Source of the DNA: Roseovarius sp. Pro17
Lineage (GTDB): Bacteria > Pseudomonadota > Alphaproteobacteria > Rhodobacterales > Rhodobacteraceae
NCBI RefSeq assembly: GCF_035599575.1
Contig: NZ_CP141179.1
Location: forward strand, 4,067,001-4,131,000
Direction: 5' to 3'
Length of the DNA stretch: 64,000 nt
In this document: positions 1 through 64,000 of the stretch, one piece after another
Position numbering within the stretch: the stretch's first letter is position 1
How the letters are laid out: every line of letters starts with the position of its first letter
Notes under the pieces: model-generated
Database searches by the model: none
What the model was told of the DNA's origin: nothing
The model's input: the letters and a program-made list of their open reading frames with translations, nothing else
Translations under genes and position numbers: made by a program

Positions 1-65
1 AGCAGGTGGTCAGCGCCAGCCTTTTCCACATCGTACCGATGGACCAAAGGCCGATCATGCACTAA

Positions 66-350
66 CTTTCAATCTGGACCACCCGATGGGGGCACTCCAT
101 TATTGTCATCGCCACCGATGACCCCGAAGCAATGTTGATGTCATTCCTTCAATCTACCTATGCGGCTGCGGCCAAGATCGGGAATTGGGACCGCGCCGCA
201 CTGGAGTGTGAGCTTGGCAAACCGGGCGCGCCCCCCGCGCTATACGCAGGAGTAGGAAGGAATGCTTTCAGTTGTACTCAAAGCGCGCATGTTTCTTTGA
301 CATGGGTCTCGAAGAACTCAGAGAATGTTGCCACCCGCAGTGGAAGTTGA
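66..350 (+). pseudogene. C-terminal fragment resembling a DUF5996-family protein
   Basis: The reading frame is open from a stop at 63-65, with no credible start. It contains a stretch around 132-200 (SFLQSTYAAAAKIGNWDRAA) that I recall as the C-terminal signature of DUF5996 proteins. The upstream part does not look like the family, and the stop at 350 lies inside the LysR gene's 3' end, so the native terminus is probably lost. I read it as the tail of a decayed gene left by a rearrangement near position 66-110. The family assignment is from memory of the motif only. Confidence 0.3.
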
Positions 351-1177
351 TTGTAGGGCGGGTAGTATAGCGTCAGCCAGACTTCGGATATCGCCCAGTC
401 AGGCAGAATTTCGATCAACCGCCCCGCGTCCAGATCGCCCGCCACGATAAAGCGCGGCAAAAGCGCGATGCCTTCACCGTTCAGCACCAGTTGCGCCAAA
501 AAATCACCGTTGTTGGCGCTGATGATGCCTTTGGCCTTATGGCTAAGGTGATTTGCCCCTTTGGAAAGCTCCCAAACCTCTTCCTGAGCGTCTGACTGGT
601 AACTGAGGCAGGCAAAGCCCGCGAGGTCTTCAGGTGTCTGCGGGCGGCCCTTGGCGGCGATGTAATCGGGGGGCGCCACCAGAACCCGCGGCACTTTGCA
701 GATTTTGCGCCAGATCGTGGACTTGTCGGTTGGCGGCCCCGAAACCCGGATGGCGAGGTCGTAATCCTCCTCGACGATATCGACGAAGCTGTCCGAGAGG
801 TTGACGGCGACATGCGTCTGCGGATGCAGCGTTGCGAACTGCGACAGGACGGTAGGCAGCACCTTCAACCCCAGCGACATGGGCGCGCTGATGCGGATGC
901 GACCCGCGGTCATGCCCTGTGCTTCGCGCGTTTCCTCCACTGCTTCTGCCAGTCCCTGCGCCAACGGCGTCACCCTTGCGGCATAAAGCGCACCGGCAGA
1001 TGTCAGCGACACCCGCCGCGTCGTGCGCACCAGAAGCTGCAAGCCCAGATTGTCCTCAAGGGCCGCAATGGTCCGCGTGACCGAGGCAGGCGTCATGCCA
1101 AGCTGACGGGCCGCCCCGGCGAAACTTTCCAGTTCGGTCACGGCAAGAAAGACGCGAATAGATTCCAGTTCACCCAT
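278..1177 (-). CDS. LysR family transcriptional regulator
   Basis: The 299-residue product has the standard LysR length and layout. An N-terminal winged helix-turn-helix covers about residues 1-60 (LESIRVFLAVTELESFAGAA, then LGMTPASVTRTIAALEDNLG). A periplasmic-binding-like effector domain follows from about residue 90. The FVDIVEEDYDLAIRVSG stretch is typical of the CrgA/AaeR-type branch. It is divergent from the dioxygenase gene at 1291 with 113 bases between starts, the usual arrangement when a LysR protein controls the neighbouring operon. The downstream genes suggest that a quinone, catechol or related aromatic is the effector, which is inference. I could not pick a convincing T-N11-A site in the intergenic region. 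Confidence 0.92.
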   Translation of the reverse strand: MGELESIRVFLAVTELESFAGAARQLGMTPASVTRTIAALEDNLGLQLLVRTTRRVSLTSAGALYAARVTPLAQGLAEAVEETREAQGMTAGRIRISAPMSLGLKVLPTVLSQFATLHPQTHVAVNLSDSFVDIVEEDYDLAIRVSGPPTDKSTIWRKICKVPRVLVAPPDYIAAKGRPQTPEDLAGFACLSYQSDAQEEVWELSKGANHLSHKAKGIISANNGDFLAQLVLNGEGIALLPRFIVAGDLDAGRLIEILPDWAISEVWLTLYYPPYNQLPLRVATFSEFFETHVKETCAL

Positions 1178-1290
1178 GCCGCTATTATTACGTCAAGCGC
1201 AATGGTGAATGCAAGATTATACCTGTTCTAGTGAATGACCGCGTGCCTTATGTTCGGGATCAAGCAAGATCAGCCACGAAGGAGCCCGTC

Positions 1291-2223
1291 ATGCTCACCC
1301 AGATCAAAGGCCTGCACCATGTCACGTCGATGGCGGCGGATGCGCAGAAAAACAACGATTTCTTCACCAAACTCCTCGGCATGCGCCGGGTAAAGAAGAC
1401 CGTCAACTTCGATGCACCCGATGTCTATCATCTCTATTACGGTGACGAGACCGGCACGCCGGGCTCAGTGATGACCTACTTTCCCTTCCCACATATCGTG
1501 AAGGGTCGACGTGGCACGGGCGAGGTGTCTGAGACTGCGTTTGCCGTTCCAGAAGGCTCGCTCAATTACTGGCGCGACCGCCTTGCTCTTGCGGGGGTCC
1601 GTATCATCGAAGAACTGGTTCAGTTCGACGAAAAGCGCCTGCGCTTTGCCGGGCCTGACGGCGATGGCTTTGCATTGGTCGAGGTTCCGGGGGATCCACG
1701 TGCTCCTTACAACGGCAGTCCGGTCCCAGCGAGCAAGGGCATCCACGGCTTTCGTGGCGTGACCATGCGCCTGCGCGACGGGGCCGCCACGGCCAAGCTT
1801 CTGACGTTTATGGGATACCATGAGGTAGACCGAGAGGGCCCGCTGATCCGTATGGCGATCGAGGGCGGCAATGGTGCCGACGTGATCGACCTTGAGGTCC
1901 GCCCCGATGAAACACAGGCGCGCGAGGGCGCAGGGTCGGTCCATCACGTCGCCTTCGCGGTCGAGAATCGCGCAATGCAGGCTGAGGTCCGCAAGGCACT
2001 GATTGACGCTGGCGCGCACGTCACGCCGGTCATTGATCGCGACTACTTTTGGGCGATCTATTTCCGCACCCCCGGCGGGATTCTGTTCGAGATCGCAACA
2101 AGCGAGCCAGGTTTTGATCGGGACGAGGACGCAGCGCATCTGGGCGAGGCGTTGAAGCTGCCCGAACAGCACGCCCATCTGCGCGCGCGTCTGGAAAAAA
2201 CTCTGCCGGTCATCGCAGGCTAG
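1291..2223 (+). CDS. VOC-family ring-cleaving dioxygenase (MhqO/LinE-like)
   Basis: The 310-residue protein has two vicinal-oxygen-chelate repeats, about residues 5-135 and 150-270. Candidate metal ligands are H10 in the first repeat, H219 (SVHHVAF) and E267 (GGILFEIAT). This fits Fe(II) or Mn(II) extradiol enzymes that cleave hydroquinones or catechols. I chose the ATG at 1291 because GAAGGAG at 1278-1284 lies six bases upstream; an upstream GTG in frame at 1231 has no ribosome site. It is the first gene of a co-oriented set with DoxX and a WrbA-type quinone reductase. That recalls the Bacillus catDE (DoxX plus dioxygenase) and mhq quinone-detoxification genes. The exact substrate is unknown. 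Confidence 0.85.
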   Translation: MLTQIKGLHHVTSMAADAQKNNDFFTKLLGMRRVKKTVNFDAPDVYHLYYGDETGTPGSVMTYFPFPHIVKGRRGTGEVSETAFAVPEGSLNYWRDRLALAGVRIIEELVQFDEKRLRFAGPDGDGFALVEVPGDPRAPYNGSPVPASKGIHGFRGVTMRLRDGAATAKLLTFMGYHEVDREGPLIRMAIEGGNGADVIDLEVRPDETQAREGAGSVHHVAFAVENRAMQAEVRKALIDAGAHVTPVIDRDYFWAIYFRTPGGILFEIATSEPGFDRDEDAAHLGEALKLPEQHAHLRARLEKTLPVIAG

Positions 2224-2291
2224 GCCAAGCAGCCGGACCTACCACCGTCGCGAATACCAATCTTTCCACTGACAAAGAATAGGAAATCAAG

Positions 2292-2693
2292 ATGAACACC
2301 CGTGAACTCGAAACTGTCTGGGCCCCACGTATGCTCAGTGTCTTGCGGATCGTGACTGCACTGATCTTTCTCGCGCACGGATCGCAAAAGCTACTCGGTT
2401 TTCCCGCGTCAGACGGTATGCCTGACCCCTTCACGATGGGATGGATCGCGGGGGTGCTGGAGCTGTTCGGAGGCGCCCTGCTGGTCGCTGGCTTGTTCAC
2501 CCGCCCGGTCGCCTTTGTTCTCTCTGGTCAGATGGCGGTCGCCTACTTCATCGCGCATTTGCCGCAGAGTTTTTTCCCTGCCCTGAACGGCGGGGATGCA
2601 GCGATCCTTTACTGCTTTGTGTTCCTCTATCTCGTCTTCGCTGGTCCAGGTCCTTGGAGTGTCGACGCCACGCGCCGTCAGCGTTCGGCGTAA
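2292..2693 (+). CDS. DoxX family membrane protein
   Basis: The 133-residue protein has four predicted transmembrane stretches: around residues 13-33 (MLSVLRIVTALIFLAHGSQK), 52-72, 77-97 and 105-125. The conserved HGSQKLLG and GxxElxGGxLL motifs of the DoxX/DUF417-like family are present. DoxX proteins are small inner-membrane partners of redox or thiosulfate/quinone enzymes; in Bacillus, CatD of this family pairs with the catechol dioxygenase CatE. Its position 68 bases after a ring-cleavage dioxygenase reproduces that pairing. AGGAAA precedes the start. The role here is inferred from context. Confidence 0.85.
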   Translation: MNTRELETVWAPRMLSVLRIVTALIFLAHGSQKLLGFPASDGMPDPFTMGWIAGVLELFGGALLVAGLFTRPVAFVLSGQMAVAYFIAHLPQSFFPALNGGDAAILYCFVFLYLVFAGPGPWSVDATRRQRSA

Positions 2694-2814
2694 GCAGAGC
2701 GGCTACCTGACACAGAATGTGGCCGGGCGCTGCACAGGCGTCGACCGGCGACGCTCTCGGTAAATCCTCAGCACGAAACCACCATAAATTAACCCAACTG
2801 ACAGGAGAAAGACC

Positions 2815-3417
2815 ATGACCGTCAAACTCGCAATCATCTATTATTCCAGCTACGGCACCAACTACGAGATGGCCACCATCGCGGCCGAGACGGCAAAGGC
2901 CGCAGGTGCAGAAGTGAGGCTGTTGAAAGCGCCTGAGACTGCCCCTGCCGATGTCGTCGCCAGCGTCGATGCCTGGAAAGCGCATGCCGAAAGCACGGCC
3001 GGAATCCCCGAGGCAACCGCCGAAGACATGGAGTGGGCAAACGCCTATTTGATCTCGGCCGGAACCCGCTTTGGCGTGATGGCCAGCCAGATGCGTGCCT
3101 TCATCGATACGCTCGGCGGTGTCTGGTCCAAGGGCGGGCTGGCGAACAAGCCGGTATCGGCGATGACCTCCGCCCAGAATACGCATGGCGGGCAGGAGTC
3201 CACTTTGCTGTCGCTTTATACCACCGTCATGCACTGGGGCGGGTTCGTCGTCGCACCCGGCTATACCGATGAGGTCATCTTCAAAACCGGCGGCAACCCC
3301 TATGGCTATAGCCACACGCAGGGCGCGAAGTTCACCGACGAGGTGAAATTGGCCATCGGCCATCAGGCACGCCGTCTGGTAGAGATCGCGGGAAAGCTGA
3401 GCGGAAGCGATGCCTAA
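2815..3417 (+). CDS. wrbA: NAD(P)H:quinone oxidoreductase, WrbA type
   Basis: The 200-residue flavodoxin-fold protein has the N-terminal FMN phosphate loop ([14 protein letters not shown]), the [20 protein letters not shown] segment and the [18 protein letters not shown] segment characteristic of WrbA. WrbA enzymes are tetrameric FMN proteins that reduce quinones by two electrons and so prevent semiquinone cycling. AGGAG lies nine bases before the ATG. Following a dioxygenase and DoxX, it supports a quinone-stress role for the cluster. The sequence is full length with no anomalies seen. Confidence 0.93.
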
Positions 3418-3660
3418 TGCGCTTTGATCAGGCGTCGCTAACACCGACTTCGAGATCGCCGTCGGTGCGTGACGCCCTAGCGGCCTGAACATCTGAAACG
3501 CCTGCCAGTGACACTACCCGGTAACCGGCAGCGCAAGAAACTTGCAGTCAGAAACATCGTTGCAATCGGAACGAATGTTTCCAGCGGCAAGTTCATTCCT
3601 CAGCGGCTCTCGACCGGGTGGGCCGCGAGGGAAATCCCCAAACCTCCCAAGGAGACTATT

Positions 3661-4452
3661 ATGAACCCCCTGAAGACCATGAAAAAGACCTTTCTCGCCT
3701 TTGCGGCAGGAGCCGCGATGGTCATGCAGCCTGTCGCGTTTACCACCGTTGCGCACGCGCAAGAAGCACCCTCGACGCTTCACCTCGATGGCCTTTCGCG
3801 TACACCAACCGAAGCTGCAAACAATTCGCTGTTTGATCCCAATGACGCGGTTCTTCTGCTGCTTGATCATCAGACGGGCCTGTTCCAGACCGTGAACGAC
3901 ATCGAAATCGCCGAGCTGCGCCGCAATACGGTCGCGCTTGCCAAGATCGCCGAACAGGCGAATATTCCGATCATCTACACCGCGTCCGAGCCTGATGGGT
4001 CCAACGGACCGATCATGGAAGAGCTGCCCGCAGCCATGCCCAGCGCGCAATACGTCGCGCGTCAGGGCGAGGTCAGCTCGTGGGACAATGCCGATTTCGT
4101 TGCCGCTGTCGAAGCAACCGGCCGCAAGACTCTGGTAATCGCGGGTGTCTGGACAAGCGTCTGCGTCGCTTTCCCGGCTTTGCAAGCACATGCCGAAGGT
4201 TATGATGTGTTCGTCGTGATGGATGCGTCGGGTGATGTCAGCAAAATGGCCTCGGATGTGGCGCTTCAGCGAATGGTCGCCGAGGGGATCGTTCCGGTCA
4301 CTACCAACACCATCCTGAGCGAAACGCACCGTACTTGGAACCGTCCGGATGCCGCTGAATGGGGCGCCCTCTATGGCGAGGTTTCGCCGGCGTACCGCGC
4401 AGTGACCGAAAGCTACAACCGCGCGCAAGAAGCCGCGACCAAGGCAGAATAA
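3661..4452 (+). CDS. Exported isochorismatase-family (YcaC-like) hydrolase
   Basis: The 263-residue product starts at the ATG preceded by AAGGAG. The open frame extends upstream to 3508, but only this start gives a clean signal peptide (residues 1-33, ending AHA-Q), which predicts a periplasmic enzyme. The isochorismatase fold follows: catalytic Asp at D69 (VLLLLDHQ) and nucleophilic Cys at C168 (AGVWTSVCVAF). The Lys of the usual Asp-Lys-Cys triad is not obvious; R134/Q135 lie where it is expected, as happens in some YcaC relatives. Cytosolic members of the family hydrolyse amides, so an exported version next to an exported amidohydrolase is noteworthy. The substrate is unknown. Confidence 0.85.
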   Translation: MNPLKTMKKTFLAFAAGAAMVMQPVAFTTVAHAQEAPSTLHLDGLSRTPTEAANNSLFDPNDAVLLLLDHQTGLFQTVNDIEIAELRRNTVALAKIAEQANIPIIYTASEPDGSNGPIMEELPAAMPSAQYVARQGEVSSWDNADFVAAVEATGRKTLVIAGVWTSVCVAFPALQAHAEGYDVFVVMDASGDVSKMASDVALQRMVAEGIVPVTTNTILSETHRTWNRPDAAEWGALYGEVSPAYRAVTESYNRAQEAATKAE

Positions 4453-4492
4453 GGCGCCGGTTATCCCAGCCAATTGCTCACTTGATACCAAG

Positions 4493-4518
4493 GGTGGTCG
4501 CGCCGCGGCGCGGTCACC
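4493..4518 (+). other. GC-rich stem-loop between two exported hydrolase genes
   Basis: A near-perfect inverted repeat (GGTGGTCGCGCC / GGCGCGGTCACC) lies 23 bases before the amidohydrolase start and has no T-run. It is more likely an mRNA-stabilising or processing hairpin than an intrinsic terminator. Confidence 0.4.
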
Positions 4519-4540
4519 TCCACCCGAAAAGGAGGAAACG

Positions 4541-6355
4541 ATGTTAACGTTCAAGAAATTCGCGCCGCAGGTTGCCCTTGCCGCCCTTCTGGCTGGCGCC
4601 CCCGCGCTCGCACAGAACCAGCAACCTGCCGATCTTATCGTCATGAATGCCGGAAAAGTCTTTACCGGAGACCCCGAGCAGGCTGAGGCAACGGCGTTTG
4701 CCGTTCAGGACGGGCTGTTCGTCGAAATCGGTAATGATGCCGATATCGAAACCTTCCGCGGCGACGACACGCAGGTCATCGACGCGGATGGCCGTACGGT
4801 GATCCCCGGCCTCAACGACTCACATTCCCACCAGATCCGGGGCGGGCGTTTCTTCAACCTCGAGACGCGCTGGGACGGCATACGTTCTTTGAAAGCTGCG
4901 CTGGATCTGGTCCGCACCGAAGCCGGCCGCGCCCCTGAGGACGAATGGGTGCGCGTTATCGGCGGGTGGTCGCCCTATCAGTTTGAAGAACGGCGCATGC
5001 CGACCGTCGAGGAGCTGAATGAGGCTGCCCCCGACACACCCGTCTTTGTGCTGTTTCTTTACAGCCAAGGGTTCCTGAACCAAGCCGGAGTAGAGGCGCT
5101 CGGCTATGAACCGGGCATGGAGACGGCCGACGGCAGCCGCGTCGAGTTTCTGGACGGCGGCGGCGCGATTCTGCACGCAGAGCCGAACCCCTCGATCCTT
5201 TATAAGACCATCGGTGCGTTGCCGCAGATGTCCGAAGAGGACCAGATCAACTCAACCAAGCAGTACTACCGCGAGCTTAACCGCCTCGGCCTGACCTCAT
5301 CCGTTGACGCAGGTGGCGGCGGGCATGTATTTCCCAAGGACTACGTCGGCTCGCGCAACATCGCGACCAATGATGGCCTGCCATTGCGGATGAGTTACTA
5401 TCTCTTTGCACAGGAGGCTGGCAAGGAAGCCGAGGACTTTGGCGAATGGATCGCCAATAATGAAGTGGGCGTGAACGAGGACGTCCATCTTGATCATGGC
5501 TATGAATTGGATGGCGCGGGCGAATTTCTGGTCCACAGCGTCGGCGACTGGGAAAATTTCCTGGCCCCGGCTCCGGACCTCGAAGAGCGCAAAGCAAATG
5601 GGCAGGATCCCGAGGGGGACTTGCACAAGGTCGCGACCCAATTGGTAGAAGCCGGATGGCCGCTGCGCCAGCACGCAACCTATGGCGCCAGCATCAAACT
5701 GATCATGGACGTATTTGAGCGTGTGAACGAAGAACAGGGCGGCTTTGCCCCACGATGGGCCATCGACCATGCCGAAACGGTCGAGGATGCCGAACTTGAG
5801 CGCATCAAGGCGCTTGGCGGAGGAATCGCGATTCAGAACCGCATGGCCTTTGCGGGCGAATATTTCGTCGACCGCTACGGGGCCGAGGCAGCATTGGCCG
5901 CACCTCCGGTGCGCAAGATGCTGGACATGGGCATTCCGGTCGGCGCCGGAACCGATGGCACCCGCGTCAGCAGCTACAACCCGTGGGTTTCGCTCTACTG
6001 GCTGGTGTCGGGCAAGACCGTCGGCGGCCTGCAGCTTTGGGACGATGCGAACAAACTTAGCCGTGAAGAGGCCCTGGATATTTTCACCTCCGGCAGTGCG
6101 TGGTTCTCTCAGGAAGAGGATGTGAAAGGCAAGATCGCCGAGGGCATGTATGCCGATTTTGCGATCCTGGCGGGCGACTACTTTTCGGTTCCCGAGGAGG
6201 ACATCAAATCACTGGAAGCGGTACTCACCGTGACGGGTGGCAACATCGTCTATGCCACGGACAGCTTTGCCGAGCATGCTCCCGAAGCTCTTCCCGCGGT
6301 CAGCCCCGAATGGTCGCCTGTAGTGACCTACCAGACTGCGCTCGAAGCGCGCTGA
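4541..6355 (+). CDS. Exported amidohydrolase (amidohydrolase_3, YtcJ-like)
   Basis: The 604-residue protein has a signal peptide (residues 1-25, ending ALAQN) and the amidohydrolase_3 layout. There is an N-terminal composite strand region (ADLIVMNAGKVFTGDPEQ), a metal-binding DSHSH motif near residues 92-96, later His/Asp ligand regions (RQHATYG, AIDHAETV, GAGTDGTRVSSYNPW) and a C-terminal IAEGMYADFAILAGDYF segment. Enzymes of this group are zinc-dependent hydrolases of C-N bonds in diverse small molecules. AAGGAGG lies six bases before the start. It follows the exported isochorismatase-like gene by 88 bases and probably shares its transcript. The substrate is unknown. Confidence 0.85.
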   Translation: MLTFKKFAPQVALAALLAGAPALAQNQQPADLIVMNAGKVFTGDPEQAEATAFAVQDGLFVEIGNDADIETFRGDDTQVIDADGRTVIPGLNDSHSHQIRGGRFFNLETRWDGIRSLKAALDLVRTEAGRAPEDEWVRVIGGWSPYQFEERRMPTVEELNEAAPDTPVFVLFLYSQGFLNQAGVEALGYEPGMETADGSRVEFLDGGGAILHAEPNPSILYKTIGALPQMSEEDQINSTKQYYRELNRLGLTSSVDAGGGGHVFPKDYVGSRNIATNDGLPLRMSYYLFAQEAGKEAEDFGEWIANNEVGVNEDVHLDHGYELDGAGEFLVHSVGDWENFLAPAPDLEERKANGQDPEGDLHKVATQLVEAGWPLRQHATYGASIKLIMDVFERVNEEQGGFAPRWAIDHAETVEDAELERIKALGGGIAIQNRMAFAGEYFVDRYGAEAALAAPPVRKMLDMGIPVGAGTDGTRVSSYNPWVSLYWLVSGKTVGGLQLWDDANKLSREEALDIFTSGSAWFSQEEDVKGKIAEGMYADFAILAGDYFSVPEEDIKSLEAVLTVTGGNIVYATDSFAEHAPEALPAVSPEWSPVVTYQTALEAR

Positions 6356-6495
6356 TATATCGCTGCCGCGTCGATACTGGCGCGGCGGCACTTTGCCGGT
6401 TCATACTCCCCGGTTCAACCCAGCCTTCAGACGTCTGATGAGGGGACTGTTGCGTTGTTGAGCGCTTGGGCAAGTTCAGCGCGTTGTGTTGTTCT

Positions 6496-6795
6496 TCACG
6501 TCGCCGAGCTGAACAGATTACGGACAAAGGCGGTCTCGCCGCGAACGCTTGGCCGCTTGTTTTCAACGTGGCCGTTCTTGATGCTCCTGAACGCCTCGAT
6601 CGCCACGAGCATCACCTTGGCAGAGCGCATGGATCGGAACGACTGCGTTGTCCCGAGTAGCGTTTGAGAGCGGCATGATCGCTCTCGATGCGGTTATTGC
6701 GCCACTTTTGATCGACATGCGCAATGCTGTCGAAATGCGGATCGTAGCGGTGGTTCATATCCTGGATGATCTTACGATAAACTTCGTACTATGTT
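6496..6795 (-). pseudogene. IS6-family transposase, 3' fragment with frameshift
   Basis: Read on the minus strand, the sequence gives RKIIQDMNHRYDPHFDSIAH, then the catalytic-region IESDHAALKR. One base is missing after this (near 6659). The frame then resumes as LLGTTQSFRSMRSAK and continues to a stop at 6496. This is the C-terminal third of an alphaproteobacterial IS6-type DDE transposase, including the final Glu region. The N-terminal part is absent and a stop lies at the upstream edge. It is a dead relic lying between the first gene cluster and the ABC transporter operon. Confidence 0.75.
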
Positions 6796-6959
6796 CGTTC
6801 TTTCAGCCCAAATAGGCCGCTGAGAGCCAATAATGTCGCTTGCGTGCTCAAGATAGTGCGGCGTAGGATCGGTATCCTCGGCGTTCAGATTGAATGTCTC
6901 TACGAGGTGACCGTAGAATAAACAAAAAAAATAGAACAAATCGAACTGGGAGGTTCACT

Positions 6960-8009
6960 ATGAAGAAGCTGATGACAAGGGTATCGATGTCTGCAATCGT
7001 TATTGCATCGCTGACGTCGATGGTATCCGCAGAAGGCGCATTATGGCCGTTCGACGTCGTCAACGCCGCGGACGGCAACGCGGAAATCACGCCCTATACC
7101 GGCCTGGAAAAGGCTGAAAAGCCGTGGCACATCTGCGTTTTGTTTCCCCACATGAAGGATAGCTATTGGGTTGGCGTAAATTATGGCATCGTCGATCAGG
7201 CCCGCACGCTGGGCGTCAAGGCGACGATCTTCGAAGCGGGTGGTTATACAGAAGCGGCCAAGCAGGTGTCACAGTATAACGACTGTCTTGCCCTAGGCGT
7301 CGATGCGATCGTGATCGCCGCGATTTCCGAGGCCGGGCTTGCCAAGAGCATGTCGGAAGGCAAGGAAAAGGGCATCGTTCAGGTTGGCGTGATCAACCCC
7401 ATGAGCGAAGTGGCCGACGCCCGGATATTCGCCAATTATGACGACGCGGCCGAAGCCGGTGCCAAGTTCCTGACGGAGCTGGTGGGCGACACGCCGATGC
7501 GCATGGTGCATTTTCCCGGCCCTCAAGGATCCGGTTGGGCAGAAGCATCCACCGAAGGCGTCGAGCGCGGAATTGAAGGTAGTAGCATCGAACTGCTCGA
7601 GGCCAAGTACGGTGACACCGGCAAAAGCATCCAGCTCCAACTGGTCGAGGATGCCCTGCAGGCCTATGACGATGTGAACATCGTTTACGGCACCGCCGTA
7701 ACCGCCGAAGTTGCAGCACAGGCACTGGAAGAGGCGGGGAACGACGATGCTATTGTCGCTGCCTATTATTCCAACGAAGGCATGGTTGATCTGGTCAGAT
7801 CCGGCGTTGTGACGGCGACCGTGACGGAATCTCCGGTGATGGAGGCCCGCATCGCGATGGACATGGCAGTGCGCATCCTTGAAGGTCAAGACCACCTGTC
7901 CAATCTGCGCCCGTCCATGACCGTGGTGACCAAGGACAATATTGACGGTCTGGACCTCAGCCGTGCGTTCGCGCCAGCGGATTGGGACCCGGTGTATTCG
8001 GTTGAGTAG
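6960..8009 (+). CDS. TorT-like periplasmic substrate-binding protein
   Basis: The start at 6960 is preceded by GGGAGG; 22 more codons are open upstream but lack a ribosome site and would displace the signal peptide. The 349-residue protein has a Sec signal (about 1-22, ending VSA-E). A type I periplasmic-binding fold follows, with the segment KPWHICVLFPHMKDSYWVGV and EAGGYTEAAKQVSQYNDCLA. That pattern matches TorT, the TMAO sensor-binding protein, more than RbsB. It sits seven bases before an RbsA-type ATPase gene and so serves as an importer component rather than a partner of a TorS kinase. TorT relatives bind small N-containing molecules, and the downstream C-N chemistry fits such a ligand. 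Confidence 0.85.
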   Translation: MKKLMTRVSMSAIVIASLTSMVSAEGALWPFDVVNAADGNAEITPYTGLEKAEKPWHICVLFPHMKDSYWVGVNYGIVDQARTLGVKATIFEAGGYTEAAKQVSQYNDCLALGVDAIVIAAISEAGLAKSMSEGKEKGIVQVGVINPMSEVADARIFANYDDAAEAGAKFLTELVGDTPMRMVHFPGPQGSGWAEASTEGVERGIEGSSIELLEAKYGDTGKSIQLQLVEDALQAYDDVNIVYGTAVTAEVAAQALEEAGNDDAIVAAYYSNEGMVDLVRSGVVTATVTESPVMEARIAMDMAVRILEGQDHLSNLRPSMTVVTKDNIDGLDLSRAFAPADWDPVYSVE

Positions 8010-8015
8010 ATTTAC

Positions 8016-9596
8016 ATGACCGGAACGACAAAAGGACCGGGCGCATCGCTTGCGCCCGGCACCTCCGCAGAACCGCTGATCGAAATTGCGCATCTGGACA
8101 AATCTTATGGCGCATTCAAGGCGCTGGAGGACATGCAGTTTGAGCTACGCGCCGGCGAAGTTCACGTGCTGTTTGGAGAAAACGGTGCAGGTAAATCGAC
8201 GCTGATCCAGATCATCTGCGGCGTGCAGGGCTATGACAAAGGCGAGTATCGCCTTTTCGGCGAGACGCTGACAGGGCTGACGCCAGCAGTGGCCCATGAA
8301 AAGGGCGTCAGCATCGTCTTTCAGGAATTCAGCCTGATCCCCGACATGACGGTCGAGGAAAACCTGTTTCTGGGGCATGAAATAACCAGTGGCGGGCGTC
8401 TTGCGAAATCGCAAATGCGCAAGAAGGTGCAGGCGGTACTGGACCGTCTGGGGTTTCAGCTTGATCCCGCGGCACGCGTCAGCACATTGCGACGCGCAAA
8501 TCAGCAGATGGTTGAAATCGCCAAGGCGCTGCTCTGGGATTGTCGGGTTCTGATCCTGGACGAGCCGACCGCGTCATTGACAGATCAGGAAGCGGCACAG
8601 CTATTCGACATCATCGAGCAGTTGCGCAGCGAAGGGCTGGGCATCATTTATGTCTCGCACCGCATGCCGGAAATTACCCGTCTGGCGGACCGTGTCACAG
8701 TTCTGCGCGATGGTAAGTTCATCGCGACGGTGAACAACGCGGATACGTCCGAAAAGGAGTTAGTCCAGCTGATGACCGGCCGGACGTTCGACGAGTTCTT
8801 CCCCCAAATTCATCGTGATCCCGGCGAAACTGTATTGTCATTCGACGATGTGACATTGCAGAGCGGGCTGGCCGAAAACCTGAGCTTTTCGGTGCGACGC
8901 GGTGAGGTGCTGGGTTTTGCCGGACTTGCTGGGTGCGGCAAATCCGAAGTATTGCGGGCAGCCTTTGGGCTGGAAGCGGTCAGAAGTGGCACGATTACTG
9001 CCAACGGTGCAACGCTCGACAAACACAACCCGCGCAAGGCGCTGCGCAACAGGATATGCTACTTTCCGTCTGATCGATCGACCGAAGGGTTGGCAATGCA
9101 TCAAAGTCTGATCTCCAACAGCACCATTGCCGCACTGGATGATCCCGTATTCTCGCGCAAGAAAACCCTACTCAACCGGCGCGCGGAACGCGGATTCACC
9201 GAAACGATGATCGACAAGCTAAAGATCCGCACACCGGGATTGAACGCAAAGGCCGATCAGCTTTCTGGCGGGAACAAGCAAAAGCTTATGATCGCGCGCG
9301 GGCTGTCACGGGAATTCGACGTGTTCCTGTTCGATGAGCCGACCGTAGGCGTCGACATTCAGGCCAAGCTGGAAATTTACGACGTTATCAAGACGCTGAC
9401 GGAAGACGGCAAAGCGGTAGTGATCGCGTCGTCCGAACTGGCCGAGGTCATGCACATGTCGCATCGCGTGATCGTCATGCGGGAGGGCCGGATTGTCGGT
9501 GAACTGGATGGCGATGACATTACCGAAGATGCAGTGCTGTCGCATTTCTTTGACCATGTCGACGTGGACCACGAACAAGGACAACGCGCAACATGA
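8016..9596 (+). CDS. ABC transporter ATP-binding protein, RbsA/sugar type (two NBDs)
   Basis: The 526-residue protein is a tandem ATPase. The first domain has Walker A at residues 54-62 (GENGAGKST) and Walker B LILDEPTASL, with a degenerate signature (LRRANQQM). The second has a GLAGCGKSE loop, an LSGGNKQK signature and FLFDEPTVGVD. This is the RbsA/XylG architecture that energises two RbsC-type permeases. The start overlaps no strong ribosome site and follows the binding-protein stop by six bases. The stop overlaps the next start (ATGA at 9593), indicating translational coupling. Confidence 0.95.
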   Translation: MTGTTKGPGASLAPGTSAEPLIEIAHLDKSYGAFKALEDMQFELRAGEVHVLFGENGAGKSTLIQIICGVQGYDKGEYRLFGETLTGLTPAVAHEKGVSIVFQEFSLIPDMTVEENLFLGHEITSGGRLAKSQMRKKVQAVLDRLGFQLDPAARVSTLRRANQQMVEIAKALLWDCRVLILDEPTASLTDQEAAQLFDIIEQLRSEGLGIIYVSHRMPEITRLADRVTVLRDGKFIATVNNADTSEKELVQLMTGRTFDEFFPQIHRDPGETVLSFDDVTLQSGLAENLSFSVRRGEVLGFAGLAGCGKSEVLRAAFGLEAVRSGTITANGATLDKHNPRKALRNRICYFPSDRSTEGLAMHQSLISNSTIAALDDPVFSRKKTLLNRRAERGFTETMIDKLKIRTPGLNAKADQLSGGNKQKLMIARGLSREFDVFLFDEPTVGVDIQAKLEIYDVIKTLTEDGKAVVIASSELAEVMHMSHRVIVMREGRIVGELDGDDITEDAVLSHFFDHVDVDHEQGQRAT

Positions 9597-10597
9597 ACGT
9601 ATCAGCCGCAAGCCAGCCGCGCCGCGCCAGCAACATTTTGAAAGCCATCGGTATCCTGCCGTTTGTGTTGGTGCTGACCTGCGTTCTACTGGCGCTCTAC
9701 GAGCCGCGTTTTCTGCGGACATCCAATCTGGTCAACGTTTTGCGCAATGCGTCGTTTCTGATGATAATCTCTGCGGGGCAGATGCTGGTAATCATCGTCG
9801 GTGGTTTTGACATTTCCGTCGGTGCGATTGTGGCCCTGACCAGTGTGAGTTCGGCGCTGTCCATGGCCGGGCTTGCCTCAATGGGGTTTGAGTCTGCGCC
9901 AGTGATCATTTTGCTTGGCTGTCTGGCCGGGCTGATCCCCGCACTGATCGTGGGCGTTGCCAACGGGTTTCTTGTCAGCGTGCTCAAGATTTCCCCGTTC
10001 ATGGTGACGATCGGCACCATGACTATCGCCGCAGGCATTGCCGGGTACGTCACGGGAGGCACGCCGATCTATGACATGCCCGAGCTTTTCACCCGTGAGA
10101 TCGGGCGCGGCAAGGCCCTTGGGCTGCCTTATGTCGTCTATGCAGCGGCGATCGTGCTGCTGGTGCTTTGGTACATGCAGACCGAAACGCGGCTGGGGCG
10201 CTATTTCTACGCCGTCGGTGGCAATGAAAAGGCGTCGCGCCTATCGGGGCTGAACACGCGCAAATATATCTGGCTGGCCTATGTTCTGAGCGCGCTGCTG
10301 GCCGGCATCGTCGGCATTTTCCTAACCGCGCGGGTCGGATCAGGCGAGGCGACACTTGGCAGCAGCCTGATGCTCGAGAGCATTTCCGTCGCCGTCATCG
10401 GTGGTGTCGCACTAAAAGGGGGCGTCGGGCGGATACAGATGGTCGCACTCAGTGCGATTTTCTTGTCGGTGCTGAGCAACGGGATGAGTCTGGCGCGGAT
10501 CGACAGCAAATACCACATCATCATCATTGGTTTGGTCATTGTGATTGCGGTCGCCGCAGAGAGCTACCGTGAAAGCCGGAGGGGCGCACATGTCTGA
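9593..10597 (+). CDS. ABC transporter permease, RbsC type (first)
   Basis: The 334-residue hydrophobic protein has about nine or ten membrane segments and the branched-chain/ribose permease signatures AGQMLVIIVGGFDISVGAIVA and GGNEKASRLSGLNTRKY, plus the conserved GGVALKGGVGR loop. It overlaps the ATPase gene by four bases and the following permease gene by eight. Having two non-identical permeases suggests a heterodimeric channel. Confidence 0.94.
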   Translation: MNVSAASQPRRASNILKAIGILPFVLVLTCVLLALYEPRFLRTSNLVNVLRNASFLMIISAGQMLVIIVGGFDISVGAIVALTSVSSALSMAGLASMGFESAPVIILLGCLAGLIPALIVGVANGFLVSVLKISPFMVTIGTMTIAAGIAGYVTGGTPIYDMPELFTREIGRGKALGLPYVVYAAAIVLLVLWYMQTETRLGRYFYAVGGNEKASRLSGLNTRKYIWLAYVLSALLAGIVGIFLTARVGSGEATLGSSLMLESISVAVIGGVALKGGVGRIQMVALSAIFLSVLSNGMSLARIDSKYHIIIIGLVIVIAVAAESYRESRRGAHV

Positions 10598-11573
10598 GAA
10601 CGCCGAGACAGCAGGCATAAATTTCCGCGCATTGGGGCCACATTTGTTGCTGCCCTTCGCGATTGTCGCAGTCGTTCTGATTTTTGCCCTGCTGCAACCG
10701 GCCATGTTGTCAGGCGACAATGTCGTGAACATCATGAAGCAGTCGTCCCTGTTTTTCTTCGTAGCCTGTGCGCAGCTGGTCGTCATCATCACCCGTGGGT
10801 TTGACCTATCTGTGGGGGCCAATGTGTCGCTGGTCTCGGTGGCGTCGTCCATGATCATGACCGCTCTGGTTCCGGTACTGGGGCCTGGAACCAGCATCGC
10901 TGTTGGCGTGATGGCTGGGCTGCTGATAGGTGCGTCTATCGGCGCGGTGAATGGCGTTCTGGTCGCTTATGGCCGGATCAATCCGTTCATCGTCACATTG
11001 GCCACGATGAGCATTTTCACCGGTGTGGCGACCACAATCTCGGGTGGATTTCCGATTTTCAATCTGCCGGAAACGTTCAGTTTTGCCTTGAACCAAATGA
11101 CGGTCCTGATGCTTCCAATTCCGTTGATCATCGCCGCTTTGGTTGCTTACGGGCTTCATTTCTCACTGACCAGAACGGTGCATGGGCGGGTGCTCTATGT
11201 GCTTGGTGATAGCAACGAAGTGGCGCATGTCGGCGGGCGGCGCGTCAAGGAACATTTGTTTTTGGCCTATATCACCAGCGGCGTGCTGGCGTCGGTGGCG
11301 GGGTTACTGATGACGGCACAGACCGGATCGGGAGAGCCGAACCTGGGAACTTCGCTGGTGCTGAACAGTATCGCGGCGGCTGTGATCGGGGGGGCGTCCC
11401 TGCGCGGCGGCACCGGTGGAATTTCGGCACCGATCTACGGTTCCCTGCTGATTGTGTGCCTGTCGATCGGCATGAATCTGCAACAGATCAACGGATCTCT
11501 GCAGCCTGTGGTCATTGGTGCTATCCTGATCTTTGGGGCGGCACTGGATGCCTATCGCACGAAAGCGCGATGA
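10590..11573 (+). CDS. ABC transporter permease, RbsC type (second)
   Basis: The 327-residue permease begins at the ATG at 10590, supported by GGAGGGG just upstream; an earlier in-frame start at 10545 would lie deep in the preceding gene. It has the same signatures as its neighbour (ACAQLVVIITRGFDLSVGAN, GGASLRGGTGGI), so the pair probably arose by duplication and forms the two halves of one channel. It completes the importer with the TorT-like protein and the RbsA-type ATPase. Confidence 0.94.
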   Translation: MSENAETAGINFRALGPHLLLPFAIVAVVLIFALLQPAMLSGDNVVNIMKQSSLFFFVACAQLVVIITRGFDLSVGANVSLVSVASSMIMTALVPVLGPGTSIAVGVMAGLLIGASIGAVNGVLVAYGRINPFIVTLATMSIFTGVATTISGGFPIFNLPETFSFALNQMTVLMLPIPLIIAALVAYGLHFSLTRTVHGRVLYVLGDSNEVAHVGGRRVKEHLFLAYITSGVLASVAGLLMTAQTGSGEPNLGTSLVLNSIAAAVIGGASLRGGTGGISAPIYGSLLIVCLSIGMNLQQINGSLQPVVIGAILIFGAALDAYRTKAR

Positions 11574-11751
11574 ATATTTGCAGACCCGAACGGGAGGTTT
11601 GGGAAATGAGCGCCCGGGTTGGGTGCGGGAACTGCAAGGTGCATCGGCCAAGGCGGTTGCGTGTAGGGGGCAGTGCTATCCAAAGGTTTATACGCAATTC
11701 GCCAAGATGTCAGACTGTATCCGGCGGATTGTAGAAAACAGGGGGGAGAAT

Positions 11752-12714
11752 ATGCATTTTTCGACGAACCAACATGAGGGTTTGGACAAGAACGAGGTGT
11801 GGGCCAAGACCTTGTCCGAGACTTACTTTCCCCTCGCTGCCGAATGTCACAATGCATCAGAGTTCCAGGGACAGCTGAAATCCTGGTCTTTGGGTGTCAT
11901 CGGATTGTCAGAGATGGAATGCGACGGGGTGCTTTACCGTCGCCGGAATAACCATTTTGCCAATGAGAACGACAACAGCCTTTTGATCACCATTCCACAC
12001 AAAGTGGACGTGAACTTCCACCAGGCGTCGCGCGATACAAAATGCGGCCCCGGTGGATTTTTGGTGGAACGGGGCGATATGCCGTATGAGTTCTGGCACG
12101 GCAAGCGCAACAAATTGTGGGTGCTAAAGGTGCCGACGGCAAGTGTGCGGTCCAGGTTGGGCGCCACTGACCGGCTGGGTGCGTTGACGTTCGATGCGAC
12201 GACCGGAGTGGGTTCGTTTTTTGTCGGCGCTGTGCGCAACGCGATCGAGTGTATCGACAATATCAACCACGCCGCGCGGGATATGGCGGGGCAGCATCTG
12301 CTGGATTTGCTTTGCCTGACCATGCGCAGCGACGACCGCATTCTTGACTGCTCGTCCTCGACAATCCGTTCGGCCCATCTGCAGCGGGCTGAACAGTTCA
12401 TTCGCGATAGCTTGGCGAACCCAAACCTCAATTCGCAATTGGTTGCTGAATCCTGCGGCATTTCCCTGAGGTATCTGCAACGGCTGTTTGCAGAGAATGA
12501 CCATTCCATCGTTGGCTACATCCGCGACAAACGCCTGACGCGGTGTGACGAAGCGTTGAAGATGGTCAATGACACGTCGACCGTAGCCAATATCGCCTAC
12601 AAATGGGGGTTTTATGACCAGGCGCAGTTCTGCAGGCACTACCGCAATCGTTTCGGCTGCACGCCGACGGATACTCGCAAGAAAAGCAGGCTAGAGGCCG
12701 CTGTTGGGAACTAA
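11752..12714 (+). CDS. AraC family transcriptional regulator
   Basis: The start at 11752 has GGGGGGAG eight bases upstream; the open frame runs back to 11533 but overlaps the permease gene. The 320-residue product has an N-terminal AraC_binding_2-like domain (about 20-190). A C-terminal double helix-turn-helix follows, with LNSQLVAESCGISLRYLQRL and the second helix region VANIAYKWGFYDQAQFCRHY. The FGCTPTDTRKK ending is typical. It lies between the transporter genes and the hydantoinase/molybdenum hydroxylase genes in the same orientation and probably activates both in response to the imported substrate. Confidence 0.92.
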   Translation: MHFSTNQHEGLDKNEVWAKTLSETYFPLAAECHNASEFQGQLKSWSLGVIGLSEMECDGVLYRRRNNHFANENDNSLLITIPHKVDVNFHQASRDTKCGPGGFLVERGDMPYEFWHGKRNKLWVLKVPTASVRSRLGATDRLGALTFDATTGVGSFFVGAVRNAIECIDNINHAARDMAGQHLLDLLCLTMRSDDRILDCSSSTIRSAHLQRAEQFIRDSLANPNLNSQLVAESCGISLRYLQRLFAENDHSIVGYIRDKRLTRCDEALKMVNDTSTVANIAYKWGFYDQAQFCRHYRNRFGCTPTDTRKKSRLEAAVGN

Positions 12715-12732
12715 AGCCGGCCTTTGACCAAC

Positions 12733-12765
12733 GAGGCCCTGAACCCCTTCGACAGCCTCTTTTTT
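12733..12765 (+). terminator. Possible intrinsic terminator after the AraC gene
   Basis: GAGGC (12733-12737) pairs with GCCTC (12755-12759) and is followed by six T at 12760-12765. The stem is only five pairs with a 17-base loop, so termination is likely weak. It could separate the transporter/regulator unit from the hyuA unit. Confidence 0.4.
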
Positions 12766-12823
12766 GGCGATCGGCTGTGATCTCCCAGCAGCCGGTCAAA
12801 GACATTCAAAACAGGAATAGACA

Positions 12824-14851
12824 ATGACAAAAACCAGAGTTGCAGTTGATGTCGGCGGTACGTTTACCGACGTTTGCATCATGGACGAGGATACCGGCGA
12901 AATCCGCATCGAAAAGACGCCATCGACCCCTGATGATCCGATGCGCGCCATCATGATCGGCGTCGCGGATGCGAAGGTAGATCTGAGCGATGTGTCGATG
13001 TTTTCGCACGGAACGACCGTGGCAACCAACGCTCTGATCACCCGCAAGCTGCCCCGGACGGCGATGGTGTGCACCGAAGGGTTTCGGGATGTCGTCGAAA
13101 TTCGTCGGTCCAACAAGGAGGATCTTTGGGACACCTACAAGGATGTCGCCAAGCCCTATATCCCGCGCCGGGATCGGTTGACGGTCAAGGAACGCATTGA
13201 TGCGGCTGGAAAGATCCTTCACGAACTGGACGAGGATGAGGCCCGCAAGGTGGCCGAAATCCTCAAGAAGCGCGACGTCAAAGCCATCGCAGTCTGCTTC
13301 ATCAACTCTTACGTCAACGGCCAGAACGAACGGCGGATGAAAGAGATCCTGCAAGAGGCGATGCCAGATGTGCATATCTCGATCTCGTCCCAGATCATGC
13401 CCGAGATCTTTGAACACGAGCGGTTTTCGACAACGATGGTGAACGCGGCGGTGTCGCCCGTGGTGGTCGATTATGTGTCCCGGTTGAGCGACAAGCTCTC
13501 TGATGGTGGCTACAACCGCGACCTTCTGTTGTTGCACACAGGCGGCGGTGTGATGACCCCGGCCAGCGTCAAGGATTTCGCGGCTCGCCTAGCGGGATCG
13601 GGGATCGCGGCGGGTGCGATCGCCAGCCGGTTCATTGGCAACCTGTGCGGCTATGAGAATTCCATCGGATTCGACATGGGCGGCACCAGCACCGACGTGT
13701 CCTTGGCCTATCAGGGTGAATCGATCGTAACGAAGGACTGGTATATTGAATTCGGCTATCCGATCCGGTTCCCCAGCATCGAAGTTCTGACCATCGGGGC
13801 CGGTGGCGGCTCACTGGCATGGAAGGACGAAGGCGGTAGCCTGCGCAACGGGCCGCAATCGGCGGGCGCCAATCCGGGGCCGGCGTGCTATTCCAACGGT
13901 AACGGGGTTGCTACGAACAGCGACGCCAACGTGGTTCTGGGGCGTCTGGGCACCAGCCTTGCGGGCGGCGACATCACGCTTGATCCCAAGCTGGCGGAAA
14001 AGGCCGTGCGCGAAACGGTCGCGGAGCCTTTTGACATGGAGCTGCACGAGGCGGCCGAAGCGATCATCGACGTGGCCAATGCGAACATGGCGAATGCGGT
14101 GCGGCTGCTGTCGATCTCGCGCGGGCATGATCCTCGCGATTTCGCGCTGATCGCATTTGGCGGGGCAGGCGCGCTGCATGGGGCAGAAGTGGCAAAGGAG
14201 CTGGCGATCCCGGTCGTCATAGTGCCGCCCAACCCCGGCGTAACCTCGGCTATGGGATGCCTGCTGGTGGATATCCAGCATGATTTCTCCGACAGCTTCA
14301 TGGCGGATGCGGCAACCACCGAACCCAAAGACCTTGAGGCGGCATTTCAGACAATCGAGGCCGAGGCGGTCGAGCAATTGCGCCACGAAGGCGTGGCACC
14401 CGAGAACACCGTGCTGCAACGCACAGTCGAGATGATGTATCAGGGCCAGTGGCGGTCTCTTGCGGTGTCGGCACCGGCCAAGATTACCAGCACAGACGAT
14501 CTGATCCATGGCTTTCACAACCAGCACGAACAGGAATATAATTTCCGCCGCGATGACGCACCCGTAAGCATCTTTAGGGTCGGCATCAAAGCGACCGGTG
14601 TGGTGCCAAAGGCCGAATTGCCGTCGCATGAAGTGGTCAAGAATACGCCAAAGCCCGCCGGTCAACGCGATGCCTGGTTTGACGGTGAGCGATGCAAGAC
14701 CGACGTTTATCATCGTATCGATTTCAAGGCAGGTGCCGAATTCACCGGTCCGGCAATTGTCGAGCAGGTCGATTCAACCGTGGTCGTTCCGCCGAACACA
14801 ACTGCATGGGTCGATCAATACATGAACATTCATATCCGCGTGGAGGGCTGA
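12824..14851 (+). CDS. hyuA: Hydantoinase/oxoprolinase subunit A (HyuA-like)
   Basis: The 675-residue protein begins with the ATPase motif VDVGGTFTDVCIMD, then SHGTTVATNALI, and has the second phosphate motif FDMGGTSTDVSL near residue 285. These mark the actin-like ATP-binding HyuA/OPLAH family. HyuA with HyuB forms an ATP-dependent amidohydrolase or carboxylase that opens lactam, hydantoin or imidazolone-like rings, or carboxylates ketones. AGGAA lies nine bases upstream of the start. The hyuB gene begins three bases after its stop. The molybdenum hydroxylase genes downstream suggest the substrate is an oxidised N-heterocycle. Confidence 0.93.
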   Translation: MTKTRVAVDVGGTFTDVCIMDEDTGEIRIEKTPSTPDDPMRAIMIGVADAKVDLSDVSMFSHGTTVATNALITRKLPRTAMVCTEGFRDVVEIRRSNKEDLWDTYKDVAKPYIPRRDRLTVKERIDAAGKILHELDEDEARKVAEILKKRDVKAIAVCFINSYVNGQNERRMKEILQEAMPDVHISISSQIMPEIFEHERFSTTMVNAAVSPVVVDYVSRLSDKLSDGGYNRDLLLLHTGGGVMTPASVKDFAARLAGSGIAAGAIASRFIGNLCGYENSIGFDMGGTSTDVSLAYQGESIVTKDWYIEFGYPIRFPSIEVLTIGAGGGSLAWKDEGGSLRNGPQSAGANPGPACYSNGNGVATNSDANVVLGRLGTSLAGGDITLDPKLAEKAVRETVAEPFDMELHEAAEAIIDVANANMANAVRLLSISRGHDPRDFALIAFGGAGALHGAEVAKELAIPVVIVPPNPGVTSAMGCLLVDIQHDFSDSFMADAATTEPKDLEAAFQTIEAEAVEQLRHEGVAPENTVLQRTVEMMYQGQWRSLAVSAPAKITSTDDLIHGFHNQHEQEYNFRRDDAPVSIFRVGIKATGVVPKAELPSHEVVKNTPKPAGQRDAWFDGERCKTDVYHRIDFKAGAEFTGPAIVEQVDSTVVVPPNTTAWVDQYMNIHIRVEG

Positions 14852-14854
14852 GCC

Positions 14855-16816
14855 ATGGACAGCACGACAAAACAGGAACTGGACCCGGTCACTTTCGAGG
14901 TTCTCAAGAATTCTTTCATCACCTCGGTCGATCAGATGGCCGAACAGATGCTGCGCACCTGCTATTCCTTTGTGATCTACAATCGCGACTTCTCCAACGG
15001 TTTGCATGATGCCGAGGGCAATTGCGTGGCACAGGGCAACGCGGATATCGCCGTCCACGTCGGCACGCTGCACTACACTTGCAAGGATGTGATCCGCGTC
15101 TTTAAAGACGATATGTATCCCGGCGATGTGTATGCCATCAACGACCCTTACGCAGGGGGAACCCACTTTAGTGACGTGCGCCTGGTGCGCCCGATCTTTG
15201 ACGAGGAAACGCTGATTGGGTTTTCGCAGTCAAATGGCCACTGGTCCGATTTGGGCGGCTCTGTCCCCGGATCGTTCAACGTGACTGCTCACGAGATGTT
15301 TGGCGAGGCGGTGCGTATTACGCCGATCCGCCTGTTCCACAAGGGCAAGTTTTGCTCTGACGTGGCGAACATGATTGCGGCCAATACGCGCGATCCTGCG
15401 TCCATCATCGGCGACATTCATTCGCAAGCGCAGGCGACCCAAGTGGCAGAGCGGGAACTACAGCGGCTGGTAGGCAAATATGGCCGCGATCAAGTCACTC
15501 AAGGCATGGACGAAGTGCAGGACTACGTTGAACGGTCGGTCCGCCAGCGGATTTCCGACCTGCCAGATGGAACCTGGGAAGCGGTCGACTACATCGACCG
15601 TGACCCCGGCGCTGGAGAGGGCATGATCCCGATCCACATCAAGATGACGATCAAAGGCGATCAGATCGTTTATGATTTCGAGGGCAGCCATCCGACGATC
15701 TCTTCGATCTATAACTCCGCGCATGGGGCGACGTTCTCGGCTGTTGTCGCCGGGATGAAAACGTTCTTTCCGGATCTGCCGATGAACAGTGGCTTTTATC
15801 GCATGGTCGAGATCAAGACCCCGAAAAACAGTGTCGTCAGTGCGGAATGGCCCATTGCCGTTACCGGTTTCCTGATGCCGTTCGAAAAGATCATGAACGC
15901 GATTTTTGAGATGTGGTCACAGATCATGCCCGAGCGCGCCATCGCCTGTGCGTTCAACCTTGAATATCTGCTTGCCGGTGGCAATGACCTGCGCAAACCG
16001 GAAAAGCCGATCTACATGTTCTACGAATGGCTGCCCGGCGGCTGGGGCGGGCGCAACGGCAAGGATGGCAGCGATGTCACGACGGCATGTTTCGGCACCG
16101 GCCTGATGTCACAGCCTTCTGAGGGTAATGAGCGTGTGAACCCAACACGCGCCGATGTTTTCGAGATCAAGCAAGACAGCCCCGGACCGGGCAAATGGCG
16201 GGGCGGGGCGGGCGTCATCAAGGCATCCACGCTGCTTGAGGCAGACAACACGGTGATGTCCTACATCTGCGACCGCGAAAGGGCCGTGGTCTGGGGCGTC
16301 GAGGGTGGCCTGCCGTCGATGCCGCACGGGCTATTGGTCAAGCACGCTGACACCGGAGAGGAAACATGGCTGGGATCGGTGTTTTCCAACTACAAGATCA
16401 AGAGCGGTGACAAATTCACCCGCCCGACCGCTGGCGGCGGCGGCTATGGTGATCCGATGGAGCGTGATCCCGATCACGTTTTGGAAGACGTGATCGACGA
16501 TTATGTCTCGGTCGGGCGCGCCGAAAAGGACTATGGCGTGGTGATCAAGGTGATTGACCGCGACATGCTGGATTACGAGGTCGACAAGGCAGCGACTGAC
16601 AAGGCACGGGCGCACATCCGGGCAAACCGTGTCGAATGGGCGCGGATGAATCCCGAGAAGGTTTCGCAAATGTATAAAGACGGTGAAATCGACGAGATGG
16701 ACGCCGTGCGAAAATACGCCGTGATCATGGATTGGGGCACCGGGGAACTGATGCCGAAATCCACCGAGCAGTTCCGTGAGAGCTTTGAGCGCCGCTCGGT
16801 ATCACACTGGGCATGA
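14855..16816 (+). CDS. hyuB: Hydantoinase/oxoprolinase subunit B (HyuB-like)
   Basis: The 653-residue protein opens with DPVTFEVLKNSFITSVDQMA and contains YNRDFSNGLHDAEGN, INDPYAGGTHFSDVRLVRPI and the C-terminal GGGGYGDPMERDP loop. All are diagnostic of the HyuB / 5-oxoprolinase B superfamily, at usual length. GGAGG in the end of hyuA serves as its ribosome site. It is the metal-containing catalytic partner of HyuA in characterised relatives. A short GC-rich stretch with inverted symmetry follows its stop (16830-16862) before the next gene. Confidence 0.93.
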   Translation: MDSTTKQELDPVTFEVLKNSFITSVDQMAEQMLRTCYSFVIYNRDFSNGLHDAEGNCVAQGNADIAVHVGTLHYTCKDVIRVFKDDMYPGDVYAINDPYAGGTHFSDVRLVRPIFDEETLIGFSQSNGHWSDLGGSVPGSFNVTAHEMFGEAVRITPIRLFHKGKFCSDVANMIAANTRDPASIIGDIHSQAQATQVAERELQRLVGKYGRDQVTQGMDEVQDYVERSVRQRISDLPDGTWEAVDYIDRDPGAGEGMIPIHIKMTIKGDQIVYDFEGSHPTISSIYNSAHGATFSAVVAGMKTFFPDLPMNSGFYRMVEIKTPKNSVVSAEWPIAVTGFLMPFEKIMNAIFEMWSQIMPERAIACAFNLEYLLAGGNDLRKPEKPIYMFYEWLPGGWGGRNGKDGSDVTTACFGTGLMSQPSEGNERVNPTRADVFEIKQDSPGPGKWRGGAGVIKASTLLEADNTVMSYICDRERAVVWGVEGGLPSMPHGLLVKHADTGEETWLGSVFSNYKIKSGDKFTRPTAGGGGYGDPMERDPDHVLEDVIDDYVSVGRAEKDYGVVIKVIDRDMLDYEVDKAATDKARAHIRANRVEWARMNPEKVSQMYKDGEIDEMDAVRKYAVIMDWGTGELMPKSTEQFRESFERRSVSHWA

Positions 16817-16899
16817 CAGCGACCGGTTCGTGAAACCCGTCCCGTCAGTTTGGCGGGGCGGTATTCACGCATCTGAAGATCAGGGTGTGGTGCCATTAG

Positions 16900-17754
16900 A
16901 TGACAACTAGTCCTTTCCACCTTCCACAAAGCGTCGACGCCGCAATCGCGGCGCTGACTGGTGACGCGGTGTTGGTTGCGGGGGCAACTTGGGTGATGCG
17001 CGCAAACTTGCGCGACGAAAGCAACGACCGCGTCCTAGTCTCGCTATCGCGAATTGCGGAATTGAGCGAGGTTCAGCACGATGAGAATGTGCTGCGTATT
17101 GGATCGCTCGTCACTCATGACGGACTTGGGGCAGCGCTAACTGGATTGGCGGAAATGGGAGCTTTGGCGCAGGCGGCTGCAATGTCGGCAAACCCCGCCA
17201 TTCGTCGCGTAGCGACCTTGGGGGGTAACATTTGCGCCCAAGGGTTCGCGGCACCCGATCTGGTTCCGGCGCTGATCGCGCTGAACGCGACGGTCGAAGT
17301 TCGATCAAAGGTCGGGGCCGAAACGCTGGACATCGAGGACTATCTGTTGGCCCGCCCCACGCGCCCGTCAGATGAAATCCTGACAGGTATTCAGGTTACG
17401 CGGCAATCCGGTTGGTCTGCCCATGCCAGAGGGCTGTTGCGGCAGGCCGGAGAGTATCCGGTCGCGAATGTCAGTGCTTTTATAGACGCGGATGATGGCG
17501 GAACGATAAACTCGGCCCGCATCGCAGTCGGCGCGGTCGAACCAGTGCCGCGACGATGGCAGAGCCTGGAAAACGCGTTGGTCGGCCAGCCAATTGACGC
17601 CGTTTGCCTTGGCAACATTGCGCTGGACCATCTGGGCGACTTCACACCCCGCGACGGTGTCGATTCACCAGGAAAGTACCGCCTGCGTATTCTGCCTCGG
17701 CTGGCCGAACATGTATTTGCGGACATAGCGAAACAGATGCAGGAAGGAACCTAG
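16900..17754 (+). CDS. Molybdenum hydroxylase, FAD-binding subunit (CoxM/XdhB type)
   Basis: The 284-residue protein has the FAD-binding subunit M pattern: VLVAGATWVMRANL near the N-terminus and ANPAIRRVATLGGN, the loop that binds the FAD pyrophosphate and C-terminal CO dehydrogenase flavoprotein domain. It transfers electrons from the iron-sulfur subunit to an acceptor. The ribosome site is weak. It directly abuts the 2Fe-2S gene (stop 17752-17754, next start 17755). This M-S-L gene order is standard for three-subunit xanthine-dehydrogenase-family enzymes. Confidence 0.93.
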   Translation: MTTSPFHLPQSVDAAIAALTGDAVLVAGATWVMRANLRDESNDRVLVSLSRIAELSEVQHDENVLRIGSLVTHDGLGAALTGLAEMGALAQAAAMSANPAIRRVATLGGNICAQGFAAPDLVPALIALNATVEVRSKVGAETLDIEDYLLARPTRPSDEILTGIQVTRQSGWSAHARGLLRQAGEYPVANVSAFIDADDGGTINSARIAVGAVEPVPRRWQSLENALVGQPIDAVCLGNIALDHLGDFTPRDGVDSPGKYRLRILPRLAEHVFADIAKQMQEGT

Positions 17755-18225
17755 ATGCCCGTGTCCTTTACGCTCAATGACAGGCAGCGCAGTTATTCCG
17801 GCGATCCTCGAACGTCTTTGCTGGTTGCTTTGCGGGATGAATTTCGTCTGACCGGTGCCAAGGACGTTTGTGGTGAGGGGTTCTGTGGCGCCTGTATCGT
17901 CTATGTGGACGGCGCGCCAAAGGTATCCTGCCTGCAACCTGTGGGCGCGCTGGAGGGGGCTGAAATCACGACAATCGAAGGGATTGGCAGCGTTGAAACG
18001 CTGAACCCGGTCCAGCAGGCATTTGTCGATTTTGACGTTGTTCAATGTGGCATGTGTTTTCCGGGCATGGTGATGACGCTCACGCATTTTCTGAGGGGCA
18101 ATCCACACCCCAGCCGGGACCAAGTGAAATCGGCGCTGGTCGGAAATATCTGTCGCTGTACGGGATATGAACGGATCATCGATGCGGTGATGTCGCTTCA
18201 CAACAGCGTGGAGCCCCTGGAATGA
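17755..18225 (+). CDS. Molybdenum hydroxylase, 2Fe-2S subunit (CoxS/XdhC-like small subunit)
   Basis: The 156-residue protein carries all eight cluster cysteines: C39, C44, C47 and C59 for the plant-ferredoxin-type cluster, and C98, C101, C133 and C135 (QCGMC and ICRCTGY) for the second 2Fe-2S domain. It relays electrons from the molybdenum site to FAD. AGGAAGGAAC precedes the start. The stop overlaps the next start by four bases (ATGA at 18222), so subunit synthesis is coupled. Confidence 0.95.
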   Translation: MPVSFTLNDRQRSYSGDPRTSLLVALRDEFRLTGAKDVCGEGFCGACIVYVDGAPKVSCLQPVGALEGAEITTIEGIGSVETLNPVQQAFVDFDVVQCGMCFPGMVMTLTHFLRGNPHPSRDQVKSALVGNICRCTGYERIIDAVMSLHNSVEPLE

Positions 18226-20567
18226 GCGAGCCGACGCAAAACCCAGCCGTGATGGACCTGCCGCGCCGCGATGCGCGCGACAAGCTGCAAGGGCGGACGA
18301 AATACACCGTCGATGCGGGTGGGTCGGATGTGATTCACGCGGCTTTGCTGCGCTCGGACAGGGCAAGTGCGCGGATCAGGAACATGGATGTCGGACCCGC
18401 GTTGAACATGCCCGGAGTTCTGGGCATTGCCACCTGTAAGGATGCGCCGGGGCTGCATGGCCTTGGCATTGCGGATCACCCGATCTTTGCCGATGACACG
18501 GTCCGCTATCATGGTGAACCGATCGCGGCGATCGCTGCCGAAACCGTCGCGCAGGCTCGCGCCGCCGCAGCGGCAATTGTGGTGGAATATGATCCCCTGC
18601 CCGCCGTCCTGACTATGGCAGAGGCACTAGCGAATGACGCGCCGTTGGTCCATCCGGGTTGGCGGGACTACGAAATCCTGTTTGAAGGCGCTCAGCGCGG
18701 TGGCAACGTGGCTTGGCAGGCGACGATCGAACGGGGCGACACGGATAAGGCGTTCGCCCGCGACGACGTAACGATTGTCGAAGGCACCTATCAGGTGGGG
18801 CGGCAGAACCAAGTGCCGTTTGAACCTCGCGCAGTTATCGCCGCCTATGAGGATGGGCGCTATCATGTCCACACTTCGACGCAGGCACCTTGGACGGTCA
18901 AAAGTGTCACAGCCAAGGTTCTGGGCGTGCCGGAATCAGCCGTCCGGGTCACCGTACCGGCGGTGGGCGGTGGTTTTGGCCTGAAATTCGACTGCTCGCT
19001 CGAACCATACGCTGCCGTGCTTGCCCGCAAGACCGGCAGGTCCGTGTCACTGATCAATTCCCGCAAGGAAGAGATGATGACCTGTTTGTGCCGCGAGAAT
19101 GCGGACATCCGCATCAGGTCTGCCGTCACCAAAGACGGTGATATTGTCGGGCGCGAGGCAACGGTCCTGATGGATTGCGGGGCCTATGGCGGTGAACAAG
19201 TGTTCCTGACCACGATGACGGCACATACATTGGGTGGAAATTACCGACTGGGCGCGGTCCGGTTATGTACCAAGGCAGTCTACACCAACACGCCACCCAA
19301 CGGGGCATTCCGGGCCTGCAACGGTGTTTACAATACTTTCGCGCTTGAACGGCACACGGATGAAATCTGCAAGGCCATCGCGATGGACCCGCTTAGTTTT
19401 CGCCGCCGAAATGTGGTGGCAGATCAGGATCTAGGCGCAACAGGGCAGAAGTTTGAGGGTGACGTCCTTGGTCCGATGCTGGATCGTATGATCGCAAAAC
19501 ACCCCATCGAGGCGCGCAGTGCCACCTTGCCGGATGGGCGGTTGTTTGGGCGCTCCACGACGGTCGGAACCTGGTTCATCTTTGTCGGGCCGTCATCCGC
19601 CACGGTCAATCTCAATGCCGACGGCAGTGCCACGCTGGTGACCGCGGGCGTAGAGATCGGGTCTGGCACGATGATGCAATCGCTGCCGCAGATCGTGGCT
19701 GCCAATCTGGGCATTCATCCCGATAAGGTGATCGTGAAAACCGCAGACACCGATGCGGCGGGTCGTGATCTGGGGGTCGGCGGCGGACGCACGACTGTTT
19801 CCATCGGTGCCGCCAGCGAAGCCGCTTGTGCGCAGGTGCGTGACAAGTTGCTGGGGGTGGCAAGTGAACTCCTTCAGACCCCTGCGGATGATCTGGTGCT
19901 GGCAGGTGGACGGGTCGAGATCAAGGGTCGCCCCGGATCGGGGGCAACGATTGAAAAGATCGTGCAGCAGGCAGAGCTGGCCATTGGTCCCGTGTCGGGC
20001 AGCGGTGCATTTACCGCCCCCGGCGTGCCAGCGATGCCGGGATGTGCCGCCGGACACTTCATTGACGCGATCGACGTACCGGTTTTCGCAGTGCATGATT
20101 GTGAGGTCGCGGTCGACGCGATCACCGGCCATGTCGAAATCCTGTCCTACCGGGTGGTGCAGGACGTCGGGCGCGCCCTGAACCGTCGTGCGATCCATGG
20201 GCAGATTCAAGGTGGTGTGGTTCAAGGGCTTGGTTATGCGCTGACCGAAGAAATCACGATCAACGCACAGGGTGCGTTCGATCAGACCGGGTTTGAAAAC
20301 TATCGCATGCCTTTGGCGGGTGACGTGATACCCATCGAATTCGACCTTTACGAAGGCGCACCATCTATTGGTCCGTTGGGCACCAAAGGCGCGGGAGAAG
20401 TGCCAATACTGAACGTCGCAGCGGCGATCGGCTGCGCCGTGGCCAATGCGACCGGCAAACCGGTCAACTCGCTGCCCCTGACGCCACCGCGCGTTGCCGA
20501 CCTGATCGACGGTAAATTGTCGGCACCTGAAATGAGCCACGTCAGCTTGAACTGGGCCAGGAAATAG
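18222..20567 (+). CDS. Molybdenum hydroxylase, molybdopterin-binding large subunit
   Basis: The 781-residue protein has the aldehyde oxidase/xanthine dehydrogenase hammerhead domain at the N-terminus. The molybdopterin-binding motifs are VGGGFGLKF, NGAFRACNGVYN, GSGTMMQSLPQI and GVGGGRTTVS, with catalytic Glu at E726 in GTKGAGE. It hydroxylates a C-H next to a ring nitrogen or an aldehyde carbon using water. Cluster-mates HyuAB suggest its lactam-type product is then opened. No XdhC-like maturation chaperone gene lies in the window, so maturation must be supplied elsewhere. The substrate cannot be named from sequence. Confidence 0.94.
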   Translation: MSEPTQNPAVMDLPRRDARDKLQGRTKYTVDAGGSDVIHAALLRSDRASARIRNMDVGPALNMPGVLGIATCKDAPGLHGLGIADHPIFADDTVRYHGEPIAAIAAETVAQARAAAAAIVVEYDPLPAVLTMAEALANDAPLVHPGWRDYEILFEGAQRGGNVAWQATIERGDTDKAFARDDVTIVEGTYQVGRQNQVPFEPRAVIAAYEDGRYHVHTSTQAPWTVKSVTAKVLGVPESAVRVTVPAVGGGFGLKFDCSLEPYAAVLARKTGRSVSLINSRKEEMMTCLCRENADIRIRSAVTKDGDIVGREATVLMDCGAYGGEQVFLTTMTAHTLGGNYRLGAVRLCTKAVYTNTPPNGAFRACNGVYNTFALERHTDEICKAIAMDPLSFRRRNVVADQDLGATGQKFEGDVLGPMLDRMIAKHPIEARSATLPDGRLFGRSTTVGTWFIFVGPSSATVNLNADGSATLVTAGVEIGSGTMMQSLPQIVAANLGIHPDKVIVKTADTDAAGRDLGVGGGRTTVSIGAASEAACAQVRDKLLGVASELLQTPADDLVLAGGRVEIKGRPGSGATIEKIVQQAELAIGPVSGSGAFTAPGVPAMPGCAAGHFIDAIDVPVFAVHDCEVAVDAITGHVEILSYRVVQDVGRALNRRAIHGQIQGGVVQGLGYALTEEITINAQGAFDQTGFENYRMPLAGDVIPIEFDLYEGAPSIGPLGTKGAGEVPILNVAAAIGCAVANATGKPVNSLPLTPPRVADLIDGKLSAPEMSHVSLNWARK

Positions 20568-20718
20568 ATCCGGCCTGATGACCGGGGCTGCCAGATTTTT
20601 TGCAATTCTCTGGATACAAACCACAGATCTCGGTTCTGTCGCGGGTGTCCGGGTGGGTTGAGATAACGTGATCCTTGGACATGATACTGTTGGGGCTGCT
20701 TTATTGACAGGCACACAC

Positions 20719-20737
20719 GGCTCTGTTGCGCAAATCG
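20719..20737 (+). repeat. IS5/IS903-type terminal inverted repeat (one end)
   Basis: GGCTCTGTTGCGCAAATCG resembles the GGCTTTGTTG..AAATC ends of IS903-group elements and lies 46 bases before the transposase start at 20783. The partner end was not found. Confidence 0.6.
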
Positions 20738-20782
20738 GCTTAGGTGATTCATGTCATGAGTCTAGGGTGATAACCGGAAATC

Positions 20783-21041
20783 ATGAGCAAACCACCCCTT
20801 CCGACCTACAAGGCCAAGAATTGGCCAGCCCATAATGAAGCGCTTAGGCTCTCTGGCGATGTGGTTCGACGATGACATGGTGTGGGGCGCGACGCCTACC
20901 GGCGCGTGGCCGACAGCTGAGTTACAGCAACGCTGCGATGCAAGACCTGCCTGACGATCAAAGTGCTGTTCGGGGCGGCGCTGCTCCAGACGACCGGCTT
21001 TGTCGAAAGCCTGTTGCGGCTTACCGGCCTAGGCACCGGAC
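20783..21041 (+). pseudogene. IS5-family (IS903 group) transposase, N-terminal fragment, frameshifted
   Basis: It opens MSKPPLPTYKAKNWPAHNEA. The homology continues in a second frame (MWFDDDMVWGATPTGARGRQ then LSYSNAAMQ) and returns as CLTIKVLFGAALLQTTGFVES and LLRLTGLGTG. Several frameshifts and the missing catalytic half show a dead copy. It stops exactly where a second, oppositely oriented IS5-type fragment begins, so one element inserted into or recombined with the other. Confidence 0.8.
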
Positions 21042-21475
21042 TCATAACCAGAAAATCACGGCTGCTGCGAGGGTGATGGAGCACAGGAACACCTTGGGGC
21101 ACTGGTCGTATAGTATGGCCACACGTCGCCACTCCTCCAGGCGGCCAAACATGATCGCGGATATTGTAGCGGCGCTTGTCCTATCAGGCGGCCGTTGGTG
21201 TCCGTGACGACATGTAACTTCGTCCCTCTCGTCGATTGTTCTAATCGCCTGCCGGGCAATGCTTCATGCCGCCTTTGGTCCGCCCAATTAGACGGCCACT
21301 CTCCCCTTTTTTGACCTCAGGCTTGGGGCGGGCTGTGCGCTTTGACCCTCTCGCGGTCTGAAGGCAAACCGTTGCCGCGTAACGGATCATCGACACGTGG
21401 CTTCCCATGGTTCTTCGGGAGATAGGGCCGAAGTCGGGCCATCTGCTCATCGGTCAGCCGATACAAATTGCTCAT
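21042..21475 (-). pseudogene. IS5-family (IS427 group) transposase, internally deleted
   Basis: On the minus strand it starts MSNLYRLTDEQMARLRPYLP at 21475, then KNHGKPRVDD. It loses the frame and a large middle part, and shows recognisable islands (VKKGESGRLIGRTKGGMKH, TKLHVVTDTNGRLIG) and the family C-terminus (LAAAVIFWL then stop at 21042). The normal protein is roughly twice as long. It is a non-functional relic abutting the IS903-group fragment. Confidence 0.8.
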
Positions 21476-21570
21476 AACGCCCCACAGTTCGGGAGCTTGA
21501 CTCACGCAGGCGAGAGGCAGCCTCAAGCCATTCAATGGGTCCTGAGCCTAAGCAGATCATCCCCCCGACT

Positions 21571-21606
21571 TGTCTGACGTCAGCACCTCTTGGGCAGATT
21601 TAAGGA
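21571..21606 (+). repeat. Orphan terminal repeat of the IS3-type element
   Basis: These 36 bases match the right end of the IS3-type element at 29827-29862 (read inward on the minus strand) at 31 positions without gaps, starting with the identical TGTCTGACGTCAGC. No transposase lies nearby, so this is a solo end. Confidence 0.7.
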
Positions 21607-21944
21607 CGCCGTCGTCAAGTGGTCCAGGCCCTCACGAGACAAGAGAGCGCCTCAAAACTGCGGGAAGATCAAGTGGCTACCGAACGCCGAATTGTCACTT
21701 CCGTCGGCAGTGCTACGTGGACCGACCTCGCCTCTAATTGGTCGCCCGTCTCTGCGGCGAGGAGGAGACACGGCGCACCGCGAAGCTGTTCCTGTTCAGG
21801 GGCAGGTCCGGAGGGCAGCTTTTGTTTGAGGCCCGCTTGTGTCTCCGCCAGCACGGCGAAGACCCGAACGCAGCCCTTGCACTGTTGGAAGTAATCTAGA
21901 GCAAGGTCGTGCAGTTGCCTGCTCACGCAAAACGCTGCTGCTCA

Positions 21945-22070
21945 GGTAGAGTGGAAGGCACACGCGAGTTGGTTATCCGGTCCAACTACACGGCCCAACC
22001 ACATCGTGGTCTATGCCGAAACCGAGGCGACGGTGGCGGTGCTGCGCGTGTTTCACGTCAGACCAAGGCC
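21945..22070 (+). pseudogene. ParE/RelE-type toxin remnant, frameshifted
   Basis: The frame from 21945 gives GRVEGTRELVIRSNYT, the central ParE motif. After a frameshift near 21992 the next frame gives HIVVYAETEATVAVLRVFH, matching the ParE C-terminal strand (normally ending VLRVLHxRQ). The N-terminal half and any antitoxin gene are not recognisable. It is a dead toxin-antitoxin locus. Confidence 0.6.
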
Positions 22071-22319
22071 AATAATTCATCCGTCCGCAATTCGGATGCC
22101 TTCGGTGCGATCCGACGCCGTACACCACTCAAAAATCAACCCTTACCGTAAGGGGGTAGCTGCCCAACAGACCTCAGACGCGTCGATTGCAACGCCGATG
22201 AAACCCGTCTTGAAAAGCTGAGGTCGCGTGGTTCTGGGGGCAGAGTTAAAAAAGGTTGCCGCACTCTGTGCATGTCCGTAACCTTGACGAAAGCCATGAA
22301 TTGAAAAAGGATTGAGCCC

Positions 22320-23099
22320 ATGATTAGACCAGCAATCACCCTCATCGCCGCGTTGCTTGCATCGTCCGCCAGCGCGCAGGACCTGACCAAAGGGACCTGG
22401 GTCGACCTGACCCATTCGTTTAATTCTGAATCAGTCTATTGGCCCACGGCGAAAATGTTCGAGCTGACCGAAGTTTTTGCGGGTCACACCGATGGCGGCT
22501 ATTACTACTCTTCCTACGATTTCGCATCTTCCGAGCATGGCGGGACGCATCTGGACGCGCCGGTGCATTTCGCAGAAGGGGCGCACTCCTCTGATGAGAT
22601 TCCGGTTGAACAGTTGATTGGGCCGGGGTTCGTCATCGACGTTACCAAGCAGTCTGGGGATGATGTCGACTATCTGGTGTCGGCGGCTGATATCGAAGCC
22701 TTCGAAGCCGAGCATGGCAAAATTCCAGAGGGTGCTATTGTTCTTCTGAATACCGGTCGGGCCGGGCTTTATCCCGATCGCGAGACCTATATGGGCACTG
22801 CTGCCCGCGGGCAGGAGGCAGTTGCTGATCTGCATTTTCCGGGCCTTGGACTCGACGGCGCAAAACTTCTCGTGGAGCGTGGTATCGGTGCGGTGGGCCT
22901 CGATACGCCCTCTATCGACTACGGGCAGTCAACGGACTTCGCGAGTCACGTAGAACTTATGACGAATAACGTCGCCGCCTTTGAGAATGTGGCAGACATG
23001 AGCGCACTGCCGAGCACTGGAAGTACGATCATCGCAATGCCCATGAAGATCGAAGGTGGTTCCGGAGGACCCCTGCGCATAATAGCGCATTTACCTTGA
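22320..23099 (+). CDS. Exported cyclase-family (kynurenine-formamidase-like) hydrolase
   Basis: The 259-residue product has a signal peptide (1-19, cleaved near SASAQ) and the cyclase/KynB fold. The metal motif HGGTHLDAPVHF carries H73, H77 and D79, and a late GLDTPSIDYGQ segment forms part of the active site. Cytosolic KynB hydrolyses N-formylkynurenine using zinc or manganese. Exported homologues are less understood and may act on other amides or lactones. AAGGA lies 12 bases upstream. It stands alone, downstream of IS debris. Confidence 0.85.
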   Translation: MIRPAITLIAALLASSASAQDLTKGTWVDLTHSFNSESVYWPTAKMFELTEVFAGHTDGGYYYSSYDFASSEHGGTHLDAPVHFAEGAHSSDEIPVEQLIGPGFVIDVTKQSGDDVDYLVSAADIEAFEAEHGKIPEGAIVLLNTGRAGLYPDRETYMGTAARGQEAVADLHFPGLGLDGAKLLVERGIGAVGLDTPSIDYGQSTDFASHVELMTNNVAAFENVADMSALPSTGSTIIAMPMKIEGGSGGPLRIIAHLP

Positions 23100-23308
23100 G
23101 ATTACGTCAGATCTGAGAGCGCCGATAAGAAACAGATACAGGTTTCAAGACGTCCAGCCGAGAGCGTCGCTATATACTGGCTGCGCCTGAGGCTAACCCG
23201 ATGCGGTGAATGAGAACAGCCTCGATCACACGCGGCTGACCTGGCAAGTTCTCAAGTATAAAGGTTGATTTTTAAACTTCTTTCAGCCGCACAGAAAGTG
23301 TGATGTTC

Positions 23309-26152
23309 TCACCAATCGATACGAGTTGCCTGCCATCTTACCGGAGAAACCAGAACAAAATTACCCTCGAAACTCTGTGGAACGGCACTGACCGCTGGGC
23401 ACACCGGATCAATGTCAGCGGTGCTGGATGAGAATCCAAATTCTGGATTAAGTTCGTATTTACACCAGAACTTCCCGACGAAAGAACATTCGTAGGACTC
23501 CACCCCTTCACAAGAACTCGTCACTACACGGTCCAAATTAAATGTGAAAAGGTGCGTCGTTAGGTTTACCACACACGTATCCCCACGCGCCTCAAAGCTC
23601 CGCGCAAGTAGCGTCGAGAGACCGTTTCCCCCGCCGTTAATTGCTTGAACCGCGAGAAATGCCCGGCTGCAATTGTCAGTAAAGAATTTATTCGTGGCGT
23701 TGAGAAGCAACGTGTTTTCGGGCAACGGTGCGGAGTTCCGTTCCATCTCGGCCTGTTTTGCATCTTGATATTTTTTCGAAGCGTCTTGCAAAGAAATCGC
23801 AATGGCTTCGACGTCGGAAGGTAGCATTTGCGCTGCGCTCCGGCGAACCGCCCCAATCTTCTGGGACAGCTTGGCGCTCTCGTCCGCTTCACTCGCGTCA
23901 ATTTCAGAAATTCGGGCTTGTAGTTGTCTTAGTGAATTTCTGGACGCCAAAACTAAGCTACTGACCTCTGTCGGCCGTGTGATGAATATGACCCCAGCGT
24001 TTCTGGCGCGGCCAATAGTAAAGCCCAGATCAGAATCTACGCTTACGACGTCAATCTCGGACAGGATTGTAGCTTCCAACGCCCGGTCAACCTCCGGCGA
24101 GTTTGCCAGCAATGCGCATGTTCTCAGGCGTTCAAACAATTCGGTCTTAGCGGACAAGGAAAGCTCATTGAATGGCTTTCCAAATGACTCCTCGAAGATC
24201 TGGCTACCAAACAATGCGATTTTCGAACCTGCTGATGGCTCGTAGTTACTCAGGATGTCGGGCGCGTTTTCCGGTAATTTTTCGGCTATGCCAATTTCAC
24301 GCAACGCACTGCGTGAAATCTCCCGCGCGGGTCCAGAGCAAAAATCAGTAGGTATTTTCGTTTTTACTCCCAATTCCTCTGCAGCCTCTGTCGGACGAAA
24401 GCGTACGAGGAAATTGTTCTTGGACCCAAGGATATCAACACCATTCCTGGAAACTTTCGGGCTAGGCGCGCGAAACCGGAAGCCTTGGGTATAATTTTGT
24501 GCATTGCTACTAAACCTGAGTAAAAATTCGTCGGCAGTTGTAGTGCTAGATTTCATTTCTGCACTTGCAATTACCACGCCAGACTTACGTTTTTCGACTC
24601 GATATTGACCTGCACTTATCGGAATAAAGATAACCTCCTCGCGGCTCATTGACTTTCGAAGACCGGGCTGAAGGGCGTTTGAGCGGTCCACCGACGCAGA
24701 AGCCTCGATCCAGACGCCGCCAAGATTATTTATTGTCAGTTTTTCGAGAGGATCAGTTGGGCCGGTAACATCTTTGCTGCTATTCGCTTCGATCGAAGGG
24801 GGAATAGTGCTTGGCCCGTCCAGAAGTACGTACGCGGTCCATGCTGGGCCATAGCCAGCATCTAGCACCTCTCCATTATCGATGGAAACGCCTACGCTTC
24901 GAAACTTGCGTTTGCCCTCTACAAGTTTTTTCGCCCCAGCCAGGGTTTGGGTATCCATAACTCCGTCGGGTGTAATTCCCGTGATACCCTGCCGCGTCAA
25001 AAGGCGCTGCAGTTGAGCAATTTCATTCCGCGAAAGCTCCCTCTCGATATCCTTTTTACTGGCTTCCGGCTCTCTTGCGGGTTCAGGATCAACTTCCGAC
25101 AGGCGGTTTGCTGGAGTGTCTGTCTGAGGAACAGTAAGATCATCCCTTGTGCGATCCATTCCAACCAGTAGCACGCCCTCCACGATCGGGCCCGTATTGG
25201 CGCTTTGTCTCCATTCAAAGGCATAGCCAACATCCTGGGATCTGCGCAGTGAGACGTAGCCGCCGCGGCCGCAAGTGCTTACGCCTTCTGATAAGTCCTC
25301 TTTGAAGAGTACTGAATTCTTGCTTTCGCTTTCTATATGCAGGGTGCCTGAGCAGCCTAGTTCGGGATAGCTGATGACCCATCTACGCGGGACGAACGAA
25401 ATTACGACACGATATTCAGTCGCCGGTTTTTGTGTGACTGTTCCTGATATCCCAGTTGCGAGAATCTGCTCCAGTATGGGCAGAAGGTCTATGGTGTTGT
25501 CGTTTGGGATAGCCAATGTCTGTCTTGCAACTGCTGCTTTCGAGAGTTCAAAAGCGTCCGCCGTAGAAATCGCATTTGCGTCACGGCCCTCTGCAGACAA
25601 GAACCCCACTATTGCTTGAGATGTCCCACCCCCTGCAATCCCGTCTATGGCGCCGGAGTAGTAGCCGAGCGTTTTAAGGTTCTGTTGAAACTGGACTAAC
25701 TCTGCCTTGGTCAGCGGCCTTGAAAGGTTTGGATTCCCAGTTTGGACCGCGTTTTTGTAGACTTTCTGAAGCGCGGTAAACTGCTGCTGAGTTAGGTTGC
25801 CAGAAGATGATTGGCCGGTGTTTCGCTGATAACTGGCGATAGCCGACCGAGTGCCTTTGCCGAATACACCGTCCTCAACCCCAGCATTGTACCCCAAAAG
25901 ATTAAGCGCCGATTGCGCGACTTGCCTTTGGCTGCGGTTAAGTTGCAGCGCGGGCTGCTGTGGTGTGGCGCTTTGCTGTTGCTGTGCGCTGCCTTGCTCA
26001 ATTTGCCTCCCAATTTCGTCCTCAATTTTCTTACCAATGACATCAAGTAAGTTGATCTGCGCCGCCACAGCGCTTGGCAAAGCAAAATTCAAAATGACGA
26101 AAGCAAATCGAAACATGCTGGCGCTGGAAAAAGAGCGTGGTGAAATATTCAT
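23309..26152 (-). CDS. Large exported protein with peptidoglycan-binding-like repeats, function unknown
   Basis: The 947-residue protein has a signal peptide within residues 1-32 (alternative start at residue 13; cleavage near AVAAQ). A Q-rich linker follows, then two PG_binding_1-like repeats at about 73-130 (ALNLLGYNAGVEDGVFGKGT) and 145-190 (LKTLGYYSGAIDGIAGGGTS). A third, weaker copy lies near 375-410 (LLTRQGITGITPDGVMDTQT). The C-terminal 500 residues match nothing I recognise and contain about ten scattered cysteines, which would fit disulfides in the periplasm. No catalytic motif is visible. Base composition is clearly more AT-rich than the flanking genes, suggesting foreign origin. 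It is monocistronic. Confidence 0.8.
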   Translation of the reverse strand: MNISPRSFSSASMFRFAFVILNFALPSAVAAQINLLDVIGKKIEDEIGRQIEQGSAQQQQSATPQQPALQLNRSQRQVAQSALNLLGYNAGVEDGVFGKGTRSAIASYQRNTGQSSSGNLTQQQFTALQKVYKNAVQTGNPNLSRPLTKAELVQFQQNLKTLGYYSGAIDGIAGGGTSQAIVGFLSAEGRDANAISTADAFELSKAAVARQTLAIPNDNTIDLLPILEQILATGISGTVTQKPATEYRVVISFVPRRWVISYPELGCSGTLHIESESKNSVLFKEDLSEGVSTCGRGGYVSLRRSQDVGYAFEWRQSANTGPIVEGVLLVGMDRTRDDLTVPQTDTPANRLSEVDPEPAREPEASKKDIERELSRNEIAQLQRLLTRQGITGITPDGVMDTQTLAGAKKLVEGKRKFRSVGVSIDNGEVLDAGYGPAWTAYVLLDGPSTIPPSIEANSSKDVTGPTDPLEKLTINNLGGVWIEASASVDRSNALQPGLRKSMSREEVIFIPISAGQYRVEKRKSGVVIASAEMKSSTTTADEFLLRFSSNAQNYTQGFRFRAPSPKVSRNGVDILGSKNNFLVRFRPTEAAEELGVKTKIPTDFCSGPAREISRSALREIGIAEKLPENAPDILSNYEPSAGSKIALFGSQIFEESFGKPFNELSLSAKTELFERLRTCALLANSPEVDRALEATILSEIDVVSVDSDLGFTIGRARNAGVIFITRPTEVSSLVLASRNSLRQLQARISEIDASEADESAKLSQKIGAVRRSAAQMLPSDVEAIAISLQDASKKYQDAKQAEMERNSAPLPENTLLLNATNKFFTDNCSRAFLAVQAINGGGNGLSTLLARSFEARGDTCVVNLTTHLFTFNLDRVVTSSCEGVESYECSFVGKFWCKYELNPEFGFSSSTADIDPVCPAVSAVPQSFEGNFVLVSPVRWQATRIDW

Positions 26153-26640
26153 CCAATTATTGACTATAAAACTTCCGAACCTGTCAACCGCGCCTCGTAT
26201 GTCCTAGCGGCAGCTACTGCCAATAACGGTATCCGGTGATTGGCGCACCCAAGGTTTACAGTCGGCCGTTCATGCAGCACCGCCCATCGCCGCGAGGGTT
26301 GGCTTCTCAAGCCCCGACTAAGTCCGAGGCGCGAATGTTGATACATACTCGACCTATCAGGCTAATCTCGATCCCGCCTGAAGATCGTTCTCGGCGAGGA
26401 GAGCATGAGGTGCTAAGAGCTGGCCTTCAGGTTCACGCCGTATCACCTTCTCCGAACGTGATTAAACGAGAGCGAGCCAAGCTGCGTCTGCTTGAGAAAT
26501 GCTGACCTTTGGTCGTCAAATACATCATAAAATCATAACCAATATCGGCGATTTTCGAAGGTGGTTTAGTGTTTGAACCTTTCACCATCCCAGGCGTTAT
26601 GCTTTGATCTATATCCAACACATGCCCCGGAGGCTTTGCC
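26153..26640. other. Intergenic interval, nothing recognised
   Basis: The interval separates the divergent 947-residue protein gene and the AI-2E family gene. Short open frames here lack ribosome sites or recognisable similarity. Promoters for both genes presumably lie here. Confidence 0.4.
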
Positions 26641-27771
26641 ATGGACGACCTGCCATCCATTCGCCGATCTCTACAGGTTTTGGTGCTGATAGCCTTGTTC
26701 GTGACAGCCTATTTCGCACGGGACCTGATCCTGCCCATCGTCCTTGGGTTTCTCCTTGCGCTAACGCTCAGCCCTGTTTCACGCGGGTTATACCGAGCGG
26801 GCGTGCCACATGCGGCTTCGGGTTTCGTGCTCATATCCGCGACAGCCGTTCTCATCCTTGGGATCATCGGCGGATCGGCCGGAACCGTTGCTCTATGGAG
26901 CGATGAAATCCCCAAGATGGGTGTCGAGATACAGCAAAAGCTACGCGGCATGTCCGACGCCGTGGAGGAGGTTCGCGCCGCCACAGCCGAAGTTGAGAAG
27001 ATCGGAAAGGAAGGAAACGGCGCCGAGACGCAGGAAGTACAGGAGGTGGTCGTAAAAGCACCGACCCTGCTCAGCAGTGCTTTCGACACAGCCACCCAGT
27101 TTGGTGCAACCCTCGCAGTTACCTTGATCCTTGCGTTGTTCCTGCTGTCCTCAGGCCAGTTGTTCTATCTCAAGCTGGTGCAGGCAATGCCGACAATGGC
27201 GGAAAAGAAACGCGCGCTTAGCACCGTTTACGACGTCGAGCGGCGCGTCTCGCGGTATCTTTTGACGATCACTATCATCAACGCCGGTCTGGGGTTCGCT
27301 ATCGGGCTTTATTTGGCGGCGCTGGGACTGCCAAATGCCTACATCTGGGGCATCGCGGCATTTTTGTTAAATTTCCTTCCCTATCTTGGTGGCTTCATCG
27401 GCGCCGTGCTGGTCGGCGCGTTTTCCATCGTGACCTTCGATTCACTGGGCTATGCGCTGCTGGCACCGCTGGGGTATCAGATACTGACCGGGATCGAAGG
27501 CCAGCTGATTACGCCCTGGCTAGTGGGTCGTCGGCTTAGATTGAACACGGTCGCGGTCTTTCTCACGGTGGTGTTCTGGGGCTGGCTCTGGGGCATCCCC
27601 GGCGCACTTGTTGCGGTGCCGTTTCTGGTTGTGTTCAAGGTGGTCTGTGAAAACTTCGAAGCGTTGCACACCATCGGTAATTTTCTGTCAGGCGAGGTGG
27701 TCAATCCTGAAGAATCGGAGGAGCCACATGGCTTAGATGCAGACGATGCGGTGCAGAGAGCAGATGTCTGA
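26641..27771 (+). CDS. AI-2E family transporter (PerM/YdiK-like)
   Basis: The 376-residue protein has GGAGG before its ATG. Layout is family-typical: two or three N-terminal membrane helices (16-90), a soluble helical stretch (about 90-150), then helices from 155 on. The family motif NFLPYLGGFIGAVL and the QILTGIEGQLITPWLVGRRL segment are present. Members export small molecules or ions and only some handle autoinducer-2. The last codons (DV-stop) lie inside a copy of an IS end (27765-27778), so the native C-terminus may have been altered. Confidence 0.9.
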   Translation: MDDLPSIRRSLQVLVLIALFVTAYFARDLILPIVLGFLLALTLSPVSRGLYRAGVPHAASGFVLISATAVLILGIIGGSAGTVALWSDEIPKMGVEIQQKLRGMSDAVEEVRAATAEVEKIGKEGNGAETQEVQEVVVKAPTLLSSAFDTATQFGATLAVTLILALFLLSSGQLFYLKLVQAMPTMAEKKRALSTVYDVERRVSRYLLTITIINAGLGFAIGLYLAALGLPNAYIWGIAAFLLNFLPYLGGFIGAVLVGAFSIVTFDSLGYALLAPLGYQILTGIEGQLITPWLVGRRLRLNTVAVFLTVVFWGWLWGIPGALVAVPFLVVFKVVCENFEALHTIGNFLSGEVVNPEESEEPHGLDADDAVQRADV

Positions 27772-27778
27772 CGTCAGC
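27765..27778 (+). repeat. Second orphan copy of the IS3-element outer end
   Basis: TGTCTGACGTCAGC is identical to the outermost 14 bases of the right end of the IS3-type element at 29849-29862 (opposite strand). Similarity does not continue inward. It contains the TGA stop of the AI-2E family gene. Confidence 0.55.
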
Positions 27779-28352
27779 TCTTAGTGGTCGAAATATCCGC
27801 GTCTGATAAGATAGCTTTCTCAGCTCATCGTCGCCGCTGAGGAGTGGAGTATGAGACCAGACAACGGGCCGAGAGTGTCTGCTTTGAACATCAGCATCAA
27901 ATAGTTGGCAATTGACGACGGTTGCGTCCTCCTGAAAGCAAATAAAAGAACGCAACATCAATGTGTTAACAGCCGTCTCCAGGTGGCATTTTACGTTGGT
28001 GGTTCAGCCGAATCCGGCTGGTGCCCAGATTCGGCAGCGCATCGGACTAGGGCATCGTGTATCCGCAAACACCCGCCCCCAAATATTGAATAGCCAAGCT
28101 TGACGAGGCGGTCCAGCGCCGGCACCCCCAAAGCGCATCATGTAAAGCGCGCTCGGCGCCGCCGACCAGCATTCACCGCAGCCGCCACAATTAATTTGCT
28201 ATCTGGCAACCGCCATAAGCAGGCTGGGCGCTGCGCAGCGTATAGACCTTTTGCACGGTATGCGCACCGCAACTGAGGTATTCGAGCGCGATATGTAAAC
28301 GATCGAGGATACGCCGATCAATGCGGTAGTCCTTGGCTTTGGCTTTGGCGAT
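27779..28352. other. Gene-poor interval before the IS3-type element
   Basis: No supported gene is present. A minus-strand frame near 28200-28350 (IALEYLSCGAHTVQKVYTLR then QPAYGGCQ) reads like protein sequence but I cannot assign it; it may be a gene end truncated by the element. Confidence 0.4.
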
Positions 28353-28425
28353 TGTCCGTCGTCAAATAAAATGGGACATCAGAGCGGCTTGAGCATTGGA
28401 GGCTCTGGCTCGTTCGTGTGATTGA

Positions 28426-29406
28426 TTATGCGGCTTGTTTCTGGTGTTGCAAGCGGCGCTGTCGGATTGTCTGTTTCTTGATCTTCTCCCTTTCCCTGAG
28501 AATGGCTTTATCGCGGCCGAAGTAGACGTCGGCGGGTGTGACGTTGTTCAGACTCTCGTGGTATCGTTGGTTATTGTAATATTCGACGAAGGCCCCGATC
28601 TGCTGCTCGAGATCGCCGGGCAGGTAGTAATTCTCCAGCAGAACCCGGTTCTTCATAGTTTGGTGCCAGCGTTCGATCTTGCCTTGTGTCTGTGGGTGGA
28701 ATGGCGCCCCGCGGACGTGCGTCATTTTGTGATCCTCCAGCCAATCGGCCAGATCGCCAGAGATATAGCATGAGCCGTTGTCGCTGAGCAGCCGCGGCTT
28801 GTGGCGCACGACCGCCTGGTCGCAACCCGATTCCGCCAGAGCCAACTCGATAGTGTCGGTCACATCGGCAGCACGCATGGTGCTGCAGAGCTTCCACGCA
28901 ATGATGTAGCGGCTGTAATCGTCCAGGATCGTGCTGAGGTAATACCAGCCCCACCCGATGATCTTGAAGTAGGTGAAATCGGTCTGCCACATCTGGTTGA
29001 TTGCCGTGGTTTTGTCTTTAAACTCGTCGGCCGCCTTGATCACCACATGCGCGGGCGCCGTGATCAGGTCAGCTTCCTTCAGAATACGATATGCTGATGA
29101 TTCAGATATAAAATACCGCTTCTCGTCGGTGTATTTCACCGCCAGCTCCCGTGTCGTCAGGGCCTCAAATTCCAGCGCGAACTCGATCAAATCATCGCGC
29201 CGATCCTGTGGAATACGGTTCCAGACAGAACCTGGACGGGGTGCGTGGTCCGCCAGGGCATCAAGGCCGCCGTCGACATAACGATCATACCAACGGTAGA
29301 AGGTCGCGCGCGGGATGCCCAGCATGTCGAGGGTCTGCCTGGCCGGTAGATGTGAGCCTTCAACCGTTCGGATGATTTCCAGCTTCTCGGACGCGGGATA
29401 CCTCAT
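28426..29406 (-). CDS. IS3-family transposase OrfB (DDE integrase)
   Basis: The 326-residue protein has an N-terminal helix-turn-helix (LEIIRTVEGSHLPARQTLDM then IPRATFYRWY) and an rve integrase core. The catalytic triad is visible as QTDFTYF (Asp), LLSDNGSCYIS (Asp) and GKIERWHQTMK (Glu). The sequence is intact. Its start overlaps the OrfA stop by four bases (ATGA), so expression is by coupling or by the frameshifting usual in IS3 elements. Confidence 0.93.
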   Translation of the reverse strand: MRYPASEKLEIIRTVEGSHLPARQTLDMLGIPRATFYRWYDRYVDGGLDALADHAPRPGSVWNRIPQDRRDDLIEFALEFEALTTRELAVKYTDEKRYFISESSAYRILKEADLITAPAHVVIKAADEFKDKTTAINQMWQTDFTYFKIIGWGWYYLSTILDDYSRYIIAWKLCSTMRAADVTDTIELALAESGCDQAVVRHKPRLLSDNGSCYISGDLADWLEDHKMTHVRGAPFHPQTQGKIERWHQTMKNRVLLENYYLPGDLEQQIGAFVEYYNNQRYHESLNNVTPADVYFGRDKAILREREKIKKQTIRQRRLQHQKQAA

Positions 29407-29777
29407 TTCTCTGCCTCCCCAGCCCCTGTCATGCTTTTTTTGAGCAGACGGTTCTCAAGGGTCAGGTCTGCCACGCATTCCTTCAGGGCAAGTGACTCCG
29501 AGCGCAGATCTTTGACTTCTGGCGACGTTGCCTGCCGGGCCGTGTCGCCGGACAATCGCCGCTTGCCAGCCTCAAGGAATTCCTTCGACCAGCTGTAATA
29601 TAGGCTTTCGGCGATGCCTTCACGGCGACAGAGCACCGAAATGCTCTCTTCGCCTCGCAGACCCGCCAAGACGATGCGGATCTTCTCCTCAGCCGAATAG
29701 GTCTGACGGGTCTTGCGGCGGATGTTCTTGACCAGCTTGTCAGCTGCGTCCTTAGACGTTCCGGATTTCTTGTTCAT
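29403..29777 (-). CDS. IS3-family transposase OrfA (HTH_Tnp_1)
   Basis: I chose the ATG at 29777 (MNKKSGTSKDAADK), preceded by GGAG with good spacing; the frame is open to 29825. The 124-residue product has the transposase helix-turn-helix (RQTYSAEEKIRIVLAGLRGE, LCRREGIAESLYYSWSKEFL) and a C-terminal leucine-zipper-like coiled coil (LRSESLALKECVADLTLENR). It binds the inverted repeats and partners OrfB. Confidence 0.9.
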   Translation of the reverse strand: MNKKSGTSKDAADKLVKNIRRKTRQTYSAEEKIRIVLAGLRGEESISVLCRREGIAESLYYSWSKEFLEAGKRRLSGDTARQATSPEVKDLRSESLALKECVADLTLENRLLKKSMTGAGEAEK

Positions 29778-29862
29778 CTTCACTCCATGAAGGTTACGAT
29801 GAACCAGAAATCCTCCGTTGTTCAATTCCTCAAATCTGTCCCACAGGCGCTGACGTCAGACA

Positions 29863-30132
29863 GTGAGGGCTTGCAACGGCATCAGCGAGATGAGGGCAGA
29901 TATTTCCCTTCGCGAGACGCAGGCGGCGTGGTCAAAACACAACCCTTTTGCTGACGACAAGCCGCTCGCCGACGCCCGCCGACAGGGTCTGCTGGAAGCC
30001 ACAAAAGACCTTGCAGCGTTGGTTGATGGCGATTGTTGCACAGCACTGATTGCTGCGCAGGTTCGGCCCAGTCCGGTCGCCGCGACGACCACACACCCAT
30101 CGACGCACCAGAGGGAGGCGACGGCACCATGA
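29863..30132 (+). pseudogene. 3' remnant of an unidentified gene cut by the IS3-type element
   Basis: The frame is open from the first base after the IS end and encodes up to 89 residues, including LRETQAAWSKHNPFADDKPL and LLEATKDLAALVDGDCCTAL. I do not recognise the family. The only possible start is a GTG exactly at the IS junction, without a ribosome site, so the gene has probably lost its 5' part. Its stop overlaps the next start in an ATGA, indicating the two genes formed an operon before the insertion. Confidence 0.55.
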
Positions 30133-30782
30133 CATCATTTGCATTTGTACTACGCAAGGAAAGCTTGGGCATGCCGTCCGCAGGCGGTCGGTACGAGTAT
30201 CGCGTTTGGCCGCGTAGGGCTTTGCCGGCGATCTCGGACTTACACCGCGACTGGACGCTCGAATTTGCTGAGAAACGTGCGGATATCTACCTGCTTGGCG
30301 CCCATGCGATGCCCGAGCTGGTCAAGCTGCGCAATGGGACCCGGCTGGAAATCAAACGACGCGGTCGCGATCACATGGGCTTGCAATACTGGCAGGTTGC
30401 CTTGTCGCAGGACTTTCTGCTTGTCCCAAGTGCGCTTGACCAGCTTGCAGCCACATTTGCGTTGTCAGAGGCTCTACCTTCTAGCGCAGGTTTGTCGCCG
30501 GCTCACTTGGTTGCCAACCTTCTTCGGCCCCCCAACAGAGTTAAAGCGCGGATCGTACAGAAGTCCCGTCTGTTGTTTCGACGCGGAACCTGCGTGGCCG
30601 AAATCACCCATGTGAGGTTAGACCAACGGTCTTGGATGACCGTAGCGGTTGAAGATCCTGATCCAAGTTCCGCCGCACAAGCGGTCGACGACCTCGGTCT
30701 TAGGTACTTGCCGAACCAATCTTACGCAGACTTCCTGCTTGCTGAACCGCTCCTCATCGCGGAACCATCGCTCGACCGTTAA
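30129..30782 (+). CDS. CYTH-like domain protein (triphosphate tunnel fold, tentative)
   Basis: The 217-residue protein starts at the ATGA overlap with the remnant gene and has GGAGG within 20 bases upstream. Features suggestive of the CYTH fold are an early YEYRVW strand, the acidic-basic LEIKRR strand near residue 75, a middle KARIVQKSRLLFRRGTC strand pair and an acidic VAVEDPDPSSA turn. CYTH enzymes act on triphosphates or tripolyphosphate with divalent metal. The classical N-terminal ExExK motif is not cleanly present, so this could be an unrelated hypothetical protein. Confidence 0.55.
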   Translation: MTSFAFVLRKESLGMPSAGGRYEYRVWPRRALPAISDLHRDWTLEFAEKRADIYLLGAHAMPELVKLRNGTRLEIKRRGRDHMGLQYWQVALSQDFLLVPSALDQLAATFALSEALPSSAGLSPAHLVANLLRPPNRVKARIVQKSRLLFRRGTCVAEITHVRLDQRSWMTVAVEDPDPSSAAQAVDDLGLRYLPNQSYADFLLAEPLLIAEPSLDR

Positions 30783-31058
30783 CATTTAAATAACACTCAT
30801 GGACAAACGCGACGTAGATGCCGTTGCCAGCATCTGACTGGGGATCGCCCCGTCAGGCCATCCTGCGTGGTACGTTTCTGGGGATATCAGGCAACCAAGC
30901 TGATGCCGACGATCAACAGTGCGTGGAACCATTCGAACGAGCGATTAACCCGCGTCAATTTCAGTCAGCGCGAACACGATATACCTCGACCAGTCGTCAC
31001 GGCATTCCGTGGATATATATCTGCGTACACATGGTTTATCTGTACCAAAGGACAGAAA

Positions 31059-32042
31059 ATGAATTCAAAGAAATTGTTTATCGGGGCGGCCTTGGCTGCC
31101 GTCTTGGCTGTAGTCGGCTATTTTGCATGGCAAAAGTTCACCCCAGCAGCGCTACCAGCAGGAATAGCGTCGGCAAATGGGCGGATTGAGGCCGAGCGGA
31201 TTGATGTCGCAACCAAGCTGCCGGGCCGGGTCGCGGCCAATCTTGTCGCCGAAGGTGACATGGTCGAGGCGGGCCAGCTCGTCGCGCAGATGGACGCAGT
31301 GGAGTTGCAGGCCCAATTGGATAAGGGCAAGGCGATGGTGATCCAAGCCGAGCAGGGGAAATTGCAGGCCGAAGCGCAATTGGAGTTGCGCCGGGCCGAG
31401 CTTGACTTCGCTGAGCTGGAATACAGCCGCGCTGCAACTTTGGTCGAGCGCGATGCCGTTTCGCAGGATATGGTCGATCGGCGCCGTACATCGCGCGACA
31501 TTGCGAAGGCCGCAGTCGGTGCCGCCGAGGCGGCTGTCGCGCAGGCCGGCGCTGTCATCTCTTCGTCGCAGGCAGTCGTCCGCCAGCTTGAGGCGACGCT
31601 GACCGATGCTGACCTTTTCGCGCCGCGTGGCGGGCGTGTGCAATACCGTCTGGCACAGGAAGGCGAGGTGCTGCCAGCAGGCGGCAAGGTCGTGACGATC
31701 ACCGATCTCACGGATATCTACATGACGATCTTCCTGCCCGCACGCGATGCGGGGTTGTTGCAGATGGGCGACGAGGCGCGCATTATTCTTGATCCCATCC
31801 CCAACTACGTGATCCCGGCGGCGGTAACGTTCGTCTCGAGTTCCGCCCAGTTTACGCCAAAATCGGTAGAGACGACCGAAGAACGTGACAAGTTGATGTT
31901 CCGCGTCAAGCTGCAACTACCCAAGGATCTGCTGGTGAAGTTCCAGGATCGCGTGAAGGCGGGCGTTGCCGGTATTGGCTATGTCCGCTCCGATCCGTCT
32001 GTCGAATGGCCACCGGAACTGGACGTGGCGTTGCCGAAATGA
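31059..32042 (+). CDS. HlyD-family membrane fusion protein (YhiI-like)
   Basis: The start at 31059 (MNSKKLFIGAALAAV) has AAAGGA upstream and begins with a single membrane anchor (residues 5-22). The 327-residue product has a biotinyl-lipoyl-like half (GRIEAERIDVATKLPGRVAA), a long alpha-helical hairpin (about 80-185, rich in Ala/Glu/Gln) and a beta-barrel domain. It bridges the inner membrane ABC exporter to the outer membrane. The stop overlaps the next ATG (ATGA), so it is coupled to the RbbA-like gene. Confidence 0.92.
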   Translation: MNSKKLFIGAALAAVLAVVGYFAWQKFTPAALPAGIASANGRIEAERIDVATKLPGRVAANLVAEGDMVEAGQLVAQMDAVELQAQLDKGKAMVIQAEQGKLQAEAQLELRRAELDFAELEYSRAATLVERDAVSQDMVDRRRTSRDIAKAAVGAAEAAVAQAGAVISSSQAVVRQLEATLTDADLFAPRGGRVQYRLAQEGEVLPAGGKVVTITDLTDIYMTIFLPARDAGLLQMGDEARIILDPIPNYVIPAAVTFVSSSAQFTPKSVETTEERDKLMFRVKLQLPKDLLVKFQDRVKAGVAGIGYVRSDPSVEWPPELDVALPK

Positions 32043-34759
32043 CCGCCCCGGTTGCCAGTCTCAGGGGTCTTTGTCAGTCATACGGCGCGGTCACCGCGCT
32101 TGATGACGTGACACTGGACATTCCTGCCGGTTGCATGGCCGGGCTGATCGGGCCCGACGGGGTCGGCAAGTCGACGCTTCTTGCCATCGTTGCGGGCGTA
32201 CGCCAGATCCAGCAGGGCACAGCGCAGGTGCTTGGCGGTGATATCGCCGACGCCGTGCATCGCCAGGTCTGCAATCATCGGATCGCCTACATGCCGCAGG
32301 GATTGGGGCGCAATCTCTACCCGACGCTGTCGGTCCATGAAAACCTTGATTTCTTTGGGCGCCTGTTTGGCCAGGGCGAGGCCGAGCGCGCAGCACGTAT
32401 CGACGACCTTCTGGGTGCCACTGGCCTTAGCCCGTTCGCAGACCGCCCGGCAGGCAAGCTGTCGGGCGGAATGAAACAGAAGCTCTCGCTTTGCTCGGCG
32501 TTGATCCATGACCCAGACCTGTTAATCTTGGATGAGCCGTCAACCGGCGTCGATGCGCTTGCGCGCGAGCAGTTTTGGGATCTCATCGACAGCATCCGCC
32601 AAGATCGGCCCTTGATGAGCGTCATCGTCGCCACGGCCTATATGGATGAGGCCGAGCGCTTTGACTGGATCGCTGCCATGACGGACGGGCGCGTGATCAC
32701 GACCGGATCGCCCAGTGAAATCCGCGAAGCATCGGGCGAGACATCGCTTGAAAAGGCGTTCGTCGCGCTGCTTCCCGAAGCCGTGCGCAAGGGTCACGTC
32801 GAGGTGTTTGTGCCGCCGCGCACGGCTACGGATGGCCCGCCCGCGATCGAGGCGCAGGGCCTGACCAAACGGTTCGGCACCTTCACCGCCGTGGACAATG
32901 TCGAGTTTCAGATCGCCCCCGGCGAAATCTTCGGCTTTCTGGGCTCGAACGGATGCGGCAAAAGCGTCACTATGAAAATGCTGACCGGACTCATCCCTGT
33001 AACCGAGGGGCGCGCGCTGCTGTTCGGTCAGCCGCTGAACCCGGACGACATGGCGACGCGATTGCGCGTCGGCTACATGTCCCAATCCTTCTCGCTGTAT
33101 TCCGAACTGACGGTGCGCCAAAACCTGGACCTGCACGCCGAGCTTTACCGGCTGCCAATCGCCGAACGCGCCCCGCGCGTCGCCGAGATGTTGGCGGCCT
33201 TCGATCTGCAAGACGCGGCCGACCAGCGCCCGGGCAACCTGCCGCTTGGCATCCGCCAGCGCCTGCAACTTGCCGTGGCAGTCATCCACAAGCCCGAGGT
33301 GCTTATCCTTGACGAGCCGACATCGGGCGTCGATCCGGTGGCGCGTGATGCCTTTTGGCAGTACCTCATCGCGCTGTCGCGCGAGGATGGCGTAACGATC
33401 TTTCTTTCGACCCACTTCATGATCGAGGGAGAACGCTGCGACCGGATTTCGTTCATGCATGCAGGCCGTGTTCTGGCGGTGGGAACGCCCGATGAATTAA
33501 TCGCCTCAAAGGGGGAAAGCACTCTGGAGGCCGCATTTGTCAGCTATCTTCGCGAGGCGACTGACGCCACGGGAGATGCCTCCGAAGGCGCGTCCCGGCC
33601 CACATTCACCAAGGCGCCAAGGCGCAAGCGCCGGTTCGACATTATGCGGCTCTGGGCGTTCGCCCGCCGCGAAACGACCGAAATCCTGCGCGATCCCATG
33701 CGGCTGGTCTTTGCCTTTATCGGCCCGATTTCGGTGATGCTGACGGTGGGCTACGGCATTTCATTCGATGTCGAGGATCTGCCCTATGCGGCGCTGGACC
33801 GCGACCAGACCGCCGAAAGCCGCGAGCTGCTTGAGGCGTTTGCCGGCTCTCGATACTTTCAGGAACGCCTTCCGGCCTCTAGTGGCTCGGAGCTGGATGC
33901 GCGACTGAAAAGTGGCGAGTTGGCGCTTGCCATCGAAGTGCCGCCCGGCTTTGGCAAGGCGCTGCTGCGGCAGGAACAGCCTGAGCTGGAAATCACCATA
34001 GACGGCGCCATGCCGTTTCGCGGCGAGACGGTGCGCGGGTATGTCCAGGGCCTCGCGCTCAGCTATTTTTTCGATCAGATCGAGCGCAAACAGGGCCGGG
34101 TGGTTGACCCGACCGCAGCGGGGCTGGCCACGCGGTTCAGCTATAATCAGGCATTCAAAAGCGTCTTTGCCGTGGTCCCGTCGGTGATCATGCTGACGCT
34201 GATCCTGATCCCGGGGGCGATGACCGCGATGGGGATCGTGCGCGAAAAGGAAACCGGCTCTATCGCCAATTTCCGCGCAACCCCGGTGACGCGGACAGAG
34301 TTCCTGCTGGGCAAGCAACTGCCCTATGTGACGATATTCTTCCTGAGTTTCTTCACGCTTCTGGCGCTGGCGTATTTCATGTTTGGCGTGCCTGTCACCG
34401 GCTCAATGGCGGCGCTGATCAGCGGCTCCCTGTTGTATCTGTTCGCGGCGACGGGTTTCGGGCTGCTGGTGTCGACCTTTACCCAAACGCAGGTTGCGGC
34501 GATTTTTGCGGCGATCGTGATCGCGCTGGTTCCGTCGGTCAGCTTCTCTGGTTTGCTGGTGCCGGTGTCGTCGCTTTCGGGAATTGGGCGGCTTACCGGC
34601 CTTGCCTTCCCGTCCTCCTGGTATCAACAAATCAGCGTTGGCGCCTTTACCAAGGGCCTCGGCTTTGGCGACCTGTGGCACAACTTCGCGGCTCTTACCT
34701 TCTTTGCGCTGTTGTTTATCGGCCTCGCGGTCGTCGTGCTGAAAAAGCAGGAGAAGTGA
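32039..34759 (+). CDS. RbbA-like ABC exporter: two ATPase domains fused to an ABC-2 permease
   Basis: The start at 32039 overlaps the HlyD gene stop. The 906-residue protein has NBD1 (Walker A GPDGVGKST at 38-46, signature KLSGGMKQK, LILDEPSTGVD) and NBD2 (GSNGCGKSV, NLPLGIRQR replacing the usual LSGG, LILDEPTSGVD). An ABC-2 membrane domain follows from about residue 540, with a large periplasmic loop and five C-terminal helices. This matches the RbbA/YhiH architecture and length. Together with HlyD and YhhJ-like partners it forms a tripartite drug-type exporter. The altered second signature is typical of such fusions. Confidence 0.92.
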   Translation: MTAPVASLRGLCQSYGAVTALDDVTLDIPAGCMAGLIGPDGVGKSTLLAIVAGVRQIQQGTAQVLGGDIADAVHRQVCNHRIAYMPQGLGRNLYPTLSVHENLDFFGRLFGQGEAERAARIDDLLGATGLSPFADRPAGKLSGGMKQKLSLCSALIHDPDLLILDEPSTGVDALAREQFWDLIDSIRQDRPLMSVIVATAYMDEAERFDWIAAMTDGRVITTGSPSEIREASGETSLEKAFVALLPEAVRKGHVEVFVPPRTATDGPPAIEAQGLTKRFGTFTAVDNVEFQIAPGEIFGFLGSNGCGKSVTMKMLTGLIPVTEGRALLFGQPLNPDDMATRLRVGYMSQSFSLYSELTVRQNLDLHAELYRLPIAERAPRVAEMLAAFDLQDAADQRPGNLPLGIRQRLQLAVAVIHKPEVLILDEPTSGVDPVARDAFWQYLIALSREDGVTIFLSTHFMIEGERCDRISFMHAGRVLAVGTPDELIASKGESTLEAAFVSYLREATDATGDASEGASRPTFTKAPRRKRRFDIMRLWAFARRETTEILRDPMRLVFAFIGPISVMLTVGYGISFDVEDLPYAALDRDQTAESRELLEAFAGSRYFQERLPASSGSELDARLKSGELALAIEVPPGFGKALLRQEQPELEITIDGAMPFRGETVRGYVQGLALSYFFDQIERKQGRVVDPTAAGLATRFSYNQAFKSVFAVVPSVIMLTLILIPGAMTAMGIVREKETGSIANFRATPVTRTEFLLGKQLPYVTIFFLSFFTLLALAYFMFGVPVTGSMAALISGSLLYLFAATGFGLLVSTFTQTQVAAIFAAIVIALVPSVSFSGLLVPVSSLSGIGRLTGLAFPSSWYQQISVGAFTKGLGFGDLWHNFAALTFFALLFIGLAVVVLKKQEK

Positions 34760-34760
34760 G

Positions 34761-35885
34761 GTGACCCAATGGTTCGCAAATGTCTGGCGTCTGGGCCTGA
34801 AAGAGCTGCGCAGTCTGGGTGCCGATCCGGTTATCCTGCTGCTCATCATCTATATCTTCAGCTACGCGGTCTATGCCGTCGCAACCGGCGCCAAGCTGGA
34901 AGTTGAAAACGCCGCCGTTGGCTATGTCGATGAGGACCGTTCAGAGCTGAGCGGGCGTATTCTGGGGGCAGTCCTGCCGCCGGAATTTGAGCAACCTGAG
35001 GAAATCGACGCCGACGAGGTCGAGGCGGCCCTCAACAACAGCCGCTTTGTCTTTGTCCTGACCTTCCCGCCCCGTTTCGAGGCCGACGTGCTTACGGGGC
35101 GGCAGCCGGAAATTCAGCTTGTCGTCGATGCGACCGCAATGGCACACGCCGGTAATGGCGCAGTCTTCCTGCGCCACATCATTCAGGAGGAGGTTGCGAA
35201 ATTTATCAGCCGCAGCGACGATGCGACCGTCCTGCCGATCAATCTGGTCGTCCGTGCGGCGTTCAACCCGAACCTGAATTCGTCGTGGTTTTCATCCATC
35301 ATGCAAGTGATCAACAACGTGACGATCCTGTCGGTCCTTCTGACCGGCGCCGCGCTGATCCGCGAACGCGAACACGGCACGATCGAGCACCTATTGGTGA
35401 TGCCGGTCACCCCGTCCGAGATCATGGTCGCGAAAATCTGGGCCAATGGGCTTGCGATCGTCGCGGCCGCGATCCTGTCGCTTTTGCTCGTCGTGCAACT
35501 GGTGCTTGGTGTTCCGATCACCGGTTCCATCCTGCTTTTCGTTGTTGGCGCGGTGATCTACATGGTCTCCGTCACCGGCTTGGGAATACTGCTCGCAACC
35601 TTCACCACCTCGATGCCGCAGTTTGGCCTGCTGGCCCTGCCGGTTCTTGTCGTCATGAACCTTCTGTCGGGCAGCACGACCCCGATCGAGAGCATCCCCG
35701 ACTGGCTGCGCATCGTCATGCAGGCAGCACCCTCCACGCACTTTGTCGCCTTCGCGCAGGCGATCCTCTATCGCGGCGCCGGAATTGCGATAGTCTGGCC
35801 CAGCCTCGTGACAATGGGCGTGCTGAGCGCCGTCTTCTTCCTCATTGCGCTGATGCGGTTTAGAAAGACGATGGCCAGCGCATAG
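34761..35885 (+). CDS. ABC-2 type permease (YhhJ-like)
   Basis: The 374-residue protein begins with GTG one base after the preceding stop, with GAGG overlapping the junction. It has one N-terminal helix, a periplasmic domain (residues about 45-165) and five or six C-terminal helices, containing the ABC-2 signature LIREREHGTIEHLLVMPVTP. It is the second membrane half of the exporter and completes the HlyD-RbbA-YhhJ operon. A TolC partner is not encoded nearby. Confidence 0.92.
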   Translation: MTQWFANVWRLGLKELRSLGADPVILLLIIYIFSYAVYAVATGAKLEVENAAVGYVDEDRSELSGRILGAVLPPEFEQPEEIDADEVEAALNNSRFVFVLTFPPRFEADVLTGRQPEIQLVVDATAMAHAGNGAVFLRHIIQEEVAKFISRSDDATVLPINLVVRAAFNPNLNSSWFSSIMQVINNVTILSVLLTGAALIREREHGTIEHLLVMPVTPSEIMVAKIWANGLAIVAAAILSLLLVVQLVLGVPITGSILLFVVGAVIYMVSVTGLGILLATFTTSMPQFGLLALPVLVVMNLLSGSTTPIESIPDWLRIVMQAAPSTHFVAFAQAILYRGAGIAIVWPSLVTMGVLSAVFFLIALMRFRKTMASA

Positions 35886-36048
35886 CAGGCGCAAAACCGG
35901 AGGCGGCAGCGGGACCGGATGCGGTGGGATCGCAGCCCTGCCTGCAACCAGAAGATCACCACCGTTTCCGGCCCTCGCGTGTGACGGCGCTCAGAAATTT
36001 TGTGGATCGGCCTTGGTAATTCTCAACCAAAAGACCCTTTCGAAACAG

Positions 36049-36384
36049 TTATGATTTCGATGGCCCCGCGCCCGCGCAATCTCGGCACAAGACAGCATAG
36101 GGAATGACATCAAGACGTTCTGTGGCGATCTCTTCGTCGCATTTTTTGCATATTCCGTATGTCCCATTCGAAATGCGCACCAGAGCTCGGCCCAGAAGTT
36201 GGATTTCCCGCTCCCCTGCACGCCCGAGGCCTTCCAATACCTCGTCATCCTGCAACTCGATCGCCTGATCTGCCAGATCCGGATCGGCCGTTACATCCAG
36301 CGCGTCGTCTACGTTCCTCAGGCGCTCGTTGAGTTCTTGCAGACGGGCCTCGATTTGTTGTTTGTGTCGCTCGATATCCAGCAT
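36049..36384 (-). CDS. DksA/TraR family zinc-finger protein
   Basis: The 111-residue product starts at the ATG at 36384 with GGAG seven bases upstream (a TTG four codons earlier is possible). An N-terminal coiled coil (residues 1-40) is followed by an acidic DALDVTADPDLADQA region and a C-terminal zinc finger with CxxC (GICKKCDEEI) and CRDC. Such short DksA relatives bind the RNA polymerase secondary channel or act in stress responses. It is not adjacent to conjugation genes here. Confidence 0.9.
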   Translation of the reverse strand: MLDIERHKQQIEARLQELNERLRNVDDALDVTADPDLADQAIELQDDEVLEGLGRAGEREIQLLGRALVRISNGTYGICKKCDEEIATERLDVIPYAVLCRDCAGAGPSKS

Positions 36385-36418
36385 GTTATTCTCCAAGGTT
36401 GAAAGGTGCGGTGAGAGA

Positions 36419-36817
36419 TCAAAGTCCGAAAGGATAGGTTTCGTCTTCGCCTTTGCCGGCCATAGTCGCCAACAGGGTTACCGCGCTTGTTTTGTCAAAC
36501 CAGACAAACGCGTCATATTGATCAGATAGGCTTGCCGGGCTGTAATGGCTCGCCCGTTCACTTTCGGGTCGGTAGATGACGCCAATGTAGCGCTGCAGGC
36601 GCGGTTGCGCCAATATGCGGCGTAGCGCCTCGTTGCTGGCCTTGCGAAAGTCGAACAGGAAACGGTGCTGATCGACGTCATGCAGCAAGGCCTCGAAACT
36701 GTCGGGCCGGGGCGGGCGCAGGGTCTTAATCTCCACCGGGGCGTCCCAGTCAGAGGCTGCCGCAACCGTGCCGGATGCAGTGCCAAAACTGATCAGGGCG
36801 GTCGTGTGCTTGCCATA
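36419..36817 (-). pseudogene. Erythromycin-esterase-family protein, C-terminal fragment
   Basis: On the minus strand the frame gives ALISFGTASGTVAAASDWDA, VEIKTLRPPRPDSFEALLHD and RYIGVIYRPESERASHY, which are the C-terminal third of erythromycin-esterase-like proteins. The catalytic N-terminal part is missing; upstream the frame runs into an unrelated dctP-like piece. It is dead, although the longest frame (to 36847) could still be translated. Confidence 0.75.
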
Positions 36818-36818
36818 G

Positions 36819-36865
36819 CCAATAGACCGGAACCGAATATGCGGCATCGATCAGTCCGTCATTCA
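36819..36865 (-). repeat. Inverted 47-base copy of an internal dctP segment
   Basis: These bases match 37405-37451 of the dctP gene in opposite orientation at 44 of 47 positions. Two of the differences are at third codon positions and one changes His to Tyr, so this piece came from a related dctP paralogue rather than a recent copy of this one. It is fused in frame behind the hydrolase fragment. Confidence 0.85.
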
Positions 36866-36969
36866 AGACGACCAGCGCCTGATCATTCAAGGCGATCACG
36901 TCATGATCCAGACTGCCGAGGATCAGCAGCGTCGGCGCGGATACGTCCAGCAGATCCTCAGCCGCCAGC
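36866..36969 (-). pseudogene. Alpha/beta-hydrolase C-terminal fragment
   Basis: On the minus strand, SLAAEDLLDVSAPTLLILGS and LDHDVIALNDQAL follow a stop codon. This resembles the C-terminal strand-turn-Asp region of alpha/beta hydrolases (dienelactone-hydrolase type), which often neighbour erythromycin-esterase genes. Only about 34 residues remain. Confidence 0.5.
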
Positions 36970-37130
36970 GATCAAGACGCAGAGTAGGTGAACGTTACAG
37001 AGCTTTTTTCATCTTCTCGCGGCTGTTTACTTGCCAAGCATGATAGAGGCGTTAGGATAAAATGTTAGATCGTCGTCGCTTGACTGCCTTGCAAAAAAAT
37101 GAACGTGCGATCGCTCTGGGAGGAGAAAAC

Positions 37131-38261
37131 ATGTCGAATAATCATAATTTTAGCCGGCGATCGTTTCTGACTAAATCGGCCCTTGCCGGGGGTGTTGCAA
37201 CCGGGGGTGTGCTTGCCGCTCCTGCCGTTCTTGCGCAGGCGCCGATTGTCATCAAGATGCAGACATCGTGGAACGACGCCAATATCTGGCAGGATTTCGC
37301 GCGTGATTATGCCACTCGCATCGAAGAGATGTCAGGTGGACGGCTCAAAGTGGATGTGTTGCCCGCTGGTGCTGTGGTTGCTGCGTTTCAGGTGCTGGAC
37401 GCCGTGAATGACGGACTGATCGATGCGGCACATTCGGTTCCCGTCTATTGGTACGGCAAGAACAAGGCCGCGTCGCTGTTCGGCACCGGCCCGGTGTTCG
37501 GCGGCTCTGCCACGACAATGCTGTCGTGGTTTTACGAAGGCGGAGGCCAGGCGCTCTACAACGAATTGACCCAGGATATCATGGATCTTGATGTGGTTGG
37601 CTACATGGGCTTTCCGATGTTTGCGCAGCCTTTCGGCTGGTTCAAGGAGGAGGTGAACACCGTTGCTGACCTGCAGGGGTTCAAATACCGGACCGTGGGC
37701 CTTGCGGCCGATCTGATGGCAAAACTGGGCATGTCCGTGGCGCAGTTGCCGGGCGGTGAGATCGTGCCCGCGATGGAGCGTGGCGTGATTGACGCGTTCG
37801 AGTTCAACAACCCGTCGTCGGACAAGGATTTCGGCGCGCAGGATGTGGCAAAGAACTACTATCTTTCATCCTACCATCAGGCCTCCGAAAGTTTCGAATT
37901 CCTGTTCTCCAAGACCTTCCTCGAAGATTTGGATCCGGACCTTCAGGCCATCCTGAAGTACGGGGTCGAAGCTGTGTCGACAGCAAACACCGCCAAGGCG
38001 ATGGATCGGTATTCGGCGGACCTTCAGTTCCTGCAAAATGATGCCGGGGTCACTGTTCACCGCACGTCGAAGGAAATCCTCGATGCGCAGCTCAAGGCGT
38101 GGGACGAAGTGATTCCGGAACTGGAAGCTGATCCGTTCATGAAAAAGTGCCTCGACAGCCAGCGTGACTGGGTCAGCCGTGTTTCATACTACGAGCTGAT
38201 GAACGCACCCGATTACGGACTGGCTTACGAGCATTATTTCCCCGGCAAGGTCAAACTCTGA
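37131..38261 (+). CDS. dctP: TRAP transporter substrate-binding protein, DctP type
   Basis: The start at 37131 has GGAGGAG seven bases upstream; the frame is open to 37062 without a site. The 376-residue protein has a twin-arginine signal (SRRSFLTKSAL at 8-18, cleavage near VLAQA), unusual but known for TRAP binding proteins of this subfamily. The DctP fold follows, with GGRLKVDVLPAG, the central FKYRTVGLAADLMAKLG region and the ligand Arg there that binds carboxylates. The family relates to those for 2-oxo or amide-linked carboxylates. It leads an operon with both permeases, an amidase and a dehydrogenase. Confidence 0.94.
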   Translation: MSNNHNFSRRSFLTKSALAGGVATGGVLAAPAVLAQAPIVIKMQTSWNDANIWQDFARDYATRIEEMSGGRLKVDVLPAGAVVAAFQVLDAVNDGLIDAAHSVPVYWYGKNKAASLFGTGPVFGGSATTMLSWFYEGGGQALYNELTQDIMDLDVVGYMGFPMFAQPFGWFKEEVNTVADLQGFKYRTVGLAADLMAKLGMSVAQLPGGEIVPAMERGVIDAFEFNNPSSDKDFGAQDVAKNYYLSSYHQASESFEFLFSKTFLEDLDPDLQAILKYGVEAVSTANTAKAMDRYSADLQFLQNDAGVTVHRTSKEILDAQLKAWDEVIPELEADPFMKKCLDSQRDWVSRVSYYELMNAPDYGLAYEHYFPGKVKL

Positions 38262-38287
38262 ACCTGCTGGGCGATATGTGAAGCGAC

Positions 38288-38310
38288 TCTCGGCACAATT
38301 CGTGCCGGGG
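38288..38310 (+). promoter_or_regulatory. Intercistronic stem-loop between dctP and dctQ
   Basis: CGGCAC (38291-38296) pairs with GTGCCG (38302-38307) around a five-base loop, extended by flanking pairs. There is no T-run. Such hairpins often protect the abundant binding-protein message or partly attenuate readthrough into permease genes. Confidence 0.55.
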
Positions 38311-38335
38311 TTCACCTGCGAGAGACAGGGGCAAT

Positions 38336-38920
38336 ATGGAATCATTCATTCGGTTCGCCGATAATCTTTCCGCATGGTTCGGAAAGGCTTTTGCTTGGCT
38401 GATCCTTTTGATGTCTCTGGGGACGGGTTACGAAGTTTTCGTCCGCTACGTGATGAACAACCCGACTGCCTGGGCGCTGGACGTGTCGTTCATTATGTAT
38501 GGGACGCTGTTTATGATGGGCGGCGCCTATACCCTGTCGCGCGGCGGGCATGTGCGGGGGGATTTTCTCTACCGGCTTTTGCAACCCAGGACACAGGCCA
38601 AGATCGACTTGGTGCTGTATCTGATCTTCTTTTTTCCCGGCGTGACGGCACTCATTCTATCAGGCTGGAAGTATGCCGCCCGATCATGGCAATACGGCGA
38701 AGTGTCGGTCAACAGCCCGGCAGGCGTACCAATCTACCAGTTCAAGGCGGTGATTGTAGCTGCGGGCATCTTGCTGTTCATTCAGGGAATGGCGCAAGTG
38801 TGCCGATGCATCCTAGCGATGCGCGACAATTACTGGCTGGAAGCGGATGAGGACGTCTTCGAAACCGAAGACCTCATAATGCGGGCGGCCAACACGGCCG
38901 AGAAAGATCATATCACATGA
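38336..38920 (+). CDS. dctQ: TRAP transporter small permease, DctQ type
   Basis: The 194-residue membrane protein has four helices (about 15-37, 48-70, 90-112, 133-155) and the DctQ pattern FVRYVMNNPTAWALDVSFIM. It is somewhat longer at the C-terminus than average, with an acidic tail. AGGGGC precedes the start. The stop overlaps the dctM start by four bases. Confidence 0.92.
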   Translation: MESFIRFADNLSAWFGKAFAWLILLMSLGTGYEVFVRYVMNNPTAWALDVSFIMYGTLFMMGGAYTLSRGGHVRGDFLYRLLQPRTQAKIDLVLYLIFFFPGVTALILSGWKYAARSWQYGEVSVNSPAGVPIYQFKAVIVAAGILLFIQGMAQVCRCILAMRDNYWLEADEDVFETEDLIMRAANTAEKDHIT

Positions 38921-40335
38921 CAGATCCGCAAATCGCCTTGATGATGCTGGGGCTGTTCATCGTCTTCGTTTTCCTTGGCTTTCCGATTGCCTTCACGCTG
39001 ATGGCGATGGGCATAGGCTTTGGTTATTACGCCTATTTTGACGCGCGCCGCATGTGGCGCAGCTTTGACCGGCTGGATGAAACCGCGGGGCAGTGGGAGC
39101 AATGGTCGACCTGGTTCGAGGGGTTGTTGAACAACCGAATATTCGATCTCTTTGTAAACCAGACGTTCACGGTGATGTCTAACGAAGTGCTGACAGCCGT
39201 GCCCCTGTTTCTGTTCATGGGCTATATCGTGGAACGCGCGAACATCGTTGACCGGCTCTTTTCGACGCTTAATGTCGCCTCCAAAAATGTACCCGGATCA
39301 ATGGGTGTGGCCGCCTTGATCACCTGTGCGCTCTTTGCCACGGCCACGGGAATCGTGGGTGCAGTGGTGACGCTGATGGGTCTGCTGGCGCTGCCGGCGA
39401 TGCTCAAGGCGCGCTATGATCCTTCTTTTGCTGCGGGCATCATCTGTGCCGGCGGTACGCTGGGCATCCTGATACCGCCCTCGATCATGCTGATCGTCTA
39501 TGCGGCGGCAACCAATGTTTCCATCGTGCGGCTATATGCTGCGGCCTTGCTGCCGGGGCTGACGCTGGTTGGCCTTTATCTGGTCTATATCATCGGCCGG
39601 TCGATCCTTCAGCCGTCCTCGGCCCCACGCCCCACCGATGACGAGGTGCCCGATATACCGATGGGCAAGCTGTTGTTGATGATCGCCACGTCCTTTGTGC
39701 CGCTCGCCTTCCTGATCTTTGCGGTGCTGGGGTCTATCCTGTTTGGCCTTGCTACCCCAACCGAGGCGGCTTCGATCGGGGCATTGGGCGGGATATTTCT
39801 GGCCTTCGTCTACCGCGCAATGACGTGGCAGCGGATGCGCGAAAGCGTCTATCTGACGGTGCGCACCACGGCGATGGTTTGTTGGCTGTTTGTCGGCTCC
39901 TACACGTTTTCCGCAGTATTTTCGTATCTTGGCGGCGAGCAGGTGATCTCGGAATTCGTACAGTCGCTGGATCTGTCACCGATCATGTTCCTGATCCTGG
40001 CGCAGTTGATCATCTTCTTGCTGGGCTGGCCGCTGGAATGGTCCGAGATTATCATCATCTTCGTGCCGATATTCCTGCCGCTGCTGGCCATCTTTGAGAT
40101 TGATCCGCTGTTTTTCGGCATCCTCGTGGCGCTCAACCTGCAGACCAGTTTCTTAACGCCGCCCATGGCCATGTCGGCCTACTATCTCAAGGGAATTGCA
40201 CCGCCGGAATTGCGCCTGACGCAGATCTTTAAGGGCGTGATGCCGTTTCTGTTCTGCGTGATCGTGTCGATGGTTCTGATGTATATCTTCCCGTCCATCG
40301 TGTTCTATTTGCCGGAGCTGTTCTATGGGGGCTGA
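38917..40335 (+). CDS. dctM: TRAP transporter large permease, DctM type
   Basis: The 472-residue, roughly twelve-helix protein contains FLFMGYIVERANIVDRLFST, ATGIVGAVVTLMGLLALPAM, GTLGILIPPSIMLIVYAAAT and LTPPMAMSAYYLKG, all DctM signatures. It carries an extra soluble insertion near residues 40-75 typical of the FcbT3/dicarboxylate-type large permeases. It couples uptake to a sodium or proton gradient. The amidase start lies 11 bases inside its 3' end. Confidence 0.94.
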   Translation: MTDPQIALMMLGLFIVFVFLGFPIAFTLMAMGIGFGYYAYFDARRMWRSFDRLDETAGQWEQWSTWFEGLLNNRIFDLFVNQTFTVMSNEVLTAVPLFLFMGYIVERANIVDRLFSTLNVASKNVPGSMGVAALITCALFATATGIVGAVVTLMGLLALPAMLKARYDPSFAAGIICAGGTLGILIPPSIMLIVYAAATNVSIVRLYAAALLPGLTLVGLYLVYIIGRSILQPSSAPRPTDDEVPDIPMGKLLLMIATSFVPLAFLIFAVLGSILFGLATPTEAASIGALGGIFLAFVYRAMTWQRMRESVYLTVRTTAMVCWLFVGSYTFSAVFSYLGGEQVISEFVQSLDLSPIMFLILAQLIIFLLGWPLEWSEIIIIFVPIFLPLLAIFEIDPLFFGILVALNLQTSFLTPPMAMSAYYLKGIAPPELRLTQIFKGVMPFLFCVIVSMVLMYIFPSIVFYLPELFYGG

Positions 40336-41698
40336 GGCAGGACATTCAGGCGCTATTGCACCGGCCCCCAGCAAGCCTCCCAGTGTTGCGCTGCTGCGAG
40401 AAAGGCTGGCATCCGGGGCGCTGGACGCGATCACCTTGGCAGAAGCCTACATTTCGCGGATCGAAGCGCGCGAACCAGATGTGGGCGCATGGGCATGGTT
40501 TGATCCCGAATTTGTCCGCACGCAGGCTCGCACGCTGGATGCACACCGCCGCGCAGGCCGCCCATTGGGGCGTTTGCATGGGCTGCCGGTGGGCCTCAAG
40601 GACATCATAGACACCGCCCGCGTCCCGACCGAGAATGGCTGTGTGCGGGATGCCGGGCGGGTGCCACTACGGGACGCCTTTGTTGTTGAGCGGCTCAAGA
40701 ATGAGGGCGCGATCATCATGGGCAAGACGGTCACGACCGAGCTTGCCTTCATGCATCCGGGCAAGACCGCCAACCCTCATGATCTGGCCCACACGCCGGG
40801 CGGGTCGTCCCAAGGCTCGGCCGCAGCGGTGGCCGACGGCATGGTGCCGCTGGCGATCGGCACGCAGACGAACGGCTCCATAATCAGGCCAGCCTCGTAT
40901 TGCGGGGTCACGGGCTACAAACCGACGTTCGGCGCGATCCCGCGCCGGGGCATCCTGACGCAATCATCCTCGCTGGACACTGTCGGCGTATTCGCAAGCG
41001 ATCCGATCGGAGCCGCCTTGCTTGCAGAGGTCCTCTTTGGCCACGACGCCGAAGACACGGCGACCCATCCGGAACCCGCACCCGCGCTGTTTGCCGCCGC
41101 CACATCCAAGCCGCCGCTGACGCCTGTTTTCGGCTTTGTGCGCCCCCCGGGATGGGAGGGCGCGGATCCACAACTTCGGGATGCGTTCAACGAGTTGCTG
41201 GAAGCGCTGGGCGATCAGGCGTTCGAATTGCCGCTCCCGGCCCTTTTTGATACTGCCGCCGAGCAACGCAAGCTGATTAATTTCGCCGAGATGTCGTATC
41301 ACTTTTATCCCTATTGGCGGGATGGGCCGGACCAATTGGGCAAGGCGACCAGCGACGCGATCGAACAGGGAAACGCCACGCTCGCCCGCGACTACCTGTC
41401 GGCGCTTGATATGCCCAAGCTGCTGAATGCCGCACTGGACGAGATGCTGACACGCTGCGATGCGATCCTGTGCCCTTCCGCGACAGGCCCGGCCCCCAAG
41501 GGGCTGGACACAACGGGCGATCCGATTTTCAATGGCCTTTGGACGCTCTGTGGCACGCCCTGCATCAGCTTGCCGTTGCTGACCTCGCAAGAGGGGCTGC
41601 CCATGGGTGTCCAACTGGTCGGCGCGCGCGGCAATGACGCACGGCTGATGCGCACCGCGCAATGGCTGTTCGACTGGGCAGATGGTGCATCACAATGA
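40325..41698 (+). CDS. Amidase signature family hydrolase
   Basis: The 457-residue protein has the Ser-cisSer-Lys triad: K92 (PVGLKDIIDT), S161 (PGGSSQGSAAAVA) and S185 (TQTNGSIIRPAS), with the exact 69 and 24 residue spacings of malonamidase E2. It hydrolyses a carboxylic amide in the cytoplasm. Overlap with dctM makes it part of the TRAP operon, so the imported solute is probably an amide or is converted to one. The following dehydrogenase suggests that a 2-hydroxy or 2-oxo acid is released. The substrate is not predictable from sequence alone. Confidence 0.93.
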   Translation: MGAEAGHSGAIAPAPSKPPSVALLRERLASGALDAITLAEAYISRIEAREPDVGAWAWFDPEFVRTQARTLDAHRRAGRPLGRLHGLPVGLKDIIDTARVPTENGCVRDAGRVPLRDAFVVERLKNEGAIIMGKTVTTELAFMHPGKTANPHDLAHTPGGSSQGSAAAVADGMVPLAIGTQTNGSIIRPASYCGVTGYKPTFGAIPRRGILTQSSSLDTVGVFASDPIGAALLAEVLFGHDAEDTATHPEPAPALFAAATSKPPLTPVFGFVRPPGWEGADPQLRDAFNELLEALGDQAFELPLPALFDTAAEQRKLINFAEMSYHFYPYWRDGPDQLGKATSDAIEQGNATLARDYLSALDMPKLLNAALDEMLTRCDAILCPSATGPAPKGLDTTGDPIFNGLWTLCGTPCISLPLLTSQEGLPMGVQLVGARGNDARLMRTAQWLFDWADGASQ

Positions 41699-41711
41699 AG
41701 GGTAGAGAAAC

Positions 41712-41873
41712 ATGAACCGGATACTTGCGCTCTTTGCCTTCGTCACGTTGGCGGTATTCGTGTTGATCCTCGCGTTCAAGGTGCCCAGCCCCGACCTGGT
41801 GATCATAATCGTTATCACGTTGGCATTCGTGGCCTATGACTTTGCCACGTCAAGTCGCAACAAGCAGGACTGA
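41712..41873 (+). CDS. 53-residue membrane protein in the TRAP operon
   Basis: An ATG at 41712 preceded by GGTAGAG starts a 53-residue frame ending at TGA 41871-41873. It has two hydrophobic helices (residues 3-20, RILALFAFVTLAVFVLIL; and 27-44, LVIIIVITLAFVAYDF) joined by a KVPSPD turn, with a basic-polar C-terminus. No family is recognised. It is wedged between amidase and dehydrogenase genes with 13 and 4 base gaps, so it is surely co-transcribed. It may be an accessory subunit of the transporter. Confidence 0.75.
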   Translation: MNRILALFAFVTLAVFVLILAFKVPSPDLVIIIVITLAFVAYDFATSSRNKQD

Positions 41874-41877
41874 TCCG

Positions 41878-42837
41878 GTGGCCAAACCAGTCATCTGGGT
41901 CACCCGCACCCTGTCTAACGCGACGCTTGAACGGGCTGCGCGTGACTACGAGGTTATCTGGGATGCCGCCGATGCGCCCGGCAGTGCCGAGGATATTATC
42001 GCGATGAGCGCAAAGGTGGATGGGATCATACCCTGTCATTCTGAACATTTCACCGCAGATGTGGTGGCGCAGCTGGACCCCCGCCTGCAGATCGTGGCGA
42101 ACCATTCGGTGGGCGTGGATCATTGCGATTTGCCTGCGCTCAAATCCAAGGGCATAACCGTCACCAATACGCCCGGCGTCTTGTCCGATGCCACGGCTGA
42201 GCTGGCGATGATGCTGATGCTGGGCGCGGCGCGTCATGCAGTGACCGGCGATCGCATCGTGCGCTCGGGCGAATGGGATAGTTGGTCTCCGGCATTTCTT
42301 GTCGGGAAACAGGTGACCGGGGCCCGTTTGGGGATCATCGGCATGGGGGGCGTTGGACGCGCTTTGGCCCGCAAGGCGCGCGGTTTCGATATGGAAATCC
42401 ACTACCACAACCGCCACCAGCTTCCTCCGGAGGATGAGGCCGGGGCTGTCTATCACGAGAGTCTGGACGATCTTCTGGCAATATCCGACTTCCTGTCGCT
42501 GCACTGCCCCGCCACGCCAGAGACGATCGGCCTGATGAACAATGACCGCCTTGCCCGCCTGCCCAAGGGCTGCGTGATCGTGAACACCGCGCGTGGCAAT
42601 CTGATCGACGAGACGGCATTGCTGGCGGCGATCGAGACCGCGCATGTCGGCGCGGCGGGTCTGGACTGTTTTGCAACTGAGCCCGGCGGCAACCCTGCCT
42701 TCGCGACACATGAAAATATTGTAATGATGCCGCATGTCGGCAGCGCAACCCTCAAAACCCGCGATGCTATGGGGTTCAAGGCGCTCGACAATCTCGACGC
42801 CTTCTTTCGCGGTGACGAACCACCAGATCGGCTTTGA
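41878..42837 (+). CDS. D-2-hydroxyacid dehydrogenase family protein
   Basis: I prefer the GTG at 41878 because the ATG at 41836 lies inside the small membrane protein gene. The 319-residue protein has the NAD(P)-binding GxGxxG (GIIGMGGVGRALARKARG) and the catalytic residues of the family: Arg in NTARGNLIDE, Glu in FATEPGG and His in MMPHVGSATLKTR. It is related to glyoxylate/hydroxypyruvate reductases. It probably reduces or oxidises the 2-oxo or 2-hydroxy acid freed by the amidase and is the last gene of the operon. Confidence 0.92.
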   Translation: MAKPVIWVTRTLSNATLERAARDYEVIWDAADAPGSAEDIIAMSAKVDGIIPCHSEHFTADVVAQLDPRLQIVANHSVGVDHCDLPALKSKGITVTNTPGVLSDATAELAMMLMLGAARHAVTGDRIVRSGEWDSWSPAFLVGKQVTGARLGIIGMGGVGRALARKARGFDMEIHYHNRHQLPPEDEAGAVYHESLDDLLAISDFLSLHCPATPETIGLMNNDRLARLPKGCVIVNTARGNLIDETALLAAIETAHVGAAGLDCFATEPGGNPAFATHENIVMMPHVGSATLKTRDAMGFKALDNLDAFFRGDEPPDRL

Positions 42838-43257
42838 ACGGGGCACCATGATCAGGGATCATTTCGAGCGAAGCGCATCGAAGCGGCTTTATGAACGTAT
42901 TTGGAGGGATGAACTGCCGTAGGTGTCTCGCCGGTCGAGTCGATTGTGGGCGATAACGGCATTTTACAATGCAGGAATGTCCGGATTTATCACATCAAGT
43001 CGCCGATCGTGCGCCTGCAGCGAATGTCAGAAACTGCCCTTTAAGTCCGACGTTGGATGGGGTGGGCGACCGATGAAAATGGTCACGCAGATGTCCTGTG
43101 ACAAGTGCACGTCTTCAGTCTGGTTCATCTCGCGGCACAGCCGTGCGACAGCACCTACCGCCCGGCCTGATAGCGCGATTAATTCTCTTGCCGTTCTGGC
43201 GGAGCGTTTGTTTTCGCCGGGATAATGAAAACATAGCGATCCCCCCTAATCGCGCAG
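42838..43257. other. Intergenic interval, nothing firm
   Basis: No supported gene. A minus-strand frame at about 43040-43204 (LIALSGRAVGAVARLCREMN, then DVHLSQDICVTIFIG) reads somewhat like protein but has no start or recognised family. Confidence 0.4.
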
Positions 43258-43605
43258 TTACTTGGCGGTGTGCTTCGGGTTGGCCTGCAGCTCCCGCTCC
43301 AAATGATCGACAGTATCGCCGAAGAGCCATTGCAAATCGTCTATTTCGATTCCTTCAAGCGCGGCCAGTATGATCGTGCTGCCCTTGATGTTTTGCAAGA
43401 GTGTGCTGATGTGATGCTCGCGCTGCACCTCTTTGATAGGGTTCGGGCCCGGCCCTTTGAACATCTCAATCAAATCGGTGTTGATCTCGCCCAAGGCGGT
43501 TTCCCAGATCAAACGATTGGGCCAACGCGCGCGGTTGCTGTCGCTTGGCGCCGGACCAGAGGAATTCCCAGCGCCTTGCGCGTTTGATTCCAAATAAACC
43601 ACCAA
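43258..43605 (-). CDS. Hypothetical protein
   Basis: The 115-residue frame has a hydrophilic, helical composition (IKEVQREHHISTLLQNIKGS, LEGIEIDDLQWLFGDTVDHL) and no recognised family. There is no clear ribosome site before the ATG and the N-terminal 30 residues are low complexity, so the real gene could be truncated at its 5' side; the region upstream is a catalase relic. It may be a decayed gene end. Confidence 0.35.
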   Translation of the reverse strand: MVVYLESNAQGAGNSSGPAPSDSNRARWPNRLIWETALGEINTDLIEMFKGPGPNPIKEVQREHHISTLLQNIKGSTIILAALEGIEIDDLQWLFGDTVDHLERELQANPKHTAK

Positions 43606-43706
43606 TGCGGCTTATGCTGCTGGGTCACCTCGGCCCGCTTGTCATAGATGATTGATTGCCGGGTGCGCGGGTTGGCGATGGTGCGTGCCGGTGCTTTTAC
43701 GCTGTC

Positions 43707-43963
43707 TCACGCGGCCGATGGCAGCTTGCGACCCAGCGCCACAAAATCAGCAGCTCCCTCTCCAGTCAGATCGAACATGCCATCGTCCATCGTCATGCCC
43801 GCTGCCTTTAGCAGGGGCTTCGCAGTACCGGACTACGCGGGCCTGCGGTGAGCGAGTTCTGATCCACCGCGATGGGCCCGCCCTGCGCGGTGGTCATCCT
43901 ACGCTCACGATCCGTGGTCGGCTGGTGCGGCACGCGGCCCTTGTCGAGTTTGTCGCCGCTCAT
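43707..43963 (-). pseudogene. Catalase remnant with large internal deletion
   Basis: From 43963 the minus-strand frame begins MSGDKLDKGRVPHQ and reaches MTTAQGGPIAVDQNSLTAGP then RSPVL, the unmistakable catalase N-terminus. It ends at 43808. A second frame right after gives AAGMTMDDGMFDLTGEGAAD then FVALGRKLPSAA-stop at 43707, resembling the C-terminal domain of large HPII-type catalases. About 600 residues between them, with the whole catalytic core, are gone. Confidence 0.75.
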
Positions 43964-44373
43964 TGGATCTATCGCCGATTGCTGCACGGATGTGTGACTT
44001 TTTCTAGCTTGAACCACCCCCGTACGAAATTCGTTCCCGGCGGTCACCGGTATCAGGCGAAGGCCCGGCTATCCTCGAAACTCCCGAGTCAGTTCTGTCC
44101 GTGATTGACTAGTTTCTCGGTCATCGTGGTGATGGACCCGAGCCGATCATGTTGACATTCCAGGTTGACCATCGGCCCTGTGCTTTCTCACCTTCCGGGC
44201 GTCCGCTGGTTGAAGGCCCGCCTGAATCATCACGAATCGAAAACATTTCCGGGATATTGTCCCGGTTCTGATAGGCGCGGTGCAGCCCGTGCTTACTTCA
44301 CTTAGCGCCTTCTTTGATGAAGCCAAACCCCGAGTCTTCCAGGATATCCGTTCGAGAATGGCGCACTTTGACG
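43964..44373. other. Intergenic interval, nothing recognised
   Basis: The stretch lies between the catalase relic and the mechanosensitive channel gene. No coding, repeat or RNA signal was recognised. Confidence 0.4.
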
Positions 44374-45807
44374 TCAGGTCGTTTCCCCATTTTTCGCTGA
44401 TGCCAGCAGGTTTTCACCTGCATCGGACAGATCGGCGGCGTCAGCTTGACGCTCAAGCTCGTCTTGTTCAGAGAGCAGGTCACCTTCGCCGGCCGTGGCA
44501 ATGGCGGCGTCGCCCTCGCCGGCGGTAGGACGCTGAAGATCAGCCCCTGCCTCACGCTCTTCGGTCCGAATCCGCCGAATGGGTACGCCGTCCGGGAAAA
44601 TGATCTCGCGCGCCTCGTCGGGCATCGAGATTCCGGCATCCTGAAGCGCCCGTTTGACCTGCCGCATGAGTGCCGAGCGGACCTTGAAAATCGAGTAGGA
44701 TTTGCCGTCGAACCAGAACTGCACGCGAATGGTTACGGTCGAAGACCCAAGTTCATCAACCAGAGCGCTCGGCTCGGGGTCGTCCAGCACGGCAGGATGA
44801 GCGCGAAGTGCCTGGATGATGACAGTCTGCGCGTTCAGCACGGAATCGTCGTATCCTATACCGACTTGGAACTCCGTCCGGCGATTTGGATTGGTCGAGA
44901 AATTCTTGATGATGCTTTTGAAAACCAGCGCGTTGGGGATCTGCACATGGTTGCCGTCCAAGGTAAGCAGTACCGTCGTGCGCATATTCAAGTTCTGAAC
45001 GATGCCCTGGTTCTCGCCCACTTCTATCCAATCGCCCGCCCTGAATGGATTTCGGATGCTGAGAAGAATGCTGGCGAGAGAGTTCTCTGCAATCTCTCGA
45101 AACGCAAGGCCCAAGACAATGCCGATGAGTCCGGTACCACCCAAAACGGTCAATGCCAGTCGCGTCAGGCCTGCAATCTGAAGGACAAGGTAAATGCCAA
45201 TCAATATCACGGGTATCGCCAGTGCGCGCGCTGCCAGTTGGAGCAGCAGCGGCGATGCGATACGTTTGCGTAGCCAACGACGCGCCAAGGCAGCTACGCC
45301 GCGCGACAGCATCCATGCCAGAAAAAGAACCAGTAGCGAAACAACCAAAAGCGGCGCAAACCACTGAACACGGTCGGCCAGCTTTCCGATCTCGCGCCAA
45401 GTCGGTGTCAAATCCCAGCTGATCTGCGGCTTCACATCTATCCGGTTGACGACTGCGACAACATACTCGGTTCTCAGCGCCAATTGACGTGCCCACTCCT
45501 TTCGCTCTTCGGTTTCGACCTGACCATCGAGAAATACGATGCCTTCACGCACCGAGACGGTCAGGGGATTGAACCATTCACTGGCGAGCAGAATACGTCT
45601 GAGGCGATCCGCGATCTCTGAGTCGCGTACCTCAGGCGCAACTGAGATCGCTTTTTCCGGGTCGCTCGCGACTGAATCAAGAGTGTTGAGCGATGTCTGC
45701 GTTTGAGCAGGCCCACCAGCAAACACAAGCGCAAGCGCGACCGTCATTGCCAAGCAACGGATGGTTTTCAAAACATTGCCGTTGCAGCGTGTGTGACCTG
45801 ACTTCAT
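44374..45807 (-). CDS. MscS-family mechanosensitive channel with BON-like domain
   Basis: The start at 45807 has AGGAGA upstream; 11 further codons are open. The 477-residue protein has a signal peptide (about 1-37), a BON-like periplasmic domain (about 60-130, ISVAPEVRDSEIADRLRRIL, VREGIVFLDGQVETEE) and three helices (about 155-250). The third is the MscS pore helix (LALTVLGGTGLIGIVLGLAF), followed by the beta domain NPFRAGDWIEVGENQG and NHVQIPNALVFKSII. It gates ion flow on membrane tension. The acidic, low-complexity C-terminal 60 residues are unusual. Confidence 0.92.
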   Translation of the reverse strand: MKSGHTRCNGNVLKTIRCLAMTVALALVFAGGPAQTQTSLNTLDSVASDPEKAISVAPEVRDSEIADRLRRILLASEWFNPLTVSVREGIVFLDGQVETEERKEWARQLALRTEYVVAVVNRIDVKPQISWDLTPTWREIGKLADRVQWFAPLLVVSLLVLFLAWMLSRGVAALARRWLRKRIASPLLLQLAARALAIPVILIGIYLVLQIAGLTRLALTVLGGTGLIGIVLGLAFREIAENSLASILLSIRNPFRAGDWIEVGENQGIVQNLNMRTTVLLTLDGNHVQIPNALVFKSIIKNFSTNPNRRTEFQVGIGYDDSVLNAQTVIIQALRAHPAVLDDPEPSALVDELGSSTVTIRVQFWFDGKSYSIFKVRSALMRQVKRALQDAGISMPDEAREIIFPDGVPIRRIRTEEREAGADLQRPTAGEGDAAIATAGEGDLLSEQDELERQADAADLSDAGENLLASAKNGETT

Positions 45808-46283
45808 GAAATCTCCTAGCCTTTGGTGGATGACGATCAATCATCATCTCGCCATCGCAACTCATCAATCACTCAGCAATTTGGCACTGTGCAAGGACGG
45901 ATCCTTACTTGGTGAAAACTCCGTCGGAGTGCCTTAGCTAAAACCCATTCCCTCGAAATTTCGAGGCCATCAGCAAGCTCGAATTTCAATCGTGCCCGAA
46001 CCCATCAAGCAAGTCCATTCGGCATCCGATCTCGACCTGCACTTTGCCGCCGAAAATCCGGTGCCGTTCGATCACGTTGATCAGGCGTTCGGGCCGACAC
46101 GTTCCAGCGGTTTGTGGGTGTGCTGCGCATCCTCTACCAAGACGGTCGCGCAGATGCCGACAGTTCCGAACTCCCGCCGCGATCGCTTGGTCGTAGACGT
46201 CACACCGCGCACTCCCCCGATGTTGCCGCTGAGGAGGCAAGGTCGCCGCCCGTGCGGTCCATTTCTCGCACCGCGGCTTGAGC
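45808..46283. other. Intergenic interval, nothing firm
   Basis: This includes the upstream region of the channel gene. A minus-strand frame near 46000-46100 (PERLINVIERHRIFGGKVQV, then GCRMDLLDGFGHD) is protein-like but unassigned and without a start; it could be a gene remnant. Confidence 0.35.
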
Positions 46284-46835
46284 TCAGAAGGTCGGCGGCG
46301 TGTTCGCCCACAGAATCCGCGCGCGCGTCTTTCCGGGGTTGCGATAGCCGTGTTTGCGGTGTGACTTGAAATGAAACGCGTCGCCAGCACCCAAGAGGAA
46401 CGTCTCGTCGTCCAGCAGCAACTCAATCTGCCCATCAAGGACAAAGCCCATTTCTTCGCCCACATGGTCGATCTGTCCGTCGCTGGATCCGCCCGGCTCA
46501 ACGATGTGGATGTTGCATTGCAGCATGTGATCAGGCGTGCAGGGGATCACCCGTTCGAGGCTAAGACCGGTGCCTTGGCGCACCGCGTCGATCTCCAGCA
46601 CCGGGCGCTCGCCGGCGCGCGATACCGATCGTTCAGGCGCGTCCGGTTCGTCAAAGAATAAATCGAGGTTCATCCCCAACGTCTGAGCGACCCGGTGCAG
46701 TAGCGCCAATGACGCCTCGGTCTTGTCGTTTTCGATCTTGGACATGTGGCCTTCAGAGATGCCGCTGCTTCCGGCCAACTCCTTGAGCGTCATGTTCCTG
46801 AGCCGTCTTGCCGACTTGATCCGCGGTCCGATCAT
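46284..46835 (-). CDS. XRE family regulator with C-terminal cupin domain
   Basis: The 183-residue protein has an N-terminal Cro/CI helix-turn-helix (LRNMTLKELAGSSGISEGHM, residues about 5-60) and a C-terminal cupin_2 barrel (about 105-175: HVGEEMGFVLDGQIELLLDD, FHFKSHRKHGYRNPG), the effector-binding part. AAGGAAC precedes the start. It is divergent from the dpp-like operon, with a perfect palindrome between them. Such proteins typically repress or activate an adjacent amino acid, polyamine or peptide uptake gene set in response to its substrate. Confidence 0.95.
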   Translation of the reverse strand: MIGPRIKSARRLRNMTLKELAGSSGISEGHMSKIENDKTEASLALLHRVAQTLGMNLDLFFDEPDAPERSVSRAGERPVLEIDAVRQGTGLSLERVIPCTPDHMLQCNIHIVEPGGSSDGQIDHVGEEMGFVLDGQIELLLDDETFLLGAGDAFHFKSHRKHGYRNPGKTRARILWANTPPTF

Positions 46836-46926
46836 CGGATGTTCCTTCGTGCTGGGCCTACCGCATAGCGTTAAAAACAGGCTGTGTCAGCGTTTCAAGC
46901 CCAATATCAGACCGCTGCGCGATTCT

Positions 46927-46945
46927 CATGCAAGATACTTGCATG
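46927..46945. promoter_or_regulatory. Palindromic operator between XRE-cupin gene and dpp-like operon
   Basis: CATGCAAG-ATA-CTTGCATG is a perfect inverted repeat of eight bases per arm with a three-base centre. It lies 92 bases before the regulator start and 126 before the binding protein start. It is the obvious candidate binding site for the regulator. Confidence 0.75.
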
Positions 46946-47070
46946 CTCGGGTAAGTTGCGCATAGGCTGAAATCAGGAGGACGCGCTCTTGAGGAGGTGC
47001 GCGACGCAAAACGGGGCAGGCGCTGCATATATTCAGTGCGTAAATGGTCCGGATAACAGGGAGAATGAAA

Positions 47071-48684
47071 ATGACGAAACATAACGGTTTCAATTATTTG
47101 GCTGCGCCGATGCGCCGTCTGGCACTGGCCGGCACGGTCGCCGCCGCCGCCGGTCTGGGCATGGCCGCGCCCGCGCTGGCCGAATCCGTGTTGAAGATGG
47201 TGCCGCATGCCGATCTGCGTAACATCGACCCGATCTGGACAACTGCCTATATCACCCGAAACCACGGCTACCTGGTGTTCGACACGCTGTTTGCGATGGA
47301 CGAAAACCTCGAAGTGCAGCCGCAGATGGCCGAAGGCTATGAGGTCAGCGAAGACGGCCTGACCTACACCATCACCCTGCGCGACGGCCTGCTGTTCCAC
47401 GATGGCGCGCCGGTCAAGGCCGAGGACGCGGTCGCGTCGATCAAACGCTGGGGCCAGCGCGACGGTATGGGCCAAAAGCTGATGCGCGTGACCGAAAGCA
47501 TCGTGGCCGTCGATGACAAGACCCTGAAACTGACCCTGTCCGAGCCCTATGGCCTGGTGCTGGCGTCACTCGGCAAAATTTCGTCGAACGTGCCGTTCAT
47601 CATGCCCAAGCGGCTGGCCGACACCGATCCGAATGCTCAGATCGAGGAAATCATCGGCTCTGGCCCATTCAAATTCGTGGCTGATGAATGGCAGCCCGGC
47701 AATCAGGTGATCTACGAAAAATTCGCCGAATACGTCCCGCGCGACGAACCTGCCAGCTATGCTGCGGGCGGCAAGGTCGCAAATGTCGACCGCATCGAAT
47801 GGCGCTATATCCCCGACGCGGCGACGGCCAGTCAGGCGCTGATGGCCGGTGAGGTGGACTACTACGAACAGCCCGCCGTCGATCTGCTGCCGATGATCCA
47901 GTCGGACCCCGGCATCAAGGTCGAAACGGTGGACCCGCTGGGAACGCAAGGCGTCATACGCTTCAACTTCAAGTATCCGCCCTTCGACAACAAGCTGGTG
48001 CGTCAGGCCGCGATGTGGTCCGTCCAGCAGGCCGACTACATGTACGCGATCATGGGTGACCCCCAGTATTTCGAGGAATTCTGCGGCGCCTATTTCATGT
48101 GCGGCGGCCCCTACGAGACCGACGTGGGCAGCGAACTGCTGCGCGAGAAGGACATCGAAAAGGCCAAAGCCCTTCTGGCCGAAGCTGGCTACGACGGCAC
48201 GCCCGTCGTGATCCTGGACCCGACCGATGTGCCGGTTGCGCATGGTCAGGCGCTGGTAACGGCGCAGGCGCTGCGCGATATCGGCATGAATGTCGAGCTA
48301 TCCGCGCTGGACTGGGCGACTATGACCTCGCGCCGCGCGGTGCGGGAGTCGCCGGAAAACGGTGGCTGGAACATCTTTCCGACATGGTGGCTGGCAGCCG
48401 ATCAGCTGAACCCGATCACCAACATCTCGGTCGCGGCATCAGGTGAAAACGCATGGTTTGGCTGGCCCGAAAACCAGAAGATTGAGGATCTGCGCAACGC
48501 CTTTGCCAAGGAGACCGATCTGGAAAAGCAAAAGGCCATCGTCGAAGAGCTTCAGATCGAACTCTATGACTTTGTCCCCTACATCCCGACCGGTCAATAC
48601 TACCAGCCGACAGCCTATCGCGACAATGTCAGCGGCGTGTTGAAGGCGCCTGTTCCGTTCTTCTGGAACATCTCGGTCGAATAA
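47071..48684 (+). CDS. ABC transporter substrate-binding protein, family 5 (DppA/OppA-like)
   Basis: The start at 47071 has GGGAG seven bases upstream; another ATG two codons earlier is too close to it. The 537-residue protein has a signal peptide (about 1-38, ending ALAES) and the family 5 extracellular solute-binding fold. Marks are VPHADLRNIDPIWTTAYITR, TYTITLRDGLLFHDGAPVKA and the AVRESPENGGWNIFPTWWL region near the ligand. Similar proteins carry peptides, nickel, opines or other cationic amides. It begins the operon, and a terminator-like hairpin follows it. Confidence 0.93.
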   Translation: MTKHNGFNYLAAPMRRLALAGTVAAAAGLGMAAPALAESVLKMVPHADLRNIDPIWTTAYITRNHGYLVFDTLFAMDENLEVQPQMAEGYEVSEDGLTYTITLRDGLLFHDGAPVKAEDAVASIKRWGQRDGMGQKLMRVTESIVAVDDKTLKLTLSEPYGLVLASLGKISSNVPFIMPKRLADTDPNAQIEEIIGSGPFKFVADEWQPGNQVIYEKFAEYVPRDEPASYAAGGKVANVDRIEWRYIPDAATASQALMAGEVDYYEQPAVDLLPMIQSDPGIKVETVDPLGTQGVIRFNFKYPPFDNKLVRQAAMWSVQQADYMYAIMGDPQYFEEFCGAYFMCGGPYETDVGSELLREKDIEKAKALLAEAGYDGTPVVILDPTDVPVAHGQALVTAQALRDIGMNVELSALDWATMTSRRAVRESPENGGWNIFPTWWLAADQLNPITNISVAASGENAWFGWPENQKIEDLRNAFAKETDLEKQKAIVEELQIELYDFVPYIPTGQYYQPTAYRDNVSGVLKAPVPFFWNISVE

Positions 48685-48698
48685 ACTCTCCCTGAGAC

Positions 48699-48737
48699 TG
48701 GCGGCGCGGGGCATACTGCACGTGCCGCCATTTTTTT
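48699..48737 (+). terminator. Terminator/attenuator between binding protein and permease genes
   Basis: GGCGGCGCG (48700-48708) pairs with CGTGCCGCC (48721-48729) with one mismatch. After one A there are seven T (48731-48737). It is a good intrinsic terminator, which would give excess binding protein with partial readthrough to the permeases. Confidence 0.75.
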
Positions 48738-48755
48738 ATCGGATAGGATCCCGCC

Positions 48756-49697
48756 ATGATCGCCTATATCATCCGCCGTTTGCTGGCCACGATCCCGATC
48801 ATGGCGCTGGTCGCCGTCTTCGTCTTTATGCTGCTGCATCTCAGCCCCAGCGATCCGGCGCTGATTATCGCAGGCGATTTTGCCACGCCTGAACAGGTGG
48901 ATGAAATCCGCCGGCAACTGGGCCTGAATGCACCGCTCTACCAGCAATTCCTGCATTGGGCGGGCAATCTGCTACAGGGCGATATGGGAAAATCGATCTA
49001 TTCCGGTCTGCCAGTCACCACCCTCATCGGCCAGCGGGTCGAGCCGACCTTGATGCTGACGCTTTGCACCATGTTGATCGCGATCGTGCTGGCCATTCCG
49101 CTGGGCGTGATCGCCGCGTGGAAGGTGGGCACATGGATCGACCGGACGGTGATGACGCTGGCCGTCTTCGGCTTTTCGGTGCCGGTGTTTGTGATTGGCT
49201 ACCTCCTTATTCTTGGTGGCTCTCGCAAACTGGGCTGGTTCCCGGTGCAAGGCTACACCAGCATTTTTGAGGATTTTGGCGGGTTCGTGTCGCATATCAC
49301 ACTGCCAGCATTGGCGCTCGGCGCGGTCTATATGGCCCTGATCGCGCGCATGACCCGCGCGACCATGCTTGAAGTGTTGAACGAGGATTACGTGCGCACC
49401 GCCTATGCCAAGGGGTTGGCGACGCGCAAGGTGCTGGTCAAACACGCGCTGAAAAACGCCATGGTGCCAATTAGTACGACCATCGGCCTTGGCGTCGCGC
49501 TGCTGATCGGAGGCGTTGTCGTGACCGAGACGGTCTTTGCCATTCCCGGCCTCGGGCGCCTGACCGTCGATGCCGTTTTACGCACCGATTACCCCGTCAT
49601 TCAGGGCGTTATCCTCGTCTTTTCGTTCACCTACGTCCTTTTGAATCTGTTGGTCGATCTCAGCTATGTGCTGTTCGATCCGCGCATTCGTTACTGA
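48756..49697 (+). CDS. ABC transporter permease, DppB type
   Basis: The 313-residue protein has six membrane helices and the DppB pattern: an N-terminal MIAYIIRRLLATIPIMALVA helix, a periplasmic loop with LGLNAPLYQQFLHW, and the EAA loop (VRTAYAKGLATRKVLVKHAL) that contacts the ATPase. AGGATC lies upstream. It pairs with the DppC-type permease 31 bases downstream. Confidence 0.95.
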   Translation: MIAYIIRRLLATIPIMALVAVFVFMLLHLSPSDPALIIAGDFATPEQVDEIRRQLGLNAPLYQQFLHWAGNLLQGDMGKSIYSGLPVTTLIGQRVEPTLMLTLCTMLIAIVLAIPLGVIAAWKVGTWIDRTVMTLAVFGFSVPVFVIGYLLILGGSRKLGWFPVQGYTSIFEDFGGFVSHITLPALALGAVYMALIARMTRATMLEVLNEDYVRTAYAKGLATRKVLVKHALKNAMVPISTTIGLGVALLIGGVVVTETVFAIPGLGRLTVDAVLRTDYPVIQGVILVFSFTYVLLNLLVDLSYVLFDPRIRY

Positions 49698-49728
49698 TGC
49701 GGCTTGATTGCCTGAGGGGGCCATTTGC

Positions 49729-50613
49729 ATGACTGACACCATCAATGATCCGCCGCTATCCGCCCGGCTGCGCCACCGCGCGGGCGTAATCGGCGAAAGC
49801 CTGAGGCGCAATCCCACGATGCTGTTTGGCCTGAGCGTGCTGGTGGTCATGGCGCTGCTGTCGTTCATTGCGCCGTGGCTGGGCCTGCCCAGCCCGATGG
49901 AGCAATCGCCACGTAACCGCCTGCAATCGCCCTCGGGCGAAGCGTTCTTTGGCACGGATATGTATGGCCGCGATCTGTTCAGCCGTGTGCTGCATGGCGG
50001 TCAGGTGTCGCTGGTGGTGGGGTTGTCGGTCGCCGCCCTCTCGACCGGATTTGGGCTGGCTATCGGCCTCGTTACCGGGTTCATGCGGCGGGTCGATGCG
50101 ATCCTCATGCGCTTCATGGATGCGCTGATGTCGATCCCCTCGATCCTCTTGGCCATCGCGCTGGTCGCTCTTTGGGGCAGCAGCGTGCCGAACGTGATCC
50201 TTGCCCTCACGATCCCCGAAATTCCGCGTGTCGTGCGGTTGGTCCGCTCGGTCGTTCTGATGCTGCGCGACCAGCTCTATGTGCAGGCCGCTATCGCCGC
50301 TGGCACCTCGACCCCGCGTATTTTGATCCGCCACATCCTACCGAACACCATTCCGCCGCTGATCGTGCAGGCGACATATATCTGCGCGCAGGCAGTGATT
50401 TTTGAGGCGTATCTCAGCTTTGTCGGGGCCGGGACGCCGCCCGAGATCCCCAGCTGGGGCAACATCATGGCCGAAGGGCGCATGTTTTTCTTTCAGTCGC
50501 CGGGCATCATCCTCTATCCCGGTGCTTTCCTCGCCATCACCGTTTTCGCGATCAACACCTTCGGCGATGGTCTGCGCGACTCGCTCGATCCGCGTATGCA
50601 AAGGAGCGTCTGA
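49729..50613 (+). CDS. ABC transporter permease, DppC type
   Basis: The ATG at 49729 is preceded by GAGGGGG; a TTG seven codons upstream is less likely. The 294-residue protein has a cytoplasmic N-terminal helix (LRRNPTMLFGLSVLVVMALL), the GTDMYGRDLFSRVLHGGQVS motif of DppC permeases and an EAA loop (YVQAAIAAGTSTPRILIRHI). Together with the previous gene it forms the channel. Confidence 0.95.
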   Translation: MTDTINDPPLSARLRHRAGVIGESLRRNPTMLFGLSVLVVMALLSFIAPWLGLPSPMEQSPRNRLQSPSGEAFFGTDMYGRDLFSRVLHGGQVSLVVGLSVAALSTGFGLAIGLVTGFMRRVDAILMRFMDALMSIPSILLAIALVALWGSSVPNVILALTIPEIPRVVRLVRSVVLMLRDQLYVQAAIAAGTSTPRILIRHILPNTIPPLIVQATYICAQAVIFEAYLSFVGAGTPPEIPSWGNIMAEGRMFFFQSPGIILYPGAFLAITVFAINTFGDGLRDSLDPRMQRSV

Positions 50614-50616
50614 ACC

Positions 50617-51666
50617 ATGGCCGATACGGAAACGATAGACGCCCCCCGCATCATCGACCGCAGCGTCGATCCGGTGCTGGAGCTGGACGATCTGCGCACC
50701 TATTTCGACACCCGTGATGGCGTGGTCAAGGCCGTTGATGGCCTCAGCTTTGCCGTGCGCCCGGGCGAAATCCTAGGCATCGTGGGCGAATCCGGCTGCG
50801 GCAAGTCGATTACCTCGCTATCCGTAATGCAGTTGGTCCCAAGTCCGCCAGCGCGCTACGCGTCCGGTGAAATCCGCTACAAGGGGCGCGATCTGCTCAA
50901 GGCTAGCGAGGCCGATATGCGGCGTATTCGGGGCAACGAAATCTCAATGATCTTTCAGGATCCGATGTCGTCGTTGAACCCGGTGCTGACCATTGGAGAT
51001 CAGCTAACCGAGGCGATCATGCTGCATCAGGGCCTCGCGCGCAAACCGGCGCTGGACCACGCGCAGGAGATGATGGAACTGGTGCAGATCCCCGAACCGC
51101 GCCGCCGTCTGGGTGAGTATCCCCACCAGCTATCGGGCGGAATGCGCCAGCGGGTGATGATCGCGATGGCCCTGTCGTGCAACCCCTCGGTACTGATCGC
51201 GGATGAGCCGACGACAGCGCTGGACGTGACCATTCAGGCGCAGATTCTGGCGCTGATGGAAGATATCCGTGACAAGACCAAGACGGCGATTATCCTCATC
51301 ACACACGATCTAGGCGTCGTGGCCGAAATGTGTGACCGCGTGCTGGTCATGTATGCCGGGCGCAAGGTCGAAGAGGCCGATGTGATCGAGATTTTCGAGC
51401 GCCCGCAGCATCCCTATACGCGTGGCCTCATGCGTTCGGTGCCGCGCATCACCGGCGACGAGGCACCCGAGCACGGAGCGCGCCTGTCGGAAATTCCCGG
51501 CATCGTTCCGGCGCTGACTGCCCTGCCACCGGGCTGCACCTTTGCTGCGCGGTGCAAGTTTGCGACCGATCAATGCCGCGCCGAATACCCCCCGTTGGAG
51601 GCAAAGAAGCCGGGCCATCTGGCCGCCTGCTGGGAAAGCGCCAATCTGCCGGAGTGGACAGCATGA
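50617..51666 (+). CDS. ABC transporter ATP-binding protein, DppD type
   Basis: The 349-residue ATPase has Walker A GESGCGKS, signature [15 protein letters not shown], Walker [15 protein letters not shown] and the C-terminal oligopeptide/dipeptide extension with cysteines ([19 protein letters not shown]) that often binds an iron-sulfur cluster. AAAGGAG lies upstream. The stop overlaps the DppF start (ATGA at 51663). Confidence 0.95.
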
Positions 51667-52643
51667 GCGACGGCACCCCACTGCTGGAGGTCAGGAATCT
51701 GGCCAAGCATTTCCCGATCAAGGGGGGATTGCTGAACCGCGAGCAGGCGCGCGTCTATGCCGTCGACGGCATTTCGTTCAGCGTCCGCGCGGGCGAAACG
51801 CTGGGCATCGTGGGCGAATCCGGCTGTGGCAAGTCCACCGTAGGCAAGACGATCCTCAGGCTGGAGGACCCCACCGAGGGGCAAATCCTGCTCAAGGGCA
51901 AGGACATCACCCATCTCAGCCGCAAAAAGATGTTGCAGCACCGCCGCGAGATGCAGGTGATTTTTCAAGATCCCTACGCGTCCCTCAACCAACGCATGCG
52001 CGCGCAGGATATCGTGGCCGAGCCTTTGGGTAATTTCGACACTGGATCACGCCGCGCGCGTCTGGAGAAGGTCGCCGACCTCTTTGCGCGCGTCGGGCTG
52101 CGCCCCGATGCGATGCACCGCTTTCCTTACGAGTTTTCGGGCGGGCAGCGTCAGCGGCTTGGTATCGCGCGGGCGCTCGCGCTGAACCCTGAAATCATCA
52201 TCGCGGATGAACCCGTGTCGGCGCTGGATGTGTCGGTTCAGGCGCAGGTCATCAACCTGATGATGGATCTGCAGGAGGAAATGGGTCTGTCCTATCTTTT
52301 CATCGCACATGATCTGGCGATCGTTCAGCATATCAGCCACCGCATCGGCGTGATGTATCTAGGCAAGATGGTGGAAATCACCGACAAACGCAGCCTCTTT
52401 CGTGACCCGCAGCACCCCTATACGCAGGCGCTGCTAGAGTCGGTCCCCGTGCCGGACCCGCGTAAACGGCGTGCGCGCACCGTGCTGAAAGGCGATGTTC
52501 CAAGCCCGCTGAATCCGCCAAAGGGGTGCAGCTTCAATACCCGCTGCCCGTTCGCGTTTGAGCGTTGCTTCCATGACGAGCCAAAGCTGCAAGAGGTCGC
52601 GCCGGGCCATATGGCCGCCTGCCACCTGCGCGATGCCGCCTGA
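51663..52643 (+). CDS. ABC transporter ATP-binding protein, DppF type
   Basis: The 326-residue ATPase starts in the ATGA overlap; an upstream frame extending to 51552 is inside the previous gene. It has Walker [10 protein letters not shown], signature [16 protein letters not shown], Walker [16 protein letters not shown] and the C-terminal cysteine extension ([15 protein letters not shown]). It forms the heterodimeric motor with the DppD-type protein. Confidence 0.95.
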
Positions 52644-52661
52644 TTTAACCGGAGCTATCAC

Positions 52662-53792
52662 ATGAGCGACACCATCACCGGCGTTGAGCTGACCAAACGC
52701 CTGATTGCCTTCGACACGATCAACCCGCCGGGCAACGAGGCGGATTGTTTCAAGTATCTGGCAAGCCTGTTGGAGCCCGCCGGATACGAGCTGACTTGGC
52801 ACGATTGGCGCCCAAACCGGCCCAACCTGATTGTGCGTTTGCCCGCAACCGAGCCTGCGAAACGTGCGCCGCTGGTCTATTCGGGTCATGTCGATACTGT
52901 GCCTTTGGGGCAGGCAAAATGGAGCGTCGATCCCTTCGCGGGCGAGATCAAGGATGGTCGCCTGTATGGGCGCGGGACGTCCGACATGAAGGCGGGCGTT
53001 GCTGCGTTCGTCGTCGCCGCGTTGCGTCTGGCAAAGATCGAAACGCGTCATGCCGAGATCCAGTTGATTATCACCTCTGGCGAAGAAACCGGCTGTGAAG
53101 GTGCGCTGGCACTGGCCGAGTCAGACCTCTTGTCCGATTGCGCCGCGCTGGTCATCGCCGAGCCGACGGACAACCGCGCGCTGTGTGGGCACAAGGGCGC
53201 GCTCTGGATGAATTTGGTGCATGAGGGCGTGGCCGCACATGGCTCCATGCCCGAAAAGGGGCGCAACGCGATTTTCGCCGCAGTCGAGAGCATCGAAAGG
53301 CTGCGCAGTCATGATTTCGGGATCAAACCGCATCAGGTGATGGGCGGGCCGACGCTGAACGTGGGCAACATGCAGGCGGGGCTGAACATCAATTCGGTTC
53401 CGGATCTGGCGCGCGTCGGCGTCGATATCCGCTCGGTCGTGGGGCAGACAAACGCGGAAATTCGCGAGGATTTGCAGCGCCTTTTGGGTGCTGACGTGCG
53501 GCTGGAGGCGCTGACCGATATGGACAACGTCTATACCGATTTCGACGATCCTTGGATGAAACAGGTCTTTGCCACGACCGAAGAAATCCTTGGCACTGCG
53601 CCCGAAGTTGCAACGGCGACTTATTTCACCGACGCCTCGGTTCTGAAACCTGCGATGGGCAATCCGCCGACCCTGATCATGGGACCGGGCACAATGGCGA
53701 TGGCGCATCAGACGGATGAATATTGCGAGGTCGATCTACTCGATCCCTGCATCGACGTCTTTGCTCGCCTCGGCCGCGATCACGTCGCCTGA
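52662..53792 (+). CDS. M20 family metallopeptidase (ArgE/DapE-like)
   Basis: The 376-residue protein has the di-zinc motifs of M20 enzymes: YSGHVDTVP (His/Asp), GRGTSDMKAGVAAFV (bridging Asp), TSGEETGCEGA (catalytic Glu and Glu ligand) and an AEPTD segment, plus a dimerisation lid (about 180-290). It deacylates or hydrolyses an N-acyl amino acid or dipeptide in the cytoplasm. GGAG lies upstream. Being in the dpp-like operon, it likely processes the imported compound. Confidence 0.93.
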   Translation: MSDTITGVELTKRLIAFDTINPPGNEADCFKYLASLLEPAGYELTWHDWRPNRPNLIVRLPATEPAKRAPLVYSGHVDTVPLGQAKWSVDPFAGEIKDGRLYGRGTSDMKAGVAAFVVAALRLAKIETRHAEIQLIITSGEETGCEGALALAESDLLSDCAALVIAEPTDNRALCGHKGALWMNLVHEGVAAHGSMPEKGRNAIFAAVESIERLRSHDFGIKPHQVMGGPTLNVGNMQAGLNINSVPDLARVGVDIRSVVGQTNAEIREDLQRLLGADVRLEALTDMDNVYTDFDDPWMKQVFATTEEILGTAPEVATATYFTDASVLKPAMGNPPTLIMGPGTMAMAHQTDEYCEVDLLDPCIDVFARLGRDHVA

Positions 53793-53953
53793 TGGCGCAT
53801 TGCCTGATTTGCGGCGCTAAGATCAGCCGCTCTGCGACTTATTGCAAATCATGCGGCACGGTCCAGCCGCAGCGCCGTCTGGGTGGCACCATCGGTCTGG
53901 CGGTCCTCGTCGGCGCGCTGATAATAGCGGCGCTGGCGGCAATCCTGCTTTAG
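53792..53953 (+). CDS. 53-residue zinc-ribbon membrane protein
   Basis: The ATG overlaps the TGA of the peptidase gene (TGATG), so translation is coupled. The product has two CxxC knuckles (HCLICGAKI and YCKSCGTVQ) forming a zinc ribbon in residues 4-24. One membrane helix follows (about 32-52, IGLAVLVGALIIAALAAILL). No family is recognised beyond zinc-ribbon tail-anchored proteins. It is tail-to-tail with the second amidase gene, overlapping it by four bases. It may be an accessory of the transporter. Confidence 0.8.
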   Translation: MAHCLICGAKISRSATYCKSCGTVQPQRRLGGTIGLAVLVGALIIAALAAILL

Positions 53954-55392
53954 CCCGCCACCGGATCAATCGGGCCCAGCGGCCCGCCCATCGCCATCTC
54001 GACAAATCGCGCCGCAGCGAGCAATCCCGCCTCGCCTCGCGGCTTGCCGACCAGTTGCAGGCCGACGGGCATGTTGCGCGGACCCAGGCCCACCGGCACG
54101 GACATCGCGGGCAGGCCTGCCGTTGTAGCGAGAAAGGCAAAGCGCAGCCAATCCATGTAGCCCGTCAGCGTCTGACCGCCGATCTCGCGCACCCATTCCT
54201 CGGATTGCGGGTGTGGCATACAGCCGACGACTGGTAGGGCCAACACATCGAACCGCTCAAAGAAGGTCAGCATTGCGTTGAAGATCGTCGTGCGACCCAC
54301 CTCTGCCTCGGCCACGTCCTGAATTGTCAGGCCCTCGCCAAAGCGGGTGTTCTCTTCCAGCGTCGGCTTGAAATGCTGGCGCACCGCGGGGTCCATCGTC
54401 CGCGATGCCGTGACCCAGCTGATGCCGCGCAGGATATGATAGGTCCGCTCCAATCCCGTAACATCGGGGCAGGCCTCTTCGACGGTCGCGCCGCTGCGCT
54501 CCAGCTGCTTCATCGCGCCGCTCAGATGATCAGCCATTTCGGCATCGACTGGGCTAAAACCGCCCAGATTGGGTGCGTACCCGATGCGCAGCTTGCCCTC
54601 CGCCCTTCGCACGGCCTCTTGAAACGGCTTGTCCGGCGCCGGATATGAAATGGGAAAGCGCGGCTCAAACCCAGCCATCGCGTCGAGGAACAGCGCGCAG
54701 TCTGTGACAGAGCGCGCCATCGGGCCCTGAACGCTCTCGATCAGATACCCTGCATTTAGCGATGCGCCGCCCGCCCGACCGGGGCTGGGCCGCATCCCGA
54801 CGACACCGCAATAAGCCGCAGGCGTGCGTAGCGAGCCGCCGTGATCGGACCCGTGGCTGAGCCACACTTCGCCCGTCGCCAAACCCGCCGCCGCCCCGCC
54901 GGAGGAGCCGCCCGCGTTCATCGACGTGTTCCAGGGATTCACAGTCGCGCCAAATACCTTGTTGAATGTATTGGCCCCGGCGCCCATTTCGGGGGTGTTG
55001 GTCTTGCCCACCACCAGCGCGCCGCGCGCCTCCAGTCGCTCGACCAGTGGATCGCTGGCATCGGGGATGTAGTCAGCCAGGCCCTTCGTGCCGAAGGTCG
55101 TGCGCACGCCGGCGACCGGGGTCAGATCCTTGATGGCGATGGGCAGGCCGGCCAGCCAGCCGGGCGTGTCATGCCCGGCCCCTTCAAGAGCGGAAATTGC
55201 CGCATCGGCCCGGTCCCAGCAGGTCGTCGGCATTGCGTTGATCTGCGGTTCGACCGCTTGCGTGCGGGCACGCGCGGCGTCCAGCAAATCGCGCGGTGCG
55301 ATCTCGCCCTTGCGCAAAAGGGCGACGATCTGATGCGCCTCGTACGCGCAGAGATCCGGCCCGCTGAAAGGGTGAGCTACGGGCGATTTCAT
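53950..55392 (-). CDS. Amidase signature family hydrolase (second)
   Basis: The start at 55392 has AGGAGG upstream; 52 further codons are open but not needed. The 480-residue protein shows K88 (LPIAIKDLTPVAG), S163 (NAGGSSGGAAAGLA) and S187 (SDHGGSLRTPAAYCG), the Ser-Ser-Lys triad. It is convergent with the dpp-like operon and not closely similar to the amidase at 40325, so the two were acquired separately. It probably hydrolyses amides imported by the adjacent system, which is inference from position. Confidence 0.93.
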   Translation of the reverse strand: MKSPVAHPFSGPDLCAYEAHQIVALLRKGEIAPRDLLDAARARTQAVEPQINAMPTTCWDRADAAISALEGAGHDTPGWLAGLPIAIKDLTPVAGVRTTFGTKGLADYIPDASDPLVERLEARGALVVGKTNTPEMGAGANTFNKVFGATVNPWNTSMNAGGSSGGAAAGLATGEVWLSHGSDHGGSLRTPAAYCGVVGMRPSPGRAGGASLNAGYLIESVQGPMARSVTDCALFLDAMAGFEPRFPISYPAPDKPFQEAVRRAEGKLRIGYAPNLGGFSPVDAEMADHLSGAMKQLERSGATVEEACPDVTGLERTYHILRGISWVTASRTMDPAVRQHFKPTLEENTRFGEGLTIQDVAEAEVGRTTIFNAMLTFFERFDVLALPVVGCMPHPQSEEWVREIGGQTLTGYMDWLRFAFLATTAGLPAMSVPVGLGPRNMPVGLQLVGKPRGEAGLLAAARFVEMAMGGPLGPIDPVAG

Positions 55393-55869
55393 GGCATCCT
55401 CCTGGCTGTCGGCGCGCTGTGGCGTCGATCGCAGCAAGGTAGGCAGAGAAGGTGTCAGGGGGCAAGGGCGCGTTGTGAGGGCAAGCGAGGGTTTGATTTG
55501 CAGGTAAGGCCAACTCAGCATTTCACTCCAGCAGCCGAATGTACTCAAGTGTGGACCAGCAGGGTAGGTCGCGGACCGACGGGACTATCCGGCTCACTAC
55601 ATGATTTTTTTGGCTGGCAACGCACTAATTTGGATGGTGAATTTACTCAAGGATCGAGTGTATCGCTGTAAGCGTCAGGTGCGGCCGCTCGCGAGACCCG
55701 TTGTCTGCCCTTCCAAATCATCTCGGCGTCAGGCCACCCTCTCGCGACAGTGCTGCGCACTGCTCTGCCGGGCAGCGGATCGACAGCGAACCATGCTTCT
55801 TCAAGGCCCAAGTATAGTTTGTCCAGCCCTTGCCGTGTTGCGAAATCCGCTCAAATGGAACGGGTCATC
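55393..55869. other. Intergenic interval, nothing recognised
   Basis: The stretch lies upstream of the amidase gene and downstream of the channel gene. No coding, RNA or repeat signal was recognised. Confidence 0.4.
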
Positions 55870-56820
55870 TCACAACTCTTGCTTTACTTGACCATAGGCC
55901 AACAGGGCAAACAGCCCCGTACCACCCAGTATATTGCCGATGAGCATCGGGAATATATGGTTGATAAAAGCGGTAAAGATATTCATCTCGCCGATCAGCA
56001 CCAGATTGAAAATCTCATTTGATCCTGCAACGACATGGGTAAATCCACCCGCCGCGATCAGCCATGTGAATAAGATGATAACGACCACCTCAGAGCCTTT
56101 TGTTGAGGGCAGCATCCACACTAATGCCGCGATGAAAAAGCCCGCTGGAATGCCACGCAATAGCGTTGTTGATGGAGGCAAATCTGCAAGATGATGGGAT
56201 ATCTCGAAAATCGCAGACAGTACTTCGTCTGTGAGAATGCCACCATGCACAGCGATGGCGGCCGTAAAGAACGTTCCAAACATGTTTGCAGCAAAGACAA
56301 TACCCCACAGGCGCGCGGTGCGGTAAAAATGATGTCGCGTTGGGCTGGCCAGAACAGGTAGCACGACGGTTATCGTATTTTCAGTGAACAGTTGAAGCCT
56401 GCACATAATCACCAAAACGAACCCGAATGTGTAGCCGAAGCTTTCGATGACCGTCAGATAAGGCGAGTCGCCCCCCACGCCGGACCGGATGACACCCTCG
56501 GTCAGGACAGACGTCGAAATTCCGATACCCGCCGCGACACCCGACCACCAAAGCGACGTTTTGGGACGATCCAGCTCCTCTTCGCCTTCGCGCAGAATGA
56601 CCGAATAGACACTTAACGCTGACAGTTTGCCGTGGTCGGCAACAGCCTCTCGTTCGTCCTTGGTCAGCGATTTTTCGGTTTGCGTCGGCATCTCCTCACG
56701 AGACTCCCGCCTTTCCTTCTTGGCACGGGTGTCATCGTCGCGCTTCCGATCCTTTGAGGGTTCATCAGACGAGGTGTCGTTATTTTCGATCTTGTCGACG
56801 ATAGTGCTGTCCTTTTTCAT
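55870..56820 (-). CDS. Formate/nitrite transporter family protein
   Basis: I start at 56820 (MKKDSTIVDK); the frame is open to 56940 but neither start has a strong ribosome site. The 316-residue protein has a long charged N-terminal tail (about 1-85, rich in Lys, Asp and Glu) and then six helices of the FNT fold (about 95-310). The GVAAGIGISTSVLTEGVIRS, NEIFNLVLIGE and GGFTHVVAGS segments are present. The tail is longer than in FocA and resembles the YfdC-type branch. It likely passes monovalent anions. Confidence 0.85.
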   Translation of the reverse strand: MKKDSTIVDKIENNDTSSDEPSKDRKRDDDTRAKKERRESREEMPTQTEKSLTKDEREAVADHGKLSALSVYSVILREGEEELDRPKTSLWWSGVAAGIGISTSVLTEGVIRSGVGGDSPYLTVIESFGYTFGFVLVIMCRLQLFTENTITVVLPVLASPTRHHFYRTARLWGIVFAANMFGTFFTAAIAVHGGILTDEVLSAIFEISHHLADLPPSTTLLRGIPAGFFIAALVWMLPSTKGSEVVVIILFTWLIAAGGFTHVVAGSNEIFNLVLIGEMNIFTAFINHIFPMLIGNILGGTGLFALLAYGQVKQEL

Positions 56821-57306
56821 AGAGAATTTTGCCAAGTGATGGAGAGCTAGAGCTCTTTCAGATTTATGTAGTCGCGCGGTAGCCCTGCCATTGAAAAACG
56901 AGAAGACTGTCCGCCTGCGGTCTAAAGCTTGCCGGTCCATCTAGTAGCGCGTTGAAATGGGGCGTCAGCATTGTTTTTCAAGTTGAATTTTCGGCACCGC
57001 CGCTGTCCTTTTTCGCATCAATCTGCCGCAATTGACGGCGGTTGTATGTCCTGCAACCATTCGTGCCAAACTACACCCGAAAACTGCCTCAGCTGGGGGC
57101 TGTCCACGCGATGAGACAGTTTATGGCTATCGCATGGTTGCCGCCTCGCTGAGAGACGCAGGCTACTCTCGCGCATGTAAACATGCCTTGCCGGGCGACA
57201 GGCAGGTGACTGATCAACGTCTCTCTTGTAGTTCGCCAGCAAACCACTGCAGGGCAACAGTTGACAGGGATAATGAATAGCCGGTTAGTGGCTCGCAGAG
57301 TTCCCG
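56821..57306. other. Intergenic interval, nothing recognised
   Basis: The stretch lies between two minus-strand genes. No gene, RNA or clear regulatory palindrome was recognised. Confidence 0.4.
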
Positions 57307-57831
57307 CTACTCACTCTCTAAAAACTTGGAAATCTCTGATGACACGGCTTGCCAGTCGGTGAACTCGTGTTCTCCGGCACTCAGGTCGTAGTCCCGATCA
57401 CGGAGAACAACATGCTGGATAACCTGCGTGGCGAAGTAGTCGTATTCGCCGATGCGAACAGCGCCCGCTACCAACATTTCGACATCAGGTGTAAAGCCCG
57501 TGCTAATTTTAAGTTCACTTACGTAGTTTTTGGCTTCGCTCAGGCCTTCGGGGAATGCGGCGTTCAGGCTAACCGACATCAGAAGTGTTTTGCGCTGCTC
57601 CAGCGCGCTTCGCGAGGCTTCAAAAAGTGCTTCGAAGGTCTTGGGGTGCCGCCGTTGGTGGACTGGTGCCGCGAGAATAACGGCGTCCATACTCTCAAAA
57701 TCAAGTTTTGTGGGATCATCAGCGTTGGCCAGCACAGCTTCATGCCCCAATTCTTTGATATGCTCGGCGGCGAAACGGGCAATTTTGAATGTTTGCCCCT
57801 CAACCGTTGCGTAAATGATGAGTACCTTCAT
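57307..57831 (-). CDS. hemG: HemG-like flavodoxin-domain protein
   Basis: The 174-residue protein has the FMN phosphate loop IIYATVEGQTFKIARFAAEH, the second flavin loop VILAAPVHQRRHP and the MSVSLNAAFPEGLSEAKNYV region. These match menaquinone-dependent protoporphyrinogen IX dehydrogenase (HemG) in length and order. GGAGGAGG precedes the start. HemG couples haem synthesis to the quinone pool and is used when oxygen is low. A perfect FNR-type box about 175 bases upstream is consistent. Most alphaproteobacteria use HemJ, so this may instead be a general flavodoxin. Confidence 0.75.
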   Translation of the reverse strand: MKVLIIYATVEGQTFKIARFAAEHIKELGHEAVLANADDPTKLDFESMDAVILAAPVHQRRHPKTFEALFEASRSALEQRKTLLMSVSLNAAFPEGLSEAKNYVSELKISTGFTPDVEMLVAGAVRIGEYDYFATQVIQHVVLRDRDYDLSAGEHEFTDWQAVSSEISKFLESE

Positions 57832-58302
57832 CTGGACCTCCTCCTGTCAGGATCAGAGCCGGACTCCGTGCCCGGTCTCGGAGGCTGAGCTTGGCGCTGC
57901 GGGCCGAGAAGAAATTGGCCCTGCGCGATGGCTCCGCACGCAGTGAGTGCCCGAACTTGCAGTTGGCATCTGGTCTACACATATGGCGGACGGGTTCATG
58001 GGTCGTTGACTTAGGTCAAACAGCAAGGCCAACGTCTTTAACAGCGTTAACAACACGTCTCCATTTGCCGAAGCATCAGCGAACAGTGCGATTGTTGGGT
58101 GTTTGCGGTGGCCCTCCAGAGGTGCCAACGGAGGTTTATGATAGCAAAAATCTGACCCAGAGGTGGCCGTTCCGGACCTGAGTGCTTGTTGAGCGCGCCT
58201 GAATGGCCGCAGCGAGGCTTTCGTATATCTTTGCCAAAGGCAGCGTCTAATTATTGTCAGGCAATCTTTGGACGGACGCTATCTAGAAATCTTGGGTATG
58301 GT
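57832..58302. other. Intergenic interval containing an FNR-type box
   Basis: No gene is supported. It holds the upstream region of the HemG-like gene, with the palindrome at 58006-58019. Confidence 0.4.
58006..58019. promoter_or_regulatory. FNR/FixK-type palindrome upstream of the HemG-like gene
   Basis: TTGAC-TTAG-GTCAA is a perfect 5-4-5 inverted repeat matching the TTGA-N6-TCAA core recognised by FNR/FixK/Dnr proteins. It lies 175-188 bases before the start of the minus-strand gene at 57831. A role is inferred from the pattern. Confidence 0.5.
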
Positions 58303-58908
58303 TTAGTCGTTCTGCCGTCTACTGACGCGTGCTGGCACACCAACCGCCACGCAACCGGCCTCGACATCATCTAGCACGACTGCATTTGCCCCAATTGTTA
58401 CGTCGTCACCAACGATGATTTTGCCGATCAGCACGGCACCGGCACCAATATCGACCCTGTCGCCAATAACCGGTCGCCCAGCCTCGCTATTGGTCCGGAC
58501 AACGCCAAAGGTAGTGTTCTGCCGGATGATGACATCGTCCCCAATTCTATGTGCAACCAGTATCATACCGCCGAAATGCTCAAGCTTCACTCGTCGTCCA
58601 ACATAGGTCGTGTAGGGCAGCTCGATACCTGCGAACCACTGACAAGCCTTGAACATCACCCTGTAAAACAGGCTTAGAGGCATCCGTACAACCCGTGGCT
58701 TTATCGACATGCGCCAGTTGCCAAAGCGGTGCCAGAACAGCGCCCAAAACCCTTGGGCGAAAAATTCACGATCATGGGTGATGAAATCTTCGCGCACCAG
58801 TGTCCAGAACCCGACCCCATCCGGGTTCGCGTTATGACGGCCCGGATTTCGTTTCTGAAGGCTTACTTCACCAAAGATCGCATTTGTATTTATCAGATCT
58901 TTAGCCAC
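58303..58908 (-). CDS. Hexapeptide-repeat acyltransferase (serine acetyltransferase-like)
   Basis: The left-handed beta-helix repeats are clear in the C-terminal half: MILVAHRIGDDVIIRQNTTF, VIGDRVDIGAGAVLIGKIIV, GDDVTIGANAVVLDDVEAGC, then the VAVGVPARV ending typical of CysE/colanic-type acetyltransferases. The start is uncertain. The frame is open to 58989 but that overlaps the glycosyltransferase gene by 89 bases. A GTG at 58908, overlapping its stop, gives 201 residues and is my choice. It probably acetylates a sugar in a surface polysaccharide together with its neighbour. Confidence 0.8.
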   Translation of the reverse strand: MAKDLINTNAIFGEVSLQKRNPGRHNANPDGVGFWTLVREDFITHDREFFAQGFWALFWHRFGNWRMSIKPRVVRMPLSLFYRVMFKACQWFAGIELPYTTYVGRRVKLEHFGGMILVAHRIGDDVIIRQNTTFGVVRTNSEAGRPVIGDRVDIGAGAVLIGKIIVGDDVTIGANAVVLDDVEAGCVAVGVPARVSRRQND

Positions 58909-59860
58909 GGGGCGCTCGCAACAGTGGACCAACGGCGTAGCGCCAGAAGTCAGGTATGACATTTTCCGTGGAACTGTTCGATCTACCACGTAATTTCGCC
59001 ACTATGTAGCCGCTTGCCGTTCCCGCGACAAACGCCAAAGCCGCTAGAGTCGCACCTATCCGCCCATGCGCGTTGATGTGGTAATACTGCCAAGAGTGAT
59101 ACCAATATGCAGGTCTGCGATTGCGGTTTTCGCTTTTTACGCCTGTTGCGGCGCCCTCTACATGGATCACGCGGGCTTCGGGCAAATACCACGTCTTCCA
59201 TCCGATGCGCCGGGCCCGGCGCATCAGATCGACCTCTTCGAAGTAAAGAAAGAAACCGGGGTCAAAGAAACCGACATCGCGCAATGCCTTCATCCGACAG
59301 ATCACCGCCGCTCCAGCAACCCAATCGACTTGGCCAGTAGGGTGATCGGGCGACAGCGGCACTTGCCAGCGGTGCAACAGTCTGGTGATTGGGCCGAAAT
59401 TGCACTGCGTGGCGAAAGTATCGGCGATACTGGGAAAGCGGAACGCGGCTGTCACAGGGTTACCGTCTGGCTGGGTGATACCCGCGCCAACCATGCCGAC
59501 ATCGTGGTGGGAATCCAAAAAGGCCCCCATTCGCGTGATCACATCGTTCTCAAGCTGCGCGTCGGGATTCAGCAGCAAAACTCTGTCTGGAGGGACATCT
59601 TGAGCGGCAAGCTTTTGCAGAACAAGGTTGTTGCCGCGTCCAAATCCATGGTTCTGGGTTTCTGGGTGAAGTATGACATGCGCGGCCCAGTCCTCATCGC
59701 TGTGGGCGCGTGTGAGTGTGTCAGCGTCATCACCGGGTGACGCGTTATCAAGCAGATGCACAGTTACATCGTCCAAAGCCAAGTTCAGGACACTTTGCAC
59801 AGCCGCAATCGCCAGCGCAGCAGTTCCATAGTTGATGATAATCACAGCTGTCGATGGCAT
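58901..59860 (-). CDS. Glycosyltransferase family 2
   Basis: The start at 59860 (MPSTAVIIINYGTAALAIAA) has GAGG upstream; 43 more codons are open. The 319-residue protein shows the GT2/rhamnosyltransferase pattern: VHLLDNASPGDDADTLT, NHGFGRGNNLVLQKL, VLLLNPDAQLENDVI (the nucleotide-sugar Asp region) and FFLYFEEVDLMRRARRIGWK, followed by a C-terminal hydrophobic helix (about 275-295). It transfers a sugar to a lipid- or polysaccharide-linked acceptor and is followed by a coupled acyltransferase gene. Confidence 0.9.
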   Translation of the reverse strand: MPSTAVIIINYGTAALAIAAVQSVLNLALDDVTVHLLDNASPGDDADTLTRAHSDEDWAAHVILHPETQNHGFGRGNNLVLQKLAAQDVPPDRVLLLNPDAQLENDVITRMGAFLDSHHDVGMVGAGITQPDGNPVTAAFRFPSIADTFATQCNFGPITRLLHRWQVPLSPDHPTGQVDWVAGAAVICRMKALRDVGFFDPGFFLYFEEVDLMRRARRIGWKTWYLPEARVIHVEGAATGVKSENRNRRPAYWYHSWQYYHINAHGRIGATLAALAFVAGTASGYIVAKLRGRSNSSTENVIPDFWRYAVGPLLRAPRG

Positions 59861-60236
59861 GTCTGTCGACCTCGGAAGAATTGCAAAATTTGTCTGGTAG
59901 CGTCGCGCGCATATCCAACAAAACTGGCTTGTAGAAGTTCCAAGGCATGAGCTCGTTGATGCGTACCGCAGGATGACTGGCTGCGACAACCTGATTTGTT
60001 CCAGCTGTTTGCGGGACGTCCCATATGCGGCGCTGTCCAGATTCTCGCGTTCGTTACGGTCGAGGGGAAATGCATTCCCAGAACAGAAAGCCTGATTCCT
60101 TTTACCTTTGCGTGATCAACAGGGACCGGCTTCCAAGAATCGGTGGCATCACAGCAAAATGGTTCCCCCCAAGACATGCTATACGTCCCGCCAAAGTGAT
60201 TGTATTTAATGGATTAGCCGTCAAAAGGAGAGACGA

Positions 60237-60653
60237 ATGGGACTGTTTAATTTCTGAAAGAAATCCGGCAAGAATGTTGCGGATCACCCAACAGCAGATG
60301 CTCTAAATAAGGAGGTCGCGGATCTTGGTCTGGACGCCAAAAGTCTCGACATTTCGGTCGAGGGTGACAAGGTGAAAATCAAAGGCAAGGCGGTGTCTAA
60401 AGAGGTCCGCGAAAAGGTCATTTTGGCTGTCGGGAACGTCGCAGGCGTAGCCGAAGTTGAAGACGATCACGCAGACGAACCAGTGTTCCACACCGTTGAA
60501 GCGGGCGACAACCTTTCGGCCATCGCTAAGAAGACGCTTGGTAGCGCAAACCGTTACATGGAGATCTTTGAGGCAAACAAGCCGATGCTGAGTCATCCGG
60601 ACAAAATCTATCCCGGTCAGGTTCTGCGCATTCCGCAAGACACTAAAGCCTGA
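60237..60653 (+). CDS. kbp: Kbp/YgaU-like BON-LysM protein with in-frame TGA at codon 7
   Basis: A strong site (AAAAGGAG) precedes ATG 60237, which begins MGLFNF as in Kbp. Codon 7 is TGA (60255-60257); the frame then continues uninterrupted to a stop at 60651. After the stop codon it reads KKSGKN, a BON domain (about 25-75, DISVEGDKVKIKGKAVSKEV, VAGVAEV) and a LysM domain (about 83-133, HTVEAGDNLSAIAKKTLG, IFEANKPM, HPDKIYPGQVLRIP). Total length matches the 149-residue E. coli potassium-binding protein closely. Either TGA (Trp TGG in relatives) is read through, or translation restarts at a GTG such as 60372, or the copy is dead. Confidence 0.8.
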
Positions 60654-60674
60654 TTTAATAGGTCGATATCTGAC

Positions 60675-60698
60675 AAGGGCTGCCTTCGGGTGGCCCTT
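60675..60698 (+). terminator. Stem-loop with TTCG tetraloop after the kbp-like gene
   Basis: AAGGGC (60675-60680) pairs with GCCCTT (60693-60698), with an inner CC-TTCG-GG closing. No T-run follows, so it is a stabilising hairpin or a weak terminator 22 bases after the stop. Confidence 0.5.
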
Positions 60699-60774
60699 AG
60701 TCAACGCGTTGGACTATCACTGCCTCCAGGCGCTGTTCCGGAGCCTCAAGAGCGGCACATTCACAAAACCAGTT

Positions 60775-61395
60775 TTAAACCACTGATATCGGTGAAAGAC
60801 TTCGCATGGCTTGCGTAGAGAGCAGTTTCGCTACCGTTTCGTCGAGTGATATTGGATAGTGGCCATGACGCCACCCCGCGTCGAGGATGATGCGATCATA
60901 GCCTACTTTTGCGATATGATCGAAGACGTGAGCATTAACCTCATTACAATTTCTTCGATGCGTCAAACTCTCAAGCATTGGCATTGGCATTGGCATTGGC
61001 ATTAGCATTAGCATTAGCGGGCAACCGCTTGCGGTCAATTGCGTCAAAGCCATCCCGTCGCCCATAAGATTTGCCAATCCGAGATACAGCGATGCACCGT
61101 GGCTGTCGCCCGACAACAGGATGTTTGTCTGCCCCGTTTCAAAACATTCCTTAGGGTGAATAGCTTTGGTAATGCTCTGCAATAGACACGTTCCAACGCG
61201 GGCGCATTTTGCCCACTGAAAGTCTATTTCAGCCTGGTTGAACGAATTTTGGCCCCTAACAGATGGCCGTATGCCGCTATAGCAATCAGGAAAGATGCGA
61301 CGCAGGCACTACTCAGGAACACGTTTCGTTGCTGCGGTAAAAGCGGGTCGGATCGCCTGCGGAATGGCGCCTCAACATACTCTCCCTTCGTGGTT
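60775..61395 (-). pseudogene. Acyltransferase-3/SGNH protein, C-terminal part, frameshifted
   Basis: On the minus strand the frame near 61395 gives YVEAPFRRRSDPL and a last membrane helix (SSACVASFLIAIAAYGHLLG). It hits a stop near 61230, and the product continues in another frame with CARVGTCLLQSITKAIHPKE and the SGNH block I motif ILLSGDSHGASLYLGLANLM, ending at 60775. This is the end of an OafA-type O-acyltransferase with fused SGNH domain. The first nine or so helices are missing and the final catalytic His region is not seen. Confidence 0.7.
60975..61016. repeat. Hexanucleotide tandem repeat (seven units)
   Basis: Four GCATTG units followed directly by three GCATTA units span 42 bases. 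On the minus strand inside the SGNH fragment they encode alternating Leu-Met and Pro-Met pairs. Unit number changes would add or remove dipeptides without shifting the frame. Confidence 0.9.
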
Positions 61396-61818
61396 TATAG
61401 AGCAATAGGTTGCAACTGAAGGAAACGCACACAATTTCCATTTTGAGAAATTTCATGGAATGAAAGTGAACCGCTGTCGTGGTGACGGCGGCGTTCAGCG
61501 TCTGCTTCTTGCCTTTTCGTTCGGCTTTCGCTGAACCCTACATTTTACTTGTCCTTGAACCTGTCGCTTTCGGCCTGAATCTGGACGATATTACTATGAT
61601 GCAGTGGCCGGTCTGGCGCGACATCTGTGAGCAGACGATGCTTTGCAACGGGTTGATACCATGCGCCAACGGTGAGGTTTGAAATCTTGATCATCGGAAT
61701 ATTTTCGCATTAAGCAGAAAAGAACTGAAAAAACTAATGCGCCTGTTTGATGTGCAATAGTGGATATGCAATCTGGTCGATGATTGGCAGGATAGAACGG
61801 CTTAGCGTATGAAATAAA
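61396..61818. other. Intergenic interval, nothing firm
   Basis: A plus-strand 67-codon frame at 61479 (GTG start, hydrophobic first 20 residues) lacks a ribosome site and family. It is AT-richer than the rest of the window. No other signal. Confidence 0.4.
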
Positions 61819-62325
61819 TCAGGAGTCGCCCTTTGATCTGCGCAGAAGCAGATGGAGTGCGTTCACAGCAATCATTGCAATGCCGCCCAGCTCGAGTATC
61901 CAGTTCATGTGAATGCTGCCTATTTTATGTCCGATGAAGTGGTCAAAATGATGCAATCCGGCGGCACGAATGGCGACGAATGCAAGCAGAAAGGCGATCC
62001 CGATCAAAGCAAGCCAAATATTCACCAGTTCCTTTCGCATCGCCCAAGCCAATAATAGCGCTGCCAGAAGGCTTGTTCCAATAATCAAAAATATGAACTT
62101 GATTTGTACGGATTGACGTTCAGCATACCAGCCCTGCGCCTTGGCTAAGCACCGTCCTGCTGCGGTCAAAGCTGACTGCAAATCAAGCTGCTTATTAATC
62201 GCCAACAAAAGAAGAAGGGCTAACAATCCCAGCCAAAATATGCGTTGCCGACCGGCTTGCCGGTAGAAAACCAGCGCCGCCAATACGCTGGCCGCGACGT
62301 ATGAGGCTACTGTTATCCACCCCAT
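61819..62325 (-). CDS. Five-helix membrane protein of unknown function
   Basis: I place the start at 62325 (MGWITVASYVAASVLAALVF), directly at a helix start; the frame is open to 62475 but that part is not membrane-like. The 168-residue product has five hydrophobic helices (about 2-21, 29-47, 76-100, 107-128, 143-163) and a short loop with LHHFDHFIGHKIGS containing three His, a possible metal or haem site. I recall similar proteins as uncharacterised alphaproteobacterial membrane proteins but cannot name a family. Confidence 0.6.
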   Translation of the reverse strand: MGWITVASYVAASVLAALVFYRQAGRQRIFWLGLLALLLLLAINKQLDLQSALTAAGRCLAKAQGWYAERQSVQIKFIFLIIGTSLLAALLLAWAMRKELVNIWLALIGIAFLLAFVAIRAAGLHHFDHFIGHKIGSIHMNWILELGGIAMIAVNALHLLLRRSKGDS

Positions 62326-62725
62326 CAAGGTTGGATCACCTATCGTCGGCGACCAAGTCGTGAAAATGCAAGCTGACAGCTCAGTTAGGCTCAAAACACT
62401 TTCCAATTCGGGATTGTAGTAGCGCCAATAGAATGAACTGGGAAATAGTGTAGGAAACGGATGACAAGCAGTCAAGCCGACCGCCGACGCGAAGTTAACA
62501 GGCTAGCTTAGTGGACGTTGTTAGAGCAACAAAAGCGTTACGGGATATTGTTCATTCATAACAATATCTCGGAATGCCATGATTGGTTGGCAAGCGAAAT
62601 CACTAACAGTGAGGTCTGCGCCAACGGGAACCAAGTCCGGACGCTGTGTGGAGACGCGGATGAAAATGTTGTCCGCTAAGTTTTTCGGATATAGGTGCCT
62701 TGACGACGCCAAATTGATCCCAAAA
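62326..62725. other. Intergenic interval, nothing recognised
   Basis: The stretch lies between the membrane protein gene and the truncated DUF421 gene. No supported gene. Confidence 0.4.
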
Positions 62726-63193
62726 CTAAGTTCGACCTATACCCTGCAACAGTTTTTCATCCATACGGTCACCGTGAAGAACGGAGACATCGCCCGTCGT
62801 TTCAAGCACTACCGCGCGAACACGCGACAGATCGAGAGCATTGGCCTCGCGCAACTTTGCGGTCAGGTCATCTTCGGAAACACGGGTCGCACGTAAAGCG
62901 TCTTGAAAAATGATACCATCCCTCGTCAGAAGGGCGGGGGAATTCTGGACCACCTCGTCGAAACGGGGCAAGCGTTGGCGCATCTTAGCCACAATATACT
63001 GCATCAGAAAAAGAGCAGCCATTGCGACAAGGCTTTGCAGGAAACTCGTCCACTGCGATGACTGAGACGCGCTGGCAAGCAGCGATCCCATTGCGATAGT
63101 CATGACGAAATCAAAATTGGTGGATATCGGTGAAAAACTCGACCCGCTAAATGTTGTGTTTCTGGCCGTAGAATATGGTTGATTACCTGCCAT
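62726..63193 (-). pseudogene. DUF421/YetF-like protein, 5'-truncated
   Basis: The 155-residue frame contains the DUF421 core: FDFVMTIAMGSLLASASQSS, a membrane helix (WTSFLQSLVAMAALFLMQYI), then the soluble domain with PALLTRDGIIFQDALRATRV, EDDLTAKLREANALDLSRVR and AVVLETTGDVSVLHG. The first membrane helix and GKRxxxxM-type motif expected before FDFV are missing. The 25 residues in their place (AGNQPYSTARNTTFSGSSFS) look random, ending near the IS1182-type element. The gene was probably cut by that insertion; expression from the ATG at 63193 is possible but unlikely to be functional. Confidence 0.75.
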
Positions 63194-63234
63194 CCGGCTA
63201 ATTCAATTGATTTATTAATGTGGAGGGTGGCGCT

Positions 63235-64000
63235 ATGATGGGGCAAGTCGAACCGTAGGAGCAACTTTTCTATCGGCTTCGGTTGGAAGATTACATTCCT
63301 GAGGATCATCTGCTGCGCCACGTGGATCGATTTGTGGACTTCTCAGCCCTCCGCACTGAACTTGCTTCGCTTTACAGCCACACAGGCCGCCCGTCGATTG
63401 ACCCTGAGTTGATGATCCGGATGTTGCTTGTGGGCTATCTCTACGGCATTCGGTCTGAGACTCGGCTTTGTGAGGAGGTGCATCTGAACCTCGCCTATCG
63501 TTGGTTTTGTCGTCTCAGCCTTGAAGGGGCGGTGCCCGAACGCTCAACATTTTCCAAAAACCGACACGGGCGTTTCGCTGATGGTGATGTCATACGGCGT
63601 GTCTTTGATCTGGTGGTTGGTGCTTGTGCAGATAACGGCTTGATTGGGGGCGCCGGGGCGTTAATCGATGGCAGCACCATTCATGCTGATGCCAATCGCG
63701 CCAGAAAGGCTGCGCCGACAGAGGTCGAAGAGATTTGGGCGACGCATAATACCATATCGCGACCGGTTCAGGACTACCTTGATGGCTTGGAGAATAGCGC
63801 GAACCCAGTGCCGGGCCCCAAACACAAGCCGCCCAAATACCTGTCTGAAACAGATCCACAAGCGGTGTGGTCGCTAAAGGATGGTCCGGGCCGCTTCAGC
63901 TATGAGGTCAACTATTTGGCGGACGACAAGCACGCCATCATTGTTGATGTTGGGGGCACCCCTGCACGGCTTAGCCAAGAGATTGCCGCCGCCAAAGCCA
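63235..64000 (+). CDS. IS1182-family transposase, 5' part (runs off the window), TAG at codon 8
   Basis: The frame starts MMGQVEP at 63235 and meets TAG at 63256-63258. It then continues open to the window end as EQLFYRLRLEDYIPEDHLLR, GRPSIDPELMIRMLLVGYLY, LCEEVHLNLAYRWFCRLSLE, STFSKNRHGRF and LIDGSTIHADANRARKAAP. These are IS1182-type signatures, including the first catalytic Asp region (DGSTIHAD). The early TAG is either a nonsense mutation or means translation starts at a later codon. GGAGGG precedes the ATG. The rest of the element lies outside the window. Confidence 0.85.

Follow-up and report, generated by a model that had tools for sequence, protein, structure and literature searches.

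The operon at positions 6960-20567 of the window, the whole 64,000-nucleotide stretch of Roseovarius sp. Pro17 DNA analysed here, comprises ten plus-strand genes with short gaps, which encode an importer, an AraC-type regulator, HyuA/HyuB and a three-subunit molybdenum (Mo) hydroxylase of the xanthine dehydrogenase (XDH) family (Table 1). The genes are present with intact catalytic motifs, and the Mo enzyme is repeatedly paired with ATP-dependent cyclic-amide openers. On balance, the operon probably constitutes a catabolic module for the import of an N-heterocycle, its oxidation to a lactam by the Mo enzyme and the ATP-driven opening of this lactam by HyuAB to an omega-amino acid. Each of the enzymes belongs to a known type, and no description of the combined pathway was found in the open-licence PMC literature. 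A preliminary description of this DNA had likewise recognised no named pathway in the combination.

Table 1. Features of the operon and its surroundings in the window.
Feature	Position	Strand	Evidence
Isochorismatase, flanking gene	3508-4452		
Amidohydro_3, flanking gene	4541-6355		
Candidate regulator-binding site, before importer	6808..6833	+	26-bp stretch common to 4 loci
Periplasmic substrate-binding protein (SBP), TorT-like/CUT2 family	6960..8009	+	PF13407 112.7 bits
CUT2-type ABC transporter ATPase, two ABC domains	8016..9596	+	PF00005, 2 stretches
ABC permease A	9593..10597	+	PF02653 115.7 bits
ABC permease B (PermB)	10590..11573	+	PF02653 116.6 bits; start by RBS/overlap
AraC-family regulator, FeaR-like	11752..12714	+	PF14525 + PF12833
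HyuA, ATP-binding subunit, ATP-dependent cyclic-amide hydrolase (predicted)	12824..14851	+	PF05378, PF01968, PF19278
HyuB, metal/hydrolase subunit	14855..16816	+	PF02538 519.6 bits
MoM, FAD subunit of molybdenum hydroxylase	16900..17754	+	PF00941 107 bits, PF03450 48.8 bits
MoS, 2x[2Fe-2S] subunit	17755..18225	+	PF01799, PF00111
MoL, molybdopterin-binding catalytic subunit, XDH family	18222..20567	+	PF01315, PF02738, PF20256
Cyclase, flanking gene	22320-23099		

Every protein of the operon reached the Pfam cut-off of its own family. The single orientation and short gaps had been recognised correctly in the preliminary description, which counted eight genes; ten are present when every subunit is counted. 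Its start for the importer gene was also retained: the open reading frame of the binding protein opens at 6894, but by eye the signal peptide and the ribosome-binding site favour the ATG at 6960. The starts of PermB (10590) and of the AraC-type gene (11752) are the probable ones.

HyuA retains the ATP motifs DVGGTFTDV (residues 9-17), K31, DMGGT (284-288) and GANPGP (348-353), corresponding to DxGGT, Lys, DMGGT and GxxPGP given for the HyuAB family in the accessible part of PMC8453981. In HyuB, D45, H104, D107 and H129 align with the CapB metal ligands Asp41, His99, Asp102 and His124. The Pfam domains of both subunits scored above cut-off and the genes follow the A-then-B order, which marks the family according to the available text of PMC5214803 (hydAB); ATP-dependent cyclic-amide opening is the predicted function. 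N-methylhydantoinase (PDB 7hk5) was the nearest relative of known structure for both HyuA (455 bits) and HyuB (286 bits); however, it is one fused chain of 1288 residues whereas the window encodes two subunits, and it carries Gln at the position aligned with H129 of HyuB. Among NCBIfam models caprolactamase ranked first for HyuA. An assignment of HyuAB as caprolactamase (CapAB) was not supported, as the equivalog scores of 521.1 and 308.5 bits did not reach the cut-offs, both 1000. The catalytic motifs of CapAB and HyuAB are identical in kind, but Tyr136 of CapB is replaced by Phe141 and the vicinal disulfide of CapB is not kept. The Pseudomonas jessenii caprolactam cluster, described in the accessible parts of PMC6061476 and PMC8453981 as CapAB, an omega-aminotransferase and 6-oxohexanoate dehydrogenase, resembles the relatives of the window operon in combining an ATP-dependent lactam opener of the HyuAB family with a class III omega-aminotransferase, whereas a Mo hydroxylase and a TorT-like importer, both found in the window operon, do not appear in these parts of its description.

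The FAD, 2x[2Fe-2S] and molybdopterin subunits characteristic of the XDH family are all encoded. MoS contains eight cysteines at positions 39, 44, 47, 59, 98, 101, 133 and 135, and Glu726 of MoL corresponds in the alignment to the Glu within GVGEL of aldehyde oxidoreductase (1sij), which we take to be the catalytic residue. The nearest PDB relatives of MoL were 4-hydroxybenzoyl-CoA reductase and 6-hydroxypseudooxynicotine dehydrogenase, with 1sij ranking third. The enzyme shares subunit set, domains, the eight Fe-S cysteines and the C-terminal Glu with three-subunit Mo hydroxylases such as xanthine dehydrogenase, but reaches the cut-off of no specific model: for xanthine dehydrogenase, 4-hydroxybenzoyl-CoA reductase and aldehyde or CO dehydrogenase, MoL attained none of the 13 listed NCBIfam cut-offs (top score 422.5 bits, cut-off 994.55). 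One match to the maturation factor XdhC (PF02625) lies at 1.61 Mb in the same genome.

The binding protein scored 278.5 bits with the TorT model PRK10936 (cut-off 200) and 186.8 bits with TIGR02955 (cut-off 310); its nearest PDB entry was 4yhs (268 bits). TorT acts as periplasmic sensor in the TMAO reductase system; the name torT is an annotation of relatives, and the gene in the window is part of an ABC importer operon. The ATPase remained below the cut-off of every NCBIfam model listed (best 25 versus 194 bits), as did permeases A and B below all 11 and all 10 listed cut-offs, respectively. The regulator reached 129.9 bits with the FeaR model (cut-off 199). A 26-bp stretch, 145-152 bp upstream of the SBP start in the three loci measured, may be the site bound by the AraC-type protein. 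The probe, built from the window, L018 and L035, gave 4 matches in 2.39 Mb with 4, 1 and 0 mismatches in these loci and 2 in L100, the sole independent match; ten shuffled probes gave 0, 0, 0, 0, 0, 0, 2, 0, 0 and 0 matches. L062, which has the same gene order as the window, did not contain a match to the stretch.

The preliminary description proposed a search for the same gene set in other genomes. A search seeded with HyuA gave 151 confirmed loci, of which the best 80 were evaluated: in 44 of these, MoL follows HyuB on the same strand, at a distance of at most 2.5 kb in 32 and with other genes between in 12, and 15 contained both Mo enzyme and importer. The clustering of HyuAB with the Mo enzyme is not due to chance. 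The remaining 36 loci, in 29 of which HyuA is followed by 9 kb of sequence or more, had HyuAB without an adjoining Mo enzyme, and in two such cases (G021, G022) no MoL match was found genome-wide at 1e-150. As this group includes HyuA orthologs with 85-89% identity (L019, L021-L025, L045, L067 and L100), HyuAB does not require the Mo enzyme. An AraC match was present in 78 of the 80 loci. The flanking isochorismatase, Amidohydro_3 and cyclase genes had no match in any of them at E 1e-10 and therefore lie outside the conserved unit. The TorT-type SBP occurred in 15/44 loci with and 2/36 without the Mo enzyme (Fisher p 0.002, kinship ignored), the importer being absent from 29 of the 44.

A class III omega-aminotransferase was found in 35/80 loci (27/44 with and 8/36 without the Mo enzyme); among its closest relatives in the PDB is 6g4b (591 bits), presumably the aminotransferase of the P. 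jessenii caprolactam pathway. GabT was encoded in three loci, namely L035, where importer and Pxp genes lie on either side of it, L062, where it follows MoL, and L063. A Halomonas HyuAB relative is accompanied by succinate-semialdehyde dehydrogenase (SSADH) and an aminotransferase, and a Rhodococcus relative by gabT, an aldehyde dehydrogenase and PucR regulators. RidA, a member of the imine/enamine deaminase family, is encoded near plasmid loci L103 and L110, with a census total of only 2/80. The 64-kb window itself contains no aminotransferase, GabT, SSADH, Pxp or RidA gene; elsewhere in this genome, the aminotransferase that neighbours the relatives has no match better than 40%, and a GabT is located at 2.28 Mb.

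Seeding with the Mo enzyme yielded 18 distinct loci, of which 13 are plasmid records (E 1e-150) and the others G000, G300, G621, G477 and G619 (E 1e-200). An ATP-dependent cyclic-amide opener was found near the Mo genes in 17 of them. Together with the repeated pairing, this supports the proposal of the preliminary description that uptake, oxidation by the Mo enzyme and ATP-driven opening of a cyclic amide form one functional unit. Separate occurrence of the two enzymes, named there as evidence against this unit, applies to HyuAB but to the Mo enzyme in only one of 18 loci (L130/L134). Orthologous HyuA lay upstream on the same strand in 13 loci (11 plasmids, the window and L132), with HyuB also confirmed in L103, L105, L110, the window and L132. 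Two loci had a distant HyuB-HyuA pair (32-34%) together with a complete Pxp-AccBC set: in G619, HyuBA and a Liv importer are on the Mo strand, and in G621, HyuBA is divergently transcribed beyond a LysR gene. Two further loci (L113, L114) carried Pxp-AccBC without HyuAB; here a set of the PxpABC type (prokaryotic 5-oxoprolinase) with biotin carboxylase genes takes the place of HyuAB as ATP-dependent lactam opener. PxpABC lacks sequence similarity to CapAB of the HyuAB family, as stated in the accessible part of PMC8453981. Both operons retain all three Mo genes and a TorT-type importer with a single permease, and their organisms are absent among the 28 plasmid records bearing HyuA (25 listed; the genus tally covers all), which indicates that the opener was swapped while the front end stayed. 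The Mo enzyme of G477 had no HyuAB or Pxp within 27 kb; by eye, an acetamidase-like ORF lies ~4 kb from it.

Nine of the 18 loci are Rhizobium plasmids and near kin, as eight have MoL proteins 68.3-68.7% identical to the query. On the HyuA tree, the Mo state changes at least 10 times (9 with L064 unscored). MoL of L132 clusters with L130 while its HyuA clusters with L035, and in the Aureimonas loci L078, L081, L082 and L105 MoL, but not HyuA, clusters with rhizobial sequences. From this conflict between the trees it follows that the pairing arose repeatedly.

In the order of steps that we infer, the TorT-like ABC system would take up a small N-heterocycle, and MoM-MoS-MoL would add water-derived oxygen at the carbon beside the ring nitrogen, converting a cyclic imine or similar compound into a lactam. 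HyuA would then phosphorylate the lactam using ATP and the metal site of HyuB would hydrolyse it, giving an omega-amino acid. The route could be completed by an omega-aminotransferase and a semialdehyde dehydrogenase encoded elsewhere in the genome. The operon would be controlled by the AraC-type protein. With considerable doubt, we name 1-pyrroline, converted via 2-pyrrolidinone to GABA, or the six-ring equivalent, as the compound. Tentatively, the module may belong to a widespread modular route in which the Mo hydroxylase turns imported cyclic imines, e.g. 1-pyrroline or N-(aminoalkyl)pyrrolinium compounds from plant or algal polyamine oxidation, into lactams, and HyuAB and the biotin-type PxpABC-AccBC are interchangeable ATP-dependent lactamases that open these to GABA-like omega-amino acids.

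It is unlikely that the importer brings in the lactam itself and the Mo enzyme acts after HyuAB, as an aldehyde oxidoreductase on the semialdehyde from the transaminated omega-amino acid. The XDH family includes such enzymes, among them 1sij, rhizobial loci such as L029 are ordered HyuAB-Mo-aminotransferase, and the Rhodococcus and Halomonas relatives without Mo enzyme have an aldehyde dehydrogenase. Yet aldehyde dehydrogenase is no general substitute for the Mo enzyme (SSADH matches of at least 40% in 1/80 loci, L073), L105 has both, its dehydrogenase gene lying 8 kb upstream of HyuA, no aminotransferase is listed close to the Pxp-type Mo operons of L113 and L114 (in L113 an aldehyde dehydrogenase lies 10 kb off), and the TorT importer tracks the Mo enzyme.

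Mo enzymes oxidise imidazole-, hydantoin-, purine- and creatinine-like rings. Hydantoins, imidazoles, purines and creatinine were among the substrates named in the preliminary description. In this reading HyuAB would act on a hydantoin or imidazolone, and an N-carbamoyl or formimino compound would result; the kinship with N-methylhydantoinase speaks for this, as do a cytosine-permease family gene at the Halomonas locus and an amidase-signature gene in 6/80 loci. We consider it quite unlikely: by eye, no carbamoylase or dihydropyrimidinase was present among 22 recurring ORF cluster representatives, caprolactamase ranks first for HyuA, XDH-specific cut-offs were not reached, and the recurring downstream enzymes use omega-amino acids. 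The neighbours of its relatives, which include omega-aminotransferase, GabT and SSADH, suggest that the ring opened by HyuAB is a lactam, yielding an omega-amino acid, rather than a hydantoin or imidazolone.

In the anaerobic indoleacetate pathway, ring oxidation is carried out by a Mo enzyme. Oxidation of the ring followed by opening of the oxo-lactam with ATP by the HyuAB relative IaaCE has been proposed for Aromatoleum aromaticum (PMC5214803, PMC8453981, each in part). Hydroxylation of an indole- or pyridine-like aromatic to an oxindole- or pyridone-type lactam before HyuAB acts is nevertheless improbable, although the two nearest PDB neighbours of MoL also fit it: oxindole opening yields an aryl amine, an unlikely omega-aminotransferase substrate, and no CoA ligase is listed in the incomplete gene tables of the L103, L105, L110, L113 and L114 stretches. 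According to the accessible part of PMC8360864, IaaB activates the substrate with CoA and the product passes through CoA transferase, mutase and acyl-CoA dehydrogenase; a Pfam scan of 40 proteins of the window detected neither such a ligase nor the later CoA enzymes, and does not support an identification as indoleacetate (iaa) cluster. That the Mo enzyme and HyuAB have separate substrates and merely a regulator and mobile DNA in common is very improbable: 28 plasmid records carry HyuA relatives and 13 carry MoL, and HyuAB is often without Mo enzyme, but shared mobility alone can hardly explain why the Mo enzyme was paired anew with orthologous HyuAB, distant HyuAB and Pxp.

If the modular route exists, it would circumvent aminoaldehyde dehydrogenase by way of a lactam, and the biotin-type Pxp module would have a function other than 5-oxoproline salvage. 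The scheme links a three-subunit Mo hydroxylase, a large HyuAB subfamily and a biotin-type 5-oxoprolinase-like module in testable form, and as importer and Mo enzyme are retained when the opener is swapped, a single substrate screen could provide annotations for three groups of enzymes. Its genes occur in rhizobia, roseobacters and one beta-proteobacterium, also on plasmids.

The combination of importer, AraC-type regulator, HyuAB and molybdenum hydroxylase (MoM, MoS and MoL) announced in the preliminary description was confirmed; Pfam and NCBIfam profiles identified ten genes on one strand of this 4.24 Mb genome (see table). For three genes the start (6960, 10590 and 11752) was set by visual inspection, guided by ribosome-binding site, signal peptide and overlap. 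The substrate-binding protein passed one TorT model and failed another. Both permeases remained under the cut-off of every listed model, the double ABC ATPase under that of the best 25 of 194 models, and MoL reached none of 13 specific model cut-offs. A genome scan with HyuA confirmed 151 loci, of which the 80 best were kept; the closest named relatives by this protein are a Roseovarius at 92% and, at 91%, an uncultured Sulfitobacter.

Positions of the operon, its surroundings and features of related loci (L-numbers)
Feature	Sequence	Position	Strand	Remark
YcaC-like isochorismatase-fold hydrolase and Amidohydro_3 protein	window	3508-6355	as operon	upstream of operon; apparent signal peptides on both
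IS6-type transposase remnant (by eye)	window	~6497-6765	-	between amidohydrolase gene and operon
26-bp stretch	window	6808-6833
Operon, in order: substrate-binding protein, double ABC ATPase, two permeases, AraC-type regulator, HyuA, HyuB, FAD subunit, 2x[2Fe-2S] subunit, molybdopterin subunit	window	6960-20567	+	last three: XDH-family hydroxylase
PF04199 cyclase, kynurenine-formamidase type	window	22320-23099		downstream of operon, not conserved with it; secreted-looking
TRAP parts (DctP, DctM), amidase, 2-hydroxyacid dehydrogenase	window	37062-42837		further uptake-plus-amide cluster
Peptide-type ABC importer, M20 peptidase, amidase	window	47044-55548		further uptake-plus-amide cluster
Cupin/NTF2-type small protein	L038	20040-20708
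Cupin/NTF2-type small protein	L105	28738-29403
ORF pair, IS21-like by eye	L053	2179-4561 and 19023-21405
MoL-like fragment	L064	1-294
Second HyuAB pair	L109	24273-28937
GMC-type oxidoreductase (by eye) and small partner	L129	13621-15668
PxpA-AccB-AccC-PxpB-PxpC	L147 (own genome, ~0.61 Mb)	3392-8053

Judged by conserved residues, the catalytic parts of HyuA, HyuB, MoS and MoL look intact. HyuA kept the ATP motifs described for the caprolactamase subunit CapA, its K31 aligning with CapA Lys32, and HyuB kept the four metal ligands of CapB (D45, H104, D107 and H129). MoS contained all eight cysteines, MoL the C-terminal Glu726, and one XdhC-type maturation gene was located elsewhere in the genome. 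In contrast to CapB, window HyuB carries Phe141 in place of Tyr136 and has not kept the vicinal disulfide. The use of a conserved HyuA lysine to tell the protein from 5-oxoprolinase was abandoned, as the published Lys40 did not fit the alignment.

On balance, we lean towards a pathway of import, oxidation to a lactam by the molybdenum enzyme and opening by HyuAB. Mammalian aldehyde oxidase converts cyclic imines to lactams. The genes accompanying HyuAB in related loci are predicted to act on omega-amino acids. Among the best 80 loci, 35 contained a class III aminotransferase (27 of 44 with and 8 of 36 without MoL); its best PDB matches were 9j4y (617 bits), 9j2k and 6g4b (591 bits), with 4-aminobutyrate transaminases scoring lower (446). 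We take 6g4b to be the enzyme of the caprolactam pathway of P. jessenii. The function of the aminotransferase of that pathway is described in PMC6061476. GabT occurred in three related loci (L035, L062 and L063). HyuAB relatives sharing 57-58% identity were accompanied in Halomonas by SSADH and an aminotransferase, and in Rhodococcus by gabT, PucR regulators and an aldehyde dehydrogenase. RidA was located near L103 and L110 and matched in just two of the 80 loci (L068, the record of L103, and L082). Aminotransferase, GabT, SSADH and RidA fit a route in which the lactam made by the molybdenum enzyme would be converted to an omega-amino acid and then to a semialdehyde. A small protein of cupin/NTF2 type recurred together with the aminotransferase and was matched in 25 of the 80 loci.

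Alternatively, the molybdenum enzyme could act on an aldehyde, after transamination. The hydantoin-type reading of the preliminary description, which had listed hydantoins, imidazoles, purines and creatinine among the candidate substrates, is improbable: HyuAB has N-methylhydantoinase as its nearest PDB relative, which counts against a lactam, but the neighbouring genes fit lactams, so that the chemistry is likely lactam formation and opening rather than that of hydantoins or purines. What stood of the earlier interpretation is a real combined system of import, molybdenum enzyme and opener, which is modular, with re-pairings and swapped openers. It consists of known enzyme families in a combination whose description we did not find in open-licence PMC papers, a collection with subscription journals mostly outside. 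Homarine was also considered as substrate; the open-licence literature gave no catabolic gene set for comparison.

Conservation of the cluster was counted by tblastn in the best 80 of 151 confirmed HyuA-seeded loci, because ORF clusters contain antisense ORFs, with MoL scored at ≥55% identity. The AraC regulator was matched in 78 loci and MoL in 44; 17 loci had a match to the binding protein, 15 of them together with MoL. In all 44 loci MoL lay 3' of HyuB on the same strand; the distance was ≤2.5 kb in 32, and the remaining 12 had genes in between. The TorT importer was missing from 29 of the 44. Sequence of ≥9 kb beyond HyuA was present in 29 of the 36 loci without MoL; most absences of the molybdenum enzyme beside HyuAB are therefore real. 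PxpA of the biotin-type 5-oxoprolinase-like module was commoner in loci with MoL (33/44 versus 13/36, p 0.0006, a value that ignores kinship). PxpC was rejected as a marker of such loci (12/44 versus 12/36, p 0.63). One locus counted as lacking MoL, L064, carried a 98-residue MoL-like fragment (51% identity) at its cut start, upstream of AraC-HyuAB, and its molybdenum genes may lie on that other side.

Separate occurrence of the two enzymes in relatives, which the preliminary description had counted as evidence against a joint pathway, was common for HyuAB (36/80), whereas the molybdenum enzyme lacked an opener of any kind in just 1/18 loci. Several roseobacters have HyuA at 85-89% identity with no molybdenum enzyme beside it, and a MoL match (E 1e-150) was absent from the whole of genomes G021 and G022; therefore, HyuAB has a use of its own, perhaps on lactams entering by other importers. 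Liv-, Pot- or amino-acid-type ABC genes or permeases were found near HyuAB relatives.

As starting from HyuA biases the sample, searches were also seeded with MoL. It was found on 13 plasmid records (E 1e-150), 11 of which had HyuA upstream on the same strand; HyuB was read in the gene tables of L103, L105 and L110. Among 60 relatives, MoL was confined to the own genome (E 1e-150); 35 of the other 59 belong to the same genus. At E 1e-200 it occurred in 2 of 248 genomes of the family sample (G000 and G300) and in 4 of 385 of the class sample (G000, G621, G477 and G619). HyuA-seeded samples of equal size gave 4/248 and 6/385 genomes (E 1e-220), sharing only G000 and G300 with the MoL matches. 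An orthologous HyuA lay upstream of MoL in 13 of 18 distinct loci; the independent sample is smaller than 18, since nine of these loci are plasmids of Rhizobium. In G619, the molybdenum genes are preceded on the same strand by a distantly related HyuB-HyuA pair (32-34% identity) and by an importer that by eye is of the Liv type; a complete PxpA-AccB-AccC-PxpB-PxpC set lies past an AraC gene. G621 carries PxpA-AccB-AccC-PxpB-PxpC-HyuB-HyuA-aminotransferase divergent from the molybdenum genes, past a LysR gene. In Diaphorobacter (L113) and Sulfitobacter alexandrii (L114) the Pxp-AccBC module, TorT importer and molybdenum genes form one run, and HyuAB was not found in the stretches read. Only G477 had neither HyuAB nor Pxp within the 27 kb read around its molybdenum genes; 4 kb from them there is an ORF that by eye resembles acetamidase. 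The molybdenum enzyme is nearly always close to an ATP-dependent cyclic-amide opener of the HyuAB or Pxp kind. In L129, a GMC-type oxidoreductase and its partner adjoin MoMSL in the vicinity of a Pxp-HyuBA-aminotransferase operon; the oxidoreductase may provide another first oxidation step.

Both trees were quick searches with support from a single test. The HyuA tree (90 sequences: 48 with and 35 without the molybdenum enzyme, 7 unscored for short flanks) required at least ten changes of state, or nine if L064, scored as lacking the enzyme in census and tree, was left unscored. L103 (the same record as L068), L111 and L112 were left out of the trees, the latter two being plasmid stretches with no listed genes and no MoL. 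The MoL tree (50 of 53 sequences; L076, L087 and L089, with <560 residues, omitted) revealed at least five changes of partner type with both initial and refined labels. MoL of L132 is sister to that of L130, and its HyuA to that of L035; four Aureimonas loci (L078, L081, L082 and L105) have MoL within a rhizobial group and HyuA within an Aureimonas/Bradyrhizobium group. Such re-pairings are stronger evidence of a shared function than a conserved gene order by itself. The distances of HyuA and MoL correlated (Mantel r 0.67, 45 loci, 0/2000 permutations), as would also be expected from vertical descent.

The window contained no relative of aminotransferase, GabT, SSADH, Pxp or RidA (E 1e-10). 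Elsewhere in the genome, a GabT at 2.28 Mb shares 72% identity with that of L035, and the best match to the class III aminotransferase reached 40%. The Pxp set of L147 is 83-89% identical to that of S. alexandrii and is directly followed by an 88-residue permease remnant (86% identity to the end of the importer permease in the S. alexandrii Pxp-TorT-Mo operon), apparently the trace of an importer since lost. An ancestor seems to have had a Pxp-type operon with importer, to have lost the importer at that site, and to have gained or kept the HyuAB-type operon in the window.

A 26-bp stretch occurred once each in the window, L018, L035 and L100, 145-152 bases 5' of the binding-protein gene in the three loci measured. 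Because the probe was built from the window, L018 and L035, the sole independent match is L100, which has importer, AraC and HyuAB and lacks the molybdenum genes; L062, with the gene order of the window, lacks the stretch. It is a candidate site to which the AraC protein may bind.

The isochorismatase, Amidohydro_3 and cyclase genes flanking the operon were matched in none of the 80 related loci. On these grounds the cyclase was dropped as an isatin hydrolase, and the isochorismatase, with YcaC-type closest relatives and an apparent signal peptide, as an N-carbamoyl amidase. The transposase remnant may mark the insertion point of the operon. In L053, two ORF pairs of equal lengths and beginnings flank an aminotransferase-AraC-HyuAB-Liv unit on both sides in a composite-transposon-like arrangement. 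In L109 (Methylobacterium), the second HyuAB pair follows the first and its branched-chain-type importer and lies beside a class IV aminotransferase.
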